The notes beneath the pieces were generated by a model. The model saw only the letters and a list, made by a program, of their open reading frames with translations, was not told where the DNA came from and made no database searches. The position numbers were made by a program, and so were the translations under genes. Shown one piece after another: positions 1-64,000 of a stretch of 64,000 nt of DNA. The stretch is taken from NCBI GenBank assembly GCA_013407085.1, contig JACCGJ010003605.1:1-64000 (forward strand). The letters run 5' to 3'. How positions within the stretch are numbered: the stretch's first letter is position 1; the number at the start of each line of letters is the position of its first letter. The DNA comes from Atriophallophorus winterbourni (lineage: Eukaryota; Platyhelminthes; Trematoda; Plagiorchiida; Microphallidae).

Positions 1-155
1 AAAACGATAATTTCCAAGTTGATGAATGGAAATGATGCAAAGATAAGTATGTACACATGGCCAAAAAAAATGAATAATCATACAAGGCCAAAAAGTGTAG
101 GTACAAAATGCTAAGGTACAAAGTAGGTCACTACAATACTCCCCCACCAGAGCGT
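1..155 (-). mobile_element. 3' LTR (partial) of LTR retrotransposon
   Basis: This stretch is nearly identical to 1101-1255. Read on the minus strand it begins TGTAGTGACC, as an LTR should. The bases next to it (156-170) read on the minus strand as a purine-rich run, GGTGGGGGAG, which fits a polypurine tract beside a 3' LTR. The rest of the LTR lies outside the window. Confidence 0.7.
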
Positions 156-952
156 TAGTTATGCTTAAAGTAAGGATAACATACGCTCGAAATGTTCATG
201 TGGCCACGTAGTCAGCAAGACGTTTGGGCCAATGCGCATGTCTACCAGTTCGAGTTTGAACAGGGGTAGAAAGCCCGAAGGATTGGGATGAACATGGGGG
301 GAGGTAGGCGGTTGTGATTGCGTAGTAATGAAGCTTAATGGAGTTGGCGGTTTAACCACGCGAAAGCTGGTTTTGTGCACGGAATATGTTGTGATTGTAG
401 GATCTTTATTAATAGAGGACTCGCTCATGGTGTGGTGGTAAGTGAGTATTCCAAAAAATAAGCCAAAAATTGACAAATACGAAGATATCGTGAATGCAAA
501 AAAATGCAGTTTGTCGACACTCACCAATTATGTGGTAGTCGGGCTCACCAATTATGTGGTGGACGTCGGGCTCACCAATTATGTGGTAGTCGGGCTCACC
601 AATTATGTGGTGGACGTCGGGCTCACCAATTATGTGGTAGTCGGGCTCACCAATTATGTGGTGGACGTCGGGCTCACCAATTATGTAGTGGACTAAAAAT
701 ATAAGTCTAGCACTACACACAAGATGGCAAAAATGGAAAGAACTCACTAAAAGACCAAAGGGGCAAATGTCCAAATAAAGATCCGTAACGTCCAACGATA
801 GCGAAGTAATCCACACAGGAAAATCCAGGAGATGATGGAATCCAAGGTGCAGAAAGCGCTAAAATGTTGGAGGATCCGTTAATCACATTTCCGGCACGCG
901 GCGATCCACGCAAACTCCGCAATCACGGAAGAAGACCAAGTCCGAGTTCGAA
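156..952 (-). mobile_element. Residual interior of deleted LTR retrotransposon
   Basis: Only about 800 bases lie between the two LTR copies. I recognise no gag or pol motif here, so this is a non-autonomous or internally deleted element. A 24/27-bp tandem repeat sits inside it (519-694). The open frames across it come from the repeat periods being multiples of three and should not be read as a gene. Confidence 0.5.
519..694. repeat. Tandem repeat, alternating 24 and 27 bp units
   Basis: Seven units share the core CTCACCAATTATGTGGT. They alternate between a 24-bp form ending GTAGTCGGG and a 27-bp form ending GTGGACGTCGGG, giving a 51-bp higher-order dimer. Both periods are multiples of three, which keeps several frames open. 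There is no spacer/repeat structure, so it is not CRISPR. Confidence 0.9.
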
Positions 953-1255
953 AATGTATTGTCAATTAATGATTATTTACAGAATGCTATACAAAGGGTG
1001 AGTAACAACAACTCAGTTAACGAAACGGAAGATCAATAGTCTGAGTGAATCGGACAAGAAGAAATCGATAGATCGATATGGCAATATCGATTATCGGAAC
1101 AAAACGATAATTTCCAAGTTGATGAATGGAAATGATGTAAAGATAAGTATGTACACATGGCCAAAAAAAATGAATAATCATACAAGGCCAAAAAGTGTAG
1201 GTACAAAATGCTAAGGTACAAAGTAGGTCACTACATTACCGACTTTGAGCGTGCT
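953..1255 (-). mobile_element. 5' LTR of the deleted LTR retrotransposon
   Basis: The part at 1101-1255 matches 1-155. On the minus strand the LTR would start TGTAGTGACC at 1255 and end near 953 with AATACA, giving about 300 bp bounded by TG and CA. The 953 end is a guess from the CA dinucleotide. The element interrupts a Penelope-like fragment at its 1255 edge. Confidence 0.5.
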
Positions 1256-1372
1256 GTATTGTCGACTAAAGTTTTCAACATATAAGCCAATTGTCTAGCT
1301 AACTCGTGCGCAGGTGATCCGATACCGTCGACGATATGTCTTACAGGAATGCCATCTTTATGTATCAATAAA
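1256..1372 (-). pseudogene. Penelope-like element RT fragment
   Basis: Minus-strand translation gives about 40 residues containing IHKDGIPVRHIVDGIGSPAH followed by ELARQLAYML. This resembles the conserved Penelope-like RT segment of the form KIHK..VPLRPIVS..SP...LA. Nothing further is recognisable on the far side of the adjacent microsatellite. The assignment rests on recalled family motifs. Confidence 0.55.
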
Positions 1373-1394
1373 ATAGTAAAATATATTTTACAGT

Positions 1395-1419
1395 AGTAAA
1401 AAATAGTAAATAAATAAAA

Positions 1420-1513
<94 letters not shown>

Positions 1514-1565
1514 AAATAAATAAAATAAAAAAATAGTAAATAAATAGTAAAAAAAAAATAGTAAA
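1395..1565. repeat. (TAAA)n microsatellite
   Basis: This is a run of about 150 bp of AAAT/TAAA tetramers with small interruptions, breaking down into AAATAGTAAA units at both edges. It directly abuts the Penelope-like fragment and could be its 3' tail or an independent expansion. Confidence 0.9.
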
Positions 1566-2210
1566 AAATATTTTACAGCAAATTCAAGGAATACCGAAAA
1601 TTCATAATGATATTTTATTGGAGCGTGGGAAATACAACCAAGTTGAACGTACCGCGCAAGTTCAAGTTGTATCATAAGAGATAATAAAGGTTTAAGAGAA
1701 TCAAATGAAGACTGAGAATTTGTTATTTAGTTACGTAGACGTTAAATTTTAGATTCTAATTTTTTCAATTCATTTAAGATTAAAGAAGTGTTTTTATCTA
1801 GCCTCACAGTTCAATTTCTTGTTTGAAGAATTTTACGAATATTAATACGGCGAGAGATGGATGTTTTGAGATGCATATTGTATAAAATATCGTGGAACGA
1901 AGATTTTAAGTTTAACATATCATCACAAGTCATCAGTTCCGGTATGTAGCGTATAGAGGAAAAAGGAATATGGAAATGTAATTAGGATCACGTACCGTAT
2001 TCAAGCGCGCGCCAAATTATTTTTAATATGCCCTAGCAGACTGATTCGTTTTATAAACTACAAAGAATCTCTGAAAGTGATTTAGATAATCCTTCACAAT
2101 TTTCTGATGCACGTCGTTAGTCCTGACCGATTTATTTTTCTATAGATTCTGTAGGACACGAGAGACATTTTCCGTGCAAAAACAACTACGCACTTGAGAG
2201 CCATCTATTT
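1566..2210. other. Unassigned AT-rich spacer
   Basis: No coding or RNA signature was seen. About 50 bp near 1605-1665, with the core AAATACAACCAAGTTGAAC, recurs at about 7140-7195, so it is a low-copy dispersed repeat. Confidence 0.5.
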
Positions 2211-2219
2211 CAGTTCAGT

Positions 2220-2600
2220 TCAGTTCAGTTGCACATGACAATAAGTGGCTAACGAGCCAATCGAGCGTCCAAGATTTGCGCCTGTGTGAATCGCATCACT
2301 GCCATCCATTCTACGTACACTTTGAAAATAGTCCAACATAGCTGCTGCCTTGTCGAGGTCAGAACTGGGTTTCTCGCCATTGTCTAATATTAGGCTAACT
2401 ATGTGCTCCCTCTTTTTACCCTTGAAGTGAACATAACTAAAATACTTATAATTTAGCCAGGCAAGTTTCGTAGATTCGCCTAAGCCTCCTATATACCATA
2501 ATTGTGTTGATACTCGAAGCCTTACAGCACGACAACTTTCTATAGGTTGGAAAGCCTGGGTATTTCCGCCAGTTTCTGTCATACCGCAGGAGTCCACCAA
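2220..2600 (-). pseudogene. CR1-type LINE fragment upstream of RT
   Basis: A minus-strand frame of 126 codons contains LILDNGEKPSSDLDKAAAML followed by DYFQSV. This resembles the spacer that precedes the RT domain in CR1/Jockey LINEs (dG...sd.dKA..l..yF.sV). A piece of it (GRSIGSLATYCHVQ) is shared with minus-strand 7505-7590, so the same family left two scraps. No endonuclease or RT is attached. The frame has no gene-like context. Confidence 0.5.
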
Positions 2601-2639
2601 AGTAGCTTGTACATTTAGCCATGCAGGTCGGATAAGACA

Positions 2640-3440
2640 GTAAAGGTCTTGAAGACTTCAGATATTTAATAACTGACCATTTACTTCCGATGTCATTGGG
2701 TTAGAGAATCAATCACATCGTGAAGCAGAAAGCCGTACGGTATTCTAGTTATCCCGATTTATATCACGCCTTTTTTTGACCGGTTGCCTGAAAAAGCTGA
2801 TAATCGTTTGCAATATTATGATGACAGTGACACTTTTCCCCCATAGGTGAGTCGTAAGAGAAATGTTGGACATCTTTATGACCTATAAATAAATAAATGT
2901 ATAAATATAAAATGTTTTATTCTTATAAATCCGTGGCATGCTAATCGTAGTCAATAATTAACAAATTAACAAATTGTTTATATAAACAAAGCCTATGTAC
3001 AATCGTTAATAGATTCTGTAGGTTAATTGTGAAAGGGAATTTTCACGTTCGGTAAAATAATAAAGGTAAACGGAAATTAATCATTTTTACAGAAATTTTC
3101 TATGTGAAATGTTGTTGTACGCAATAAAATAATGGGATGACGAAATAATAAAGTACCGAAGAATATTGAAATTCGACGGATGTGATCATCGAAAATATGG
3201 GAAATCCCTAAGAGTCTGAATAGTCAAAAGTTTCACTTTTCTTTACTTTTTTGAATGAAAGACGTATTTCTCGCGGGTATTCGTAGAGTATTGCGTGCTG
3301 CAGGGTCGTATAATCTATGGGCCAGTTTTTTTCACACAGAGGTAAATGAGGTAATCTGGAAGGCAAATACTGAGGCGTCCAGTAAATGTTGAATATGAAA
3401 GTTGTAAAACTATTGGTACGAAGAAATGCCATGATTACAT
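2640..3440. other. AT-rich spacer, no recognisable feature
   Basis: There is no credible coding region. Short frames here, such as the minus-strand 74-codon frame at 3208-3432, show no motif and no splice or promoter context. Confidence 0.4.
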
Positions 3441-3534
3441 AGTTCTTATAGCGAGATATCTGGGTTGAAAGGTTTCGGTAATTTTTCCGTAGTTAGGAAT
3501 GAATCTAGAAGTGTTTTAAAATCATCATCATCAT

Positions 3535-5690
3535 CATCTTGTCTAACCCCCGCCTGTTCTGTTCTAAGTTTCTTGTCTAACGCCTCTTTCAATCTCTTCA
3601 AGATGATTCTGGTCAGTACTTTGCTGGGGATGGACAGCAACATGATTCCTCGCCAGTTGCCGCATTGGGAAAGGTCGCCTTTCTTGGGGAGCTTTACCAA
3701 ATGCCCGAGCTTCCGGTCAGCCGGAACTCTCTCCTGTTCCCATAACTTCGCCAGAAAGGGGTGTAACATCTCCGCTGCCGCTGTCGCGTCTGCCTTTAGA
3801 GCTTCTGAGGGGATGCCGTCAGGGCCTGGTGCCTTACCATTCTTCAGGGACTTGATGGCGTTGATGATTTCTGCATTTGTTGGGGGGTTGATGTTAATGC
3901 ATAGGGATTCTTTTGCTGGTGATATATCAGGAGATGTTTGCGGAGGTGGTCTGTTTAGAATTTCTTCAAAATGTTCCACCCATCTTTTACTTTGCCCCTC
4001 CTCGCTTGTCATGGTTCTTCCATTTTTGTCCTTGACTGGTTTGCTCGGTTTGGAACTCTTCCCTGACAAGGCTCGGGTGATTTCATATACCCTCTTCATG
4101 TTATTCTGCTTTGCCGCTAGCTCTGCCTCCTCTGTTAGGTTGTGTATAAATTTCATTTTGTCCTGTCTAGCACCCTTCTTCACTTCCCGGTTTGTCTCCC
4201 AATATTGTGCTTTGAGGTCTGCCTTCTGTTGCAGGTCACCGCATCTGCTAATTTCCATCTTCAGGTCCCTCCTCTTCTTAATCTTCTCCCAGGTACCCTT
4301 CGTCAGCCATTCCTTCTGTTCCCTCTCTTTCTTCCCCAGAACTTTCGTGCACGCATCCTGCCAGGTCTTTCGTATTCCTGCCCAGTGATTTTCTATTGTT
4401 TCGTCGGCAAACTCCGACAGCGCCTCGAACCTATTCCTGACTTCACAGTTGAACTCTTCTGATTTCTTTTTGTCCATCAAGTACTGTGTGTTGAACTTGT
4501 GGTACGCTCTTCCTGACGGATCGTTGAAGGACTTCAGCTTGGTCCGCATTGTTGCAACCAGCAGGTGATGGTCGGAGGCTGCATCGGCGCCGCGCCACAC
4601 TCTGACGTCCAGCACACTACGCTTCCACTTTCTGTCTATGGTGAAGTGATCTTTCTGATTTTCCGTCTTCCCATCGGGTGAAGTCCAAGTAGTCTTGTGG
4701 ATCCTTTTGTGAGGGTAAATGGTGCCACCTAATACTAAGTCATTGAACGAACAAAAGTCTGTGAACAGCTCTCCGTTCTCGTTGCAGGTACCCATGCCGT
4801 GTCTGCCCATGATGAGTTCCCTGCCTGTGTTGTCATCACCGACCTTAGCGTTCAAGTTGCCCATGACGATCTTTATGTCTCTGCGCGGAGTCCGGTCTGA
4901 AAGGGCCTGCACAGAGTTGTAGAATTCTTCCTTCTCCTCTTCTTGGGCTGTGTTTCTTGGCGCATAACACTGGATGATGGTGATCCTCCTTCCCTCGGAG
5001 TTGAACCTGGCTGCCATAAGTCTGGGTGAGACAGGTTCCCATGCCATTAGCGCTCTTGTAGCCTCTGGCGCTAACATTATTGCCACTCCTTGAGTATGAC
5101 CATGATTCATATCTTTATGTCCGGAATAGATGATGGTTTCCCCTGAAGATAGTCTGTTCTGACCGCTCCCATTCCATCGAGTCTCACATAGGACCAGAAC
5201 TTTTATGTTGTAACGTTCCATCTCTTTGGCTTCCTGTGCTAATTTCCCGCTCTCATATAGGGTTCTGATGTTCCAGGTCCATATCCTGGTCTTTGCCTTG
5301 GTTGTGAAAAGACTTATCGGCGAGTTGGCTTCCCGACGGCTTTCACCAGCACGCGTCATGAGCCCCACTGAAGAGGAGTCCTCCCGTCCAGGCAGCTTTT
5401 GTGTAGTTTTTGTTGTTGCAGTTTCTGTAGCAGCGTTTTCTTTTACGGGGTGGGGTTGCTAGCCCCACGCCCAACCCTCCTCCTTTTTCACCCGGGCTTG
5501 GGACCGGCAGTTGGCGGAGTAAATCTAGATATAACTAGGACATTTTATCATAGGTCGTCTGAGTGTCCCAGTCAATAACCGGTGGGTTAAAATCACATTA
5601 AATAAACTCATGGGCTGTTCTGAGCAACCAGCCTAAAAGATCCATAAATTCATGGCCCTCCTACTCAGAAGCGCCGGGTGCCCGGTATAA
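3535..5690 (-). mobile_element. RTE-clade non-LTR retrotransposon, 3'-truncated
   Basis: The element reads on the minus strand. Its 5' leader (5690-5370) contains CTAGCAACCCCACCCCGT, a leader I recall from many RTE elements. An endonuclease domain and the start of an RT follow. The sequence breaks off in RT motif 2 at a GAT triplet run (about 3520-3540), so most of the RT and the 3' UTR are missing. RTE copies usually lose the 5' end, so loss of the 3' half is unusual. Confidence 0.85.
3538..5368 (-). pseudogene. RTE endonuclease-reverse transcriptase, truncated
   Basis: About 610 residues of the RTE ORF are open. In order they hold an APE-type endonuclease (roughly residues 25-290) with WTWNIRTL, CETRWNGSG, YAP, NLNAKVG, TTWTSPDGK and SDHHLL, a spacer, and the first RT blocks with NGKAPGPDGIPSEALK and WRGIMLLSIPSKV. 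Two endonuclease sites look damaged: the usual GDLNAK reads GNLNAK and the usual QIDH reads QKDH. The frame then runs into the triplet repeat and flank, so the last 30 or so residues of the open frame are not element sequence. The copy cannot be autonomous because the RT catalytic block is absent. It resembles the schistosome SR2-like RTE family. Confidence 0.85.
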
Positions 5691-5699
5691 ACAGCCTAA

Positions 5700-7680
5700 T
5701 GCAAAAGAAAGCTTACCAACAATGTCGATTATCGATACCAGCTGGATGACAAAGGTGGCCGTTTTGATGCCAGAGTCTTGGTATATAATACCTTGCTGTA
5801 AGAAAATTCGAGTTTCTCCTCCACGTCTACCGTCTAGTCTATCCGATTTGAGGGATATATAATTCGAAAAAGGATTAACAGGAACAGGGAAATTATCTCA
5901 TAGAAATGTATGTGATACACATATGATCCTAGATATTGTTTTGGAGGCTGTCTGCATTAATTCCATCCATTTTCTACGCAAGCAGCAAGCTAGTATGCTT
6001 GCAGCAGTTCGATGTACGGCGCCTATTTTAGGAGAACCCTGTTGCGCAGTACCCTAGATATTGGCGAGATTTTTACTGTGTCCAAATGTGGTAGCAAATT
6101 AGTACTGTATGTTGAATTTACGTTACTGTAAGGTTTTGGCGTAGAGAATCACGATGAGGAGACATTGAGCGCAGACGAAGGTAGGCTTTCGTTTCCTTCA
6201 TCACAACTTAGTCAAGAATCCTCACATATTTTTTACGAGCACTTAAGCATTCATGATAGAAATATCCGCTGTTGCGGAGTTATTCCATCGGCGTTTCTCG
6301 GGGTTTACTTCTGTTATTACTACTTTGCCACCCGAACGCTGTAACTAGAACTATTTAGCCAAAGCTGGGTGAAAGTCTCCGACCAATCTTTACAAGACAT
6401 TGATATGTATTTATTTGTTTTTTTGAAAGAAACAAGTCTCTGTCTTTCTAATTTTTAAATACGACCAAACTTGGTCCGCTCGATATCCTTTATTCCACAG
6501 ACCGATTATATTGAGCCGAAAAAACTAGAAATTGTTCTTATGGTCTGCTCGACACAATGAATTCCGCAAACACTGGCGATCTAACCTGCGTCAACCTCCT
6601 GTGTAAAAGGCTGTTGTTTGTTTAGGATACGAATGTTTCCAATCCCTGTTTTCATAATCTTCTCAGAAACAGCGCCTATTCACAACTTTCTGAAGCTAAT
6701 TGCGAGTTAATTGCCGAGAAATTATTGAGACGCGGCTCGGTTGCTTTACTTGTACTTGTGCACCTTACCATTTAAGCTCGCTTGATCTTTTTCTTACGCT
6801 TGCTATCAATTGTTTTGTAAGTTGATACCCGAGTCCTCATTGCTGCCTTAAATACATCACCAGCTGTGGCAGTTTTGTTTTGGGTGATGCCGCAGCATGC
6901 GTATAAAATTTCTGAGTGGTTTCCTGCAGTATCGCGAGTAAGTGGAAAACGATAAGCCTCCCTCGCAACTTCTTTGCATTCTATGCATACACCGTTTGAA
7001 GTCCCTATTATATACCTGAGCAATGTTGTTGCGCCCAGCGATCACAGGTACAGCATTCGATTCCTTCACCCACATGCTTACCAGATATTCATATTTAAGT
7101 AATGAATTGAATATATATTTCACTTTCACAGAATATTAAATATTGGTAATGATATTTTATCAGAACGTAGGAAATACAACCAAGTTGAACCTACCGCTCC
7201 ATTATTTTCAATTAGATCAATTCATTTCAGTTTGCACAGATTAGTTTCCGAACAAATCCAGCTTCAAGACTTTCTCCAATTGGTGTCAAAGTTTTTATTT
7301 CAGTCCGTTTGAAATCTTCAACAATCACGAAGCCCAGATATTATCCATTTAGTATTTCAGTATAAGTGTCATTATCGCACGGCGATAGTGGACCAAGTGG
7401 AACGTTCACACAGATTCTTTCAAGCTGGGCGTGAAAAACACTTGCCGCTACCACGATAGATTCTTGAAAAGCATAGTCGTGTGTGCGTTGAAATGGAGTA
7501 TGGGAGAGTTAATGCATGTTCAGTTCAGTTTGCACAGAACAGTAAGCGTCTAACGAGCCCAATGAGCGCCCAAAATTTCTTTCGGTGGAAAGCTGCCCGG
7601 GAGCACCCACACTTTCCCAAACCTCCTTTGGTCCGCTTCAAATATTCAGCCGATTTTACGAAATCATAGATTCACCTTAA
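5700..7680. other. Intergenic spacer with minor repeats
   Basis: No host gene is recognised. Two overlapping minus-strand frames at 6772-7129 carry no motif I know. Around 7140-7195 is a copy of the short repeat seen at 1605-1665, and 7505-7590 (minus) matches part of the LINE fragment at 2220-2290. Confidence 0.4.
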
Positions 7681-7689
7681 TTGAGGGTT

Positions 7690-7885
7690 TACAGGTTTAC
7701 ACTACATGGTCTCTCTTTCCCAGTGGTGCAGGAATACCAAATTTCTTATTTTGCCTTCAGTAGTTGGGATAATCAGGTCATTAGTTGATGGCGACTGAAC
7801 CTAGTGAAAAATAGCTGGTTCGTTTACGTGTTTGTGAAGTACACGTTAGTTTAGCCAGTCCAGAGGCAAGCGAAGGTTTGTACTC
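7690..7885 (+). pseudogene. Possible mitochondrial LSU rRNA-like fragment
   Basis: The segment contains CCTAGTGAAAAATAGCTGG followed by TTCGTTTACG and GTACACGTTAGTTTAGCC. It resembles the conserved AUAGCUGGUUC helix region of large-subunit rRNA, especially flatworm mitochondrial 16S. If so it is a nuclear copy of mitochondrial DNA. The match is from memory and short. Confidence 0.3.
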
Positions 7886-7899
7886 CCAGGATTTTGGGG

Positions 7900-9050
7900 T
7901 GATTAAAATCACCGATATATATATTCTTGGGCAACCAAGTCAAGCAATACATGATCAGGTTATCTAAATTGTAGACCACAGACACTAGGATAGTACAAAT
8001 GACAGAAGCAAGCGGAATTTTCAAAAAAATTTCTTTCGTTCAAGAATGGATAAAAATTTAGAGTATGTATGGAAAATATTTTAATGTCTGATAACAATAA
8101 AGTTCCATTTAATTATTGTAAGGATAGAAAAATGACAAGGATGCGATGAAATGGAGGACAGAAAGGAAAAGTGGGGCGAATAGTAATGAAATTGACATAA
8201 TAAAATTAAAACATTATATACGTATAAATGGACATTTTCGGAATGGATATTTGAGATGAGTGAAAAACATTGAAGCCATTGAAATAAGAAAATCTGGAAA
8301 AGTGTGGGGGATGGGAGAGAGTGTCAGGGATAAATGGCATGGGGGTAGGGCCCGTTGTATACTCCAATAATTTTGAAGAATTGTCGACGCATCGATCAAA
8401 AGTTGTTTACTATCTGGAGTTTTGTTATATGCAGGCGTGTCATTTGCATACCGGACAAATCTTAGGCGAATAAATTTCGGGCCATTTTAAGCGATGTTTG
8501 GGTATTTCAAGTCACTGGAATACGATGAAAGTTATTCTCTTCCCCAGCATGGAGAGCGGTGATCAAAGTAAATAAATAAATAAATGAGTTTTTCTGAGAT
8601 ATTCAAGCATGCTAATGACGATTAATATTAGCCACATGTTTGTAAAATCAAATCAATCAAATTAAATAAAATCATCAGTTAAAAATAATAAGAATGTGCA
8701 TTAAAATACATTAAGTGTGGCAGTTTTTACGTTTTTAATTATTGGTAGATTGTTTTGGTTCACACAGTAGGTTAAAAATGTGACATAAAATGGCCTTATC
8801 CAAAATAAAGGACAGTTATATACATGATAGTCTATAGTAAATGAAATTGAATGCAATGTTATGATTGAGTAATGTAAAAGCATGTCCATGGGTCTGCAAC
8901 CTGACAATTTTTTAGCCAAAGTCAACCAGGGTCATTACCGGAAGCCAAGCCAAACTAATGTGAGAAAATTTGATGTTAAATCACATGCCCGGGATACCAC
9001 GAGAGTACAAGTTATCTAATGAAGAATATATATCATGAATTTCACTTATT
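7900..9050. other. AT-rich spacer, nothing recognised
   Basis: No coding motif, RNA signature or strong repeat was seen. The open frames at 8214-8399 and 8701-8925 on the minus strand are short and featureless. Confidence 0.4.
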
Positions 9051-9059
9051 GAATTAACA

Positions 9060-10400
9060 GTAAGAGATTTTAGAAGCGATTTGAATTTTCTTGTAGATGT
9101 GCACATACGAAAAGGAAGAAGGTGAGAATTCCAAAGCTATTCATACCTAATTAAGAAGACTTTACGTGAACGTTAGTGCGAGACATATGTATATGCGAAA
9201 GCCTCATTATTCTGCGCTGGTTATATCGATTATAATCTTGGAAACGCTTGGCACACCTGTACTTAACTCGCTGCTCGGTATTGAATCGAAAGAAAAGAAG
9301 TAGGTTAAAACGAATTCTGCGTAGCTAAAATGCTTCAACGCCCAGTAAACTACACCTTTTTTGATAAAATAAAGAGTTGAAATATACCAAACTTATTTTG
9401 CAGAAAGTGATTGCATCACGCCTGGACACAATATTTTAGATGAGGCCAAACAAATGCCTTGTAGATTGGCAGAAATACCTAATAGCAATTATTTCATCCA
9501 AAAACTTACCTTGCGTACATGCTGAGCTGCAAATAGGTCCTCGAATTTGAAGTAAGTCCTAACCAGTACTCCCTTATCATTAACACAATTTGCGGCGTTA
9601 ATGCTGATAGAATTCTCAAGGACACCTGGACTGAAATCTTAACAACTGTTGCTGACATGAGTTATCTCTTATTGTGGTTCAATGGGAGGTATCACTGATA
9701 TGACCAGCTAATGATTCGCTGAAGGTCGTGCATAAGGTTATTATCTTCTCCACATTAACGACGAAAATAAAGCACCTGCATGTTAAGGCAGACGAGAAGT
9801 CATCAAGAAAATCAGGAATAGAAGAGGACCGAAGTAAATTTATCACGTAGGTTTGGTTCGACATTTTAGATGCTACACGAAGTCTGAAAGACTTAACTGT
9901 AAGAAATGCAAGTAGATTACGCCTTATGCATTTTGATAGCAGGTGGATCTCGATAAGGCGGTGATTCACGAAATCGAAAGCCTTGCTATAATCTAAGTAT
10001 ATGGCTTCGATTGGCTTTCCTTCGTCCAGCCTTTTAGTGGCGGTATTGAGAAAACTAAGAGCGTTAGTGAAGCAGGATCTTTCATTAGGAAATCCATGTC
10101 GACTTACGCACAGTTGAGCATGCCGACAAAAATGCTGACAGATTTTGTCATGTGATATGATTTCTGATACTTTTAAGACGATACTAGACAGGGTGATTGG
10201 GCTATATTTAGCAAGAGTTGACCTGAAAAAACCCGTGTGTATTGGTAATACTTTGGCTCCTTTTTACTTACTGGGAATCACTCTTAGGTGAATGCATCAT
10301 TAAAGAGCTCGCACAATGTTCAGTCAGCACTGGGGCTAGATTCCTTAGCATTGACAGCCAATTCATCTCAGATTTGTTATCAACATAGGAAGTGATCGGA
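9060..10400 (-). pseudogene. Decayed CR1-clade LINE reverse transcriptase
   Basis: Reading from 10400 to 9060 on the minus strand, pieces of one RT appear in order across many frame breaks. These are HGFPNERSCFTNALS (about 10090), the motif A block AIYLDYSKAFDFVNHRL (about 10010-9955), a segment like the DLGVLV..FKF thumb region (about 9570-9530), and at 9120-9060 a tail resembling the C-terminal FK..L..L block. The YXDD block is not recognisable. This is an old inactive copy. Confidence 0.7.
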
Positions 10401-10404
10401 TTCT

Positions 10405-11600
10405 AGGCGCCGATGGATCTTAGTGTTCATTCAATACTTATGATTGACTATGTTTGCAATACTCCGCAATTGCTTGGTCTGAATGGGTTTATTTTGTCCG
10501 TAGATAAATTTGCCTTGATTCAATCACTCGTGCAGATTCAGTATTGGGTGACGGACTACACAAGCAATGACGCGCAACGGAACGAACTTTTATTTTTTGG
10601 ACTGAAGGTTAAAGAGAACTCAAACATAGTCCCTAAAATATCAGAACATGAACTTCATTTTGCTGTTCGCAGTAGAAGAAAAACGTGGATGCTGCTGAAT
10701 CGAGCATCGTAGATTTTGCATAAATCCAACAGTAATTCTCCTACTTGGCAAAATGTTCATAGGATACGCAACAAATTGTCTTCACTTATTCCAGAGTATA
10801 TGCAAGTGCACCTATTGAAGCTGCTCTCGAACATGATAGGCAAACATAGGATACCATAGGAAATCGTAAACGCGTAAGCAAAGGTCAAACCAGTTATTTT
10901 CGCCGTCCGTAATAGTGGAAGACTCACTGAGACCGTTTTGAAAACCGCAAATGCTCTCGCGATATATAGCACAAAATTATTCCTACGAAATTTTTCATAG
11001 AAACGTTATGAGTATTTAGACGATTCAAGGTTCCAAAATTTGGGAGTAATTTCGCTAAATCCAGATATTGTGAGGTTCGGATGGCATGACACCCGACGGC
11101 CTCTGGTTCTGTCATCATGAGCTATGTGAACCGCTTTACAGCCAGCTTAGCTATTTTCTCCTCATGGGATGGTAAAAAAATTGGAACTCCGCACGATTAA
11201 ACTTACGTTAAATAGCGACCACCGATCTGACGCTAGAATTTATCGTCCCAATAAACAATCGCTTGTTATTGTTGAGTCAAGAAACGTACGCCATATTGTG
11301 AAGATATGTGCTTCGTTCAATATGATGCCCAATTTTTATACTTTAATCTTATCAGCCAAGAAAACTTCCATTCAAATTTTTATTAAATCGTGATTAAAGC
11401 AAAATTTAGCAGTCCTCACAAATTCTTCAATCAACGAAATGTGTTTCGGCGTTTTACACAGGATAAGTGATGCATGCTAATAGCTAGACCTAGTATATAT
11501 GTGACACGTGACATAAACTCATTTTTCAGAATTGGAAGCTTATCCGCAAAACCGACCCAGCTAGGACGAAATTGGATGCACGAAACGGATTTATAATTAT
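10405..11600. other. Spacer without recognised genes
   Basis: The + frame at 10413-10712 (99 codons) and the minus frames at 10757-11118 carry no motif, signal peptide or splice context that I recognise. Confidence 0.35.
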
Positions 11601-11639
11601 TGAAATCAATGATGAAGTGAAGCGAAAAAAACTATTGGA

Positions 11640-12900
11640 AAATGTTAACAGCACTTGCAAATTTAATCAGAACACAAAACAACTCATATTCTTGAAGCAC
11701 ATAAAGAGTTTTAAATTTACATACCAAGAGAAATGAAGCTTAAAATAGGTAAACGATTTAATCTGAGGCTAAACGTTTAATCAGAGCACAAAAACAAATG
11801 ATGTTCTTGGAGCACGTGCATATTTGAGCAAAGGAATATAGCGTAAATTTTGGCGATGAAATCAACTGAAGATACAAACTTACTCAGAGAACAAAGCAAA
11901 TGATGTTTTTGGAGCAGGCGCAGAGTTGAGCATTTGCATACCAGAAGAAATAGTGTTAACTTGGAAAAAATAGTTTGTACTCGAATTACAAGTTTATTTA
12001 TAGCCCAAAAACATCTAAGTTTTTTGTAGCACGTCGAGAGTTTAATCATTTGCATACTACGAAGAATGAAGCGTAAATTTTGGCGATGAACTCAACTGAA
12101 GGAACAAACTTACTCAAAGCACAAAAACAACTGATGGTTTTGGAGCATGCGCAGATTTGAGCATTTGCATACCAGAAGAAATAAAGTGTTAACTTTGTAA
12201 AAATAGTTTGTACTCAAGTTACACGTTTATTTATAGCACAAAAACATCTAAGTATTTTGTAGCACGTGCAGAGTTTAATCATTTGCATACTACGAAGAAT
12301 GAAGCGTAAATTTTGGCGATGAACTCAACTGAAGGAACAAACTTACTCAGAGCACAAAAACAACTGATGGTTTTGGAGCATGCGCAGAGTTGAGCATTTG
12401 CATACCAGAAGAAATAAAGTGTTAACTTAGTAAAAATAGTTTGTACTCAAGTTACACGTTTATTTATAGCACAAAAACATCTAAGTTTTTTGTAGCACGT
12501 CGAGAGTTTAATCATTTGCATACTACGAAGAAGGAAGCGTAAATTTTGGCGATGAACTCAACTGAAGGAACAAACTTACTCAAAGCACAAAAACAACTAA
12601 TGGTTTTGGAGCATGCGCAGAGTTGAGCATTTGCATACCGGAAGAAATAAAGCGTTAAATTATCCAATAGTTTGTACTCAAGTTACACGTTTATTCAGAG
12701 CACGTAACAACTAAGGTTCTCGTAGCACATGGAGAGTTTAATCATTTGCATACTACGTGGAAAGAAGCGTAAATTTTTGTGATGAACTTAACTGAAGATA
12801 CAAACTCTCACGCAGAGCACAAAAACAACTGATGATTTGGAGCCTGCGCAGAGTTGAGCATTTGCATACTGGAATAAATAAAGTGTTAACTTGAACAGTT
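11640..12900. repeat. 232-bp satellite, dimeric units
   Basis: The phrase GCGTAAATTTTGGCGATGAA recurs at about 11840, 12072, 12304 and 12537, with a degenerate copy at 12767, so the period is about 232 bp. Each unit is itself two related halves of about 116 bp. One half carries AGCACAAAAACAACTGATGG and GAGCATTTGCATACCAGAAG. The other carries AGCACAAAAACATCTAAG and ATCATTTGCATACTACGAAG. The outer copies are the most diverged. Confidence 0.9.
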
Positions 12901-12974
12901 ACCCAGAAACTGGTTTAACCGATTGCAAGCAAACCTCATTCAATTTCTTTGTCCGTTAGCCACATTATACGCTC

Positions 12975-13330
12975 CAACTCTTTTGGTATGCAAAAGTTGA
13001 ATAGTGCACTTGCTCAATGAAAAACAATTGCTTTTGTGCTCCAATAGTATGTACAAATTGAAATCACATTATTACCCTAAGTTACGCTCTGTTTCTCTTA
13101 GCATACAAATGCCGAAGTATGTAGGTACTACAAGAACCTAGGTTTATTTCGGACTCTTAAGAATTATGCAATCTTTGTTCAAATTAGTAGCCTAATTTAC
13201 GCTTCTCCTCTCTTGGTATGCAGATACTCAAATATGCACTTGCTCTAAAAACATCAGTTGTTTTGTGCTCCGCCTAAAAGTGCTAATTGAAATCAAATTA
13301 TTACCCTACCTAAAGCTCCTTTTCTCTAAG
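12975..13330. repeat. Inverted, diverged relatives of the 232-bp satellite
   Basis: This stretch contains TTGGTATGCA, GCACTTGCTC and TTTTGTGCTCC in repeated order at spacings near 120-240 bp. These read as reverse complements of the GAGCAC...GCATACCA half-unit. The array therefore continues in the opposite orientation after a switch point near 12900-12975. Confidence 0.6.
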
Positions 13331-13559
13331 TACGCTTCAAGAATATACTCTTCAAGATTGACGATTCATGACTAATGAATATATGGTTTAAAAGCTTATA
13401 GCTCTAAATACAATATGTTATTTGTATAAGGACATAAAATGATGCATTATGAGATCGATAGTATATTTGTTGGTAGAAAAATATCGTGTATGTTCTAGGT
13501 ATGATTCACATATATTTGGTAGAATGAATAATAAGTGAAGTTGCTTAATGGAGTTATAT

Positions 13560-14275
13560 AGTCGTTGCATGGTGGAACTCGTATTTTAATTTTTGCATCA
13601 CCCGCAAAAAGAACCATTCAGGCTGTGACAAGTTTCGTAAGGTCATTGATGTAAATAAAAAAGAACCGGAACAAGTACCGAACCCTGTGGGACACCACTA
13701 GTGGCTCCGTTGTCCCTAGATATCACACAATCGATATGTACTGGTAGCTTGCGATTAAGGAGGCAGTTTCTCAGCCAGATAATATGGCACCCATTATTAA
13801 CAGCCTCTTGCAGCAGGCGGAGAATTATAGAATGGCCCATGCAATCTAACGCCTCTGATATGTCCAATGAAAACGAATCAACTCAAACACCATCATCCAC
13901 TACCTGTGTCCAGTCGTTCATTTTCTCTAGTAGGTTGATCAAGCGAGAACGAGAATTCCAAAATCCATTTTGCTCTCTAGACAACAAGTGTTGCTCGAGA
14001 TGACACACGAGCTTTCACAGAAGATTCGCTCCATATTTTTTGATCACGAAAGTAAGTGTAATAGAGTGGTAATTTTCTGGGTCCGAACGAGTGCCACCTT
14101 AGTAGATGATCACTCTTTCTAAGTTAGCCGGTGCAACGCTCTCCCTCCAACAATGATTAAATATATCACAGATTGATTCACGCAATTTACTGTCACATAA
14201 CTTCAGGATTGCAGGTGTGATTCCATCGGCACCCGGGGAATGGCTACCATCAACCTGCGTAAGTGGTGCCGCGCT
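13560..14275 (-). pseudogene. CR1-type reverse transcriptase remnant
   Basis: On the minus strand from 14275 to 13640 the order is SPGADGITPAILKLC, a frame-broken ENYHSITLT block, EQNGFWNSRSRLINLLE, the motif A block LDISEALD, and SGVPQGSVLVPVLF. These are RT blocks 2 to 5 in correct order with several frameshifts and a stop. The endonuclease and the YXDD block are missing. The remnant lies about 700 bp upstream of the micro-exon gene on the opposite strand. Confidence 0.8.
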
Positions 14276-14343
14276 ATTTCAGAATTGGTACAAATATCAC
14301 TTATAATCTACGGCACAAATTGTGCTGACAATTCAGTTGGTAG

Positions 14344-14376
<33 letters not shown>

Positions 14377-14465
14377 ATATAATATATATCTATATATATA
14401 GTAATTCCTCCCTACACCAAGTTATATAACATGATCTTTATTTTATCATATATATATATATATGT
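14344..14465. repeat. AT-dinucleotide microsatellites
   Basis: Runs of TATATA lie at 14344-14400 and 14448-14462, separated by ordinary AT-rich DNA. Confidence 0.85.
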
Positions 14466-14970
14466 TTTCTTATGTGAATATCCTATGGTGTTGTACAGTT
14501 TAAAGCTTTTTTATACCATAAATTCTTGAATCTTGAAATTGGAGAGTATATAATCGTTTTTAAATAAATAAGAAAGGCTATTCGCGGAATATTAAGTTCC
14601 TATATAAGACTAACACATAAGCAGAGCTTTCAATTTTCTTTTTCTTTCCCTCTAGCGCTGCGTGTCCGCAAGTTGTTCCACATTGATTCCAATATAATGT
14701 TGTAAATGTTGAAGTATTGGCAAACAACAGTTCTTTAATTTTTGCTACCAGTTATTCAATACAGACGTTAACTATTAATTTTACTTCAATGTTTTCTGGA
14801 AAAACAAAGTATATTGAGAAACGTGATTGCAAATTTTACTTTACCGCGTTTTAAATGGTGCACACGTATATGGTTGAAAACAAAATTTTCACGGCTGTAT
14901 TTGGTCACCCCCCGCATATCAACGCACCGTTTTTCATTATTTTCCACATATTTTGCAATTTAAGGTCAAC
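14466..14970 (+). other. Upstream region of the micro-exon gene
   Basis: About 500 bp of AT-rich sequence lies between the microsatellites and the TATA box. No coding content was seen. It is the natural place for regulatory sites of the gene that begins at 15038, but I recognise no specific motif. Confidence 0.4.
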
Positions 14971-14977
14971 TGAACAG

Positions 14978-14984
14978 TATAAAA
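14978..14984 (+). promoter_or_regulatory. TATA box of the micro-exon gene
   Basis: TATAAAA lies 54 nt before the ATG at 15038. A start of transcription about 30 nt downstream, near 15008, would leave a 5' UTR of about 30 nt. Confidence 0.65.
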
Positions 14985-15037
14985 CCAGTAATAAAATCAC
15001 CCCACGTTACACTTACTATCGCAAACGTAAATTTAGC

Positions 15038-15086
15038 ATGCTTAAACTCAACATTGTATCCGTATTGTGTGCCCTAATAATTGTCG
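15038..15086 (+). CDS. MEG exon 1: start and signal peptide
   Basis: The ATG lies 54 nt after the TATA box. The exon encodes MLKLNIVSVLCALIIV plus one base of the next codon and ends at donor GTGAGT (phase 1). A basic residue followed by a hydrophobic core is typical of a signal peptide, and cleavage probably falls after the IGA encoded in exon 2. Confidence 0.85.
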
Positions 15087-16812
15087 GTGAGTGCTAGAAA
15101 TTTATAAAAAAGTGACTCCAAACATTTTGATAATAACGTTATTTTTATTTTTGCGTGTCTTACAGTCATCGGAGCACGAATAAGGTATGTGCAACTTCAA
15201 TTAATGTTCGTTTCCATAAAATTGCTGTGCTTTTCATTAATTGCAAATCCAATCGAGTTGATCTAACTCGAATGAGATTCCGCTAGAAAACATTTCGGTA
15301 TTAGATTGGTGATTTGCCAAAAATTTAAATTTGATTTCGAGATGCATGATAGTTAGATATTCATCAAAGCATTCAGTAAGAAATTTTTTCGTTTTTCATA
15401 TATAACATGAATATTGGTGTATGGAATTTAGCTAGATTTTCAATTAGGAAATTTGAACAAGCATACAATATTCCAAAACGTTTGTCACACCTGCATATGT
15501 AGGGCGACCAATGTTGGTTATATATGAAAACGGTGAATGTTACAAATGTTTAAACGAGTGATACTTGAATGCCACTGTTGCATTGGGTCCGTAAAACAGT
15601 GGCATTTAAGTATCACTTGTTTACCATTAATCCACTGTTTCAAGGCTCACTGAACCTAATCTTACTGACTCCACCTGATGACGCAAACAGTCAGAAACCG
15701 GTAGTGGAGTGTAAGTTCAGTGAATGTGAGCAACAAATAGCTTTGGGTAAAAATGTATGTTTAAGTCTGTTTCGTGTTCATCATGTGAATGAATAAAGAT
15801 ATATAAGATGAATTGTTTTCGGTAGAATGAGTATATGTTCTGATAAATCGAAAAGACGATTTTCTTGTAGTCAATAATTAGTTGGAAAATTGTGAAGAAC
15901 AAAATTGTTAAACTGCTGCAAATAAACGTTTTTCATGATGCCTTATATATTGTAACTATATTTTCGAAGATGGAGTGCAAAAACGATTGTCGGATATATT
16001 ACACTATCCGTGGTATGCATAAATCGTCAGACATGGTAATCGTATTTGCTGTACACTAATTAACACTATGTTTGATTAATAAATTTACTAATTTTTCATT
16101 TTGTTCGATTCGGCGAAAAGATTAATGAAATTTGAATATATTGTCTCTCAATTATAGACAACGTCCTCGACGTCAAGATGAGTGAGTATTCTCATATTTA
16201 GCGTACATAGGCCTTCATACTCATCAACATATTACGTTAAAATGATTTTTTCACAGAAATGAATTACGTAAAGAACTGTATGTCGTTAATTTTGTTATTT
16301 GTTTTAACAATATTCATTGAGATTCATTTTTATTCTTTTACAGTAGTGAAATATTTCCCTCAGTGCTATTCATAATAATGTTCATAATATTCATAATTCT
16401 GATTTCTCATGAGTATCAAATCCAGAGCTGCTATTGTCTGTTCTATCAAGGCCATCGCGCGTTTTACTGCGAAAAGATAAATGTTTAAAATTCATGAATG
16501 TTTATATCGGATTGTTCAAGTCTTCATATATGGTGGTGCTCACATTCAAATTATTTAAACACTACCGGTTTCTGGTTGATTGCTGTGGTCCGGTTGAGAC
16601 AGTAGGGTTAGCTTCACTGAGCCTTGACACTGTGGTATAGTGCTAAACATGAAGCTGATGAAGCATATGTTTCGAAGTAAAATTATGAAAGCCTGCCAAT
16701 CTTCATTCACTTACAAATATTTATTTCCAGTATTGAACTTCAACATGAATTGTAAGTCTGCTGTAATTTTATTTTGGTTTCAATGCTTTCTGTCTTGATG
16801 GAACTAGTTCGT

Positions 16813-16860
<48 letters not shown>

Positions 16861-19800
16861 CTATATATATATATATATACTGATCCTGACAGTCTACATT
16901 ACTTTAAACCACATATGGGCAACAAGTTTAACGTGACAATAGCATAGGGAATCTTAATGTGAGAATTCTTAGGGAATCTTATAGTTCCCCCATTTAATTT
17001 AGTACATTTATTAACAGGAGATATTCCGCTTCCGTTAACTTATCTTCTTCGTATAAAAATCTTCCTAGGATTACATTATTTCCGCTGTAGAAAACCAGTC
17101 AAGTTTTTTTCCGGGCAACAACATTATTTCGCTGTGCGAATTAAAACAAACGTTAGGCTCATTATTTCGCAAAATCTGAATGAGTACATTCGATTTGAAC
17201 AACGAAGGCCAATATGCTTTTGTTATATGGCATATGAAGCAAATTCAATATTTCGAATCAGTATTATTCCAGATTGTAAATTAATTCAGCGAAAGAATTC
17301 ATACAAAAAAATATACGAAATTTATTCGCAGTTTATGTAATAGCATGTAATGACAAAAGCACTTTTGTCGGGAAATTAATTATTAAGCTTGCAATGAAAA
17401 ATAATAAGAAATAATTCTTAGTCCTAACCTTGATAAAAGCTTCATATGCACACTGAGTAATAGTAATAAGCAAATTAGGAATGAGGATAAGATTGAGAAG
17501 GACATTGGTAATCAATGAACAGATAATGTTTCACTTTTATAAAAGTACAGTTTTTAAAATGATGTACGTTTTTATATCAAAACGATTATTCGATTCCTAC
17601 AACAATAATAAAAAATCGGAATTGTTAACATGCCAGACACAAAACCTAATCCGCTGAAATCAATATTTAAAAGAAAGTTCCCTAATTTGATGCTTCACCA
17701 CATTTTTCGTAACGAAGTCATCTTCATTTTCGCATGCTTTGTTACAAATTCCTTGTATCATATTCTTACGTTTTAATTGCAGCTTTCGAAAATGGGATGC
17801 AATGTGAGTTGCAACTAACGACTCTAAGTGAAATACCATTTGAATTATTACACATTCTATACATTATTACTTGGTAGAATAGCGTATTGTTCTGGAGCAT
17901 AATATTTTAATACTAAATGTACTGAAAGACTAAGTAGTATGAATAGATAATTTATTATTTTCGTGGCGAACATTATGTTGCATTGACCCAGAAAACGACA
18001 AAAAAAGGAGTATGATAAATAGGATAATGAATCACATAACATTTCGTTTTTCTATATCAATAATACGGCATTGATTTGAGTGCAAGCGGGGACACATTCC
18101 TCGTATTTAGTGAACACCTTGAAGTCAGAGATCTGGAGATAAATGCTTTGCAATACGATGCTATTTCCAAGATCGAAATGAATACATAAAAATCTTGATG
18201 GTTTTGCCTCTCGTCTGATCTAAATTTTAGTTTGGAAGTTAATTAATTATGTAGAATTCTATCAAATTGTATTATAATTGTACCTGAAAATAGACAGGTA
18301 GTTAGATACACCGCTTAGTGGATGGATAGATGATTACATGAAAATATACACAATAGGACTGACAAAACTCAATCAGTATATTGAATGGTATATGAAAGAT
18401 TTTTTTGTTTTTTTACAAACGTTTATATTTTCATATTGTTCCGGATATTTCATATTTCATATTTCATATTTTATATTATGAACATTTAACGTCCAAATGT
18501 TTCGGTAATAATGACATTTTAGTTAATTTCTATATCACTTGTGATTCCAGAATTAGCACTAGATAAACAATTTTTCAGTATTTGTCTAATCTGTTTTCAG
18601 GAAAGCTGAGAAGTATGAAGCGTGAGTGATTGGCAACTCTCTATTCATAATCTGTAGATATTTTCGGACCCTGTCATACCTACCAATTTGTTTTGCGAAA
18701 TCATCCCGCAACACATTGTATAGTTAATATAAATGAATTATTAAATCATACTAATGATCATTTAAAGGCATTGCACCACAAAATAGCTATAATTATCCTT
18801 TTTCCGTTCCACACACAGTAGCAAAAATTCAGATTAGTGAGTTACTATTTGAACTCTCATATTTTAACTTGGTATCAAGTGACCCATCTGACCCTCATCT
18901 GATTCTACCGCAATTGTAATCCAATATTCACCCGAATCTCGCATGTTATGACGTGGTGATAATACCAAGCATTGCACGGCTTACTATATGCTAAATCAAA
19001 AACCAGGTTGCTCTTTCCTATGTACGAGAGTAGACACTGCAAATTAACTCATGAAATCTCGCTACAACCAGCGCAATAATAACCGCCGTTCAATTGAATT
19101 CAAATTTTTATGCCACCAGATTCAAAATTTCCGTAACTTGAATTTTATATTCGAAATTGTAAAGTTGGATTGTTTAAATCAAATTATCCTCACAGAAAAA
19201 ATAATAATCTACGGAAACTTTGACACTTTAGAATAAATCTGCACCACATAAAATAATTTTGCTTTTTTGTTTATTCTATTTTAGTTTGAAGGTGGAAAAT
19301 GTGGAGTGAGTTTCATTTCTTGAAATTCAATCATACCGAAATGTTCGAATATCATGAGTTTATATTAGTCTTCTGATCAGCAGTTAAAATTTCTCTTAAT
19401 CATGGATATATGAATGAGTGCAAGAAAATATCTAATTGTACACAAATTTATCGATTCATAGCAAACTTAAGTATTTGTTGCTGAAAAGAATGTCGTGTGA
19501 TTCAAAGAAAATCTGTTTCCTATTTACAATGTTATATCGAAACCTAGTGATGTGTTCTTGATTTACATAAGTATTTCGCAAATAACGTATACTTTAATCT
19601 TTTTATCTTACAGAATAAACGAACTTTATACACGGTAACTCTATTATTCACTATATTAAAATAAGATACTTCTTTCTGGATTAGTTAATGAATACCGCAT
19701 ACATGTCACATTTCAGATTTTCTCAAAACACAACCATGTAAGTATACACACTTTCATTTGAAATTACAAAACAAAATGATGTAACAACATTTTATATATT

Positions 19801-22800
19801 TTGTCCACACTTTTGTATTCATAACACAGAAAAGAAGATAATTTGAAATTGTGAGTTTCCTAGTTGCAGTAATTCAAAATAATTGATAATGTATCTAGGT
19901 AAATGTCATGAAAATGTCTAATATTCGAAGTCGAACGCAAATCAAAAATTAATAGCAGACTTCATAAGGAAACTTAATCTAATTCCTCGTTAATTAGTTG
20001 TTGAACTATTTCAACTATATTTTGCAGAATGAAAATCCAGAAAGATTTGTGAGTATCCAATTTCATCCATCCCAATTTACGTCTCATTTGACAATTTCTG
20101 TTATGAATAACCGATAACCCATGAATAACCCACCGTACATGGTACATATAGCAAACACGTAATAATAGATCACGGGCTTATCTTCGATGTTTACGCAATA
20201 CATTTCAACAGCAAACGTCGTCAAAATAAATCAAAAACGCATTAAAATGAAATTCTTACATACATTACACAAAATGACCACACGCACAACGCGTGTGGTC
20301 ATCAGTAATTGTAAATTTGTTCGTGCCAACCTTATCCAAAAGTTTGTTAAAAGTTTGAAACTAATTATATTCTCTGGTTACAGCATGGATTTTGAAGTGA
20401 AAAAGTGAGTTCACATCGATTTAAACACGGCCAATTTACAACCCGGACTGCTCTTGCTTCAAAATAATTAACGACGCAGTGTAATTTTTGTTAATACTTA
20501 TTCGGTACTATAGGAAGGTATTTTGCGAACATAATATTTCAGTCGGTTAAATAAAATTTGACTTAAACAAAACAATCATGTCAACATGCACATCATTATG
20601 CTACGCGTCTTCTAAAATTTACAAACTGTGGTTAAAGATGTAACTAAGGTTGAATATGTAATTTGTTAGTAGTCTTGCTACAACCAGTACTTAGTACGAT
20701 TATGTCCGTAGTAACACTAGAATGTTATGAGAATCGTTAAACTTTTCCTACGTAAATCTCACGATTGACTCCTGGACAAACTGTCAAAATGCTTACATCC
20801 GGGACATGAAAGAACCAACGCATTAGGCAAATTATGAGACAATTTTGAAAACAATGATATTCGAATATTTTATTTCGTCGGTGATGTGGAAGCGGCCTTG
20901 ATTGCGCGATCAAAGCATGGAGCATACGAAACACAAGCGTAAACCATGGTCAACCATAACTGTTTTATGTATCTAGAGCAGAAAATAGTTCAATATTGAT
21001 CACTTCTCATTTGTTTTCACATAACTTTATCATTGATCAATTGAAATCTTTTTTATTTTTTATACTAGGCTGTGGAAATATTCAGAGTAAGCGTTAGTCA
21101 TTAGTTTACATTTTCTCTCTCTTTATTTTATTATATTGTATAACATGCCAGTAGTTATATTTGCACATAATAAGGTCTAATTCGTTTATTCTCGGATGTT
21201 CTGATTCCGTATACTGACTAAAATTGATTCGTATTGTGCACGCGAATTTCCGTCTAAAATGTCACTCATGACATTACAAAAAGTTCATATATCAACCCGG
21301 TTAAATTGGTGCAAGTAAAATGATGCGTACATGTAAGTCGCATGTCACTTTGTATGGAATGCGATTTCGGTACACGCCACAACATTGTGTCTGTTCCGTT
21401 TGTACTCATCATATAAAAAATACGATCAAAATCTGCATGCCGAAAAAACAGTAAACGTGTGTTAGACAAAGCGACTGTTGGGTACGTTTAGTAATACCAA
21501 TATTTTTTTAATCACAATACCATGCAATGTGTATACGAATGCGGTAAACACAGGGATTTGAACAAAATATTCATATTAGCAAGTATTCTATTATGAGCAG
21601 ATCACACTCAACAAATGCGTATTACCGCATCCACATGTGCATTGTTAGTGTACGTGAATAAACCTGTTGATTGCACTAAGCTTTCCTGATATTAGCCTCA
21701 ATTTTCTAGCTTCGAATACCAACATGTTATTTGAGAATCAGTATCCAAGCCTGTAGATAACATGAATAAACTAATACCGTTGAACCTTAGAAAGAAAATG
21801 AAGAGGTTTCAGAGTTTTATTCGACAGATCACTTTTTAACTTCTTCAACTAATACGCTAACTCAATCAACGTTAATTGCAGGCGCTCAAAGAATTTAACG
21901 ATTAGTTTTATATTTAAATGAAAATTTCTTTTATATTTTACGCAAGCTTGCCTCGTGGGTACATGTAAGATTATATTTTGATAACCTTATTTCAAATTAA
22001 ATGTTTCTTATTTTTAGAAAAAAATAGTTAAAATGATTTGTTTAAAACATTTGTTGCGAACTTTTATATAATTTGAACAATTACATAAAATTCTTCCCAT
22101 TTATCGATAAAGTATGAGCTTGACGGAAATTCGCATTACAAAATCGTATTTTTTAGGTTGAGGTAAATTTGTCTTATTAAGTGCACTTGCGCAATTGATA
22201 CCGGATATCCCGGAATCTTTTGCTTCTGCAGCGAAACTCCAGAAAATGTCATAAGCATTCGGAGTTGTGATCCGAATAAAGAGGATGACAGTTTGCTAGG
22301 AATGATAGTATTTATGGGTTTTTGCTAAGCTTCTGATTTATTGCGGACTCAACGGAAATGAACTATATACGTGTGAAATTTCGTCTTCAGATGTATTTTT
22401 ATTCATAAAAGTATTGTATTTTCATATTTTGGACAAAAGCTCACCTGGATCAATTTTCACAGTGAGACCTTAATATGAAGATCAAGCAGGATAATATTAA
22501 TTGGAATTAATAGAACACGACTTTTCTTTTACTCGATCAACTTTTCGTGAAAATATTTCAATAAAATCATAGGTTAATATTTTATAAAATTGTTTGAATC
22601 GAAAGTCTCAGCTTCACTGACGAGACAGCTTTGTTTCTGTCTACCAGCGCCAACGAAATACAACGGATGTTGTGGAGAGAATTAGCGAATGTTCAACTTG
22701 GATGATTTTCCATATCATATTGGTTTAGTGTCCATCTGAAATTTTACCGACTGGGCAAAATAAACCCAGTTTTTGATTATTTAAAAATGTGAATTATATA

Positions 22801-25800
22801 ATGAGTATTGATGGAAACATTGCTATTATTGACAATAAAAGTTTTCAGGCAATTCTACGGACGGAACTAGTAATGGATATAAAGAAATATCAGAAAATAT
22901 TATTGCAACTTTATTTTCGGAACTCCTGATTTTTAAGATTAGGTTTCGTAGCTGAATTGTGCCATGATTCACTGAATCTTTTCAATACCCAGGCATAATT
23001 TGAAGAATAGTTTCGACATACTCTAACATTACGTTCATCTTCCGGGAATAAAATGCAGTGTGTGAACAACAGATTCAATACTTCAAACCAAAAAACTGAT
23101 AATCATAAAAATATCTGAGAATGAACGTTTGTGGAACGTAGTTTTTAATACAGAGGTATACTATCTTTCAACTACTTATTTTTTCCTAATGCTTTTAGCA
23201 ATCCACCCAATGAAGTGAATATGTGAGTCAACATTATTTTCTCATTGAGTATTTACCTCACTCCCAAAATTAGCTTCATTTGAAAGTCAATTCACTAATG
23301 CTACGAACGGCTAATATTTTTTGATCAACCCATGCAAAGCATTTCAAATGGATTTTAACAACGCGATATTTTTGTGTACATACGTTTTCGACAAAATGGG
23401 ATATTTTGCATCAGTCAACAAATGTGTTGTCAATTCATGTAATTACAAGATGTAATAAATCTCAGCAGATTCTATCGGTGATATATTGGCATCAACTAAT
23501 GTCGCAATCACACACACACACACACACACCACGACTGGTCTTGTGCTGTTCACACTCCTTAGATATTGGCAGTAATATCATGATCAGCATGTGCTTGAAA
23601 CAGTGGCAGAGTGGTTAAAATTAGGGTTTTCCTTCACTTAGATGAAATGCCCTTCCAGGCTAACGAGCTCCATCTACCCGAAGCAAGCTGGTTTGCAGGA
23701 GCCAGTCACTCGCCATCGCCACTTCTCGTGTTCGTAAAAGAAGTTCCGCCTGGCTCGGGAAGCCACTCGTGAAGGCTAGTAGCTGGACTTGGTTGTAAGA
23801 GGCTATTTGAGACTTGCGACATATGGGAGCATTTTATACACAGTGGGAGCTCATCCCCACTGCGTCCGCGCATTTAACGACTGGAAGAGTGAGTTGGATA
23901 GATATAATTGTATTCACGATTGTTACTTGGAGAATTCCAGATCTTTTGACAGAGTCAAACACGATCTACTTCATCAGACTTTTAAGGGTTTAACAATCTG
24001 TGATACACTTCAATAGTGGTTGTGGTTCTAGTTGTCAAGTCACCACACAAGAGTTAGATTCAACAAAGTGCTTTCGAATAAGAATACTGCGGAGTTCCAC
24101 ACGGATCTGTGCTATTTCCGATTCATCTTCTCATATTCATAAATTATTTACCACTCTCTCATGCCGTCAAAATGTATTCCCTTCGTGGATGATGTAATGA
24201 TGTCAATGTGAATGAATTCAACAGAAGACTGTGAGAAAGAGCAAATGTTTCGACTAAACTTATCCGTTTGTGATGCTGTTAATGATATGACATTCAAAAC
24301 ACGGAAACGCAATATACGATCATTTGAGTATTGATAAGTGGAATCCTAAATAGGACAGTTCACTGCCAGAATGTAATACGACAGGCAGAATATATTGCTC
24401 TCTTCAATAAGGTATAACGAGGCGCAACAATTTTACCTATGTTTTTCGTGATTTTCCGTACACCGCAAGATTGTGACGTCTAGGTCTATGTGACATTGCC
24501 CGAATGAGGATACGGCGCTAAATTATTCTTGTCTATAGAATTGTGGCTACTGGAAGACATTCACTATGACAATTGATTCAAGAGTGTAATGGAAAAACGA
24601 CACTTCAACATACCATATTTCATTGTATTTCTAGCTTATGTATTGTTCGTCGAGTCACTGTTAACCGTACTTGCTATATTTTTCTGAAATTCATTACTCA
24701 AATATTTCGAGGTGTTGTTGTGAAGTAATAACATTTCAACATCAAATCGTTGAAAACTCGAATTCTGGAATAATGTTAACGTAAAGCTATCATTGTTCAA
24801 TAGCGGACTTTTTATACAAATGATGTGATGCTTACTAAACAAAAGTGGATCAACAAAATATCCTCATTTGCGTGACATTTCATTACATACGTCCTAGGCA
24901 CAAAGAAAATATATTCCGAAATATATTGCATGTTAAACGTTGGAGCTTTACTTTATTGACGGCCGACTTACTGTGTTTGTTACATTGAAATTCAGGGTAA
25001 ATAGACTTTGCAGTGTATTTAATATCATGTAATCGTTTGACATAGACAGAATAATAACTCAAACATACCTACAGTATTTTGCTAGCATTATTTTGCCTGA
25101 CTAATGCATTTTCGGCTATTGAATTAAAAGATTCGGTACGGGAAATGCTCTGTGAGTTCCAACATAACATTATAATCAGGATTCCGGTTAGCTATATTAC
25201 GTTTTTAAAATAAAAAAATATTTGAAATATATCATTTATCGGAGGATCAGTTAATGTTTTAATTGAGATATTTGCGTCTGTGCGAAACCACCATCAATAA
25301 TCGAGTCCAACAGAAAGAAGCAGCTCTAGCTGGCACATTCTAACATTACGAATAATTGATGTATATACAGGTGTGTACATTTATCCACTGTTTCAAGGCT
25401 CACTGAAGCTAATCATACTGTCTCCACCGGATGACGGCAAACCACCAGAAACCGGCATTGGAGTGTAATTTCGGGGGATGTGAGCAAGACATGACAATGG
25501 ATGTATATGTTTTATTGAAACCGTCTTTGACATAAATTACTGAAACCTCTTTGACGCCTAAATGCATTTATATATGTGCCATTTATTCTTAAGTTTACTG
25601 TTAAATTCCCTGATCTTGGGGATATACTATCAAACCTTTTTGAGCAGTAATGCTACATGATGCAGCGGAAATGTGAGACACTCACTATGATCGAGTGTCA
25701 AACTATATAGTGAAAAAAGTTGGCGAAGCAGACAGAATATTGCAATACGAATATTAAAGTTCGGTTTCGAATCCACTACACTTGCCCACTTTTAATAATG

Positions 25801-28800
25801 AGGTCGAAAAGGCTCTTCATAAAACATTGTTTAAATTAGGTATGGATACCGTATTTAGGATGTAGCAACGTCCAGATAGTGATTTCGAAATATGCTTTTT
25901 AAACTTCGTCTTAAATAACTACCTATCCAAATCCTTGGAACAAGAAATCATTCTGGTGGAATTGACTTCTTTGTGATATTGCCCATTTAGAATGCTCCGC
26001 TACGCTTTTTGTTCTCGTTATTGATATATTGAGATTCATTTAAATCTGTTTTATTTAATCACAGTGTTGTGATCGCAGATGAACTGTAAGTTTTCGAAAT
26101 TGTTTGTTTACACGACAAACTTCATTTCGTGATTAACTGTGAAATATCAAATATTCGTTTACAATGCCCTTTTAATTTCGTAAGTAAGCTGACAGTAATT
26201 CAAAATATGTGTGATCTGCTTAAATAAACTTTCTTTTAAATAGAGAGTTTGTATGAACAAACCAAATTTATAGGAAAACTGATAAAATCAAAGATGGCAA
26301 ATAATTAGGACTCCAAGACATTTGGTTATGAAGCAGGAAGTCAAGAAATCAATGCCTAGCAGGATTAAACGCGGAAAATCGTTTCATTCTGTTGCATTTA
26401 AATGAATACATGTATATGCAAACTTGTATAAAAATATACAATCACACAAACATACATACATACATACATAAATACATACAAATATATATACATGCATGAA
26501 TACATAAATTCATACATACATCATGAATACACCAATAAAAGCATATGTGCATAAATTCATTGATAAATGCATTCCAAAATTTATAGCAATCCATATATAT
26601 ATATATAAATATCTATGCTGTTTTACTCATCGAATATTAATATTATAATTTTTGATGTATTCCTAATTTGAAGTTCGCCAAATCAACCGTAAGTTGCAGT
26701 AATTCAAATCATGCTGTGCGAAATTTGCTTGAATACTATTAAAATGCTTTCATGATATTTGTGTTTATCATGTCTAATACTGTCATGTATTAAATAAAAT
26801 TTCTGAAGTAAATGAAAAAACGAATTCGAATTTATTGGAATATTTGATTTTATATTGATGCGTCAAATCGACAATCAACCCACGCGTTTTTCTATTAAAT
26901 CATTTGGGTCATCTCCTAAAGATTTACCTGTTAAAAATATCTACACTCGGTTTGATAGAAAATCACGTAGCTTATTCAAAAGATTTTCATTGTGAATTAT
27001 TCGTGAAGCGTGGGTGTAAGCAGTTATAAATCGGGACAGAGAGAATTTCAACCAAGAGTTCGTTTCCGACAAATATTTTTTCTAAATTAGTGCGGAGCAA
27101 AACGTGGCTCTTAAAATTAACCCATGAACTATGTTTTGTAGTGAATGCCATCTTTAAGTTTGCAATAAAATTATAATGGAAGTCTTGGCGAGTTTTGCCA
27201 ATTAGTGTCTAATTTCATTACAATTTTAGTATTCAGCAAAGATGGAGATAGTGAGTTGCTGATAAACTTCATTCCTAATCAACATTCAACATGTGTTCCT
27301 AAACAAAACTAAATAAACTACATTTAATTTACTACAAACAGCGATTGGATCGTTAGTGCAATGTAAGTTGAATTATTCGAGTAATCCGAGAACATTGAAC
27401 CTCATATAATAATCGAGCGATTCTATGTTTTATATCAGGAGGAAAATTACGCAAGATCTGTGAGTTATTCTTTATATGAAAACCATCAATATACCGTATT
27501 CCATATTCAAATTGCATTAGACACATCCGTGCTTCCTACTCGAGTTTAACGTATCATCTAGTCTTCAAATTAAGTAGGTAATTAAGATTAAAAACAACAA
27601 GATAAGCATGCAATGTAAAATATATAAAATAAACATTACATCAGAATAAATCCGAATTACTCATTGTTTCACTAAGTGCATCAATTTAAGTCCTAGTTTT
27701 GCCTGGTTAGAACTGTGCGCTGCACTACAAGATTGCAAATTCACAAGGAATATTAATATACTCAAACAATCACAGGGTAAAATTTGAAGCACTTCTCCTT
27801 GATGTCTGGCTTAGGTATTACATAGGATTTTTGGATTCAATACATACTAAATTCTTTCTCTTGTCTCAATTTGGAAAAAAATGTTATCCATGTGATAAAA
27901 TGATCCTGTTAGGATGAATATATTTTCGTTTGTCCTATACTTAACTACATATCTGCTGCATGGAGTAAATTGTGTATAGTAAAAGAGATAAAAAGCAAAA
28001 TCGTCGGAAAATTTGTGAATTTACGGTTTTTCGTATTGGAAAAAATACAAACAAATCCCAAACTGATGAAATGACTTCGTTGGTAAACAATCGATCGAAT
28101 ATAGAATATGCGTTTTGCCGTACAACAAAATGTTTGAATTTTTACAACTTTTTATCTGATCAGATATAATAAATTTCATTAACGCTCCAATGCATGATGT
28201 TCGTTAACCCACTCTAAATTTTGCTTTATGCCAGATCACGTTTGTAAACACGCGGGCAAGTAAGTTTTGTTTTTCGAATGGCATTCCAAGTGAAGTGACA
28301 TTTCTGAAATAAAATTGCGATTTCTAGATCAGAATCACACAGATATTTTGCGATAAATCATTGAATAATTCTTGCATTGTAGATAGTAGATCGAGAACTT
28401 AGATTCAAATCCACACCAAAGAAGAAGAAAGAAGATGATTAAGATGTCTTCAGAAGGATGCAAATGTATCTATTAGATAACTGATAGAAATTTACTTGTA
28501 GCAAGTCTATAAATATATGCTAAAAACACTGAAAATGTGCCGTTCTTGTTGGAGGATTTAGTTAACTGGTGATATTTGTAACATTCTTCGGTGTCAAACT
28601 AGATGTGACCAACAGTGAAACAAAATAATAGAATTAATTTTATGCTTAAAAATTATATTTTTGTAAATTAAATTACGCAGCTTTCCCCCCATTTTTTATT
28701 CATTCATCTATAGCTAGTCTGGAGAGTATACATTTTAATCGAATCGAATATTCGTCATTAAAGTACAGAATATTATTTTTATTTGTGAAGTGCGAACCAA

Positions 28801-29078
28801 ATTGTGTTCATAATGATCTAAATGATACTGTGAATTCAAACAGACAGGGACCACAAATCAATGTCAATTCGTTGATTTCGTCCATCTTTTGTGATTGATT
28901 CGAGTTCTTTCACATCGCAGATGTTGCAACGCAATTGTTGCCTATTCAATGCACATGCGAATTCATATTCCAAAGAAATAAATTTTCACATATTTTCTTT
29001 CATTTCAGATTCAGCGCATGCAATTGTTCAACCGTTGCAAGCGAACTTCAGTCAGCTGTAGTGAAATGTAGTTGCTAG
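15038..29078 (+). CDS. Micro-exon gene (MEG-like) secreted protein, 24-exon model
   Basis: A 189-residue protein is spread over 14 kb. Exon 1 encodes a signal peptide (MLKLNIVSVLCALIIV continuing VIGA). Exons 2-23 are 15-24 nt and the last exon has four cysteines in two CxC pairs. Intron 1 is phase 1 and all others are phase 2. Twenty-two tiny exons join without a stop and each ends in a strong donor (mostly GTGAGT, GTAAGT or GTATGT), which is hard to get by chance. Known schistosome MEG genes have this architecture and encode small, variable secreted products made by exon skipping. The middle of the protein is rich in Lys, Glu, Asn and aromatic residues and has no cysteine. Most exons encode seven residues. 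I cannot match it to a numbered MEG. The exons with an AAG acceptor (21947, 26674) are less certain. Transcript evidence is not available. Confidence 0.85.
15166..15184 (+). CDS. MEG exon 2 (19 nt)
   Basis: The acceptor is CTTACAG and the donor GTATGT. It encodes V-IGARI and shifts the phase from 1 to 2. It is the only internal exon whose length is not a multiple of three, so it should be constitutive. Confidence 0.8.
15557..15617. other. Near-perfect hairpin in MEG intron 2
   Basis: Arms of 23 nt (15557-15579 and 15595-15617) pair throughout except for one G-U wobble, with a 15-nt loop. The 61-nt size is at the low end for an animal pre-miRNA. It may instead be a decayed palindromic repeat. 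Confidence 0.6.
15640..15720 (+). repeat. Dispersed repeat, copy 1
   Basis: The stretch from ATCCACTGTTTCAAGGCTC to AAACCGGTAGTGGAGTG is repeated at 25380-25470 and, reversed, at about 16555-16635. It lies in intron 2 of the MEG. A GTAAGT at its end is repeat sequence, not a donor used by the gene model. Confidence 0.75.
16158..16181 (+). CDS. MEG exon 3 (24 nt)
   Basis: The acceptor is AATTATAG and the donor GTGAGT. It encodes R-QRPRRQD, a basic patch that directly follows the predicted signal peptide, and it is symmetric (phase 2 to 2). Confidence 0.8.
   Translation, partial: TTSSTSR
16257..16277 (+). CDS. MEG exon 4 (21 nt)
   Basis: The acceptor is TTTTTCACAG and the donor GTATGT. It encodes E-NELRKE, seven residues in phase 2. 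The intron before it is only 75 nt. Confidence 0.85.
16555..16645 (-). repeat. Dispersed repeat, copy 2 (inverted)
   Basis: The elements ACCGGTTTCTGG, AGACAGTAGGGTTAGCTTC and ACTGAGCCTTGACA are reverse complements of blocks in the 15640-15720 copy. It is in MEG intron 4. Confidence 0.65.
16731..16751 (+). CDS. MEG exon 5 (21 nt)
   Basis: The acceptor is TTATTTCCAG and the donor GTAAGT. It encodes L-IELQHE. The peptide resembles that of exon 4 (NELRKE / IELQHE), which hints at exon duplication. Confidence 0.85.
16815..16880. repeat. (TA)n microsatellite in MEG intron 5
   Basis: About 66 bp of TA dinucleotides with two small interruptions, 64 nt after exon 5. Confidence 0.9.
17783..17803 (+). 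CDS. MEG exon 6 (21 nt)
   Basis: The acceptor is TTTTAATTGCAG and the donor GTGAGT. It encodes F-FRKWDA in phase 2. Confidence 0.85.
18601..18621 (+). CDS. MEG exon 7 (21 nt)
   Basis: The acceptor is CTGTTTTCAG and the donor GTGAGT. It encodes M-KAEKYE in phase 2. Confidence 0.88.
18819..18836 (+). CDS. MEG exon 8 (18 nt)
   Basis: The acceptor is CCACACACAG and the donor GTGAGT. It encodes A-SKNSD and ends in TA. Skipping exon 9 and joining exon 10 (starts with A) would create a TAA stop, so exons 8 and 9 should be used together. Confidence 0.82.
19285..19305 (+). CDS. MEG exon 9 (21 nt)
   Basis: The acceptor is TTCTATTTTAG and the donor GTGAGT. It encodes Y-LKVENV in phase 2. Confidence 0.87.
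19614..19634 (+). CDS. MEG exon 10 (21 nt)
   Basis: The acceptor is TTTATCTTACAG and the donor GTAACT, a weaker donor than in its neighbours. It encodes E-INELYT. Confidence 0.82.
19717..19737 (+). CDS. MEG exon 11 (21 nt)
   Basis: The acceptor is CACATTTCAG and the donor GTAAGT. It encodes R-FSQNTT. The upstream intron is 82 nt. Confidence 0.85.
19830..19850 (+). CDS. MEG exon 12 (21 nt)
   Basis: The acceptor is TTCATAACACAG and the donor GTGAGT. It encodes I-KEDNLK. The upstream intron is 92 nt. Confidence 0.83.
20028..20048 (+). CDS. MEG exon 13 (21 nt)
   Basis: The acceptor is TATATTTTGCAG and the donor GTGAGT. It encodes L-MKIQKD in phase 2. Confidence 0.87.
20274..20302. other. Perfect 12-bp stem in MEG intron 13
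   Basis: ATGACCACACGC and GCGTGTGGTCAT are exact reverse complements separated by the 5-nt loop ACAAC. The stem lies 81 nt before exon 14 and is unusually GC-rich for this intron, so it could affect splicing of that cassette. Confidence 0.6.
20384..20404 (+). CDS. MEG exon 14 (21 nt)
   Basis: The acceptor is TTCTCTGGTTACAG and the donor GTGAGT. It encodes F-MDFEVK. A perfect hairpin lies about 80 nt upstream in the intron (20274-20302). Confidence 0.87.
21069..21086 (+). CDS. MEG exon 15 (18 nt)
   Basis: The acceptor follows a T-rich tract, TTTTTTATACTAG, and the donor is GTAAGC. It encodes K-LWKYS and is symmetric. Confidence 0.78.
21947..21964 (+). CDS. MEG exon 16 (18 nt), AAG acceptor
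   Basis: The acceptor is TTTTACGCAAG, using AAG rather than CAG or TAG, and the donor is GTAAGA. It encodes D-LPRGY in phase 2. If it is not used, exon 15 still joins exon 17 in frame. Confidence 0.5.
22157..22162 (+). CDS. Candidate 6-nt MEG micro-exon
   Basis: GTTGAG is flanked by TCGTATTTTTTAG and GTAAAT. In phase 2 it would add two residues (M-L if joined to exon 16) and keep the frame. Exons this short occur in schistosome MEGs, but so small a match could be chance. Confidence 0.3.
22849..22869 (+). CDS. MEG exon 17 (21 nt)
   Basis: The acceptor is AAAGTTTTCAG and the donor GTAATG. It encodes M-QFYGRN and ends in TA, so the following exon must start with a pyrimidine. Exon 18 starts with C. 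Confidence 0.75.
23199..23222 (+). CDS. MEG exon 18 (24 nt)
   Basis: The acceptor is CCTAATGCTTTTAG and the donor GTGAGT. It encodes Y-NPPNEVN. The intron after it (2842 nt) is the longest in the gene and holds a LINE fragment. Confidence 0.85.
23511..23530. repeat. (CA)n microsatellite
   Basis: About 20 bp of CA repeats in MEG intron 18. Confidence 0.85.
23600..24230 (+). pseudogene. LINE RT fragment inside MEG intron 18
   Basis: Plus-strand frames read ENSRSFDRVKHDLLHQ (RT motif A region) and, in another frame, GVPHGSVLFPIHLL followed by a decayed FVDDV block. These are CR1-type RT blocks A to C in order with frameshifts. The first part (23610-23780) contains TGGCAGAGTGG, which resembles a pol III box A, so a SINE may also be present. 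Confidence 0.65.
25380..25475 (+). repeat. Dispersed repeat, copy 3
   Basis: It shares ATCCACTGTTTCAAGGCTC, CTCCACC.GATGACG.CAAAC and AGAAACCGG.A.TGGAGTG with 15640-15720. It is in MEG intron 18. Confidence 0.7.
26065..26085 (+). CDS. MEG exon 19 (21 nt)
   Basis: The acceptor is TTTATTTAATCACAG and the donor GTAAGT. It encodes I-VVIADE, the most hydrophobic of the internal cassettes. Confidence 0.85.
26446..26525. repeat. (CATA)n-like microsatellite
   Basis: Imperfect CATA tetramers in MEG intron 19. Confidence 0.8.
26674..26688 (+). CDS. MEG exon 20 (15 nt), AAG acceptor
   Basis: The acceptor is CCTAATTTGAAG (AAG) and the donor GTAAGT. It encodes L-SPNQ in phase 2. Exon 19 can join exon 21 in frame without it. 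Confidence 0.45.
27230..27250 (+). CDS. MEG exon 21 (21 nt)
   Basis: The acceptor is TACAATTTTAG and the donor GTGAGT. It encodes P-IQQRWR (L-IQQRWR if exon 20 is skipped) and ends in TA, so skipping exon 22 would give TAG with exon 23. Confidence 0.87.
27342..27362 (+). CDS. MEG exon 22 (21 nt)
   Basis: The acceptor is TTTACTACAAACAG and the donor GTAAGT. It encodes Y-DWIVSA. The introns on either side are 91 and 76 nt. Confidence 0.83.
27439..27459 (+). CDS. MEG exon 23 (21 nt)
   Basis: The acceptor is GTTTTATATCAG and the donor GTGAGT. It encodes M-RKITQD in phase 2 and joins the last exon to make CTA (Leu). Confidence 0.87.
28236..28259 (+). CDS. Candidate alternative exon (24 nt), phase 0
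   Basis: It is flanked by TTTGCTTTATGCCAG and GTAAGT, so the splice sites are good. In the phase 2 frame of the MEG it hits TAA. In phase 0 it is open (ITFVNTR-) and would continue into 28383. A frame-shifting exon would be needed to reach it. Confidence 0.25.
28383..28442 (+). CDS. Candidate alternative terminal exon, phase 0
   Basis: The acceptor is TTCTTGCATTGTAG. In phase 0 it encodes IVDRELRFKSTPKKKKEDD and stops at TAA. It is closed in phases 1 and 2. The Lys-rich then acidic tail looks protein-like, but no AATAAA was identified close by. Confidence 0.25.
   Translation: MVDRELRFKSTPKKKKEDD
29009..29078 (+). CDS. MEG terminal exon
   Basis: The acceptor is TTCTTTCATTTCAG. In the required phase 2 it is open for 22 codons, reading FSACNCSTVASELQ then SAVVKCSC, and stops at TAG 29076. 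Two CxC pairs are the only cysteines after the signal peptide. The AATAAA 10 nt after the stop supports this as the 3' end. Confidence 0.87.
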
Positions 29079-29087
29079 AGGTTGAAC

Positions 29088-29093
29088 AATAAA
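29088..29093 (+). promoter_or_regulatory. Polyadenylation signal of the MEG
   Basis: AATAAA occurs 9 nt after the TAG stop, giving a very short 3' UTR. A T-rich stretch follows at 29108-29120. Confidence 0.75.
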
Positions 29094-29129
29094 AAAATTC
29101 AAGAAATTCTGTCTTTTCAATTGAGATGG

Positions 29130-29955
29130 TGGGTCGAATAAAAACAATTATAATAATAATTTTTTGATGCACTCATCCTCTACACATTCATGGTACAAAG
29201 AACTTCTTGATGTCTGCTTGCATCATATGAAGACAGTAAGTTTAGGCGCAGCAATAATCAAAAACAAATTTAAAAGTTTTGAACAAAAGTAAACGTGGAA
29301 AGCACGAATAATCATATTGTGGATGTCACACTTCAGATGATTTCAATATAGAGTGGATCTAAGCCACACGATGTGATTATGGAAAGGACAATTTTCCACA
29401 TCATTCAAATTTCATAAACTGACACCCTAGAACCGGTTTCTCGTTGTGTGCATTTATCTAGTAGCTACAGTACCATTTGGTTCAATATTTAAAAAAACAG
29501 GGAGTAAAAGATAAAGCACAAATAATTGAAGATAATTTTGATTCGACAAAACAGAATTTTTAGAATTATATACAGACATTGTTTGGAAGTACATCTACGA
29601 ATGGCTTCAAACGTTTGTTCGCGTCTTTCAATTAGAACACCCTTTGATTGATCAACCTAATTCTGAGCCTTCGTATGTGACCTGAGATACCCATTTTTTC
29701 GGTTCTGGAATATGAAGCGATTTATCGGTTGAATCACAACCGATGAGCGCAGCTTTACGAAATGCAAAATAAATACTGATGCATCGACTTGCTATAAACA
29801 GTAATGTCTTTCTTATTCTGGCAAACGCTCCGAATATTGTATTCTCAGCTTATTTAAGTCATCTAAACAAATCAAACGTTATAAGAGAATTTTATATTTA
29901 GATGGAAAAGAAAATAGAGAATGTGAACGTTGGTGACAACTCATTCATGTCAAAC
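29130..29955. other. Spacer downstream of the MEG
   Basis: AT-rich, with no coding frame, RNA signature or strong repeat recognised. Confidence 0.4.
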
Positions 29956-29964
29956 TCATCGGAA

Positions 29965-30136
29965 TATTCAAAACGTCTATCACGATGGTGCATAATGGAA
30001 GCTCTGGACTCGAGTTTCCCTCACACATGAGCTCATTAGCAGTGCATATCCACAGCTTCGTGTGGATTTCAAACCTCTGACCATCACCAGTTTAGTCCAA
30101 TGCCTTACGAACCGGACTACCTTCCACCGTTTGAAC
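29965..30136 (-). mobile_element. Sm-alpha-type SINE, copy A (degenerate)
   Basis: Reading on the minus strand: a decayed tRNA-like head (30136-30046), a hammerhead domain (30045-30001) and a tail. The internal promoter boxes are more worn here than in the 40-kb copies. The SINE lies about 0.9 kb past the end of the MEG, in opposite orientation. Confidence 0.7.
30001..30045 (-). ncRNA. Hammerhead ribozyme motif, mutated core (SINE A)
   Basis: On the minus strand, stem I is GCACTG with CAGAGC, then CTAATGA, a stem II CTCA/TGAG, GGAAAC, a minimal stem III CTCGAG, and cleavage triplet GTC. The CTGATGA core has G to A at its third position, which should abolish activity. Confidence 0.65.
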
Positions 30137-30264
30137 GATCACAATTTAGCGTTAATGAATCTTTCTCCAGACGGCAAATTTGAGTAGCTTTGTTTATCCG
30201 ACTTTTCTAGAAGGAGCCAACAACATCTGTTGTGGTCGTATATTATCTAAGCATAATTAAAACC

Positions 30265-30640
30265 ACATAGTATGGATAATCTATAATATTTACGCATATT
30301 ACACAGTGAAATGTAATCAAAACGTGAACCCGGCAGATCGATAAAATTGATTAGAAATTCTATTATAAGGTGCTTTGTTTGAAAAAGGAAAAAAAACGAT
30401 GTAACCTTCAGATCTCAAGATATACTCTTAAAGCTACATGAAACAAATAGATGGTTTTGGCGTTATTCGGTGGATGACGACTATAGATGAACATCATGAG
30501 CGCATGAAGATTTCATGCTGCACTGGATTTTGAATGAATAAGAGGTCTGATTCTGAAGGAGGAATCACTCTGGTAGTGTCAACATCGACAGATTGTATTC
30601 AGATGAAGGATGTCAGTTACATGCTGATGGTGTGATTTAG
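30265..30640. repeat. Dispersed repeat of unknown class, copy 1
   Basis: It shares blocks with 33370-33720, including ACATGAAACAA, GGTTTTGGCGT.ATTCGGT, ATCATGAGCGCATGAA and TCTCTGGTAG. Related but more distant sequence is at 39640-39880 and 57070-57310. No coding content is evident. Confidence 0.6.
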
Positions 30641-30676
30641 GATGAATAGTCGAGAGCAGATTATACTTCCAGCAGC

Positions 30677-30991
30677 CTACACATAAATGAATACACAATG
30701 CCCCTGATTTGAGTAGTGATGTGCAAGTTTTTTCAGGCTCGTATGTTTAATGTCAAGAGCTTTGTTATCCTTTTCGCAATCGTCTTTGTCATGCAAATCA
30801 CCATTGAGTAGATATTTTAGACTATGACTAATTTCTATTTCTTTCCTCATGACCCAACCACCGTAGGCCTTGCTGTCGTATTGGGATACACATGCTCTGT
30901 AATTTGTCATTGAGAGCACTTCAGCATTCGTTATTTTGCCCATCCACGATACGTTCATTGATACGTCGTATGCTCCTTCTATGTGAAGCAT
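30677..30991 (-). pseudogene. Possible RTE C-terminal fragment
   Basis: A 104-codon minus-strand frame contains WMGKITNAEVLSMTNYRACV. It vaguely resembles the RISNAEVR..VL segment near the end of RTE proteins. No catalytic block is attached. The call is weak. Confidence 0.25.
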
Positions 30992-31910
30992 TCATTTTCC
31001 GTTCCTATCTAGGATGGATGAGCAATTTTTCTCTACTGTTCAGCAAGGCATTCAGTACATACCCGAAAAAGTCTTCGTCTTTAACTTTACAGTTTACTAG
31101 TGGCTTTCCATGCACGAGAATTTCATCGTGACAAATTGCCAACTGCATTTGCATTCCGCTTTACAGTCTCCGTGTATAAGGAAGGATATTTGCAATGGTT
31201 TAACCAAGATATATATGAAATTCTGAACTGGTTAAAACTGGCAGTTTCCAATAGTGATGATGGGAGGCGATATAGTTACTTGGCCAAAAACTCGGCATTG
31301 ATCATGCTGATTGTCAGACGAAAGACTTTACATGCTGATGGAAAACAGTCCTACTAGACTGAAGGTAATTGGGCGAGTCAGTCAACATTCTGCATCTTCG
31401 GCATACAACATATAAAAAGCTTATACCTGTACAACACTATGGGATATTTGTATACAAATGAGGCGTTGGGAAAATCGATATTTTTGTAATCATAAAACTG
31501 CCATGTTTTATCTAGGTATGAAGATAAAATTTGATAGGATATATATCGTGTGACGATGTTTTATTTAGTTATATAAACGGGTTGTTTTTTTGAATTTCTG
31601 AGCATAAATATATACATTTTTTATGGAAATCTTCCTACTAGATGATTGTATAATTTCTGGAGGGACGATGTTTCGTGAAAAAATAAATCGAAAGGAAACG
31701 ATGAATTGCATACAGTTCCCGTGAGTAGGTGGTATATAGAATGCCAATGTGTGAGAGCGTCTGGTAATGCTAGACTGGAGGTGAAATAGATGTCTCAGTA
31801 TATGAATATGTGAGTAAAGTATTTTTAAGTGTGGATTAAATCGACCACAGCACGATAGGTTTTAATTTCATCATCACAAACATATTAGCTTACATATGCC
31901 TTCGAAGTTC

Positions 31911-32430
31911 AGCATCGCATAGGGAAACAGATCTCAGAGCAGCCAGCTGGCTTTTGTCCTGGCAGAGATCGTGTTGACCACATTTTTACTATTGAACAGA
32001 TCTTAGAAGTGAGGCGAAATTACAGCCAGCAGACAATAGCCATCTAATAAGACTTCAATTGTCCTTTTTTGTTCGGTAGATTGAAATGTTTTGTTTAACG
32101 CCTGGCGTTGCAAAAGTGTTCCGTGCACTTTATGATTATACATGGGGATGCATTACTGAATACGTAACGCCACTCTGCCAAAATTTCCCACCACGATTTG
32201 TGTTAAACGAGGATGTCGGACAGGTTTTCAATTTTGTAATTGAAATGGAATTGTGCATCGATGGAATCCAAGCTTTCGGATTTCACATACTGCCAGGTGG
32301 CAAGCTTCTCGACTTGGACTAAGCTTATTATATTTTTCTGCTTTTCGACCCTTACCCAGATGCACAAACGATACATACATACAATCTATTGTGCCTGCAT
32401 TCCGAATACGTTTTGCACGTTCTAAGTGCT
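31911..32430 (+). pseudogene. RTE-type reverse transcriptase fragment
   Basis: Plus-strand frames give EQPAGFCPGRDRVDHIFTIE (RTE block AGFRPGRGC.DQIFTLRQ), then FRALYDYTWG, FNFVIEME and LPGGKLLDLD followed by AYYIF where YADDIV is expected. The order matches RTE RTs. Stops and a lost catalytic YADD show that it is dead. Confidence 0.75.
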
Positions 32431-32714
32431 TGTTAGGCTGACAGGCAGTGAAAGCTGCACGGAAGCTGTCGTGCAGAAGTTGCCCTCCTCGTTCACCAAA
32501 TTCGATTGAATGCCTGATCCATTCGAGGTGTAGAAAATTTATCTCAGTTTGCTTGTGCTTACTTTTCTTAAGTATCCATCGATATTTAATTTCCACTATT
32601 TCAAATCTTTTAGGATTATACTCTTTTAATAGTTGAATTATTTTGAATAATTAAAAAAATTTGATCACGATTGGTACATAATTGCGAAACTCGAGTTCAC
32701 TGTTTCTTTCATTA

Positions 32715-32772
32715 TGGACTATCGTGATTAAATTTGTGAATATTTCAAACGATTCGGTACTGATGAGTAATC
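32715..32772 (+). repeat. SINE tail fragment
   Basis: GTGAATATTTC and GGTACTGATGAGTA match the tail sequence at 40660-40705, so this is a detached piece of the SINE-associated repeat. Confidence 0.6.
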
Positions 32773-32779
32773 ATATGCG

Positions 32780-33365
32780 GTTGAGGCTTATAACAACCCA
32801 ATAATTTTTAAAAATATGGAATCCCTTTCAGTCAACATACCAGTGTCTGTTATCTGCGTCTCATGTAGGGCAGCCATAACGACCTTCAAACATCTCAGCT
32901 CATTGTCAATAATAACTAAAGATTGTACATATCAAATGTTCAATAGATTTTGTTCATATCCAAGAAGTATATAACGATGTTTTCGGTCGTGTCTGTTTTA
33001 CGTCGAACAGTTTACCTTTAACCTTTGCTCAGTCTATTAGCTTACACGAATTACAAATGAACTTAGAGGAATTTAATTGTATTACTGCTTAATCTAATTG
33101 CTTATCTTGTTAATAGACTTGCATTTCAATTTTTTCTAATTGTTAAGCTTGTTGCTTTCCAGACCATTAAAAAAACTTGAATAACCTTTAATTGTATTGT
33201 AGTGCTTACATCCCCATCCCTTAAACACCAAATTTCGGCTTTTTGCTGGTAACACGTGGAGACAGTAAGATCACTTTCAGTTAGCCTTGAAACAGTTATA
33301 TCTGTATGCCACTGTTATGTATGTGTGTACCGCAAAACATTGGTTTTATAAGCCCCTCGAGCACT
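32780..33365. other. AT-rich spacer
   Basis: Nothing recognisable. A fragment near 33270-33300 (TTAGCCTTGAAACAGT) echoes the dispersed repeat at 15640 in reverse. Confidence 0.35.
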
Positions 33366-33369
33366 TACC

Positions 33370-33720
33370 ATACATTATGGATAAATTATAATACCTACGC
33401 ATGTTACGCAAGGAAATGTTATGAAAAAATGAACATATCATATTTATAAAATTGATTCGAAATAAATTCTTCAATAAGAAGCTTTGTTTAAAGAGAGAAA
33501 CTTGATGTAACCTCCAGAGATCAATATATAATAATCAAGCAACATGAAACAAGTGGAGGGTTTTGGCGTCATTCGGTCGATGAGGACCATAGAGGTAAAT
33601 CATGAGCGCATGAATCACTATGAGGTTCGATTGTGAAGGAGAAATCTCTCTGGTAGCGCTAACAGCGATTGGCAATAATCGGAGGAATGATGTAAGTTGT
33701 GGTGATGAACAAGTTATTTC
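33370..33720. repeat. Dispersed repeat of unknown class, copy 2
   Basis: Collinear with 30265-30640 over about 350 bp with many substitutions. Confidence 0.6.
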
Positions 33721-33735
33721 TAGTTCGTGTGCTGA

Positions 33736-34053
33736 GTCCCCACATGGAAGCAAAATTTCAATTTGCAAATGAGGATTTATCCTAGAATTCGCAAATTATT
33801 GGGTTTAGCACAAAGTCAGATCAACGTTCGAATGTCTGGCCTAGCTTCAATTAAAAATTTACCATCGTGCTGTTATTGTAATGTTGAAAAATATTCCAAA
33901 ATGTTACCGGTGCTGCATTGCACCGCTTGTGGGACTTAGCTTAGACCCCACATGGAAACTAAATTTCAATTCGCAAATGAAGATTTACCCTCGAATTCGC
34001 AAATAATTAGGTTTAGCACAAAGTCATACCGGCGTTCGAATGTCAGGTCACGG
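33736..34053. repeat. Direct repeat pair of about 110 bp
   Basis: 33736-33843 and 33945-34053 share CCCCACATGGAA, AAATTTCAATT.GCAAATGA, GAATTCGCAAAT and TTTAGCACAAAGTCA. This looks like a local tandem duplication with about 100 bp between copies. Confidence 0.75.
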
Positions 34054-34559
34054 ATGATGAGCGGCAAAAACCGCGAAACCAGTTAAGTGCTTTCGTCCTG
34101 CTTTTCGATCGTCATATACTACTTATTTATAAAAATCTGGCCTTATTAAAAAAATTAGCCTGGATTTCCTTTTCGCGATCGCCTTTGTAATGCAAATGCT
34201 CTCTGTTCCATGGTCAACTTCCTGACTTCAACTCACTATTGAGTAAATCTTTTGGAATACGAACATTTTCTATATCTCTACATATGATCGCCAAAGCGTT
34301 ACACCAAGATAAGCCACGGTTGCTCAAGGTAATAGTGCAAAAAGCGAAGAAGTTAGAAAATATAATTTTATCGACCTACTTGCTACGGGCCGGCATCAAA
34401 AATACAGTATTTTTATGTGAGGCTTAATTACAGTCACCGCGAGATAACTTTCACTCCACATATCTTCGAATATTAACATCGCATACGGAATGACAGATGC
34501 GATTACGGCTAGCTTGCACGCTGGTTGAAAGGATCGTACTGAGAAAATACGTTTAAGAA

Positions 34560-35790
34560 AATGAGCTATTTTCAGGAGCGCGACAAAGTTTTAGTAAGGT
34601 ATAATCCTGCCTTAATAACCGTCTCTTTAACTTCGATCACTATATTTGGGGATAACATCCATGTTTGTTACCTCAATATGTCGAAAGCATTTGACCGCGT
34701 TATCACAACATTTTCTTGAAAAAGCTGCAACGTTGAGGTATCACTGACAGACTATTAGCCTGGCCAGAAAATTACCTGACTGCTCGGCTTGTTCAAGTCT
34801 CTGTGGACGGTGCTTCATCGAAGTCGGATGCCGTTACACGTGGAGTGCATCAAGGATCTGTCCTCGAACTTATCCTCTTCGCATTAAATGCCAATGACAT
34901 ACCGGCTCTCATCAAATGTAAGATCGTACTGTTGGCGGACGATATGAAAGTGTGGTCGATGATAAATACGTTGGAAGACTGCGAACTGCTCTAGCAGGAT
35001 CTGGACAACCTCCACGTTTGGTATCTAAAAATCGCGTATTTTTCAATTCCGAAAGGTGTCACATGTTAAACTTTGGAAAATATGTGGAATTTCAATTTGT
35101 CTTCGGTGCACACATTTTCCTGTGGACCATGTAACAAAAGGACTTAGGTGTGTTGATGAGCAACACCCTCGGATGTCAAGCCATTGCAAAACATCACAGA
35201 TATTGTCACTCCTAAATAGAATTTCCGGTATTTCTGGATACTAAAAATTACTCGCATTATAAATACGTACATCAGACCCAATATGGAATATGCAGTCCAA
35301 GCATGGTCGCCATAGCTTAAAAAATAATGTGCGACTTTGCAAAGAATATACAATCGAGCTACCAAACTTGTCACAGGAATCAACCAAAAACCATATAATG
35401 TACGAATAAAAACCCTGGAATTATTCGATTCTCCACGTCGTCGTCTCCAAGGAGATTTGATTTCGGTTTACAATATTTTCAAAATCGCAAATCACCGTCA
35501 ACAATGCTTATTTAATATACGCGGCTTGCATCAGACAAGAGCTATCAAATTGACTCTAACTGTACCTCACTGGCGATTAAACTGTTGACGACATTTCTCA
35601 CCTTGCGAGTTTGTTTCACTTGGAACAATCCACCTGATTATGTTGGAAACGAATCAAATCAGCAGATGTTCAAGATAAGTCTCGATATCTATTTGACCCA
35701 TAACCCGTGCATCGACGAAAACTATACATCTTGTCCGCATGCATCTATATTTATCATCACACCAATGGAAAACAATTTCCACCCTTTGGA
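34560..35790 (+). pseudogene. CR1-type LINE reverse transcriptase, nearly full domain
   Basis: In order: SGARQSFSKV, the motif A block LNMSKAFDRV (about 34680), LAWPENYLTARLVQVSVDGA, a degenerate GVHQGSVL, the catalytic block LLADDMKVW (about 34930), then RPNMEYAVQAWSP, LQRIYNRATKLVTGI and finally FTWNNPPDYVGNESNQQMF at the C-terminus. Frames change several times and stops interrupt the reading, so it is not functional. It resembles the fragment at 55860-56570. Confidence 0.8.
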
Positions 35791-36029
35791 TTTTCACCTG
35801 ATTCTTGAACTGCTCAATAAGCAAACAAATCCAGTGTTTGCTTGTTATATTATTCGTAATTCCATATTATTCTGTTTTCCGACTATAACAATGAATTGAA
35901 TTGTGTTCTATATTAATACGTGAATATTTACCTCCCACTCTTCAGTATCTTTTGGGATTTTAATTTTATCATGTTTGAATAGCATTTAAGCACATTTTTG
36001 TTGCTAATTTCAGTTGTTCTGTGATAAAT

Positions 36030-36660
36030 CCTCTTGAGCATCCTAATGTTCGGTTGTAGAAATGGGGCTAAATCTTGCACGGAGTAATCTAACACTGGGT
36101 TTATATACTAATTTATGAAAAGCTGTAACGTTTAAAGGAAAAAAATCTCCAAATATTGATCGAGGCCTAGCTAACATACGGCTAGCTCGCTTATATACTG
36201 TTTCGCAATGCATGATGTACTTCAGACTTCCACCTATCAAAACGCCTAGGTCCTTTTCTTCTGTTATCCACTCCATTTGTTAAGATCTAAGTTTGTAAGC
36301 AAATGATATTTTTTACTTACCTGCGACATATAGCACTTTCTAATTTTGATTGGAAGCTCGTTTTTATCTGACGAGCTGCTCATTGTAACTGAATTGCTCT
36401 GTAGCCAGAACAGTTCACACTATAATTGATTCGCATTCAACGTTCATCATCATCCACAAGGAAAACCAAGTTTGCTGTAGTAAGATTCTGAAGGTCATCG
36501 ATGGCCATGGAAAACCCACTGTCGTTATGTACGTTTTCCTCGCGGTCAAGGAGGTAGGTTCTTAGTCAGGTAGCAACGCACTTATCAAAACCAGCCTCCA
36601 GCAGATTGCTCAGTAGAATAGAATTGTTCAACGGTTAAACGACTTTGATATGTCTCAGTA
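36030..36660 (-). pseudogene. CR1-type RT C-terminal remnant
   Basis: On the minus strand an LNNSILLSNLLEAGFDKC block is followed by LRTYLLDREENVHNDSGFS, then VDDDE near the catalytic site, and MEWITEEKDLGVLIGGSLKY (36276-36217), which is the conserved RDLGV.I thumb motif. Multiple frame breaks. It faces the element at 34.6-35.8 kb. Confidence 0.7.
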
Positions 36661-36949
36661 ACACGCATGCAAGCAACCACTCTCTCTACTGCTTGCATTT
36701 ATGGTGTTGTCATCATTGTAAATTTTATTTTACAAATAATTTATATATACATAATATAAATATATAAAAATATAATATTAATAATATAATGTAACATACA
36801 TTACATATTTTGTTATTGTTTTGTTATAATAAATACATGTCAATTTGTACACAATTTAAATTTATTATTTTCGCTGCTCATGTGCACAATTTTGTGACTA
36901 CTCAATAGTGTCGGATTTCTTTGTATTTGTATGCGGTGTTTGAAAAATA

Positions 36950-37290
36950 TAATAGATGACTCCGCCATGTTTTCACATTTAACGCAGGAACTCCCGGCGG
37001 ATGTGTTGTTAAATGTACGCAAGCAGTCCTCGCTGCACCTATAGGTGACCGCTACCGTATCGTCAAGCAGGCCGTTATTTCTCGCACGGTCCTGTCTGAA
37101 TGATCTAGGCTACAGCAAATGTTCGGCAACTTAGAAATTGCCAACAAAAAACATCTACCGTAGTAATGGAGATGCGCCGCCAGCTCGGGTCATCGCACAT
37201 GGACGAGTCCTTACTAAAGAATCTATGGCTCCAGCGTTTACCTGAGTGTGTGCAACCCATCTCCACTTTCTTCTACTGTACTGCTGGGCG
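36950..37290 (+). pseudogene. Ty3/Gypsy gag fragment
   Basis: Plus-strand pieces read HLTQELPADVLLNV, GDRYRIVKQAVISRTVLSE, RLQQMFGNLEI and MRRQLGSSHMDESLLKNLWL followed by QRLPECVQ. The last block matches the capsid motif L...LW.QRLP..VQ.I of schistosome Gypsy elements. A frameshift and stops are present. Confidence 0.65.
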
Positions 37291-37384
37291 TTCTTTAAAC
37301 ACAAATTCCTTTTGTCTGGGTTATTTGAACATTTTAAATAAGCATATACTGGAAAACTTATAACTTAGCCTTTCTTTCTAGGTA

Positions 37385-37855
37385 CCCCACAGTTTCTTTA
37401 ACACGTCAGAATTGACCCTTTTTAGCCCATTGTTAACAACAGTCAATTTTCTTACGTTTCTGAGTTTCGAAACGCCGTCATTAAATCCAAGTAGCATTGA
37501 CTAGATTTTTAAGGTTTCTAGTTTCTTAGCCGATTTGTGTTGGTTAGTAAATCGTTTAACTGGTGCGAATAAACAATCTTTTCGGTTGAATCATATACCC
37601 TATGCACCCAATTAGGATAGCTGACCGTGTCTAGACATTAATGTATTGACTGGAAGCTACTCTGCTTGATGTGTGTGGTATCCGTCAAATGAGACCTGTA
37701 TATCTCTGCACCATCGGAACCAGCCACAGGCGAGGACATGTCAGAATTGAATTGAACATAAATTTGGCCTCCCTAAAGGGACTCAATGTGAACTACTGAA
37801 AGCCTTTATAAGATTGGATATAGTAACAAGGCAGTTGTGGATTGAGATAAGTGTT
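37385..37855. other. Spacer, nothing recognised
   Basis: No coding motif. Part of 37740-37850 (GACATGTCAGAATTGAATTG, CCTTTATAAGATTGGATATAG) resembles, in reverse, the unit edge near 43370-43470. Confidence 0.4.
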
Positions 37856-37861
37856 TTCCTT

Positions 37862-38650
37862 CTATTAATAATAATAATAATTATAATTATAATTATAATT
37901 ATAATAGTAATAATAATAATATTAATAATAAATAATAATAATACTCATAATAATAATATAATATAAGAATTATATAATCATAATCCTCCTCATACTAATA
38001 AATAATCCTCCTACTACTCATAATCATATAATCCTATACTCCTCACTCATCTAATACTAATAATCCTCCTCAGAATCCTACTCATCCATCATCTCCTAAT
38101 ATCATATAATCCTACTACTACTCCTACTAAACATGCCCATACTACTCCTAATATAATACCTCATAATATCACTCATCCTCTCCTCCTCCTCCTCCTCTCC
38201 TCCTACTCCCCCTACACTATCCTCCTACTCACTCCTCCTACTCATACTCATCCTAATCCTCCTCTCCGCCTACTAAAACCCTCATCCTCCTACCTCCTAC
38301 TCCTTCCTCCTCCCTCCTCCTACTCGCTCTCCTCTCTCTCCTACTACTATCCTCCTCCGCCTCCCTCCTCCTCATCCTCCCCTCCTCCTCCTCCTCCTAC
38401 TCCGCCCTCCTCCTCCTCCTCATCTACTCCTCCTCCCTCCTCCTCCTCCTCCTCCTCCTACTCATACTCCCCTCCCTCCATCCTCATCCTCCGCCTCCTC
38501 CTCCTCCTCCTCCCTCCTCCTCCTCCTCTCTCCCCTCCTCCTCCTCCTCCTCCTCCTCCTCCTCTCCTACTCTCCTCCTCCTCATACTCCTACTCCTCAT
38601 CCTCCTCCCTCCCTCTCTCTCCCCTCCTCCTCCTACCCTCCTCCTACGGT
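37862..38650. repeat. Degenerate triplet tract, TAA grading into CCT
   Basis: It starts as AAT/TAA triplets (37862-37960), passes through a mixed CTA/ATC zone, and becomes an almost pure pyrimidine CCT/CTC tract of about 450 bp. The strand asymmetry is extreme. Frequent one-base slips in the triplet phase may be real decay or sequencing error. Confidence 0.9.
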
Positions 38651-38839
38651 CCTCCACCTCGCTGTTTCGTTCGCCGTTTGTGGCCCACCTGGTTCCCGCC
38701 CCTCTGTTCCTTTCTCCCCTCTGTCCCCTCTCCCCTTCCGCCCCCGGCCCTCCCCCCTCCCTCTTTTGTCTCCCTTTCCCTCACCCATCCCTTCCCCTCT
38801 TTTTTCCCGCCCATTTCCCTTGCCTGCTGGCCCTTTGTA

Positions 38840-39290
38840 ATGCAAATTTAGAATATTGTTGATGCTGGGTTTTTTATTTAGGGTGCACCTTGTTCAAGTT
38901 TTATATGCCAAGGTTGAATAGGCAGAAAAAAATTCGAAATATTAATCAATCGAGTTGAAAGAATTTTCGGGAATGATTCAGATCTAATCATTTCGATGAG
39001 GATAGGAGATTTTGCTTTTAGTTTCAAAATAAAATTCACACTGATATATGCTGTTGAAGGCGGTCAAACGAGTAATCCTCGTCGTCTTGAAAAGCATTTA
39101 GTTGATTTCTGAATTTATACTTCGTAGGTGAGCAATATAAAAAAGTATTTAGCGCAATGTTCATTGATCCAATTCTTGCACAGAACATCGTGAACTGTTT
39201 TATTAATAATCGTGAATCAGCATTTAAATAACTTTTATTTATTTGAAAACTCTTCACTTCAAAATTTGGAATTAAGTCTAGATTTTCCAC
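38840..39290 (-). pseudogene. Conserved protein fragment of unknown function, copy 1
   Basis: The minus-strand frame 39290-39036 (84 codons) contains YKFRNQLNAFQDDEDYSFDR. After a one-base frameshift it continues as NFILKLKAKSPILIEMIRSE down to about 38840. The same peptide occurs in the + strand at 42841-43134 and 60299-60592 with similar spacing. This copy reaches about 60 residues further upstream. I do not recognise the family. It may be a captured host exon or part of an element ORF. Confidence 0.5.
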
Positions 39291-40007
39291 CGTTAATATT
39301 ACTGGGTGTGGACCTGGTACATTTGATGCCGGAGTTCAATTTAAATTTTAAACTGATTGCGAAACAAAAGTTGTCGAAACTTTTATTGTAATCCGTTTGC
39401 GTCTTTTGTGTACCAGTTTGCCGTTAGAACTTTTATCGTCACCGTATGAACTTCTATACAAAGATCAACTACGAACGTTTATATTTTCATAATATGGCGT
39501 TGTCACCTGTTTTCTAAATAGCATCATCATATCCATTGTGCACACTCACTTAAATAAAACAGATAACCAATCATACATTTTCGAATGAAATTCAACCACT
39601 TTATGTTTCACGTGAAATTCATTTTCTAAAATCCGAACTACATAGTGCAAAACATGAAACTATCTTTTAATTTAATATTTATACGTTGTTGTTTTTGTTG
39701 ACCTCTTTCGGTAAATGTCGACCATGGATGTACATCACAAGCGCGTGTGGGTTTCATGCTGGGTAGCTTTCAAAATGACTAACCATTCCGCGTCGGGACT
39801 GACAATCTCTCGCTCAGCGCTCACAGCGATATGCAGTACTCCGTCGATCGGTGTCAGTTGCATGCCGGGGGCGTGATCTACGTTGAACAGCGAAGATATT
39901 TATCCACTCTTCCCCAGCTTGGACATGACCATTTATACAGTTTCTCCAATGTAAGCAGTCAAGAGCATGATCTCACCTCGTCGGATCAATGTCAAAAACT
40001 TTCGTAA

Positions 40008-40218
40008 CTCATGTTTTGGCGACTAATTTTCAGTACCAAGTCCTTGAAAATATTCACAAAGTTTATCACGACGGTCCACATTGTAAGCACTGGACTCGAG
40101 TTTCGCTCTTATTTCAGCTCATTAGAATTGCATATCCTGTGTCGGGTCATACTCGAACCCAGGACCTTCACCATTGTAGTCTCATGCCCTACGGCCTGAG
40201 CTACCGTCCACTGTTTGA
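40008..40218 (-). mobile_element. Sm-alpha-type SINE, copy B
   Basis: On the minus strand a tRNA-like head carries a box A GGTAGCTCAGG (about 40207) and box B GGGTTCGAGTATGACCC (about 40160), followed by a hammerhead domain and a tail. This matches the organisation known for schistosome Sm-alpha SINEs. Confidence 0.85.
40087..40131 (-). ncRNA. Hammerhead ribozyme motif, mutated core (SINE B)
   Basis: The core reads CTAATGA in place of CTGATGA. Stem II (AGCT...AGAGC, weak), CGAAAC, the mini stem III CTCGAG and the cleavage triplet GTC are recognisable. The G to A change should inactivate it. Confidence 0.7.
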
Positions 40219-40431
40219 CCGACTGCAATTAAGCCTTGATGAATGTTTCTCCAGACTGGCACATTTGCGTAGCGTTATATGCCTGACCAGTCGTGAAGGA
40301 GCCAGCAACATCTGTTGTGGTCGTCCAACCGATGTGATCTCCTTGTCAGGTCTTCCCATCAGATACAGTGTAGGCTAACATTAGTTAACTCTGACGGGCA
40401 TTGTTGTTTTTGTAGAGTGCTTGAAGAGTTG

Positions 40432-40645
40432 GTTCATTATGTTTGGGCAACTACTCATCAGTACCAATCCTTCGAAATATTCACAACGTTTATCACGACG
40501 ATCCTCATTGGAAGCAATGTACTCGAGTTTCACTCTTATTTGAGCTCATCAGCAGTGCATATCCTGTATCGGGTCGTACTCGAACCCAGGAGCTTCACCA
40601 TTGTAGTCTCATGCATTACGCCCTGAGTTACCGTCCACCGTTTGA
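40432..40645 (-). mobile_element. Sm-alpha-type SINE, copy C
   Basis: Same layout as copy B, with box A GGTAACTCAGG and box B GGGTTCGAGTACGACCC. It lies in tandem 210 bp downstream of copy B with a shared orientation. An inverted piece of its tail follows at 40648-40735. Confidence 0.85.
40514..40558 (-). ncRNA. Hammerhead ribozyme, intact core (SINE C)
   Basis: On the minus strand: stem I GCACTG with CATTGC, conserved CTGATGA, stem II GCTC/GAGT closing AAATAA, conserved GAAA, a minimal stem III ACTCGAGT, and cleavage expected after GTA. All core bases are present. One stem I pair is mismatched. Confidence 0.75.
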
Positions 40646-40647
40646 CC

Positions 40648-40735
40648 ATGGACCGTCGTGATAAACTTTGTGAATATTTCGAAGGACTTGGTACTGATGA
40701 GTAGTCGCCAAAACATAATGAACCAACTCTCCGAG
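40648..40735 (+). repeat. Inverted SINE tail
   Basis: The + strand carries GACCGTCGTGATAAACTTTG through GCCAAAACATAATGAACC, which is the reverse complement of the tail region near 40005-40075 and 40430-40500. The copy therefore lies inverted next to SINE C. Confidence 0.8.
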
Positions 40736-41339
40736 CAGTCTACTTTCGTAACGCTTTTACAAAGGTCTTTGGGATGCAAGTGTGATCTGCATAGTGGTCG
40801 ACCATCTGATTTCAAATTACTTTGTAGTAAATCTTTCGGAATACAACTATTTTTCTTTCTTTCTTTCGACGAATGATGCGAATCATTCAGCTACCGTTCG
40901 TATTCAATACGCACGCGACGTATACCAGCATCATTTTCTTCACAGCTACTTGCATTTAAATGATAAACGAAAGTACAAACTAGACATGTTAATGGAGGCT
41001 CTGTCAATCCGAATACAAATCGCCCTTTAGCAGATATGTGAAACGATGTTTTGGTTCCTGTTGACAGTTATCAACATTGAGTATAGTAGGCGATAATGTC
41101 CGTTGCTCAACGACATGGTTATGCTCATAGTGATTGTTAGCACAAAATCTTTGCATTACAGTTGACCTTACGTTGTTAAACGTTTATGCACATAAATCGA
41201 GTCTTTATATAGTGTTTACTCACAACAATCCATGAAAGAGTTCCGCTGAAAGACTGTGTAGTGGAATTAGTTATTTCCAATGCCAGAGTTACTGCAAAAC
41301 ACGCGTCACGTCAAAACTGTCTAAGTATGTTCATGGTAG

Positions 41340-41572
41340 ATAGACGATGTCAAAATTAACCAAGTGTTATGTCTGTGCTGCACTACTGTTGGCCCAGCCC
41401 GTATGGTCAGAGAAAACACAACCGTCTCTCAACTCGTCTATCCACCGAATGCAAAGTGTATCACAAGTGAGCAAATGTGTGAATATCATAGTGAGTAAAA
41501 ATCACAATTTGACCTCACAATCAATCTTAATTGGTCGATTAATCGATAGTTCGTTAACTGTCTATACGACAG
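41340..41572 (-). mobile_element. Gypsy LTR start (3' LTR, extent uncertain)
   Basis: Immediately downstream of the integrase tail on the minus strand is a purine-rich run GGTGGTAAGAGGGGA, then TGTCGTATAGACAG, as expected for a polypurine tract and an LTR start. The far end of the LTR is not defined. Confidence 0.45.
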
Positions 41573-41599
41573 AGGGTCCCCTCTTACCACCTCCACGGT

Positions 41600-42130
41600 T
41601 TAAGCTTGGTTGTCGTATAACGTCAGTTTTGGATTCACTTGCAGGCGGGTTACTGAAACACGCCTTTGTTCCGTCCGATTTCTTTGTCTGCATTCCGGTG
41701 AATTAATTCGAGGGGAATCGTCTTCCGCTGACTTTCTTTGTTCTGGGCTTTTGAGGTTGAATTCACCCAGTAGGATTTCCAATGGAGCTTTCTGTATACT
41801 TGGAGAATTCCATTTTACACTTGACGCTCTTAGTTGGTTTGCATGTCGTTCCCATGTTTCTTTTCCAACCATTATCTCGTAACAAACGTGGCACACGATC
41901 TTGCTAACGATCGCTGGTGTCCATTCGATCTTATCAACGGGGTAATCCTTGGCAAGGACATTTTGCCCAACCATAACTTTTCGGAGTTTGGCACCGTTAT
42001 GTCTATTGAATCAGGCTTCCATTTTAAGATTCTCATCGATATGCCCAATCGTGTTTGGTCGCATGAGATCGAAGATGGTTTTCGGTGTTTTCCTCAGCAA
42101 GACTTACGGAGGTGATAAGGCTCCAGGTAC
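41600..42130 (-). pseudogene. Ty3/Gypsy integrase C-terminal fragment
   Basis: Minus-strand reading gives LLRKTPKTIFDLMRP and then, after a stop, VMVGQNVLAKDYPVDKIEWT, IVSKIVCHVCYEI and ETWERHANQLR. This is the C-terminal GPY-like region of Gypsy integrases (VLA.DY...W.PGI......Y.V......RH.NQLR). The catalytic core is absent. A + strand frame of 119 codons over the same bases is its antisense shadow. Confidence 0.8.
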
Positions 42131-42189
42131 GTTAGGATTAGGAAACACTTGAGATCTGCGTGAACTAGTCTATCTTTCCACGAATGATC

Positions 42190-42817
42190 AATGAATAGCT
42201 GGAGTAAGCGACCGTTTCGAAGGCCAAGCTTCTGTGATGACTGCTGCTTAGTAGAAAAGCAATTTGCATTCTTGAAACTGCGACGAATGTCGACCTATGA
42301 AATATTTCGACATTTTAGAGCCGCTAGGAATAAGATCTGGCAAAGTGAAAGTTGATGTACACATGATTGTTGAACAGAAATTAGCCTTGTTATCCAATAC
42401 ACTGTGGATACTAGTAACTTTCTCCGTATGTATTAATGGAACAAAAGAGCTATTGGTACAACACAGTTAACTTAGCTCAAATTATTTCGCAAAACATCCC
42501 ATTCACTCTGCAATAAATAGCTAAATTCTCACTGACTCCGTGCTGTAGTGACTCAACATGGATCTCGAAATTCACTTAACCTATAATTGTTCCAGATATT
42601 TTATTGTATATTTCATAATTTTTCTCGTGATTATTTTATTTCAGTAATATTGGTTCACTTGTTTTTACCATAGATGATGAATCTTTTAGTTCGATTGAGA
42701 AAAACAAAAAACAAATTTTACGAGATACTGCAAATCCAAAATTCTAAGTTCACTAAAATGCTCTGTTTTGTTGCACCGTTGAACCTCAACGTGGTTTAAG
42801 ACTTTAAAAAGTTTTGT
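42190..42817 (+). repeat. Left arm of long inverted repeat, copy 1
   Basis: It is the reverse complement, with about 10-15% divergence, of 46243-46826. Shared blocks include CACCGTTGAACCTCAACGTGG, AGAGCTATTGGTACAACACAG and TTTCATAGGT.GACATT in opposite orientations. Confidence 0.85.
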
Positions 42818-42840
42818 ATATATAGCTCACGTATGAGTAG

Positions 42841-43134
42841 TATAAATTCAGAAATCATCTCATTGCTTTTCAAGACGACGAGGATTACTCGTTTGACCGT
42901 CGTCGACAGCATTCTATCAGTGTGAATTTCATTTTGAAACTGAAAGCAAAATATCCTATCCTCATCGAAATGATTAGATCTGAATCATTCCCGAAAATTC
43001 TTTCAACTCGATTGATTAATGTTTCGAACTTATTGTTTGCCTATTCAACCTTGACATATACAACTTCAACAAGATGCACCCTAAATAAAAAAAACTCAGG
43101 ATCGACAATATTTCTAGTCCTACATTTGCATTAA
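42841..43134 (+). pseudogene. Conserved protein fragment of unknown function, copy 2
   Basis: Open for 98 codons with no suitable upstream start: YKFRNHLIAFQDDEDYSFDR, then ISVNFILKLKAKYPILIEMI and IRSESFPKILSTRLINVS. Homologous to the minus-strand fragment at 38840-39290. It sits just inside the inverted repeat arm. Confidence 0.5.
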
Positions 43135-43299
43135 AATTGCAGCATTTAATTTAATTTGCCTTAAAAATCTTGTAAGGGAATGTGATGTTAATGTAAACAC
43201 ATTATTTATTGTTTTTTCTTGTTCTGAATTGTGATGGTACTTATGTGTGTCTGGAACCACCCTTTTTCACAAATATCCGAACTAAACATAGAGTTGCTT

Positions 43300-43345
43300 A
43301 GCGTATTATTATTATTATTAATATTAAGATAAGGAAAACCCTTAT
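43300..43345. repeat. (TTA)n microsatellite with adjacent short palindrome
   Basis: A TTATTATTATTAATATT run is followed by AAGATAAGG..CCTTATCTT, a small inverted repeat. Confidence 0.7.
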
Positions 43346-44095
43346 CTTAAACCACAACCGCTTTGTAACTATATCCAATCTTGTAAAGGCTTTCATTTAC
43401 ATTTACATTGTGGACAAATCTGGATCCGAGTCCAACTAGGCAAGCAAAAAGTTGTATTCAATTCAATTCTGACAGGCACTCAACTAAGGCTGGTTCCGAA
43501 ATTGAAAAGATATACCCATGACCATGGAAAATTGAAGCTGATTTGCCTGCATCTCCTTGGAGATGGCATACACGAGCAACTTGTTTACAAAATTACTGTT
43601 TTTTGTTCAAGCAAATTCAAGAGAAGTTGGTGTATGTAATTGAACACGTTGGTCGTGCCAGCAACTGATTATAAATTCAATATTTTGTTTGCCATTTCTA
43701 AACTCTCATAGTTTATGTGGATTCTGATCCCACTAATGACTGCAAACAGCGTGAATTCCGTCGTAGTTGTAAGGAAATCAATATAAATATTGATTTATAA
43801 TTAAAGATCATGTGTTACAATCCTACTTCAAGTGTGTTCTCACGTGCGTTCGCCAAGCTGATCCGAAATTCGCTCATAAAATCGAAATTTGCCATCGAAT
43901 TTCAGCAACATTTTCAGAAATAATATTTTAGCATTGGCGTTTATAGTCACCGAGAACTTGTTCTATAAAAATTAATGTGCCACATCTTAGAGTCATGGTA
44001 AAAATTGATTCTTGATCCTTTCTGATATATCTTAATATCATTTCGAGCAGCATCTTCATTATGGAGGAATAACGCAATAAAATATCCTTCATAGA

Positions 44096-45893
44096 ACAGA
44101 AGCTTCTCAACGAATACCTTGCTTGAGATCTATGGTAGGTTCGACTGAGCATGAAGATGAACGTAAAGCAGTTCTTCTCGCCGCTCAGTACAATTCGGTT
44201 TACACAGAGGAGACGTTTCCCATTCCTCTGCTTCATGAGAGCAACGCCGAAATGCCGGATATCTCGATCTCGCCAGAGATGGTGCAGTATTTACTAGAAC
44301 GACTCGATGTACACTCAGCACCTGGCCCGGACGATATACACCCAATGCTTTTAAAGGTATTGTCGAGTATCATACATAAACCACTGGCGCTAATCTTCAA
44401 TTTATCCCTGAGGTATGGTAGGTTACCTGAAGATGGAAGTACGGCATTGTCAAACCAATGTATAAGGGCGGTGAAACCAGTGATCCGGCTAACTACCGAC
44501 CGGTTACCCTCACTTCGGTAGTTGTGAAGACTCTGGAACGACTGCTGAAGAAACAGATTGAAGATTTTCTCCTTACAACCAGTCAGTTAACATCTGCTCA
44601 ACATGGTTTTACGCCAAGACGATCATGCTCATCCAATCTCATCACTGCTCGCGAGCACTGGTGTGCTGAACTTGATCTGGGTCACCCGGTAGTCACTGCT
44701 TTCATTGACTTCAGTGAGGCTTTTGACCGTGTTCCATTTCAACGTCTATTGCTCAAGCTCCGTGCTCGTGGTGTAAAGGGACCTGTTCTAACTTGGATTG
44801 AAGACTTCCTTGTTGACCGTTATACACAGGTCGCGGTTAACGGAGTCAAATCGCAGGTTACACGTCCAACTTCGGGGTTCCGCAAAGATCTGTTCTCGCC
44901 CGTTACTTTTTAAAGTATATGTTAATGACCTCCCCGACTCATTAAATACGAAGTGTCTACTTTTCGCGGATGATCTGAAAGTTTGGGGTACAGTAAGCTC
45001 TTCTGCTGATAATACCATTTTCCAGAACGAATTGAACAAATTGCTTGGTTGGACGGTAAAATGGCAGCTTCCTGTAAACCGACAGAAATGCGCTCTAATG
45101 CTTTTGGGGCCAAGCACGCCTGGAGGTACGTACTTCCTCGGGGATCATCAACTGAAGTGGGTTGATACTGAACGTGACCTGGGTACAATTGTGAATCGGA
45201 CGCTTAAATCGAAGGAGGATACGAACAGAAAAGCTGCTGCTGCAAACCGCGCATGGTGGGCTATTAGTCGGTCGTTTTCGGCGATTACTCCACGAATGTT
45301 TCGCATTCTTTATTCCATATACGTGAGACCAGTTTTGAAATATGGTTTACCAGATACCTATCTTCAAACTAACGGAGAACGTGACCAGTTGGAAAAATTG
45401 CAAACGCGGGCGACGAAACGAGTACAAGGATTGAAATCAATTCCTTATGTGGAGAGAGTTCAACGCCTCAACCTCATGTCGCTCCGTATTCGGCGTGTGC
45501 GCTACGACCTGCTGCTAACTCGTCGCATATTACTGGGAGCTTATGATGACGAGCTGCGCGAGTTTTTCCCTCTCGTGACGGACTCAAGAACCCGTGGCCA
45601 TGCTCTAAAGCTTCAAAAGCGAAGGACACTACGCCTACCACATGGATTCACGCTCTCAGCAAGAATTGTGAACTTGTGAATTGCGCTTCCGGAAGAGGTT
45701 ATCTCAGAGAGCTCTGAAAACCAATTCAAGCAACTTTTGAATAAGGTTTTGCCCCTCAATTACGGCGAAGCTGAACAACACTGGACAGGATTTCTCCAAC
45801 TGAGGTTCTCCTGGACTATGTTGCTGATATAAAGAGATGCGGCTTACAAGGGCTTGACCCCCTGTCGTCTATCAAGGACGAGAAGAAGAATTC
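44096..45893 (+). pseudogene. CR1-clade RT, 5'-truncated, copy 1 (broken)
   Basis: The RT domain contains HSAPGPDDIHPMLLK, NYRPVTLTS, QHGFTPRRSCSSNL, the motif A AFIDFSEAFDRV and the catalytic LLFADDLKVWG, with the thumb TERDLGTIVNRTLKS and C-terminal block. One base is lost near 44431, two near 44872-44908, and the late Trp codon in NLWNALP is a stop (45676). The endonuclease is absent, as in the other two copies. Confidence 0.85.
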
Positions 45894-46242
45894 ATTTTTG
45901 TGTAGTGTTTTGAAGGAAATAAATGTCGATGTGCATGTGTTGCCTAAGCGAATTTCATATCATCATCTCGAATGTTTGAATTGCCTTTTGAAGCGCCAAT
46001 CGCAAATCAGACTAGGTGAGCAGCAGATAAATTCGTGATTTAATGTGTTGTTGAATAGGTTGTTTTGTGTTTTCACGAGAAGGACTGTAATCTCTAGGCA
46101 ATAAGGAACTCGTGCGATTAGAATGCACTATCGGATGAAATGTCTGTGTTCGATTTGTCGAAAATTTACATCGGCTATCATTTTGCGATAAGCGTTGGTC
46201 GGGTGCACTCAGATATGAAGCGAGACTCAATCGATGTGCGTG
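45840..46242 (+). repeat. Unit sequence between CR1 insert and right arm
   Basis: Conserved at 52683-53085 and partly at 63139-63440, with a diverged version at 55610-55850. It contains no coding motif. Confidence 0.75.
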
Positions 46243-46830
46243 TGAACACGAAACTTTTCAAGTCTTGAACCACGTTGAGGTTCAACGGTGCAACAAAACA
46301 GAGCATTATAGTGAACTTAGCATTTTGTATTCGCAGTTTCTCGTAAAGTTTGTTTTTGTTTTTCTCAATCGAACTGAATGATTCATCATATATGGTAAAA
46401 ACAGGTGAATCAATATTACTCAAATCAAAAAATCACGAGAAACAATTATAAAATATAGAATAAAATATCTGAAACAATTATGGGTTAAGTGAATTTCGAG
46501 TTCCATTTTGAGTCATTACAGCTAAGATTATTATCGACGCCTGAAGTCAGTAAGAATTTAGCTATTTATTGCAGAGTGAATGGGATGTTTTATGCATTAC
46601 TTTGAGCTAAGTTAACTGTGTTGTACCAATAGCTCTTTTTATCCATTAATACATACAGAAAACGTTATTAGTATCCACAGCGTATTGGATACCAGTGCAA
46701 ATTTCTGTTCAACAATCACGTGTACATCACCTATCACTCTGCCAGATCTTATTCCTTGCGGCTCTAAAATGTCGAAAGATTTCATAGGTTGACATTTGTT
46801 GCAGTTTCAAAAATGCAAATTGGTTTTGTA
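46243..46830 (-). repeat. Right arm of long inverted repeat, copy 1
   Basis: Reverse complement of 42230-42817. Together the arms flank 3.4 kb that includes the CR1 RT. Confidence 0.85.
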
Positions 46831-46834
46831 ACCG

Positions 46835-47600
46835 CCAATACGGTCCGTGGAAACTAGAGTTCAACTTCAAAGTATTCAGTCACGTTATGGGCACCAATGT
46901 GTCTAATGAACAGTTGAGTCACGCGTTCAAGCTCACCAAGATATTGACAAGACAATACGTGGGACAATACGGTACTATTGAAACGAAATAATTATCAAAT
47001 AATAATCGCAAACCGCAATTATTCCGCTTCGTACTGAATCCGAAAACAACGAATATTCAATGGCAACAAATACAGCTAAATGTCACAACCTCAACTGCGC
47101 GCGAACGGCCAAATAAAGATGCAAAAAAGTTGCACCAAAATCCAATAACTTCAAATAGTTCAGTAAAACAAATCGATAAAAAATGAACAAAATGCAGGAG
47201 ATTCAAACGTTTGATTTTTAATAAAATAATTGGAATTCTGCCTTTTACATCGTTCCCCGAAATCCGCACTGGATGTCACAAAGATGAACAATGCACATGC
47301 TCTGGTTCCCTAAGAAGGTTATTTTTCATTTTTCAACTCATATGCTTGAACAAACGCGTAGATGTTACTTTCGGAATTAGAGTGAGATAATGTCATCATG
47401 CACAAGAAGTTCTCCATGCCTCACACACGTGACAAAATTCACCGGCTCTTTTAGTCAAGTTGATCAGAAGCCAGACTTTTTCCATGCCTTACTTCAAACA
47501 ACCTGGTTGGCCTAATCACTTTACGTAACGAAACCAGTTCCGGGAACAGCATGCATGTTCACATTTATATTCGAATCTGCTTCCAGAAAACAAAGTTGCC
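46835..47600. other. Spacer between repeat arm and Pao element
   Basis: No gene recognised. The 3' LTR of the Pao element would be expected here but I could not delimit one. Confidence 0.35.
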
Positions 47601-47610
47601 GAATATCCCG

Positions 47611-48460
47611 CTAAAATTCTACTCTTCGCGATTGTACACGAACCTGTCTAACTAACCCATCTTTCGAGGTCAAGCATCCAGTGACACGGCCCAAAGGCCA
47701 TGACCCACGATGTGTTATGTCACGCCTTCCGCTTCTTTTGGCTACATCCACGTTTGCTACGCGCTCAGACACCGTCTCACTTATAGCCACACCCTCGCCA
47801 TCAGCCTCAACAGCAACAGGACTTTCAAGATCCGTGGCACCAACATCCACTTCCGTTTCTTTACTCGCAGGCTCAGCTTCAACACGCGGAACACCTTCTG
47901 TATCTAACATTCCTTCGCACACACCATCAACCATAAACTTAAATCCCACCGGCGCCTGCTCAACAATGCGACCACCATTCCAATCCGGCACGTACTCACG
48001 AGAAACCACAACCGTGTCCGCGTCAAGTGGGGACAATTGCGCTGAGTCAAACGCACGCACCATCTGTGCTCAATTACGCGCCTTTGCCGGAGCAGCTGAA
48101 TCCGTTTCTACCACTCCATCCTCCTGGAACATTGCGGGAGCCATCGATTCAGCCTCAGTGCTGACAGGAGCCATTCGCTCCACTTTGCCATGCGGATAAT
48201 CATCGCGTTCTAGCTGCGACAGCATCATCATGAGCGGCAACAAACGCGTCACCCGCAGTCTCACCACCTTCAACCGGTTTCTCATGGATCGGCGCAGCAG
48301 CTTTCGCATCATCTGTCTCAGTAGAAGCCACACGCTCCGGAACCACCTCTTCGAAATGCGGTGCTTCCGCTTCCACCTCGGTCACGTCTGTGAATTCCTT
48401 TCTGAACACTGAACACGAGCTTGATACGTGTCGCCTGGGAATTAACTGGTCCCAGAACCA
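47611..48460 (-). pseudogene. Acidic spacer and integrase tail of Pao element
   Basis: Frames are rich in Glu, Ala, Val and Asp (for example EVEAEAPHFEEVVPERV) and look repetitive. The last 30 or so residues, RGSWPLGRVTGCLTSKDGLV followed by RQVRV, are the conserved end of Pao/BEL integrases (DUF5641). Frames shift near 48330 and 48070. Confidence 0.65.
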
Positions 48461-49007
48461 CCCAGTCAAGCGTGGTTAGGTGAGCTGATGGCTCGTTTTG
48501 GTGACTAAATCTCTGATCCAATACCCCATGTGCTTCTGGTACGTCCGCTCCAATAAGCAGACCAACCGAGTGATCAGAAATGTCAGGTAAATCTAAATCA
48601 TTCAAATGTTCCCATGGCTTGGCGTCAATAGCAGCCGAACAACAATTGTTTCTAAGCAAATCCGAAACACAAAATTCGCGCTGTATGACTACAGTAGGTT
48701 TATCGCAACCTAATGGTGCGAGCGAGAGTTCTGTTGTCCCAGATTCTAGATGAGAAACCGAATTCAGCGTTCGAATATGTAGGACTTCTTTTTCAGGTAG
48801 AATTCGCAATTCAACAAGAAGACTACTTTTCACAAGAGACACATCAGATCCGTTATCCAACATGGCATATGTATCTACTGCGCCCCGTGGTCCCAGAACG
48901 GTAACAGAAAATGTGCCCAGACGGACACGTTCAAAACGAGCACTCATACTGTTACATTTTAGCAAATTTTGATCAGTTCCTTCCCTGTGCATATGTAACA
49001 AGTTCAA
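48440..49007 (-). pseudogene. Pao/BEL aspartic protease domain
   Basis: The domain shows YAMLDNGSDVSLV (catalytic loop region of the DUF1758-type protease), VGLLIGADVPE and TTLDWVVLGPVNS in the usual order. After this the RT should begin, but the sequence instead enters an acidic stretch. Confidence 0.8.
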
Positions 49008-49161
49008 AGTAGAATACCATTCCGAAACGCCACAATCTCACCGGAAGCACAGGACCGGTTTCGAGGTTTTGCCACTCGCGGCAATATGCCGTTGGATCAG
49101 TTGGGGCTTAGTTTAGTCCCTTTAGCTACTTATAAAGTAGCGAGTAGACGAGAACTTCAGT

Positions 49162-49857
49162 TCACATATGTAACAAGTAATTATGCCTCCCATTACAACC
49201 AGAGATAGAGCAGAACACATTCTTGCGGCAATCTATAGCTCGATGACCTGTAAGAAGACATAAGAAACAAGCCTGATAGTTCTTGACAACGTTCCACCGA
49301 CAAGTCACATCGTAAGCTTTAAACATGTCACAATTATCCAAATCGTGTCTATCACCACAGACATAACAACTGCTGTCAAGGTTTGATTGAAACTGGCCCG
49401 TGCGGTTAACTGTAGCATAAACTCGCGAAATGTCTCCACTTGTCTTCTCTAACGTCTTTACATTCGATTTGGTCGCAATTTGACCGAAGCGACTACGACA
49501 TATACGTGCCTCGTCCGCTATAAACCGCTGCAGGTCATGAAATTTAGGCTGACGGTTGCCTTGGTTGATCACATCAACTAATCTGGCCCAACGATCCTGC
49601 AGTTCATATGGTAATTTATAGATCAACTCAAGTGTCGTCAAAGAATCAAGGTCCGCCTCGCAATTCGCTTGAGAGAGAGCAGTCTTACAGTTCTGCATCT
49701 CTATCGAAAGTTGAGTCAGCGAGACCCTGTTTGTTCTTGCGTGTGACAGATAGGATGTCAGACGGTCAATCATCGACCGGGCGATGTCATGAGATTGTCC
49801 ACAGAGCTCGGCTAGAATCTCTCTAGCCCTTTTATAAGCGGATTCGGGCGGCAGCAT
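49162..49857 (-). pseudogene. Pao/BEL Gag C-terminal part with zinc knuckles
   Basis: This is a 231-codon frame. The first half resembles the DUF1759-type capsid region (LTTLELIYKLPYELQDRW). The end carries three Cys/His clusters: CYVCGDRHDLDNC, CFLCLLTGHRAIDC and CSISGCNGRHNYLLH, typical of Pao/BEL Gag. The N-terminus is missing, and the protease follows in another frame after a stop-containing gap. Confidence 0.85.
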
Positions 49858-50934
49858 GCTACACCTGTTAATGGCGTCTCGCGCTTGACCTCTTCAATAG
49901 TGTAGCAAATATAGCATGCGTTGGCCTTAATCAAACACATTACTTTCGATGAAGATTTCAAACTTTCCAGTATTGGCATATATTACCATCAAAATACTGT
50001 AATTCTACTCTTGGCAACACCGGCGCCGCACGTTCAGCTGGATTGGTTGATCCTTTATGCTCGTCTCGAAATGTAACCGACTTGTGATTATCTTTGACGG
50101 TCATTTAAGACGTACTGCATCCAGCAATGGGACCAAAATCACCATCCTCCGCAAAAGTTGTATTCAATTCAATTCTGACAGGTACTCGACCGGGGCTGGT
50201 TCCGATGTTAAAAAGATGTAACCGTGACCATGAATATAAAAGCTGATTTGAATGCATTCCCATGGAAATGGCATACACGCGCAACTTGTTTACATAATAA
50301 CTGTTTTTTGTTCGAGCAAATTCAAGTGAGTTGGTGAATGTAATTGAACAGGTTGGTCTTGCCAGCAATTGCTCACCAATTCAAAATTCTGTTTGCTATT
50401 TCTAAACTCTCTCAATTCATGTGGATTCTGATCCCCTGATGACTGCAAACAGCGTGAAACCCGTCGTAGTTGTAAGGAAATCAATACAAATATTGATTTA
50501 TAATTAAAGATCATGTGTTACAATTCAACCACAAGTGTGTTTCCTCGTGTAGTTGTTGGATTGTTCCAAGCTTATCTAACAATTGCTCATAAATTCGAAA
50601 GTTGCCATTGAACATTTCCGAAAATAAAATTTCAGTATTGGATTATTAATTGAAGTTCATGTGTTACAATCCAACTACAAGTGTGTTCTCACGTGCGTTC
50701 TCCAAGCTGATCCGAAATTCGCTCATAAAATCGAAAGTTGCCATCGAATTTCAGCAACATTTCCAGAAATAATATTTTAGTATTGGCGTTTATAGTCACC
50801 CAGAACTAGTTCTATAAAAATTATTGTGCCACATTTTATAGTCATGGTAAAAATTGATGCTTGATCCTTTCTGATATATCTTAATATCATATCTTCATTA
50901 TGGAGGATTAACGCAATAAAATATCCTTCATAGA

Positions 50935-52735
50935 ACAAAAGCTTCTCAACGAATACCTTGCTTGAGATCTATGGTAGGTTAGACTGAGCATGAAGATGAA
51001 CGTAAAGCAGTTCTTCTCGCCGCTCAGTACAATTCGGTTTACACAGAGGAGACGTTTCCCATTCCTCTGCTTCATGAGAGCAACGTCCGAAATGCCGGAT
51101 ATCTCGATCTCGCCAGAGATGGTGCAGTATTTACTAGAACGAATCGATGTACACTCAGCACCTGGCCCGGACGATATACACCCAATGCTTTTAAAGGTAT
51201 TGTCGAGTATCATACATGAACCACTGGCGCTAATGTTCAATTTATCCCTGAGGTATGGTAGGTTACCTGAAGAGTGGAAGTACGGCATTGTCAAACCAAT
51301 GTATAAGGGCGGTGAAACCAGTGATCCGGCTAACTACCGACCGGTTACCCTCACTTCGGTAGTTTTGAAGACTCTGGAACGACTGCTGAAGAAACAGATT
51401 GAAGCTTTTCTCCTTACAACCAGTCAGTTAACATCTGCTCAACATGGTTTTACGCCAAGACGATCATGCTCATCCAATCTCATCACTGCTCGCGAGCACT
51501 GGTGTGCTGAACTTGATCTGGGTCACCCGGTAGTCACTGCCTTCATTGACTTCAGTAAGGCTTTTGACCGTGTTCCATTTCAACGTCTATTGCTCAAGCT
51601 CCGTGCTCGTGGTGTAAAGGGACCTGTTCTAACTTGGATTGAAGACTTCCTTGTTGACCGTTATACACAGGTCGCGGTTAACGGAGTCAAATCGCAGGTT
51701 ACACGTCCAACTTCCGGGGTTCCGCAAAGATCTGTTCTCGGCCCGTTACTTTTTAAAGTATATGTTAATGACCTCCCCGACTCATTAAATACGAATTGTC
51801 TACTTTTCGCGGATGATCTGAAAGTTTGGGGTACAGTAAGCTCTTCTGCTGATAATACCATTTTCCAGAACGAATTGAACAAATTGCTTGGTTGGACGGT
51901 AAAATGGCAGCTTCCTGTAAACCGACAGAAATGCGCTCTAATGCTTTTGGGGCCAAGCACGCCTGGAGGTACGTACTTCCTCGGGGATCATCAACTGAAG
52001 TGGGTTGATACTGAACGTGACCTGGGTACAATTGTGAATCGGACGCTTAAATCGAAGGAGGATACGAACAGAAAAGCTGCTGCTGCAAACCGCGCATGGT
52101 GGGCTATTAGTCGGTCGTTTTCGGCGATTACTCCACAAATTTTTCGCATTCTTTATTCCATATACGTGAGACCAGTTTTGAAATATGGTTTACCAGATAC
52201 CTATCTTCAAACTAACGGAGAACGTGACCAGTTGGAAAAATTGCAAACGCGGGCGACGAAACGAGTACAAGGATTGAAATCAATTCCTTATGTGGAGAGA
52301 GTTCAACGCCTCAACCTCATGTCGCTCAGTATTCGGCGTGTGCGCTACGACCTGCTGCTAACTCGTCGCATATTACTGGGAGCTTATGGTGACGAGCTGC
52401 GCGAGTTTTTCCCTCTCGTGACGGACTCAAGAACCCGTGGCCATGCTCTGAAGCTTCAAAAGCGAAGGACACTACGCCTACCACATGGATTCACGCTCTC
52501 AGCAAGAATTGTGAACTTGTGGAATGCGCTTCCGGAAGAGGTTATCTCAGAGAGCTCTGAAAACCAATTCAAGCAACTTTTGAATAAGGTTTTGCCCCTC
52601 AATTACGGCGAAGCTGAACAACACTGGACAGGATTTCTCCAACTGAGGTTCTCCTGGACTATGTTGCTGATATAAAGAGATGCGGCTTACAAGGGCTTGA
52701 CCCCCTGTCGTCTATCAAGGACGAGAAGAAGAATT
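50935..52735 (+). mobile_element. CR1-clade LINE insert, 5'-truncated, copy 2
   Basis: Same insert as in copies 1 and 3. The 3' end is near GACGAGAAGAAGAA (52718-52732), possibly a short repeat tail. Confidence 0.75.
50990..52675 (+). CDS. CR1-clade reverse transcriptase, most intact copy
   Basis: A 561-codon frame covers the whole RT: SAPGPDDIHPML, the polymerase block NYRPVTLTSVVLKTLER, motif A AFIDFSKAFDRV, motif B SGVPQRSVLGPLL, catalytic FADD (51806-51817), thumb and the C-terminal SARIVNLWNALPEEVI. An extra base near 51086 puts the first 35 or so residues out of the frame used by the other two copies. No endonuclease domain is present, so it is a truncated LINE product and not a complete ORF2. 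Family: CR1/SR1-like, Jockey superfamily. Confidence 0.85.
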   Translation: MKMNVKQFFSPLSTIRFTQRRRFPFLCFMRATSEMPDISISPEMVQYLLERIDVHSAPGPDDIHPMLLKVLSSIIHEPLALMFNLSLRYGRLPEEWKYGIVKPMYKGGETSDPANYRPVTLTSVVLKTLERLLKKQIEAFLLTTSQLTSAQHGFTPRRSCSSNLITAREHWCAELDLGHPVVTAFIDFSKAFDRVPFQRLLLKLRARGVKGPVLTWIEDFLVDRYTQVAVNGVKSQVTRPTSGVPQRSVLGPLLFKVYVNDLPDSLNTNCLLFADDLKVWGTVSSSADNTIFQNELNKLLGWTVKWQLPVNRQKCALMLLGPSTPGGTYFLGDHQLKWVDTERDLGTIVNRTLKSKEDTNRKAAAANRAWWAISRSFSAITPQIFRILYSIYVRPVLKYGLPDTYLQTNGERDQLEKLQTRATKRVQGLKSIPYVERVQRLNLMSLSIRRVRYDLLLTRRILLGAYGDELREFFPLVTDSRTRGHALKLQKRRTLRLPHGFTLSARIVNLWNALPEEVISESSENQFKQLLNKVLPLNYGEAEQHWTGFLQLRFSWTMLLI

Positions 52736-53084
52736 CATTTTTGTGTAGTGTTTTGAAGGAAATAAATGTCGATGTGCATGTGTTGCCTAAGCGAATTTCA
52801 TATCATCATCTCGAATGTTTGAATTGCCTTTTGAAGCGCCAATCGCAAATCAGACTAGGTGAGCAGCAGATAAATTCGTGATTTAATGTGTTGTTGAATA
52901 GGTTGTTTTGTGTTTTCACGAGAAGGACTGTAATCTCTAGGCAATAAGGAACTCGTGCGATTAGAATGCACTATCGGATGAAATGTCTGTGTTCGATTTG
53001 TCGAAAATTTACATCGGCTATCATTTTGCGATAAGCGTTGGTCGGGTGCACTCAGATATGAAGCGAGACTCAATCGATGTGCGT

Positions 53085-53710
53085 GTGAACACGAAACTTT
53101 TCAAGTCTTGAACCACGTTGAGGTTCAACGGTGCAACAAAACAGAGCATTATAGTGAACTTAGCATTTTGTATTCGCAGTTTCTCGGAAAGTTTGTTTTT
53201 GTTTTTCTCAATCGAACTGAATGATTCATCATATATGGTAAAAACAGGTGAATCAATATTACTCAAATCAAAAAATCACGAGAAACAATTATAAAATATA
53301 CAATAAAATATCTGAAACAATTATGGGTTAAGTGAATTTCGAGTTCCATTTTGAGTCATTACAGCTAAGATTATTATCGACGCCTGAAGTCAGTAAGAAT
53401 TTAGCTATTTATTGCAGAGTGAATGGGATGTTTTATGCATTACTTTGAGCTAAGTTAACTGTGTTGTACCAATAGCTCTTTTTATCCATTAATACATACA
53501 GAAAACGTTATTAGTATCCACAGCGTATTGGATACCAGTGCAAATTTCTGTTCAACAATCACGTGTACATCACCTATCACTCTGCCAGATCTTATTCCTT
53601 GCGGCTCTAAAATGTCGAAAAATCAAATTGCTTTTCTACCAAGCAGCAGTCATCACAGAAGCTTGGGCTTCGAACTAGTCCCTTACTCGAGATATTTATT
53701 GATCATTCGT
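53085..53710 (-). repeat. Right inverted-repeat arm of the third copy
   Basis: Equivalent to 46243-46826, and it continues through the outer part (CAGCAGTCATCACAGAAGC) that matches the outer end of the left arms at 42220-42245 and 59680-59700. Confidence 0.8.
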
Positions 53711-54329
53711 GGAATGAGCAACATGTTTATGCAGATTTTTAGTGTTTCCTAATTTCCAGAATTCGAATCTGGTTACATTTCTTGCTGATCTTGGGGGTAA
53801 AAGCGTGATGAAATCGCATAACTGAATGAGATTCGCATATCAAAAGAAAATCGACACTCATTAGTCCTTCAGATTTGCGAACAACCTGTTCACTTATATC
53901 AGACCCCTCTTATGTAGACTGGGTTTGGAAAGTGACCATGAATGAAAATGTTTATTTGCGTGCATCCCAATCACAGATACTTGAAGTTCGATTTTGTTCC
54001 GTATGTATTCATCAGGTAATGACAGTACGATCAGAATCCGCCTGCACTGGAATCAGTAAAAGGATGGTAAAAAGTTGCGCATGCATGCCACTATTGTGTA
54101 AGGTTTTTACGACCAACATTTTCAATCACATGAGACCAACCGACCAAAGATAACAGTGAATAAAAATACTAATTTGCAAGCTTCTCCAGCAGACACACAC
54201 CCAACGTCCGGTTTCCTGTTGTTTGCACTCATCGAGAAGTGACAGTATGATCAGGACCTCCATGCGTTTAAAACCGCGGTCGAATGTGCAACAAGTTGCG
54301 CTTGTATGTCACGGTGGATTCAGGTTCGT

Positions 54330-55050
54330 ACGAACAACCTGTTCAATAACATGAGCTCCCACTCATATACACTGTGTTTGAACCCATCACCATGAATATA
54401 AAAGCTCATTTGCATGCATCTCCATGGCGATTTCATACAAGCGCAACTTGTTTACGTTATTACTGTTTTTGTTCAAGCACATTCACGTGTGTTGGTACAT
54501 TAATTGAACAGGTTGGTCTTGATAGCAATTGCTCACCAATTCAAAATTCTGTTTGCCACTTCTGCACTTTCTCAATTCGTGTAAATTCTGATCCCACTGA
54601 TGACTGCAAACAGCATGAAACCCCTCGTGAGTGTGTGCATGTGTAAGGGAATTCAATACAACTATCGATATATAATTGATGGTCATGCGTTAAAATCCAA
54701 CCAAAAGTTTGTTTTTACGTGTGTTTGCTTGATTGTACCAATCTTGTCTCAAAGTCGCTCACAAAATCGAAAGTTGCCATTGAATATCAGCAACATTTCC
54801 AAAAATAATATTTCAGTATTGACGTATCTAGTAACGCAGAACTAGTTCTGTGAAATTTATTGTGCTAAATTTGCTTCTCATGGTAAAAAAATGATACTTG
54901 ATCTCCTCTGATGTCTCTTAATATCGTTTCGAGCAGCGTCAGCAGCACGGAGGATTATTTCGAGAAAATATCATTCAAATCAATTTCGTTGAGTGTGTTG
55001 AAGGAAATTAATGTTGATATGGGTATGTTGCTCGAACCAATGCGTTTCTC
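54330..55050 (+). repeat. Diverged inner unit without the CR1 insert
   Basis: Aligns with 43540-44095 and then directly with 45897 onward (TGTGTTGAAGGAAATTAATG...GATATG against TAGTGTTTTGAAGGAAATAA). It looks like an older copy from before CR1 insertion. Confidence 0.75.
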
Positions 55051-55294
55051 CACGATCAAAAGTTGTTGAACATCTTAAAATAATCATTTTTAAAACGTTG
55101 CATGAAAATCAAATTTTTACTATTTCCCTAATGTTTCAAGACACGTGAGTCACTATCTGGAACACAACCTGGCATAGGAGCACAGACGGCGCATAGACGA
55201 TTGTCATATTAAGTGAGTGAAATAAGCTCGCGAATTTACATATTTGGTTCAAGCTATGATTCGTGTTCAAATCTTTATTGTATTGTGTTTTAAC

Positions 55295-55510
55295 CTACCG
55301 TATTTTTCGGACTATAAGGCGCACATGAAAACACTAATTTGTACGAAAAATCGGCAGTGAGCCTTATATTTCGGTGCCTTATGTATGAATAGTGTGTGTT
55401 CACGCTGCGCTGAAAAATCTGTCAAAATGTTTTATTACGACTTTGGTAAGTGACGATGTCACTCCCCTTGATTGTTGAAACATAATCACTGATGGTCGTG
55501 GAGTCGTCTT
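55295..55510 (+). mobile_element. Fragment resembling a widespread animal DNA-transposon repeat
   Basis: CCGTATTTTTCGGACTATAA then GGCGCAC, CGGCAGTGAGCCTTATAT, AAAAATCTGTCAAAATGTTT and ACGACTTTGGTAAG occur in this order. I recall the same order from a short repeat found in many fish, lamprey and invertebrate genomes. The class is not certain. No transposase is present. Confidence 0.5.
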
Positions 55511-55539
55511 TTAATGCTGTCTAGACAGACTTGTTTTGG

Positions 55540-56710
55540 GGTCAGAATCAGACAATCAAGAGCAAATGAATGGTAGGGACATACCAGTCTTGGGAGTGCA
55601 CCAAATTTCATATCATCGGTTGCATCTCGAAAGTTTTGATTGCCTTTTGAAGGACCAATCAGATATTGGTCTAGGTAAGGAGCAAAGAAATTCGTGATTT
55701 TATGTGTTCTTGAATAGGTGATTTTGTGATTATACGAGAAGGGTTATAATCTCTAGACAATAAAAAAACTCGTGCGATTAGAATGCACTATTGGATGAAA
55801 TGTCTCTGTTTAAATTATCGAAAATTTACATCGGCTATCGTTTTAAGATAAAATTACCCCGAATATACTCAAGCATTGTGAACAATCTTTATGCGGACCT
55901 CTGACTCAGTTATTCTGCAAATCGCTGTCGCAAATTGTCATACCGACTGAATGGAAATCTGATATAATCTACCCGATTTTCAAAGGCGAGGCGCATTCGG
56001 AGCCCGCAAATTACAGAATTGTTACCTTGTTGTCCGCCGTATCCAAGGTACTCGAAAGGATCGTGACAAACAAAATTAGCAAATATCTTGAGGAAAATAA
56101 GCGCAACACGGCTTTAGAAGAGGATATTCCTTACTAACCTTGCCCTTACCATTGACGACTGGACTCGAGCAGTAAATGCTTGGGATACCATCCATGTATG
56201 TTACCTCGATATGTCGAAAACATTTGACCATGTAAACCACAGTATTCTTTTGCAGAAGCTGGAACGTTATGGTATCATTGGCAAACTATTAGCCTGATTA
56301 GAAAATTACCTCACTGATCATCTTGTTCAAGTATCTGTGGACGGTGCTCTATCGAAGTTGGTAGCCGTGACAAGCGGAGTGCCCCAGGGATCCGTCCTCG
56401 GACCAATCATCTTCGCGTTTTATGCCAATGACTTACCGGCTGTGATCAAAAGTAAGATCGTAATGTTCGCAGACGATATAGAAGTGTGTTCGAAGATAAG
56501 TAAGTCGGAAGACCGTAACTTCTTCAGAAGGATCTGGACAACCTCCAGGTTTAGTCCCTATAAAAATCACTAATTGTACAATTTCCTTCAAAGGCAATCA
56601 AAACTTTCGAGATGCAACTGATGATATGAAATTTTGGTGCATACTCTCCGTTTCCAAGACTGGTATGTCACTACCATTCATTTTCTGTAGTAATGAATTT
56701 GTTTGATTAA
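55540..56710. repeat. Second, diverged inverted-repeat unit
   Basis: 55565-55660 and 56585-56700 are reverse complements (AATGAATGGTAG, ACATACCAGTCTTGG, ATTTCATATCATC, GTTGCATCTCGAAAG). The left part 55610-55850 is a diverged relative of 45940-46180. A different LINE RT fragment lies between the arms. Confidence 0.75.
55860..56575 (+). pseudogene. CR1-type RT fragment
   Basis: Pieces read VIPTEWKSDIIYPIFKGE, CYLDMSKTFDHVNHSILLQK, the 78-codon frame at 56337 with TSGVPQGSVLGPIIF and the catalytic MFADDIEV. Frameshifts and stops interrupt it. It is related to the copy at 34560-35790 rather than to the three inserts at 44, 51 and 62 kb. Confidence 0.8.
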
Positions 56711-57435
56711 AATTAGTCTGCCCGAATGAATCAAATTTCTCCCTCTACATTCGACCGTGCTGAGGGCCAATTAACCAAACCTGCAGACCTGCAAATATCC
56801 TTACTTTACCTAGCGCGTAATTTGTCAACATCTATGAGGGATAAGGACGCAATAACATCTACAAACCGTTAATCAATCTCGGACGTTCGGATAAAATTTT
56901 CGCACAATGTCAAATAATTGTCAAGGTTTCTGGCAGAATTTGTTCCATGAATCAAAGAATATTTAGCGGATTGTGTGCATCAAAATTGAGTAGAAGTAGT
57001 CTAGACACCGAATGAAATTCAACCACTTTATGTTTCACGTGAAATTCATTTTCTTTAAATCCGAACTACATAGTGCAAAACATGAAACTACCTTTTAATT
57101 TAATTTTTATACGTTGTTGTTTTTGTTGACCTCTTTCGGTAAATGTCGACCATGGATGTACATCACAAGCGCATGTGGGTTTCATGCTGCGTAGCTCTTG
57201 AAATGACTAACCATTCCGCGTTGGGACTGACAATCTCTCGCTCAGCGCTCACAGCGATATGCAGTACTCCGTCGATCGGTGTCAGTTGCATGCCGGTGGC
57301 GTGATCTACGTTGAACAGCGAAGATATTTATCCACTCTTCCCCAGCTTGGACATAACGATTTATACAGTTTCTCCAATGTAAGCAGTCAAGAGCATGATC
57401 TCACCTCGTCGGATCAATGTCAAAAACTTTCGTAA

Positions 57436-57650
57436 CTCATGTTTTGGCGACTAATCTTCAGTACCAAGTCCTTGAAAATATTCACAAAGTTTATCACGAC
57501 GGTCCACATTGGAAGCACTGGACTCGAGTTTCGCTCTTATTTCAGCTCATTAGTATTGCATATCCTGTGTCGGGTCATACTCGAACTCAGGACCTTCACC
57601 ATTGTAGTCTCATGCCCTACGGCCTGAGCTACCGTCCACCGTTTGACCGA
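57436..57650 (-). mobile_element. Sm-alpha-type SINE, copy D
   Basis: Counterpart of copy B in the second block, with box A GGTAGCTCAGG intact and box B slightly changed (CTGAGTTCGAGTATGACC). Confidence 0.85.
57515..57559 (-). ncRNA. Hammerhead ribozyme motif, mutated core (SINE D)
   Basis: The core is CTAATGA, as in copy B, with CGAAAC and stem III CTCGAG ending in GTC. Predicted inactive. Confidence 0.7.
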
Positions 57651-57859
57651 CTGCGATTGAGCCTTCATGAATGTTTCTCCAAACTGTCACATTTGAGTAG
57701 CGTCATATGCCCGACCAGTGGAGAAGGAGCCAGCAACATCTGTTGTGGTCGTCCAACCGATGTGATCTCCTTGTCAGGTCTTCCTATCAGATACAGTGTA
57801 GGCTAACATTAGTTAACTCTGACGGGCATTGTTGTTTTTGTAGAGTGATTGAAGAGATG

Positions 57860-58075
57860 GTTCATTATGTTTGGGCAACTACTCATCAGTACCAATCCTT
57901 CGAAATATTCACAACGTTTATCACGACGATCCTCATTGGAAGCAATGTACTCGAGTTTCACTCTTATTTGAGCTCATCAGCAGTGCATATCCTGTATCGG
58001 GTCGTACTCGAACCCAGGAGCTTCACCATTGTAGTCTCATGCATTACGCTCTGAGTTACCGTCCACCGTTTGACC
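57860..58075 (-). mobile_element. Sm-alpha-type SINE, copy E
   Basis: Counterpart of copy C in the second block, near-identical in sequence, with the inverted tail at 58076-58150. Confidence 0.85.
57942..57986 (-). ncRNA. Hammerhead ribozyme, intact core (SINE E)
   Basis: Identical to the copy C ribozyme: CTGATGA, stem II GCTC/GAGT, GAAA, stem III ACTCGAGT, cleavage expected after GTA. Confidence 0.75.
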
Positions 58076-59057
58076 ATGGACCGTCGTGATAAACTTTGTG
58101 AATATTTCGAAGGACTTGGTACTGATGAGTAGTCGCCAAAACATAATGAACCAACTCTCCGAGCAGTCTACTTTCGTAACGCTTTTGCAAATGTCTTTGT
58201 GATGCAAGTGTGATCTGCATAATGGTCGACCATCTGATTTCAAATTACCTTGTAGTAAATCTTTCGGAATACAACTATTTTTTTCTGTAAGATGCGACGA
58301 ATGATGCGAATCATTCAGCTACCGTTCGTATTCAATACGCACTCGACGTATACCAGCATCTTTGTCTTCACAGCAACATGCATTTACCTTATAAACGAAA
58401 GTACAAACTAGATAAGTTAATAGCTGCTCTGCCAATCCGGTTACAAGTCGCCGTGTTTAGCAAAAGGTTATCAACGATTTTTGAAACAAGATATGTGAAA
58501 AGATGTTCTGGTTCCTGTTGACAGTTATCAACATTGATTATAGTAGGCGATATTATCCGTTGCTCAACGACTTTGGTTATGCTCATAGTCATTGTTAGCC
58601 CAAAATCTTTGTATTACAGTTGACCTTACGTTGTTAAACGTTTATGCACATAAATCGAGTCTTTATATAGTGTTTACTCACAACAATCCATGAAAGAGTT
58701 CCGCTGAAAGACTGTGTAGTGGAATTAGTTATTTCCAATGCCAGAGTTACTGCAAAACACGCGTCACGTCAAAACTGTCTAAGTATGTTCATGGTAGATA
58801 GACGATGTCAAAATTGACCAAGTGTTATGTCTGTGCTGCACTACTGTTGGCCCAGCCCGTATGGTCAGAGAAAACACAACCGTCTCTCAACTCGTCTATC
58901 CACCGAATGCAAAGTGTATCACAAGTGAGCAAATGTGTGAATATCATAGTGAGTAAAAATCACAATTTGACCTCACAATCAATCTTAATTGGTCGATCAA
59001 TCGATAGTTCGTTAACTGTCTATACGACAGAGGGTCCCCTCTTACCACCTCCACGGT

Positions 59058-59588
59058 TTAGGCTTGGTTGTCGTATAACGTCAGTTTTGGATTCACTTGC
59101 AGGCGGGTTACTGAAACACGCCTTTGTTCCGTCCGATTTCTTTGTCTGCATTCCGGTGAATTAATTCGAGGGGAATCGTCTTCCGCTGACTTTCATTGTT
59201 CTGGGCTTTTGAGGTTGAATTCACCCAGTAGGATTTCCAATGGAGCTTTCTGTATACTTGGAGAATTCCATTTTACACTTGACGCTCTTAGTTGGTTTGC
59301 ATGTCGTTCCCATGTTTCTTTTCCAACCATTATCTCGTAACAAACGTGGCACACGATCTTGCTAACGATCGCTGGTGTCCATTCGATCTTATCAACGGGG
59401 TAATCCTTGGCAAGGACATTTTGCCCAACCATAACTTTTCGGAGTTTTGCACCGTTATGTCTATTGAATCAGGCTTCCATTTTAAGATTCTCATCGATAT
59501 GCTCAATCGTGTTTGGTCGCATGAGATAGAAGATGGTTTTCGGTGTTTTCCTCAGCAAGACTTACGGAGGTGATAAGGCTCCAGGTAC
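59058..59588 (-). pseudogene. Ty3/Gypsy integrase C-terminal fragment, copy 2
   Basis: Duplicate of 41600-42130, reading VGQNVLAKDY, EWTPAIVSK and RHANQLR on the minus strand. A premature stop near 59193 shortens the frame compared with the first copy. Confidence 0.8.
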
Positions 59589-59647
59589 GTCAGGATTAGG
59601 AAACACTTGAGATCTGCGTGAACTAGTCTATCTTTCGACGAATGATC

Positions 59648-60275
59648 AATGAATAGCTGGAGTAAGCGACCGTTTCGAAGCCCAAGCTTCTGTGATGACT
59701 GCTGCTTAGTAGAAAAGCAATTTGCATTCTTGAAACTGCGACGAATGTCGACCTATGAAATATTTCGACATTTTAGAGCCGCTAGGAATAAGATCCGGCA
59801 GAGTGAAATTTGATGTACACATGATTGTTGAACAGAAATTAGCCTTGTTATCCAATACACTGTGGATACTAGTAACTTTCTCCGTATGTATTAATGGAAC
59901 AAAAGAGCTATTGGTACAACACAGTTAACTTAGCTCAAATTATTTCGCAAAACATCCCATTCACTCTGCAATAAATAGCTAAATTCTTACTGACTCCGTG
60001 CTGTAGTGACTCAACATGGATCTCGAAATTCACTTAACCTATAATTGTTCCAGATATTTTATTGTATATTTCATAATTTTTCTCGTGATTATTTTATTTC
60101 AGTAATATTGGTTCACTTGTTTTTACCATAGATGATGAATCTTTTAGTTCGATTGAGAAAAACAAAAAACAAACTTTTCGAGATACTGCAAATCCAAATT
60201 GCTAAGTTCACTAAAATGCTCTGTTTTGTTGCACCGTTGAACCTCAACGTGGTTTAAGACTTTAAAAAGTTTTGT
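59648..60275 (+). repeat. Left arm of long inverted repeat, copy 2
   Basis: Duplicate of 42190-42817, paired with 63440-64000. Confidence 0.85.
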
Positions 60276-60298
60276 ATATATAGCTCACGTATGAGTAG

Positions 60299-60592
60299 TA
60301 TAAATTCAGAAATCATCTCATTGCTTTTCAAGACGACGAGGATTACTCGTTTGACCGTCGTCGACAGCATTCTATCAGTGTGAATTTCATTTTGAAACTG
60401 AAAGCAAAATATCCTATCCTCATCGAAATGATTAGATCTGAATCATTCCCGAAAATTCTTTCAACTCGATTGATTAATGTTTCGAACTTATTGTTTGCCT
60501 ATTCAACCTTGACATATACAACTTCAACAAGATGCACCCTAAATAAAAAAAACTCAGGATCGACAATATTTCTAGTCCTACATTTGCATTAA
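60299..60592 (+). pseudogene. Conserved protein fragment of unknown function, copy 3
   Basis: Same reading frame and peptide as 42841-43134 (NFILKLKAKYPILIEMIRSE). The two are recent duplicates, so their agreement adds no independent evidence for selection. Confidence 0.45.
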
Positions 60593-61553
60593 AATTGCAG
60601 CATTTAATTTAATTTGCCTTAAAAATCTTGTAAGGGAATGTGATGTTAATGTAAACACATTATTTATTGTTTTTTCTTGTTCTGAATTGTGATGGTACTT
60701 ATGTGTGTCTGGAACCACCCTTTTTCACAAATATCCGAACTAAACATAGAGTTGCTTAGCGTATTATTATTATTATTAATATTAAGATAAGGAAAACCCT
60801 TATCTTAAACCACAACCGCTTTGTAACTATATCCAATCTTGTAAAGGCTTTCATTTACATTTACATTGTGGACAAATCTGGATCCGAGTCCAACTAGGCA
60901 AGCAAAAAGTTGTATTCAATTCAATTCTGACAGGCACTCAACTAAGGCTGGTTCCGAAATTGAAAAGATATACCCATGACCATGGAAAATTGAAGCTGAT
61001 TTGCCTGCATCTCCTTGGAGATGGCATACACGAGCAACTTGTTTACAAAATTACTGTTTTTTGTTCAAGCAAATTCAAGAGAAGTTGGTGTATGTAATTG
61101 AACACGTTGGTCGTGCCAGCAACTGATTATAAATTCAATATTTTGTTTGCCATTTCTAAACTCTCATAGTTTATGTGGATTCTGATCCCACTAATGACTG
61201 CAAACAGCGTGAATTCCGTCGTAGTTGTAAGGAAATCAATATAAATATTGATTTATAATTAAAGATCATGTGTTACAATCCTACTTCAAGTGTGTTCTCA
61301 CGTGCGTTCGCCAAGCTGATCCGAAATTCGCTCATAAAATCGAAATTTGCCATCGAATTTCAGCAACATTTTCAGAAATAATATTTTAGCATTGGCGTTT
61401 ATAGTCACCGAGAACTTGTTCTATAAAAATTAATGTGCCACATCTTAGAGTCATGGTAAAAATTGATTCTTGATCCTTTCTGATATATCTTAATATCATT
61501 TCGAGCAGCATCTTCATTATGGAGGAATAACGCAATAAAATATCCTTCATAGA

Positions 61554-63120
61554 ACAGAAGCTTCTCAACGAATACCTTGCTTGAGATCTATGGTAGGTTC
61601 GACTGAGCATGAAGATGAACGTAAAGCAGTTCTTCTCGCCGCTCAGTACAATTCGGTTTACACAGAGGAGACGTTTCCCATTCCTCTGCTTCATGAGAGC
61701 AACGCCGAAATGCCGGATATCTCGATCTCGCCAGAGATGGTGAAGTATTTACTAGAACGACTCGATGTACACTCAGCACCTGGCCCGGACGATATACACC
61801 CAATGCTTTTAAAGGTATTGTCGAGTATCATACATGAACCACTGGCGCTAATGTTCAATTTATCCCTGAGGTATGGTAGGTTACCTGAAGAGTGGAAGTA
61901 CGGCATTGGTAAACCAATGTATAATGGCGGTGAAACCAGTGATCCGGCTAACTACCGACCGGTTACCCGCCATTCGGTAGTTTTGAAGACTCTGGAACGA
62001 CTGCTAAAGAAATAGATTGAAGCTTTTCTCCTTACAACCAGTCAGTTAACATCTGCTCAACATGGTTTTACGCCAAGACGATCATGCTCATCCAATCTCA
62101 TCACTGCTCGCGAGCACTGGTGTGCTGAACTTGATCTGGGTCACCCGGTAGTCACTGCTTTCATTGACTTCAGTGAGGCTTTTGACCGTGTTCCATTTCA
62201 ACGTCTATTGCTCAAGCTCCGTGCTCGAGGTGTAAAGGGACCTGTTCTAACTTGGATTGAAGACTTCCTTGTTGACCGTTATACACAGGTCGCGGTTAAC
62301 GGAGTCAAATCGCAGGTTACACGTCCCACTTCCGGGGTTCCGCAAAGATCTGTTCTCGGCCCGTTACTTTTTAAAGTATATGTTAATGACCTCCCCGACT
62401 CATTAAATACGAATTGTTTACTTTTCGCGGATGATCTGAAAGTTTGGGGTACAGTAAGCTCTTCTGCTGATAATACCATTTTCCAGAACGAATTGAACAA
62501 ATTGCTTGGTTGGACGGTAAAATGGCAGCTTCCTGTAAACCGACAGAAATGCGCTCTAATGCTTTTGGGGCCAAGCACGCCTGGAGGTACGTACTTCCTC
62601 GGGGATCATCAACTGAAGTGGGTTGATACTGAACGTGACCTGGGTACAATTGTGAATCGGACGCTTAAATCGAAGGAGGATGCGAACAGAAAAGCTGCTG
62701 CTGCAAACCGCGCATGGTGGGCTATTAGTCGGTCGTTTCCGGCGATTACTCCACAAATTTTTCGCATTCTTTATTCCATATACGTGAGACCAGTTTTGAA
62801 ATATGGTTTACCAGATACCTATCTTCAAACTAACGGAGAACGTGACCAGTTGGAAAAATTGCAAACGCGGGCGACGAAACGAGTGCAAGGATTGAAATCA
62901 ATTCCTTATGTGGAGAGAGTTCAACGCCTCAACCTCATGTCGCTCAGTATTCGGCGTGTGCGCTACGACCTGCTGCTAACTCGTCGCATATTACTGGGAG
63001 CTTATGGTGACGAGCTGCGCGAGTTTTTCCCTATCGTGACGGACTCAAGAACCCGTGGCCATGCTCTGAAGCTTCAAAAGCGAAGGACACTACGCCTACC
63101 ACATGGATTCACGATCATCA
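61554..63120 (+). pseudogene. CR1-clade RT, 5'-truncated, copy 3 (broken)
   Basis: Open from 61581 in the ancestral frame (LAAQYNSVYTEETFPIPLLH) to a TAG at 62013 replacing the Gln codon of KKQIE, and open again to the catalytic FADD and thumb. The 3' end is cut at about 63115 and replaced by foreign sequence before the unit resumes at 63139. Confidence 0.85.
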
Positions 63121-63439
63121 GCAGAATTGGACTTGGGGAAAGGCGAATTGCATATCATCATCTCGAATGTTTGAATTGCCTTTTGAAGCGCCAATCGCAA
63201 ATCAGACTAGGTAAGCAGCAGATAAATTCGTGATTTAATGTGTTGTTGAATAGATTGTTTTGTGTTTTCACGAGAAGGACTGTAATCTCTAGGCAATAAG
63301 GAACTCGTGCGATTAGAATGCACTATCGGAAGAAATGTCTGTGTTCGATTTGTCGAAAATTTACATCGGCTATCATTTTGCGATAAGCGTTGGTCGGGTG
63401 CACTCAGATATGAAGCGAGACTCAATCGATGTGCGTGTG

Positions 63440-64000
63440 AACACGAAACTTTTCAAGTCTTGAACCACGTTGAGGTTCAACGGTGCAACAAAACAGAGCA
63501 TTATAGTGAACTTAGCATTTTGTATTCGCAGTTTCTCGGAAAGTTTGTTTTTGTTTTTCTCAATCGAACTGAATGATTCATCATCTATGGTAAAAACAGG
63601 TGAATCAATATTACTCAAATCAAAAAATCACGAGAAACAATTATAAAATATAGAATAAAATATCTGAAACGATTATGGGTTAAGTGAATTTCGAGTTCCA
63701 TTTTGAGTCATTACAGCTAAGATTATTATCGACGCCTGAAGTCAGTAAGAATTTAGCTATCTATTGCAGAGTGAATGGGATGTTTTATGCATTACTTTGA
63801 GCTAAGTTAACTGTGTTGTACCAATAGCTCTTTTTATCCATTAATACATACAGAAAACGTTATTAGTATCCACAGCGTATTGGATACCAGTGCAAATTTC
63901 TGTTCAACAATCACGTGTACATCACCTATCACTCTGCCAGATCTTATTCCTTGCGGCTCTAAAAGAAAGATTGTCGAAAGATTTCATAGGTTGACATTTG
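63440..64000 (-). repeat. Right inverted-repeat arm, copy 2 (cut by window end)
   Basis: Duplicate of 46243-46800. A 5-base insertion (AAAGA) near 63963 interrupts the match at GGCTCTAAAA. Confidence 0.8.

Follow-up and report, generated by a model that had tools for sequence, protein, structure and literature searches.

Within a 64-kb stretch of DNA (the window) lies what is probably a real animal micro-exon gene of the fluke and tapeworm kind. The predicted gene runs on the plus strand from the ATG at 15038 to the TAG ending at 29078 and consists of a signal-peptide-like exon, 19 firm internal micro-exons and a last exon (Table 1). It is best read as a parasitic-flatworm micro-exon gene, the worm probably being a trematode, and to this reading we give a probability of roughly 0.84. 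The micro-exon gene architecture is well supported, and no protein family can be assigned. Micro-exon genes as such are already known; the present one is long and unusually regular, and no relatives of its protein were found.

As predicted, a single transcript would begin near 15 kb, and some 19 internal exons, or as many as 22, each of 15–24 nt, would be spliced between the signal-peptide exon and the terminal exon. The product would be a small secreted protein of 171–189 residues, for which we infer a role at the host interface.

Exon architecture

The core of the prediction is a chain of 19 internal micro-exons, 14 of which are exactly 21 nt long (14 of the 18 symmetric ones). The first intron is in phase 1 and each later one in phase 2, so that exon 2 is followed by 18 consecutive symmetric phase-2 micro-exons; the rule of phase-2 introns after the first, proposed in a first-pass annotation, is thus borne out for the core. 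The TATA box (TATAAA) and the terminal exon with AATAAA in that annotation were likewise found, and by eye a signal-peptide-like hydrophobic start extends from exon 1 into exon 2. Formal criteria for micro-exon genes have been published that include, in the available text, at least seven exons, at least half of them micro-exons (<70 nt and divisible by 3) (PMC7653826). With 21 predicted exons including the first and last, 18 of them micro-exons in this sense, the gene as predicted falls within that definition.

Table 1. Features of the predicted gene, in window coordinates.
Feature	Position	Strand	Remarks
TATA box-like TATAAAA	14978..14984	+	60 nt upstream of ATG
Exon 1, coding part	15038..15086	+	start codon; hydrophobic signal-peptide-like core; donor gtgagt; phase 1 out
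Exon 2, 19 nt	15166..15184	+	sole asymmetric internal exon; entered in phase 1, left in phase 2
Micro-exon, 24 nt	16158..16181	+	phase 2
Micro-exon, 21 nt	16257..16277	+	phase 2
Micro-exon, 21 nt	16731..16751	+	phase 2
Micro-exon, 21 nt	17783..17803	+	phase 2
Micro-exon, 21 nt	18601..18621	+	phase 2
Micro-exon, 18 nt	18819..18836	+	phase 2; ends in TA, giving a stop if the following exon is skipped
Micro-exon, 21 nt	19285..19305	+	phase 2
Micro-exon, 21 nt	19614..19634	+	phase 2
Micro-exon, 21 nt	19717..19737	+	phase 2
Micro-exon, 21 nt	19830..19850	+	phase 2
Micro-exon, 21 nt	20028..20048	+	phase 2
Micro-exon, 21 nt	20384..20404	+	phase 2
Micro-exon, 18 nt	21069..21086	+	phase 2
Doubtful micro-exon, 18 nt	21947..21964	+	AAG acceptor; poor score
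Micro-exon, 24 nt	23199..23222	+	phase 2
Doubtful micro-exon, 21 nt	25131..25151	+	AAG acceptor; strong donor
Micro-exon, 21 nt	26065..26085	+	phase 2
Possible micro-exon, 15 nt	26674..26688	+	AAG acceptor; strong donor
Micro-exon, 21 nt	27230..27250	+	phase 2; ends in TA, giving a stop if the following exon is skipped
Micro-exon, 21 nt	27342..27362	+	phase 2; acceptor weak with generic weights, good with trained
Micro-exon, 21 nt	27439..27459	+	phase 2
Candidate exon, 25 nt	28235..28259	+	fair splice sites; TAA in frame on phase-2 entry; could be a decoy or an alternative C-terminus
Last exon, coding part	29009..29078	+	phase 2 (predicted) to TAG (29076-29078); strong acceptor
AATAAA polyadenylation signal	29088..29093	+	begins 10 nt past the stop

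Since every intron but the first is in phase 2 and the exons past exon 2 all have lengths divisible by three, exons could be skipped without a frame shift, and one gene could therefore give many length variants, mostly by whole 7-residue units. The junction codon is open in 16 of 18 single-exon skips and in 181 of 190 forward exon-to-exon joins; the share of joins with a stop (4.7%) is not clearly below random-sequence expectation.

Splice pairs and the chance expectation

The exon chain was chosen by eye and a second weight matrix was then trained, while the generic splice weights had been written before any training, and only scans with them are independent of the chain. At their lowest threshold of 3, the gene region holds 24 splice pairs. 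Of these, 13 are exactly 21 nt, and 18 combine a length of 15–24 nt that is a multiple of 3 with an open phase-2 reading. The core exon at 27342..27362 is absent from the generic list even at this threshold. In 200 dinucleotide shuffles of the region, pairs of 21 nt averaged 0.23 (maximum 2) and open phase-2 pairs 0.69 (maximum 6). In the control scans, counts of 21-nt and open phase-2 pairs are 0 and 4 in the left 15 kb of the plus strand, 1 and 1 in its right 35 kb, 0 and 1 on the region's own minus strand, and 3 and 8 on the entire 64-kb minus strand, where the 21-nt pairs at 52711 and 45868 have identical letters and lie within two copies of one repeat. The pair total is not elevated (24 in the region vs 41 in the left 15 kb), and it is by length and phase, not by total count, that the region's pairs stand out.

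All 19 core acceptors are CAG or TAG, the concatenated exons have no stop in 114 phase-2 codons (against 14 stops in 132 codons and 7 in 113 for the two remaining phases), as the single open frame proposed in the first-pass annotation would have it, and G occupies 0.29 of first codon positions vs 0.16 in introns. A chaining of random AG...GT pairs would be in keeping with the three of 22 proposed exons that stand, as a class, at chance level, but the shuffle comparison rules it out for the 19 core exons, though not for those three, and we put the odds of chance for the gene as a whole at close to nil. No second micro-exon gene cluster was found in the window, where in-phase candidates, those on the plus strand of the gene region left aside, number 17, scattered over both strands.

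Doubtful exons and the C-terminus

Twenty-two internal exons and a complete gene had been claimed, of which 19 are firm and up to three are uncertain. These three (21947-21964, 25131-25151 and 26674-26688) were not confirmed, and all have AAG acceptors. Loose candidates outside the core, defined as a strong donor with any AG 15, 18, 21 or 24 nt upstream and phase 2 open, number seven in the region, two of them being alternative starts of core exons; over an equal length, the plus strand elsewhere has 7.0 and the minus strand 5.0. As a class, the AAG-acceptor candidates are no commoner than chance; 26674-26688 is the best among them. With them the proposed 189 residues were reproduced (171+6+7+5), the core by itself giving 171.

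The last exon is predicted to be read in phase 2; among the pairs listed outside the gene region, none has an acceptor that scores as high as its own, and all three of its frames are open for 16–22 codons. The same gene might end differently, with the last exon in another frame or with a stop within the 25-nt candidate at 28235-28259, on which the first-pass annotation is silent. This candidate scores 13.3, inside the core exon range of 8.7–22.9, and was not in the training set. However, the plus strand beyond the region has 14 non-exon pairs that score at least 13 (the acceptor of the last exon starts one of them, and three have a donor in common), and use of the candidate would break the phase lock kept by 18 of 18 core exons after exon 2. 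An alternative C-terminus is thus a minority possibility, perhaps one chance in several, and it is a sub-question of the flatworm reading, with which its odds overlap.

The predicted protein

Each 21-nt exon corresponds to one heptad, whose position 1 is the split codon, and hydrophobic residues occupy positions 1, 2 and 4 (p 0.0002 by permutation; best a/d pair in the per-exon position pattern, p 0.003). A helical-moment test was negative, the largest 18-residue amphipathic value being 0.49 vs a shuffle mean of 0.52 (p 0.63). At the heptad angle, the moment over the whole segment gave p 0.06. These results argue against a continuous helix. The per-exon pattern stands despite these tests and is possibly new. 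It is a speculative proposal, which we would not expect to hold in full, that the 21-nt exon is the heptad unit of a helical rod and, jointly, that the gene is a micro-exon gene of an undescribed family in a trematode other than Schistosoma. If so, exon skipping would shorten the rod by whole heptads with its face kept in register, and splicing would set a length scale in a secreted protein.

Exon duplication was considered and rejected: the mean identity of the 14 exons of 21 nt is 0.336 vs 0.305 in codon-phase shuffles (p 0.0015), a weak excess, and self-comparison of the DNA found a short repeat alone, with no copied introns.

A protein search along the lines suggested in the first-pass annotation gave no relative: for the 182-residue version, none of 53 candidates sharing 5-residue words reached E<=10 in a database that contains Schistosoma and Trichobilharzia proteins and may or may not include MEG proteins. 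Nothing convincing appeared in Pfam (best E 0.11) or among solved structures, where the top match, the protein MITSUBA-1, had E 0.011. Six peptide words of the predicted protein had no match in papers, nor had the exon-1 DNA any in viral contigs.

Repeats, retroelements and lineage

Copies of a short repeat lie in introns at 15618-15733, 16560-16649 and 25372-25487. Such copies, and the fact that the gene is known from sequence alone, might suggest a decayed or silent relic whose exons are genuine by descent and whose transcription has been lost. A neutral relic is expected to lose some sites, and the intact core therefore argues against this reading: all 19 core exons retain both splice sites and the open frame, and the start codon, last acceptor and AATAAA are all in place. 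We consider a relic very improbable.

Hammerheads are known from schistosome repeats. A search with the whole Rfam library gave no structured RNA at gathering score, hammerhead included. The CR1-type retroelement of the window finds its best named matches, among the 120 listed, in Dicrocoelium (48–49%) and Trichobilharzia (43%), with no named one from Schistosoma, and in a tree it falls inside a group whose named sequences come from Dicrocoelium and, at a greater distance, from Opisthorchis and Trichobilharzia. This points to a trematode. The RTE element is ambiguous on lineage: its best named matches among those listed are snails, mussel, horseshoe crab and fish (64–68%), with Trichobilharzia at 54% and Schistosoma at no more than 51%, and its tree places it beside Dreissena, Limulus and a fish, with flukes apart. 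Neither element, on these comparisons, seems closely like Schistosoma. Of the "schistosome MEG architecture" first proposed, the micro-exon gene architecture thus stands well supported, and the attribution to schistosomes does not.

The RTE affinities would also suit a convergent, effector-like micro-exon gene of another animal group and not of a flatworm, comparable with the bicycle genes found in aphids and scale insects, which have a signal peptide and many small exons, nearly all internal ones in phase 2 (PMC9168663, available text). Yet the fluke grouping of the CR1-type element speaks against it, and on inspection the cysteine-tyrosine-cysteine motif was not seen in the predicted protein; we regard convergence as unlikely.

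Significance

Gene finders are known to have difficulty with micro-exon genes, according to the available text of PMC7653826. The present gene was found from sequence alone; fixed exon length, fixed phase and splice sites together make a signal on which sequence scans can be based. If the correspondence of exon and heptad is true, it may explain why the exons are symmetric, in that length would be varied in fixed structural steps, and symmetric exons would serve more than epitope variation. Finally, should the gene come from a non-schistosome fluke, it would bring one more lineage to bear on the age of micro-exon genes in flukes. In literature searches aimed at flukes other than schistosomes, the term occurs in 3 of the 20 matches listed out of 114, in 1 of 20 listed out of 499 and in 0 of 12 listed out of 1,112; judged by title, these are Schistosoma papers. 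It is absent from the main text of the Fasciola hepatica genome paper.

Comparison with known systems

The closest parallel is with the micro-exon genes of Schistosoma (MEG families 1-32). As far as the available parts of the literature describe them (PMC10526429, PMC4671649, PMC4350168, PMC8293314, PMC4413821), these share with the predicted gene long flanking exons, short symmetric exons between, long introns, a small protein without known domains and transposon-rich surroundings. Their first exon holds most of a signal peptide (PMC4671649, PMC8293314), to which the signal-peptide-like start of exon 1 would correspond here. Alternative splicing of the micro-exons is a feature of the class. 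In S. mansoni, however, most micro-exons are reported to be 15 bp, with 10–20 exons per gene (PMC10526429, available text), whereas 14 of the 18 symmetric core exons here are 21 nt. The predicted protein differs further in having no sequence relative at E<=10, and six linear-motif patterns coded from the available text of PMC10526429 are absent from it.

The same architecture has also been described outside schistosomes, in the tapeworms Echinococcus and Hymenolepis (PMC7653826, PMC4413821, available text); the Hymenolepis start motif, as given in the accessible part of PMC7653826, was not seen in the predicted protein on inspection. Bicycle genes share with the gene as predicted a secreted product and many small internal exons, nearly all of them in phase 2 (PMC9168663, in the part available), but they are insect genes with cysteine (CYC) motifs, whereas the CR1 element of the present window points to a trematode.

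Architecture of the predicted gene

The plus strand between 15038 and 29078 reads as one split gene, whose landmarks are collected in the table. Downstream of a TATA box, the first exon contributes a coding stretch of 49 nt with a hydrophobic core and ends at a gtgagt donor. It is followed by 19 well-supported internal exons (here called the core), of which 14 are 21 nt in length, two are 18 nt, two are 24 nt and one is 19 nt, with introns of 75 to 2842 nt. Intron 1 is in phase 1; the 19-nt exon 2 shifts the chain to phase 2, and all subsequent core exons are multiples of three. The acceptor of the last exon scored 11.3, more than any other acceptor among the strong pairs listed for sequence beyond the region. 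The TATA box and AATAAA-bearing last exon proposed in the first-pass annotation are present, its placing of all introns but the first in phase 2 holds across the core chain, and the single open frame it described is borne out by a spliced core with no internal stop.

Positions of the predicted gene and of other features in the window
Feature	Position	Strand	Detail
TATAAA	14978	plus	
ATG	15038	plus	
Exon 2	15166-15184	plus	entry phase 1
Core exon a	19285-19305	plus	
Core exon b	26065-26085	plus	
Core exon c	27342-27362	plus	21 nt
AAG candidate	21947-21964	plus	18 nt
AAG candidate	25131-25151	plus	21 nt
AAG candidate	26674-26688	plus	15 nt
Conflicting candidate	28235-28259	plus	25 nt
Last exon	from 29009	plus	
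TAG	29076-29078	plus	
AATAAA	29088	plus	
Reverse splice consensus	26063-26083	minus	acceptor and donor 21 nt apart
Tandem array	11840-12892		233-bp unit, 4.5 copies
Dispersed repeat	15618-15733; 16560-16649; 25372-25487		~90-117 bp, 79-85% alike
CTC-rich array	38172-38645		long, low complexity
6.1-kb repeat	39582-45676; 57009-63135		97.5% identity, 17.4 kb apart
6.1-kb repeat, partial third copy	50636-53620		
Retroelement frames	47600-49900	minus	

Splice-site pairs and coding evidence

Generic splice-site weights were written first, and pairs of 6-45 nt above threshold were taken with length and frame ignored. Seven pairs resulted, five of exactly 21 nt and the remaining two of 19 and 25 nt. 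When the same weights were applied at a lower threshold to lengths of 6-60 nt, the region yielded 24 pairs. Of these, 13 measured 21 nt, and 18 had a length of 15-24 nt that was a multiple of three and were open in phase 2. Dinucleotide shuffles (n = 200) gave on average 0.23 pairs of 21 nt (maximum 2) and 0.69 phase-2-open pairs (maximum 6). The corresponding counts were 0 and 4 in the left 15 kb, 1 and 1 in the right 35 kb, 0 and 1 on the opposite strand of the region, and 3 and 8 on the minus strand of all 64 kb. The total number of pairs was not elevated in the region (24 versus 41 in the left 15 kb). A second weight matrix, partly circular since it was trained on exons picked by eye, had a similar outcome, with leave-one-out scores of 8.7-22.9 across the 19 core exons; core exon c is missing from the generic-weight list. 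On the opposite strand, acceptor and donor consensus nearly bracket core exon b, probably a coincidence of CTGTAAG reading CTTACAG in reverse.

Read in phase 2, the core exons contain no stop in 114 whole codons, versus 14 in 132 in phase 0 and 7 in 113 in phase 1 (counts that include exon 2, although its own entry phase is 1). G occupies 29% of first codon positions versus 16% in introns.

The phase-2 lock shared by the core introns beyond the first would allow an exon to be omitted with the reading frame kept. Of 190 possible forward joins, 181 keep the junction codon open, as do 16 of 18 single skips; skipping core exon a or c alone creates a stop. This stop rate is about that expected of random sequence, and the joins are therefore permission for exon skipping rather than proof of it.

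An exon-linked heptad pattern

The feature of most specialist interest is the regularity of the exon as a heptad. Counted over all fourteen 21-nt exons, the hydrophobic residues (V, I, L, M, F, W, Y) number 11, 9, 2, 8, 3, 5 and 1 at positions 1-7, position 1 being the split codon, and a fraction of only 0.0002 of 20,000 within-exon residue shuffles matched this unevenness. Position 4 adjoins neither splice site, which means that the composition of the splice sites does not by itself account for the pattern. Splice consensus prefers G as the last exon base, and the T found there in 9 of the 14 suggests that the cost is paid by the protein. The best 18-residue amphipathic moment was not above shuffles (p 0.63), and the segment-wide moment at the heptad angle gave p 0.06; the pattern is thus tied to the exons and not to one unbroken helix.

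Disputed exons and the C-terminus

The first-pass annotation counted 22 internal exons and 189 residues. Adding three candidates with AAG acceptors to the core, which alone predicts 171 residues, gives 22 exons and 171 + 6 + 7 + 5 = 189 residues; since both totals match exactly, we take these to be its extra exons. In the core, by contrast, every one of the 19 acceptors reads CAG or TAG. Not counting the core, the region has seven candidates as loosely defined as these, two being alternative starts of core exons, against backgrounds per equal length of 7.0 (plus strand outside the region) and 5.0 (minus strand). The three AAG exons are therefore unsupported as a class; the 15-nt candidate is the best among them.

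The conflicting candidate has an exon-like score and an in-frame TAA if entered in phase 2, and its use would terminate the protein early. The predicted frame of the last exon therefore follows solely from the phase lock; each of its three frames is open (16 to 22 codons).

Repeats and retroelements in the window

The tandem array precedes the TATA box by ~2 kb, and three copies of the dispersed repeat, one inverted, occur in the gene's introns. The 2-kb bin of the CTC-rich array has a GC skew of -0.456. Minus-strand retroelement frames include aspartyl-protease-like and DUF1759-like stretches below Pfam cut-offs.

The 6.1-kb repeat carries CR1-type reverse-transcriptase frames. Among the 120 listed of 3833 matches to the CR1-type element, the three closest (57-62%), like most of those listed, bear no taxon name; the named flukes are Dicrocoelium, at best 48-49%, Trichobilharzia regenti at 43% and Opisthorchis at 40%, and further matches are a bird (34%) and a bacterial bin (38%). 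In a tree with 19 matches, the element sits beside sequences without a taxon name, inside the group holding Dicrocoelium, with Opisthorchis and Trichobilharzia farther out. For the RTE element, the matches listed reach at most 51% to Schistosoma proteins, 54% to T. regenti and 64-68% to the best named (snails, mussel, horseshoe crab, fish), while a sequence without a taxon name reaches 88%. Its tree (16 rows) clusters it with Dreissena, Limulus, fish and one sequence without a taxon name. RTE-type elements are known to move between species, and the RTE affinities are therefore weak evidence on host lineage either way. DNA from Schistosoma would be expected to match proteins of that genus almost identically, as the genus is represented in the database; the source is probably a trematode and probably one other than Schistosoma.

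Comparison with known micro-exon genes

As excerpted, one definition of a micro-exon gene asks for at least seven exons, of which at least half are micro-exons (below 70 nt and a multiple of three in length), with a run of at least four (PMC7653826), and the prediction is by this architecture a micro-exon gene. The first-pass annotation called this schistosome architecture, but the gene cannot be placed in a numbered family: none of 53 candidates compared with a 182-residue version of the protein reached E<=10, and none of six motif patterns coded from the consulted part of an S. mansoni survey (PMC10526429) occurs in the core protein. The micro-exon gene is probably real, ordinary in kind and unusually long and regular, most likely belonging to a fluke, with 19 firm internal exons in place of 22 and a predicted C-terminus. 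In the portion consulted of a schistosome study, such genes have two long flanking exons, the first with a signal peptide, and micro-exons between, which are symmetric in 26 of 33 cases in one set (PMC4671649), compared with 18 of 19 here. In the S. mansoni survey, as excerpted, the commonest exon length is 15 bp, with 10-20 exons per gene (PMC10526429), whereas the exons of the present gene are mostly 21 nt.
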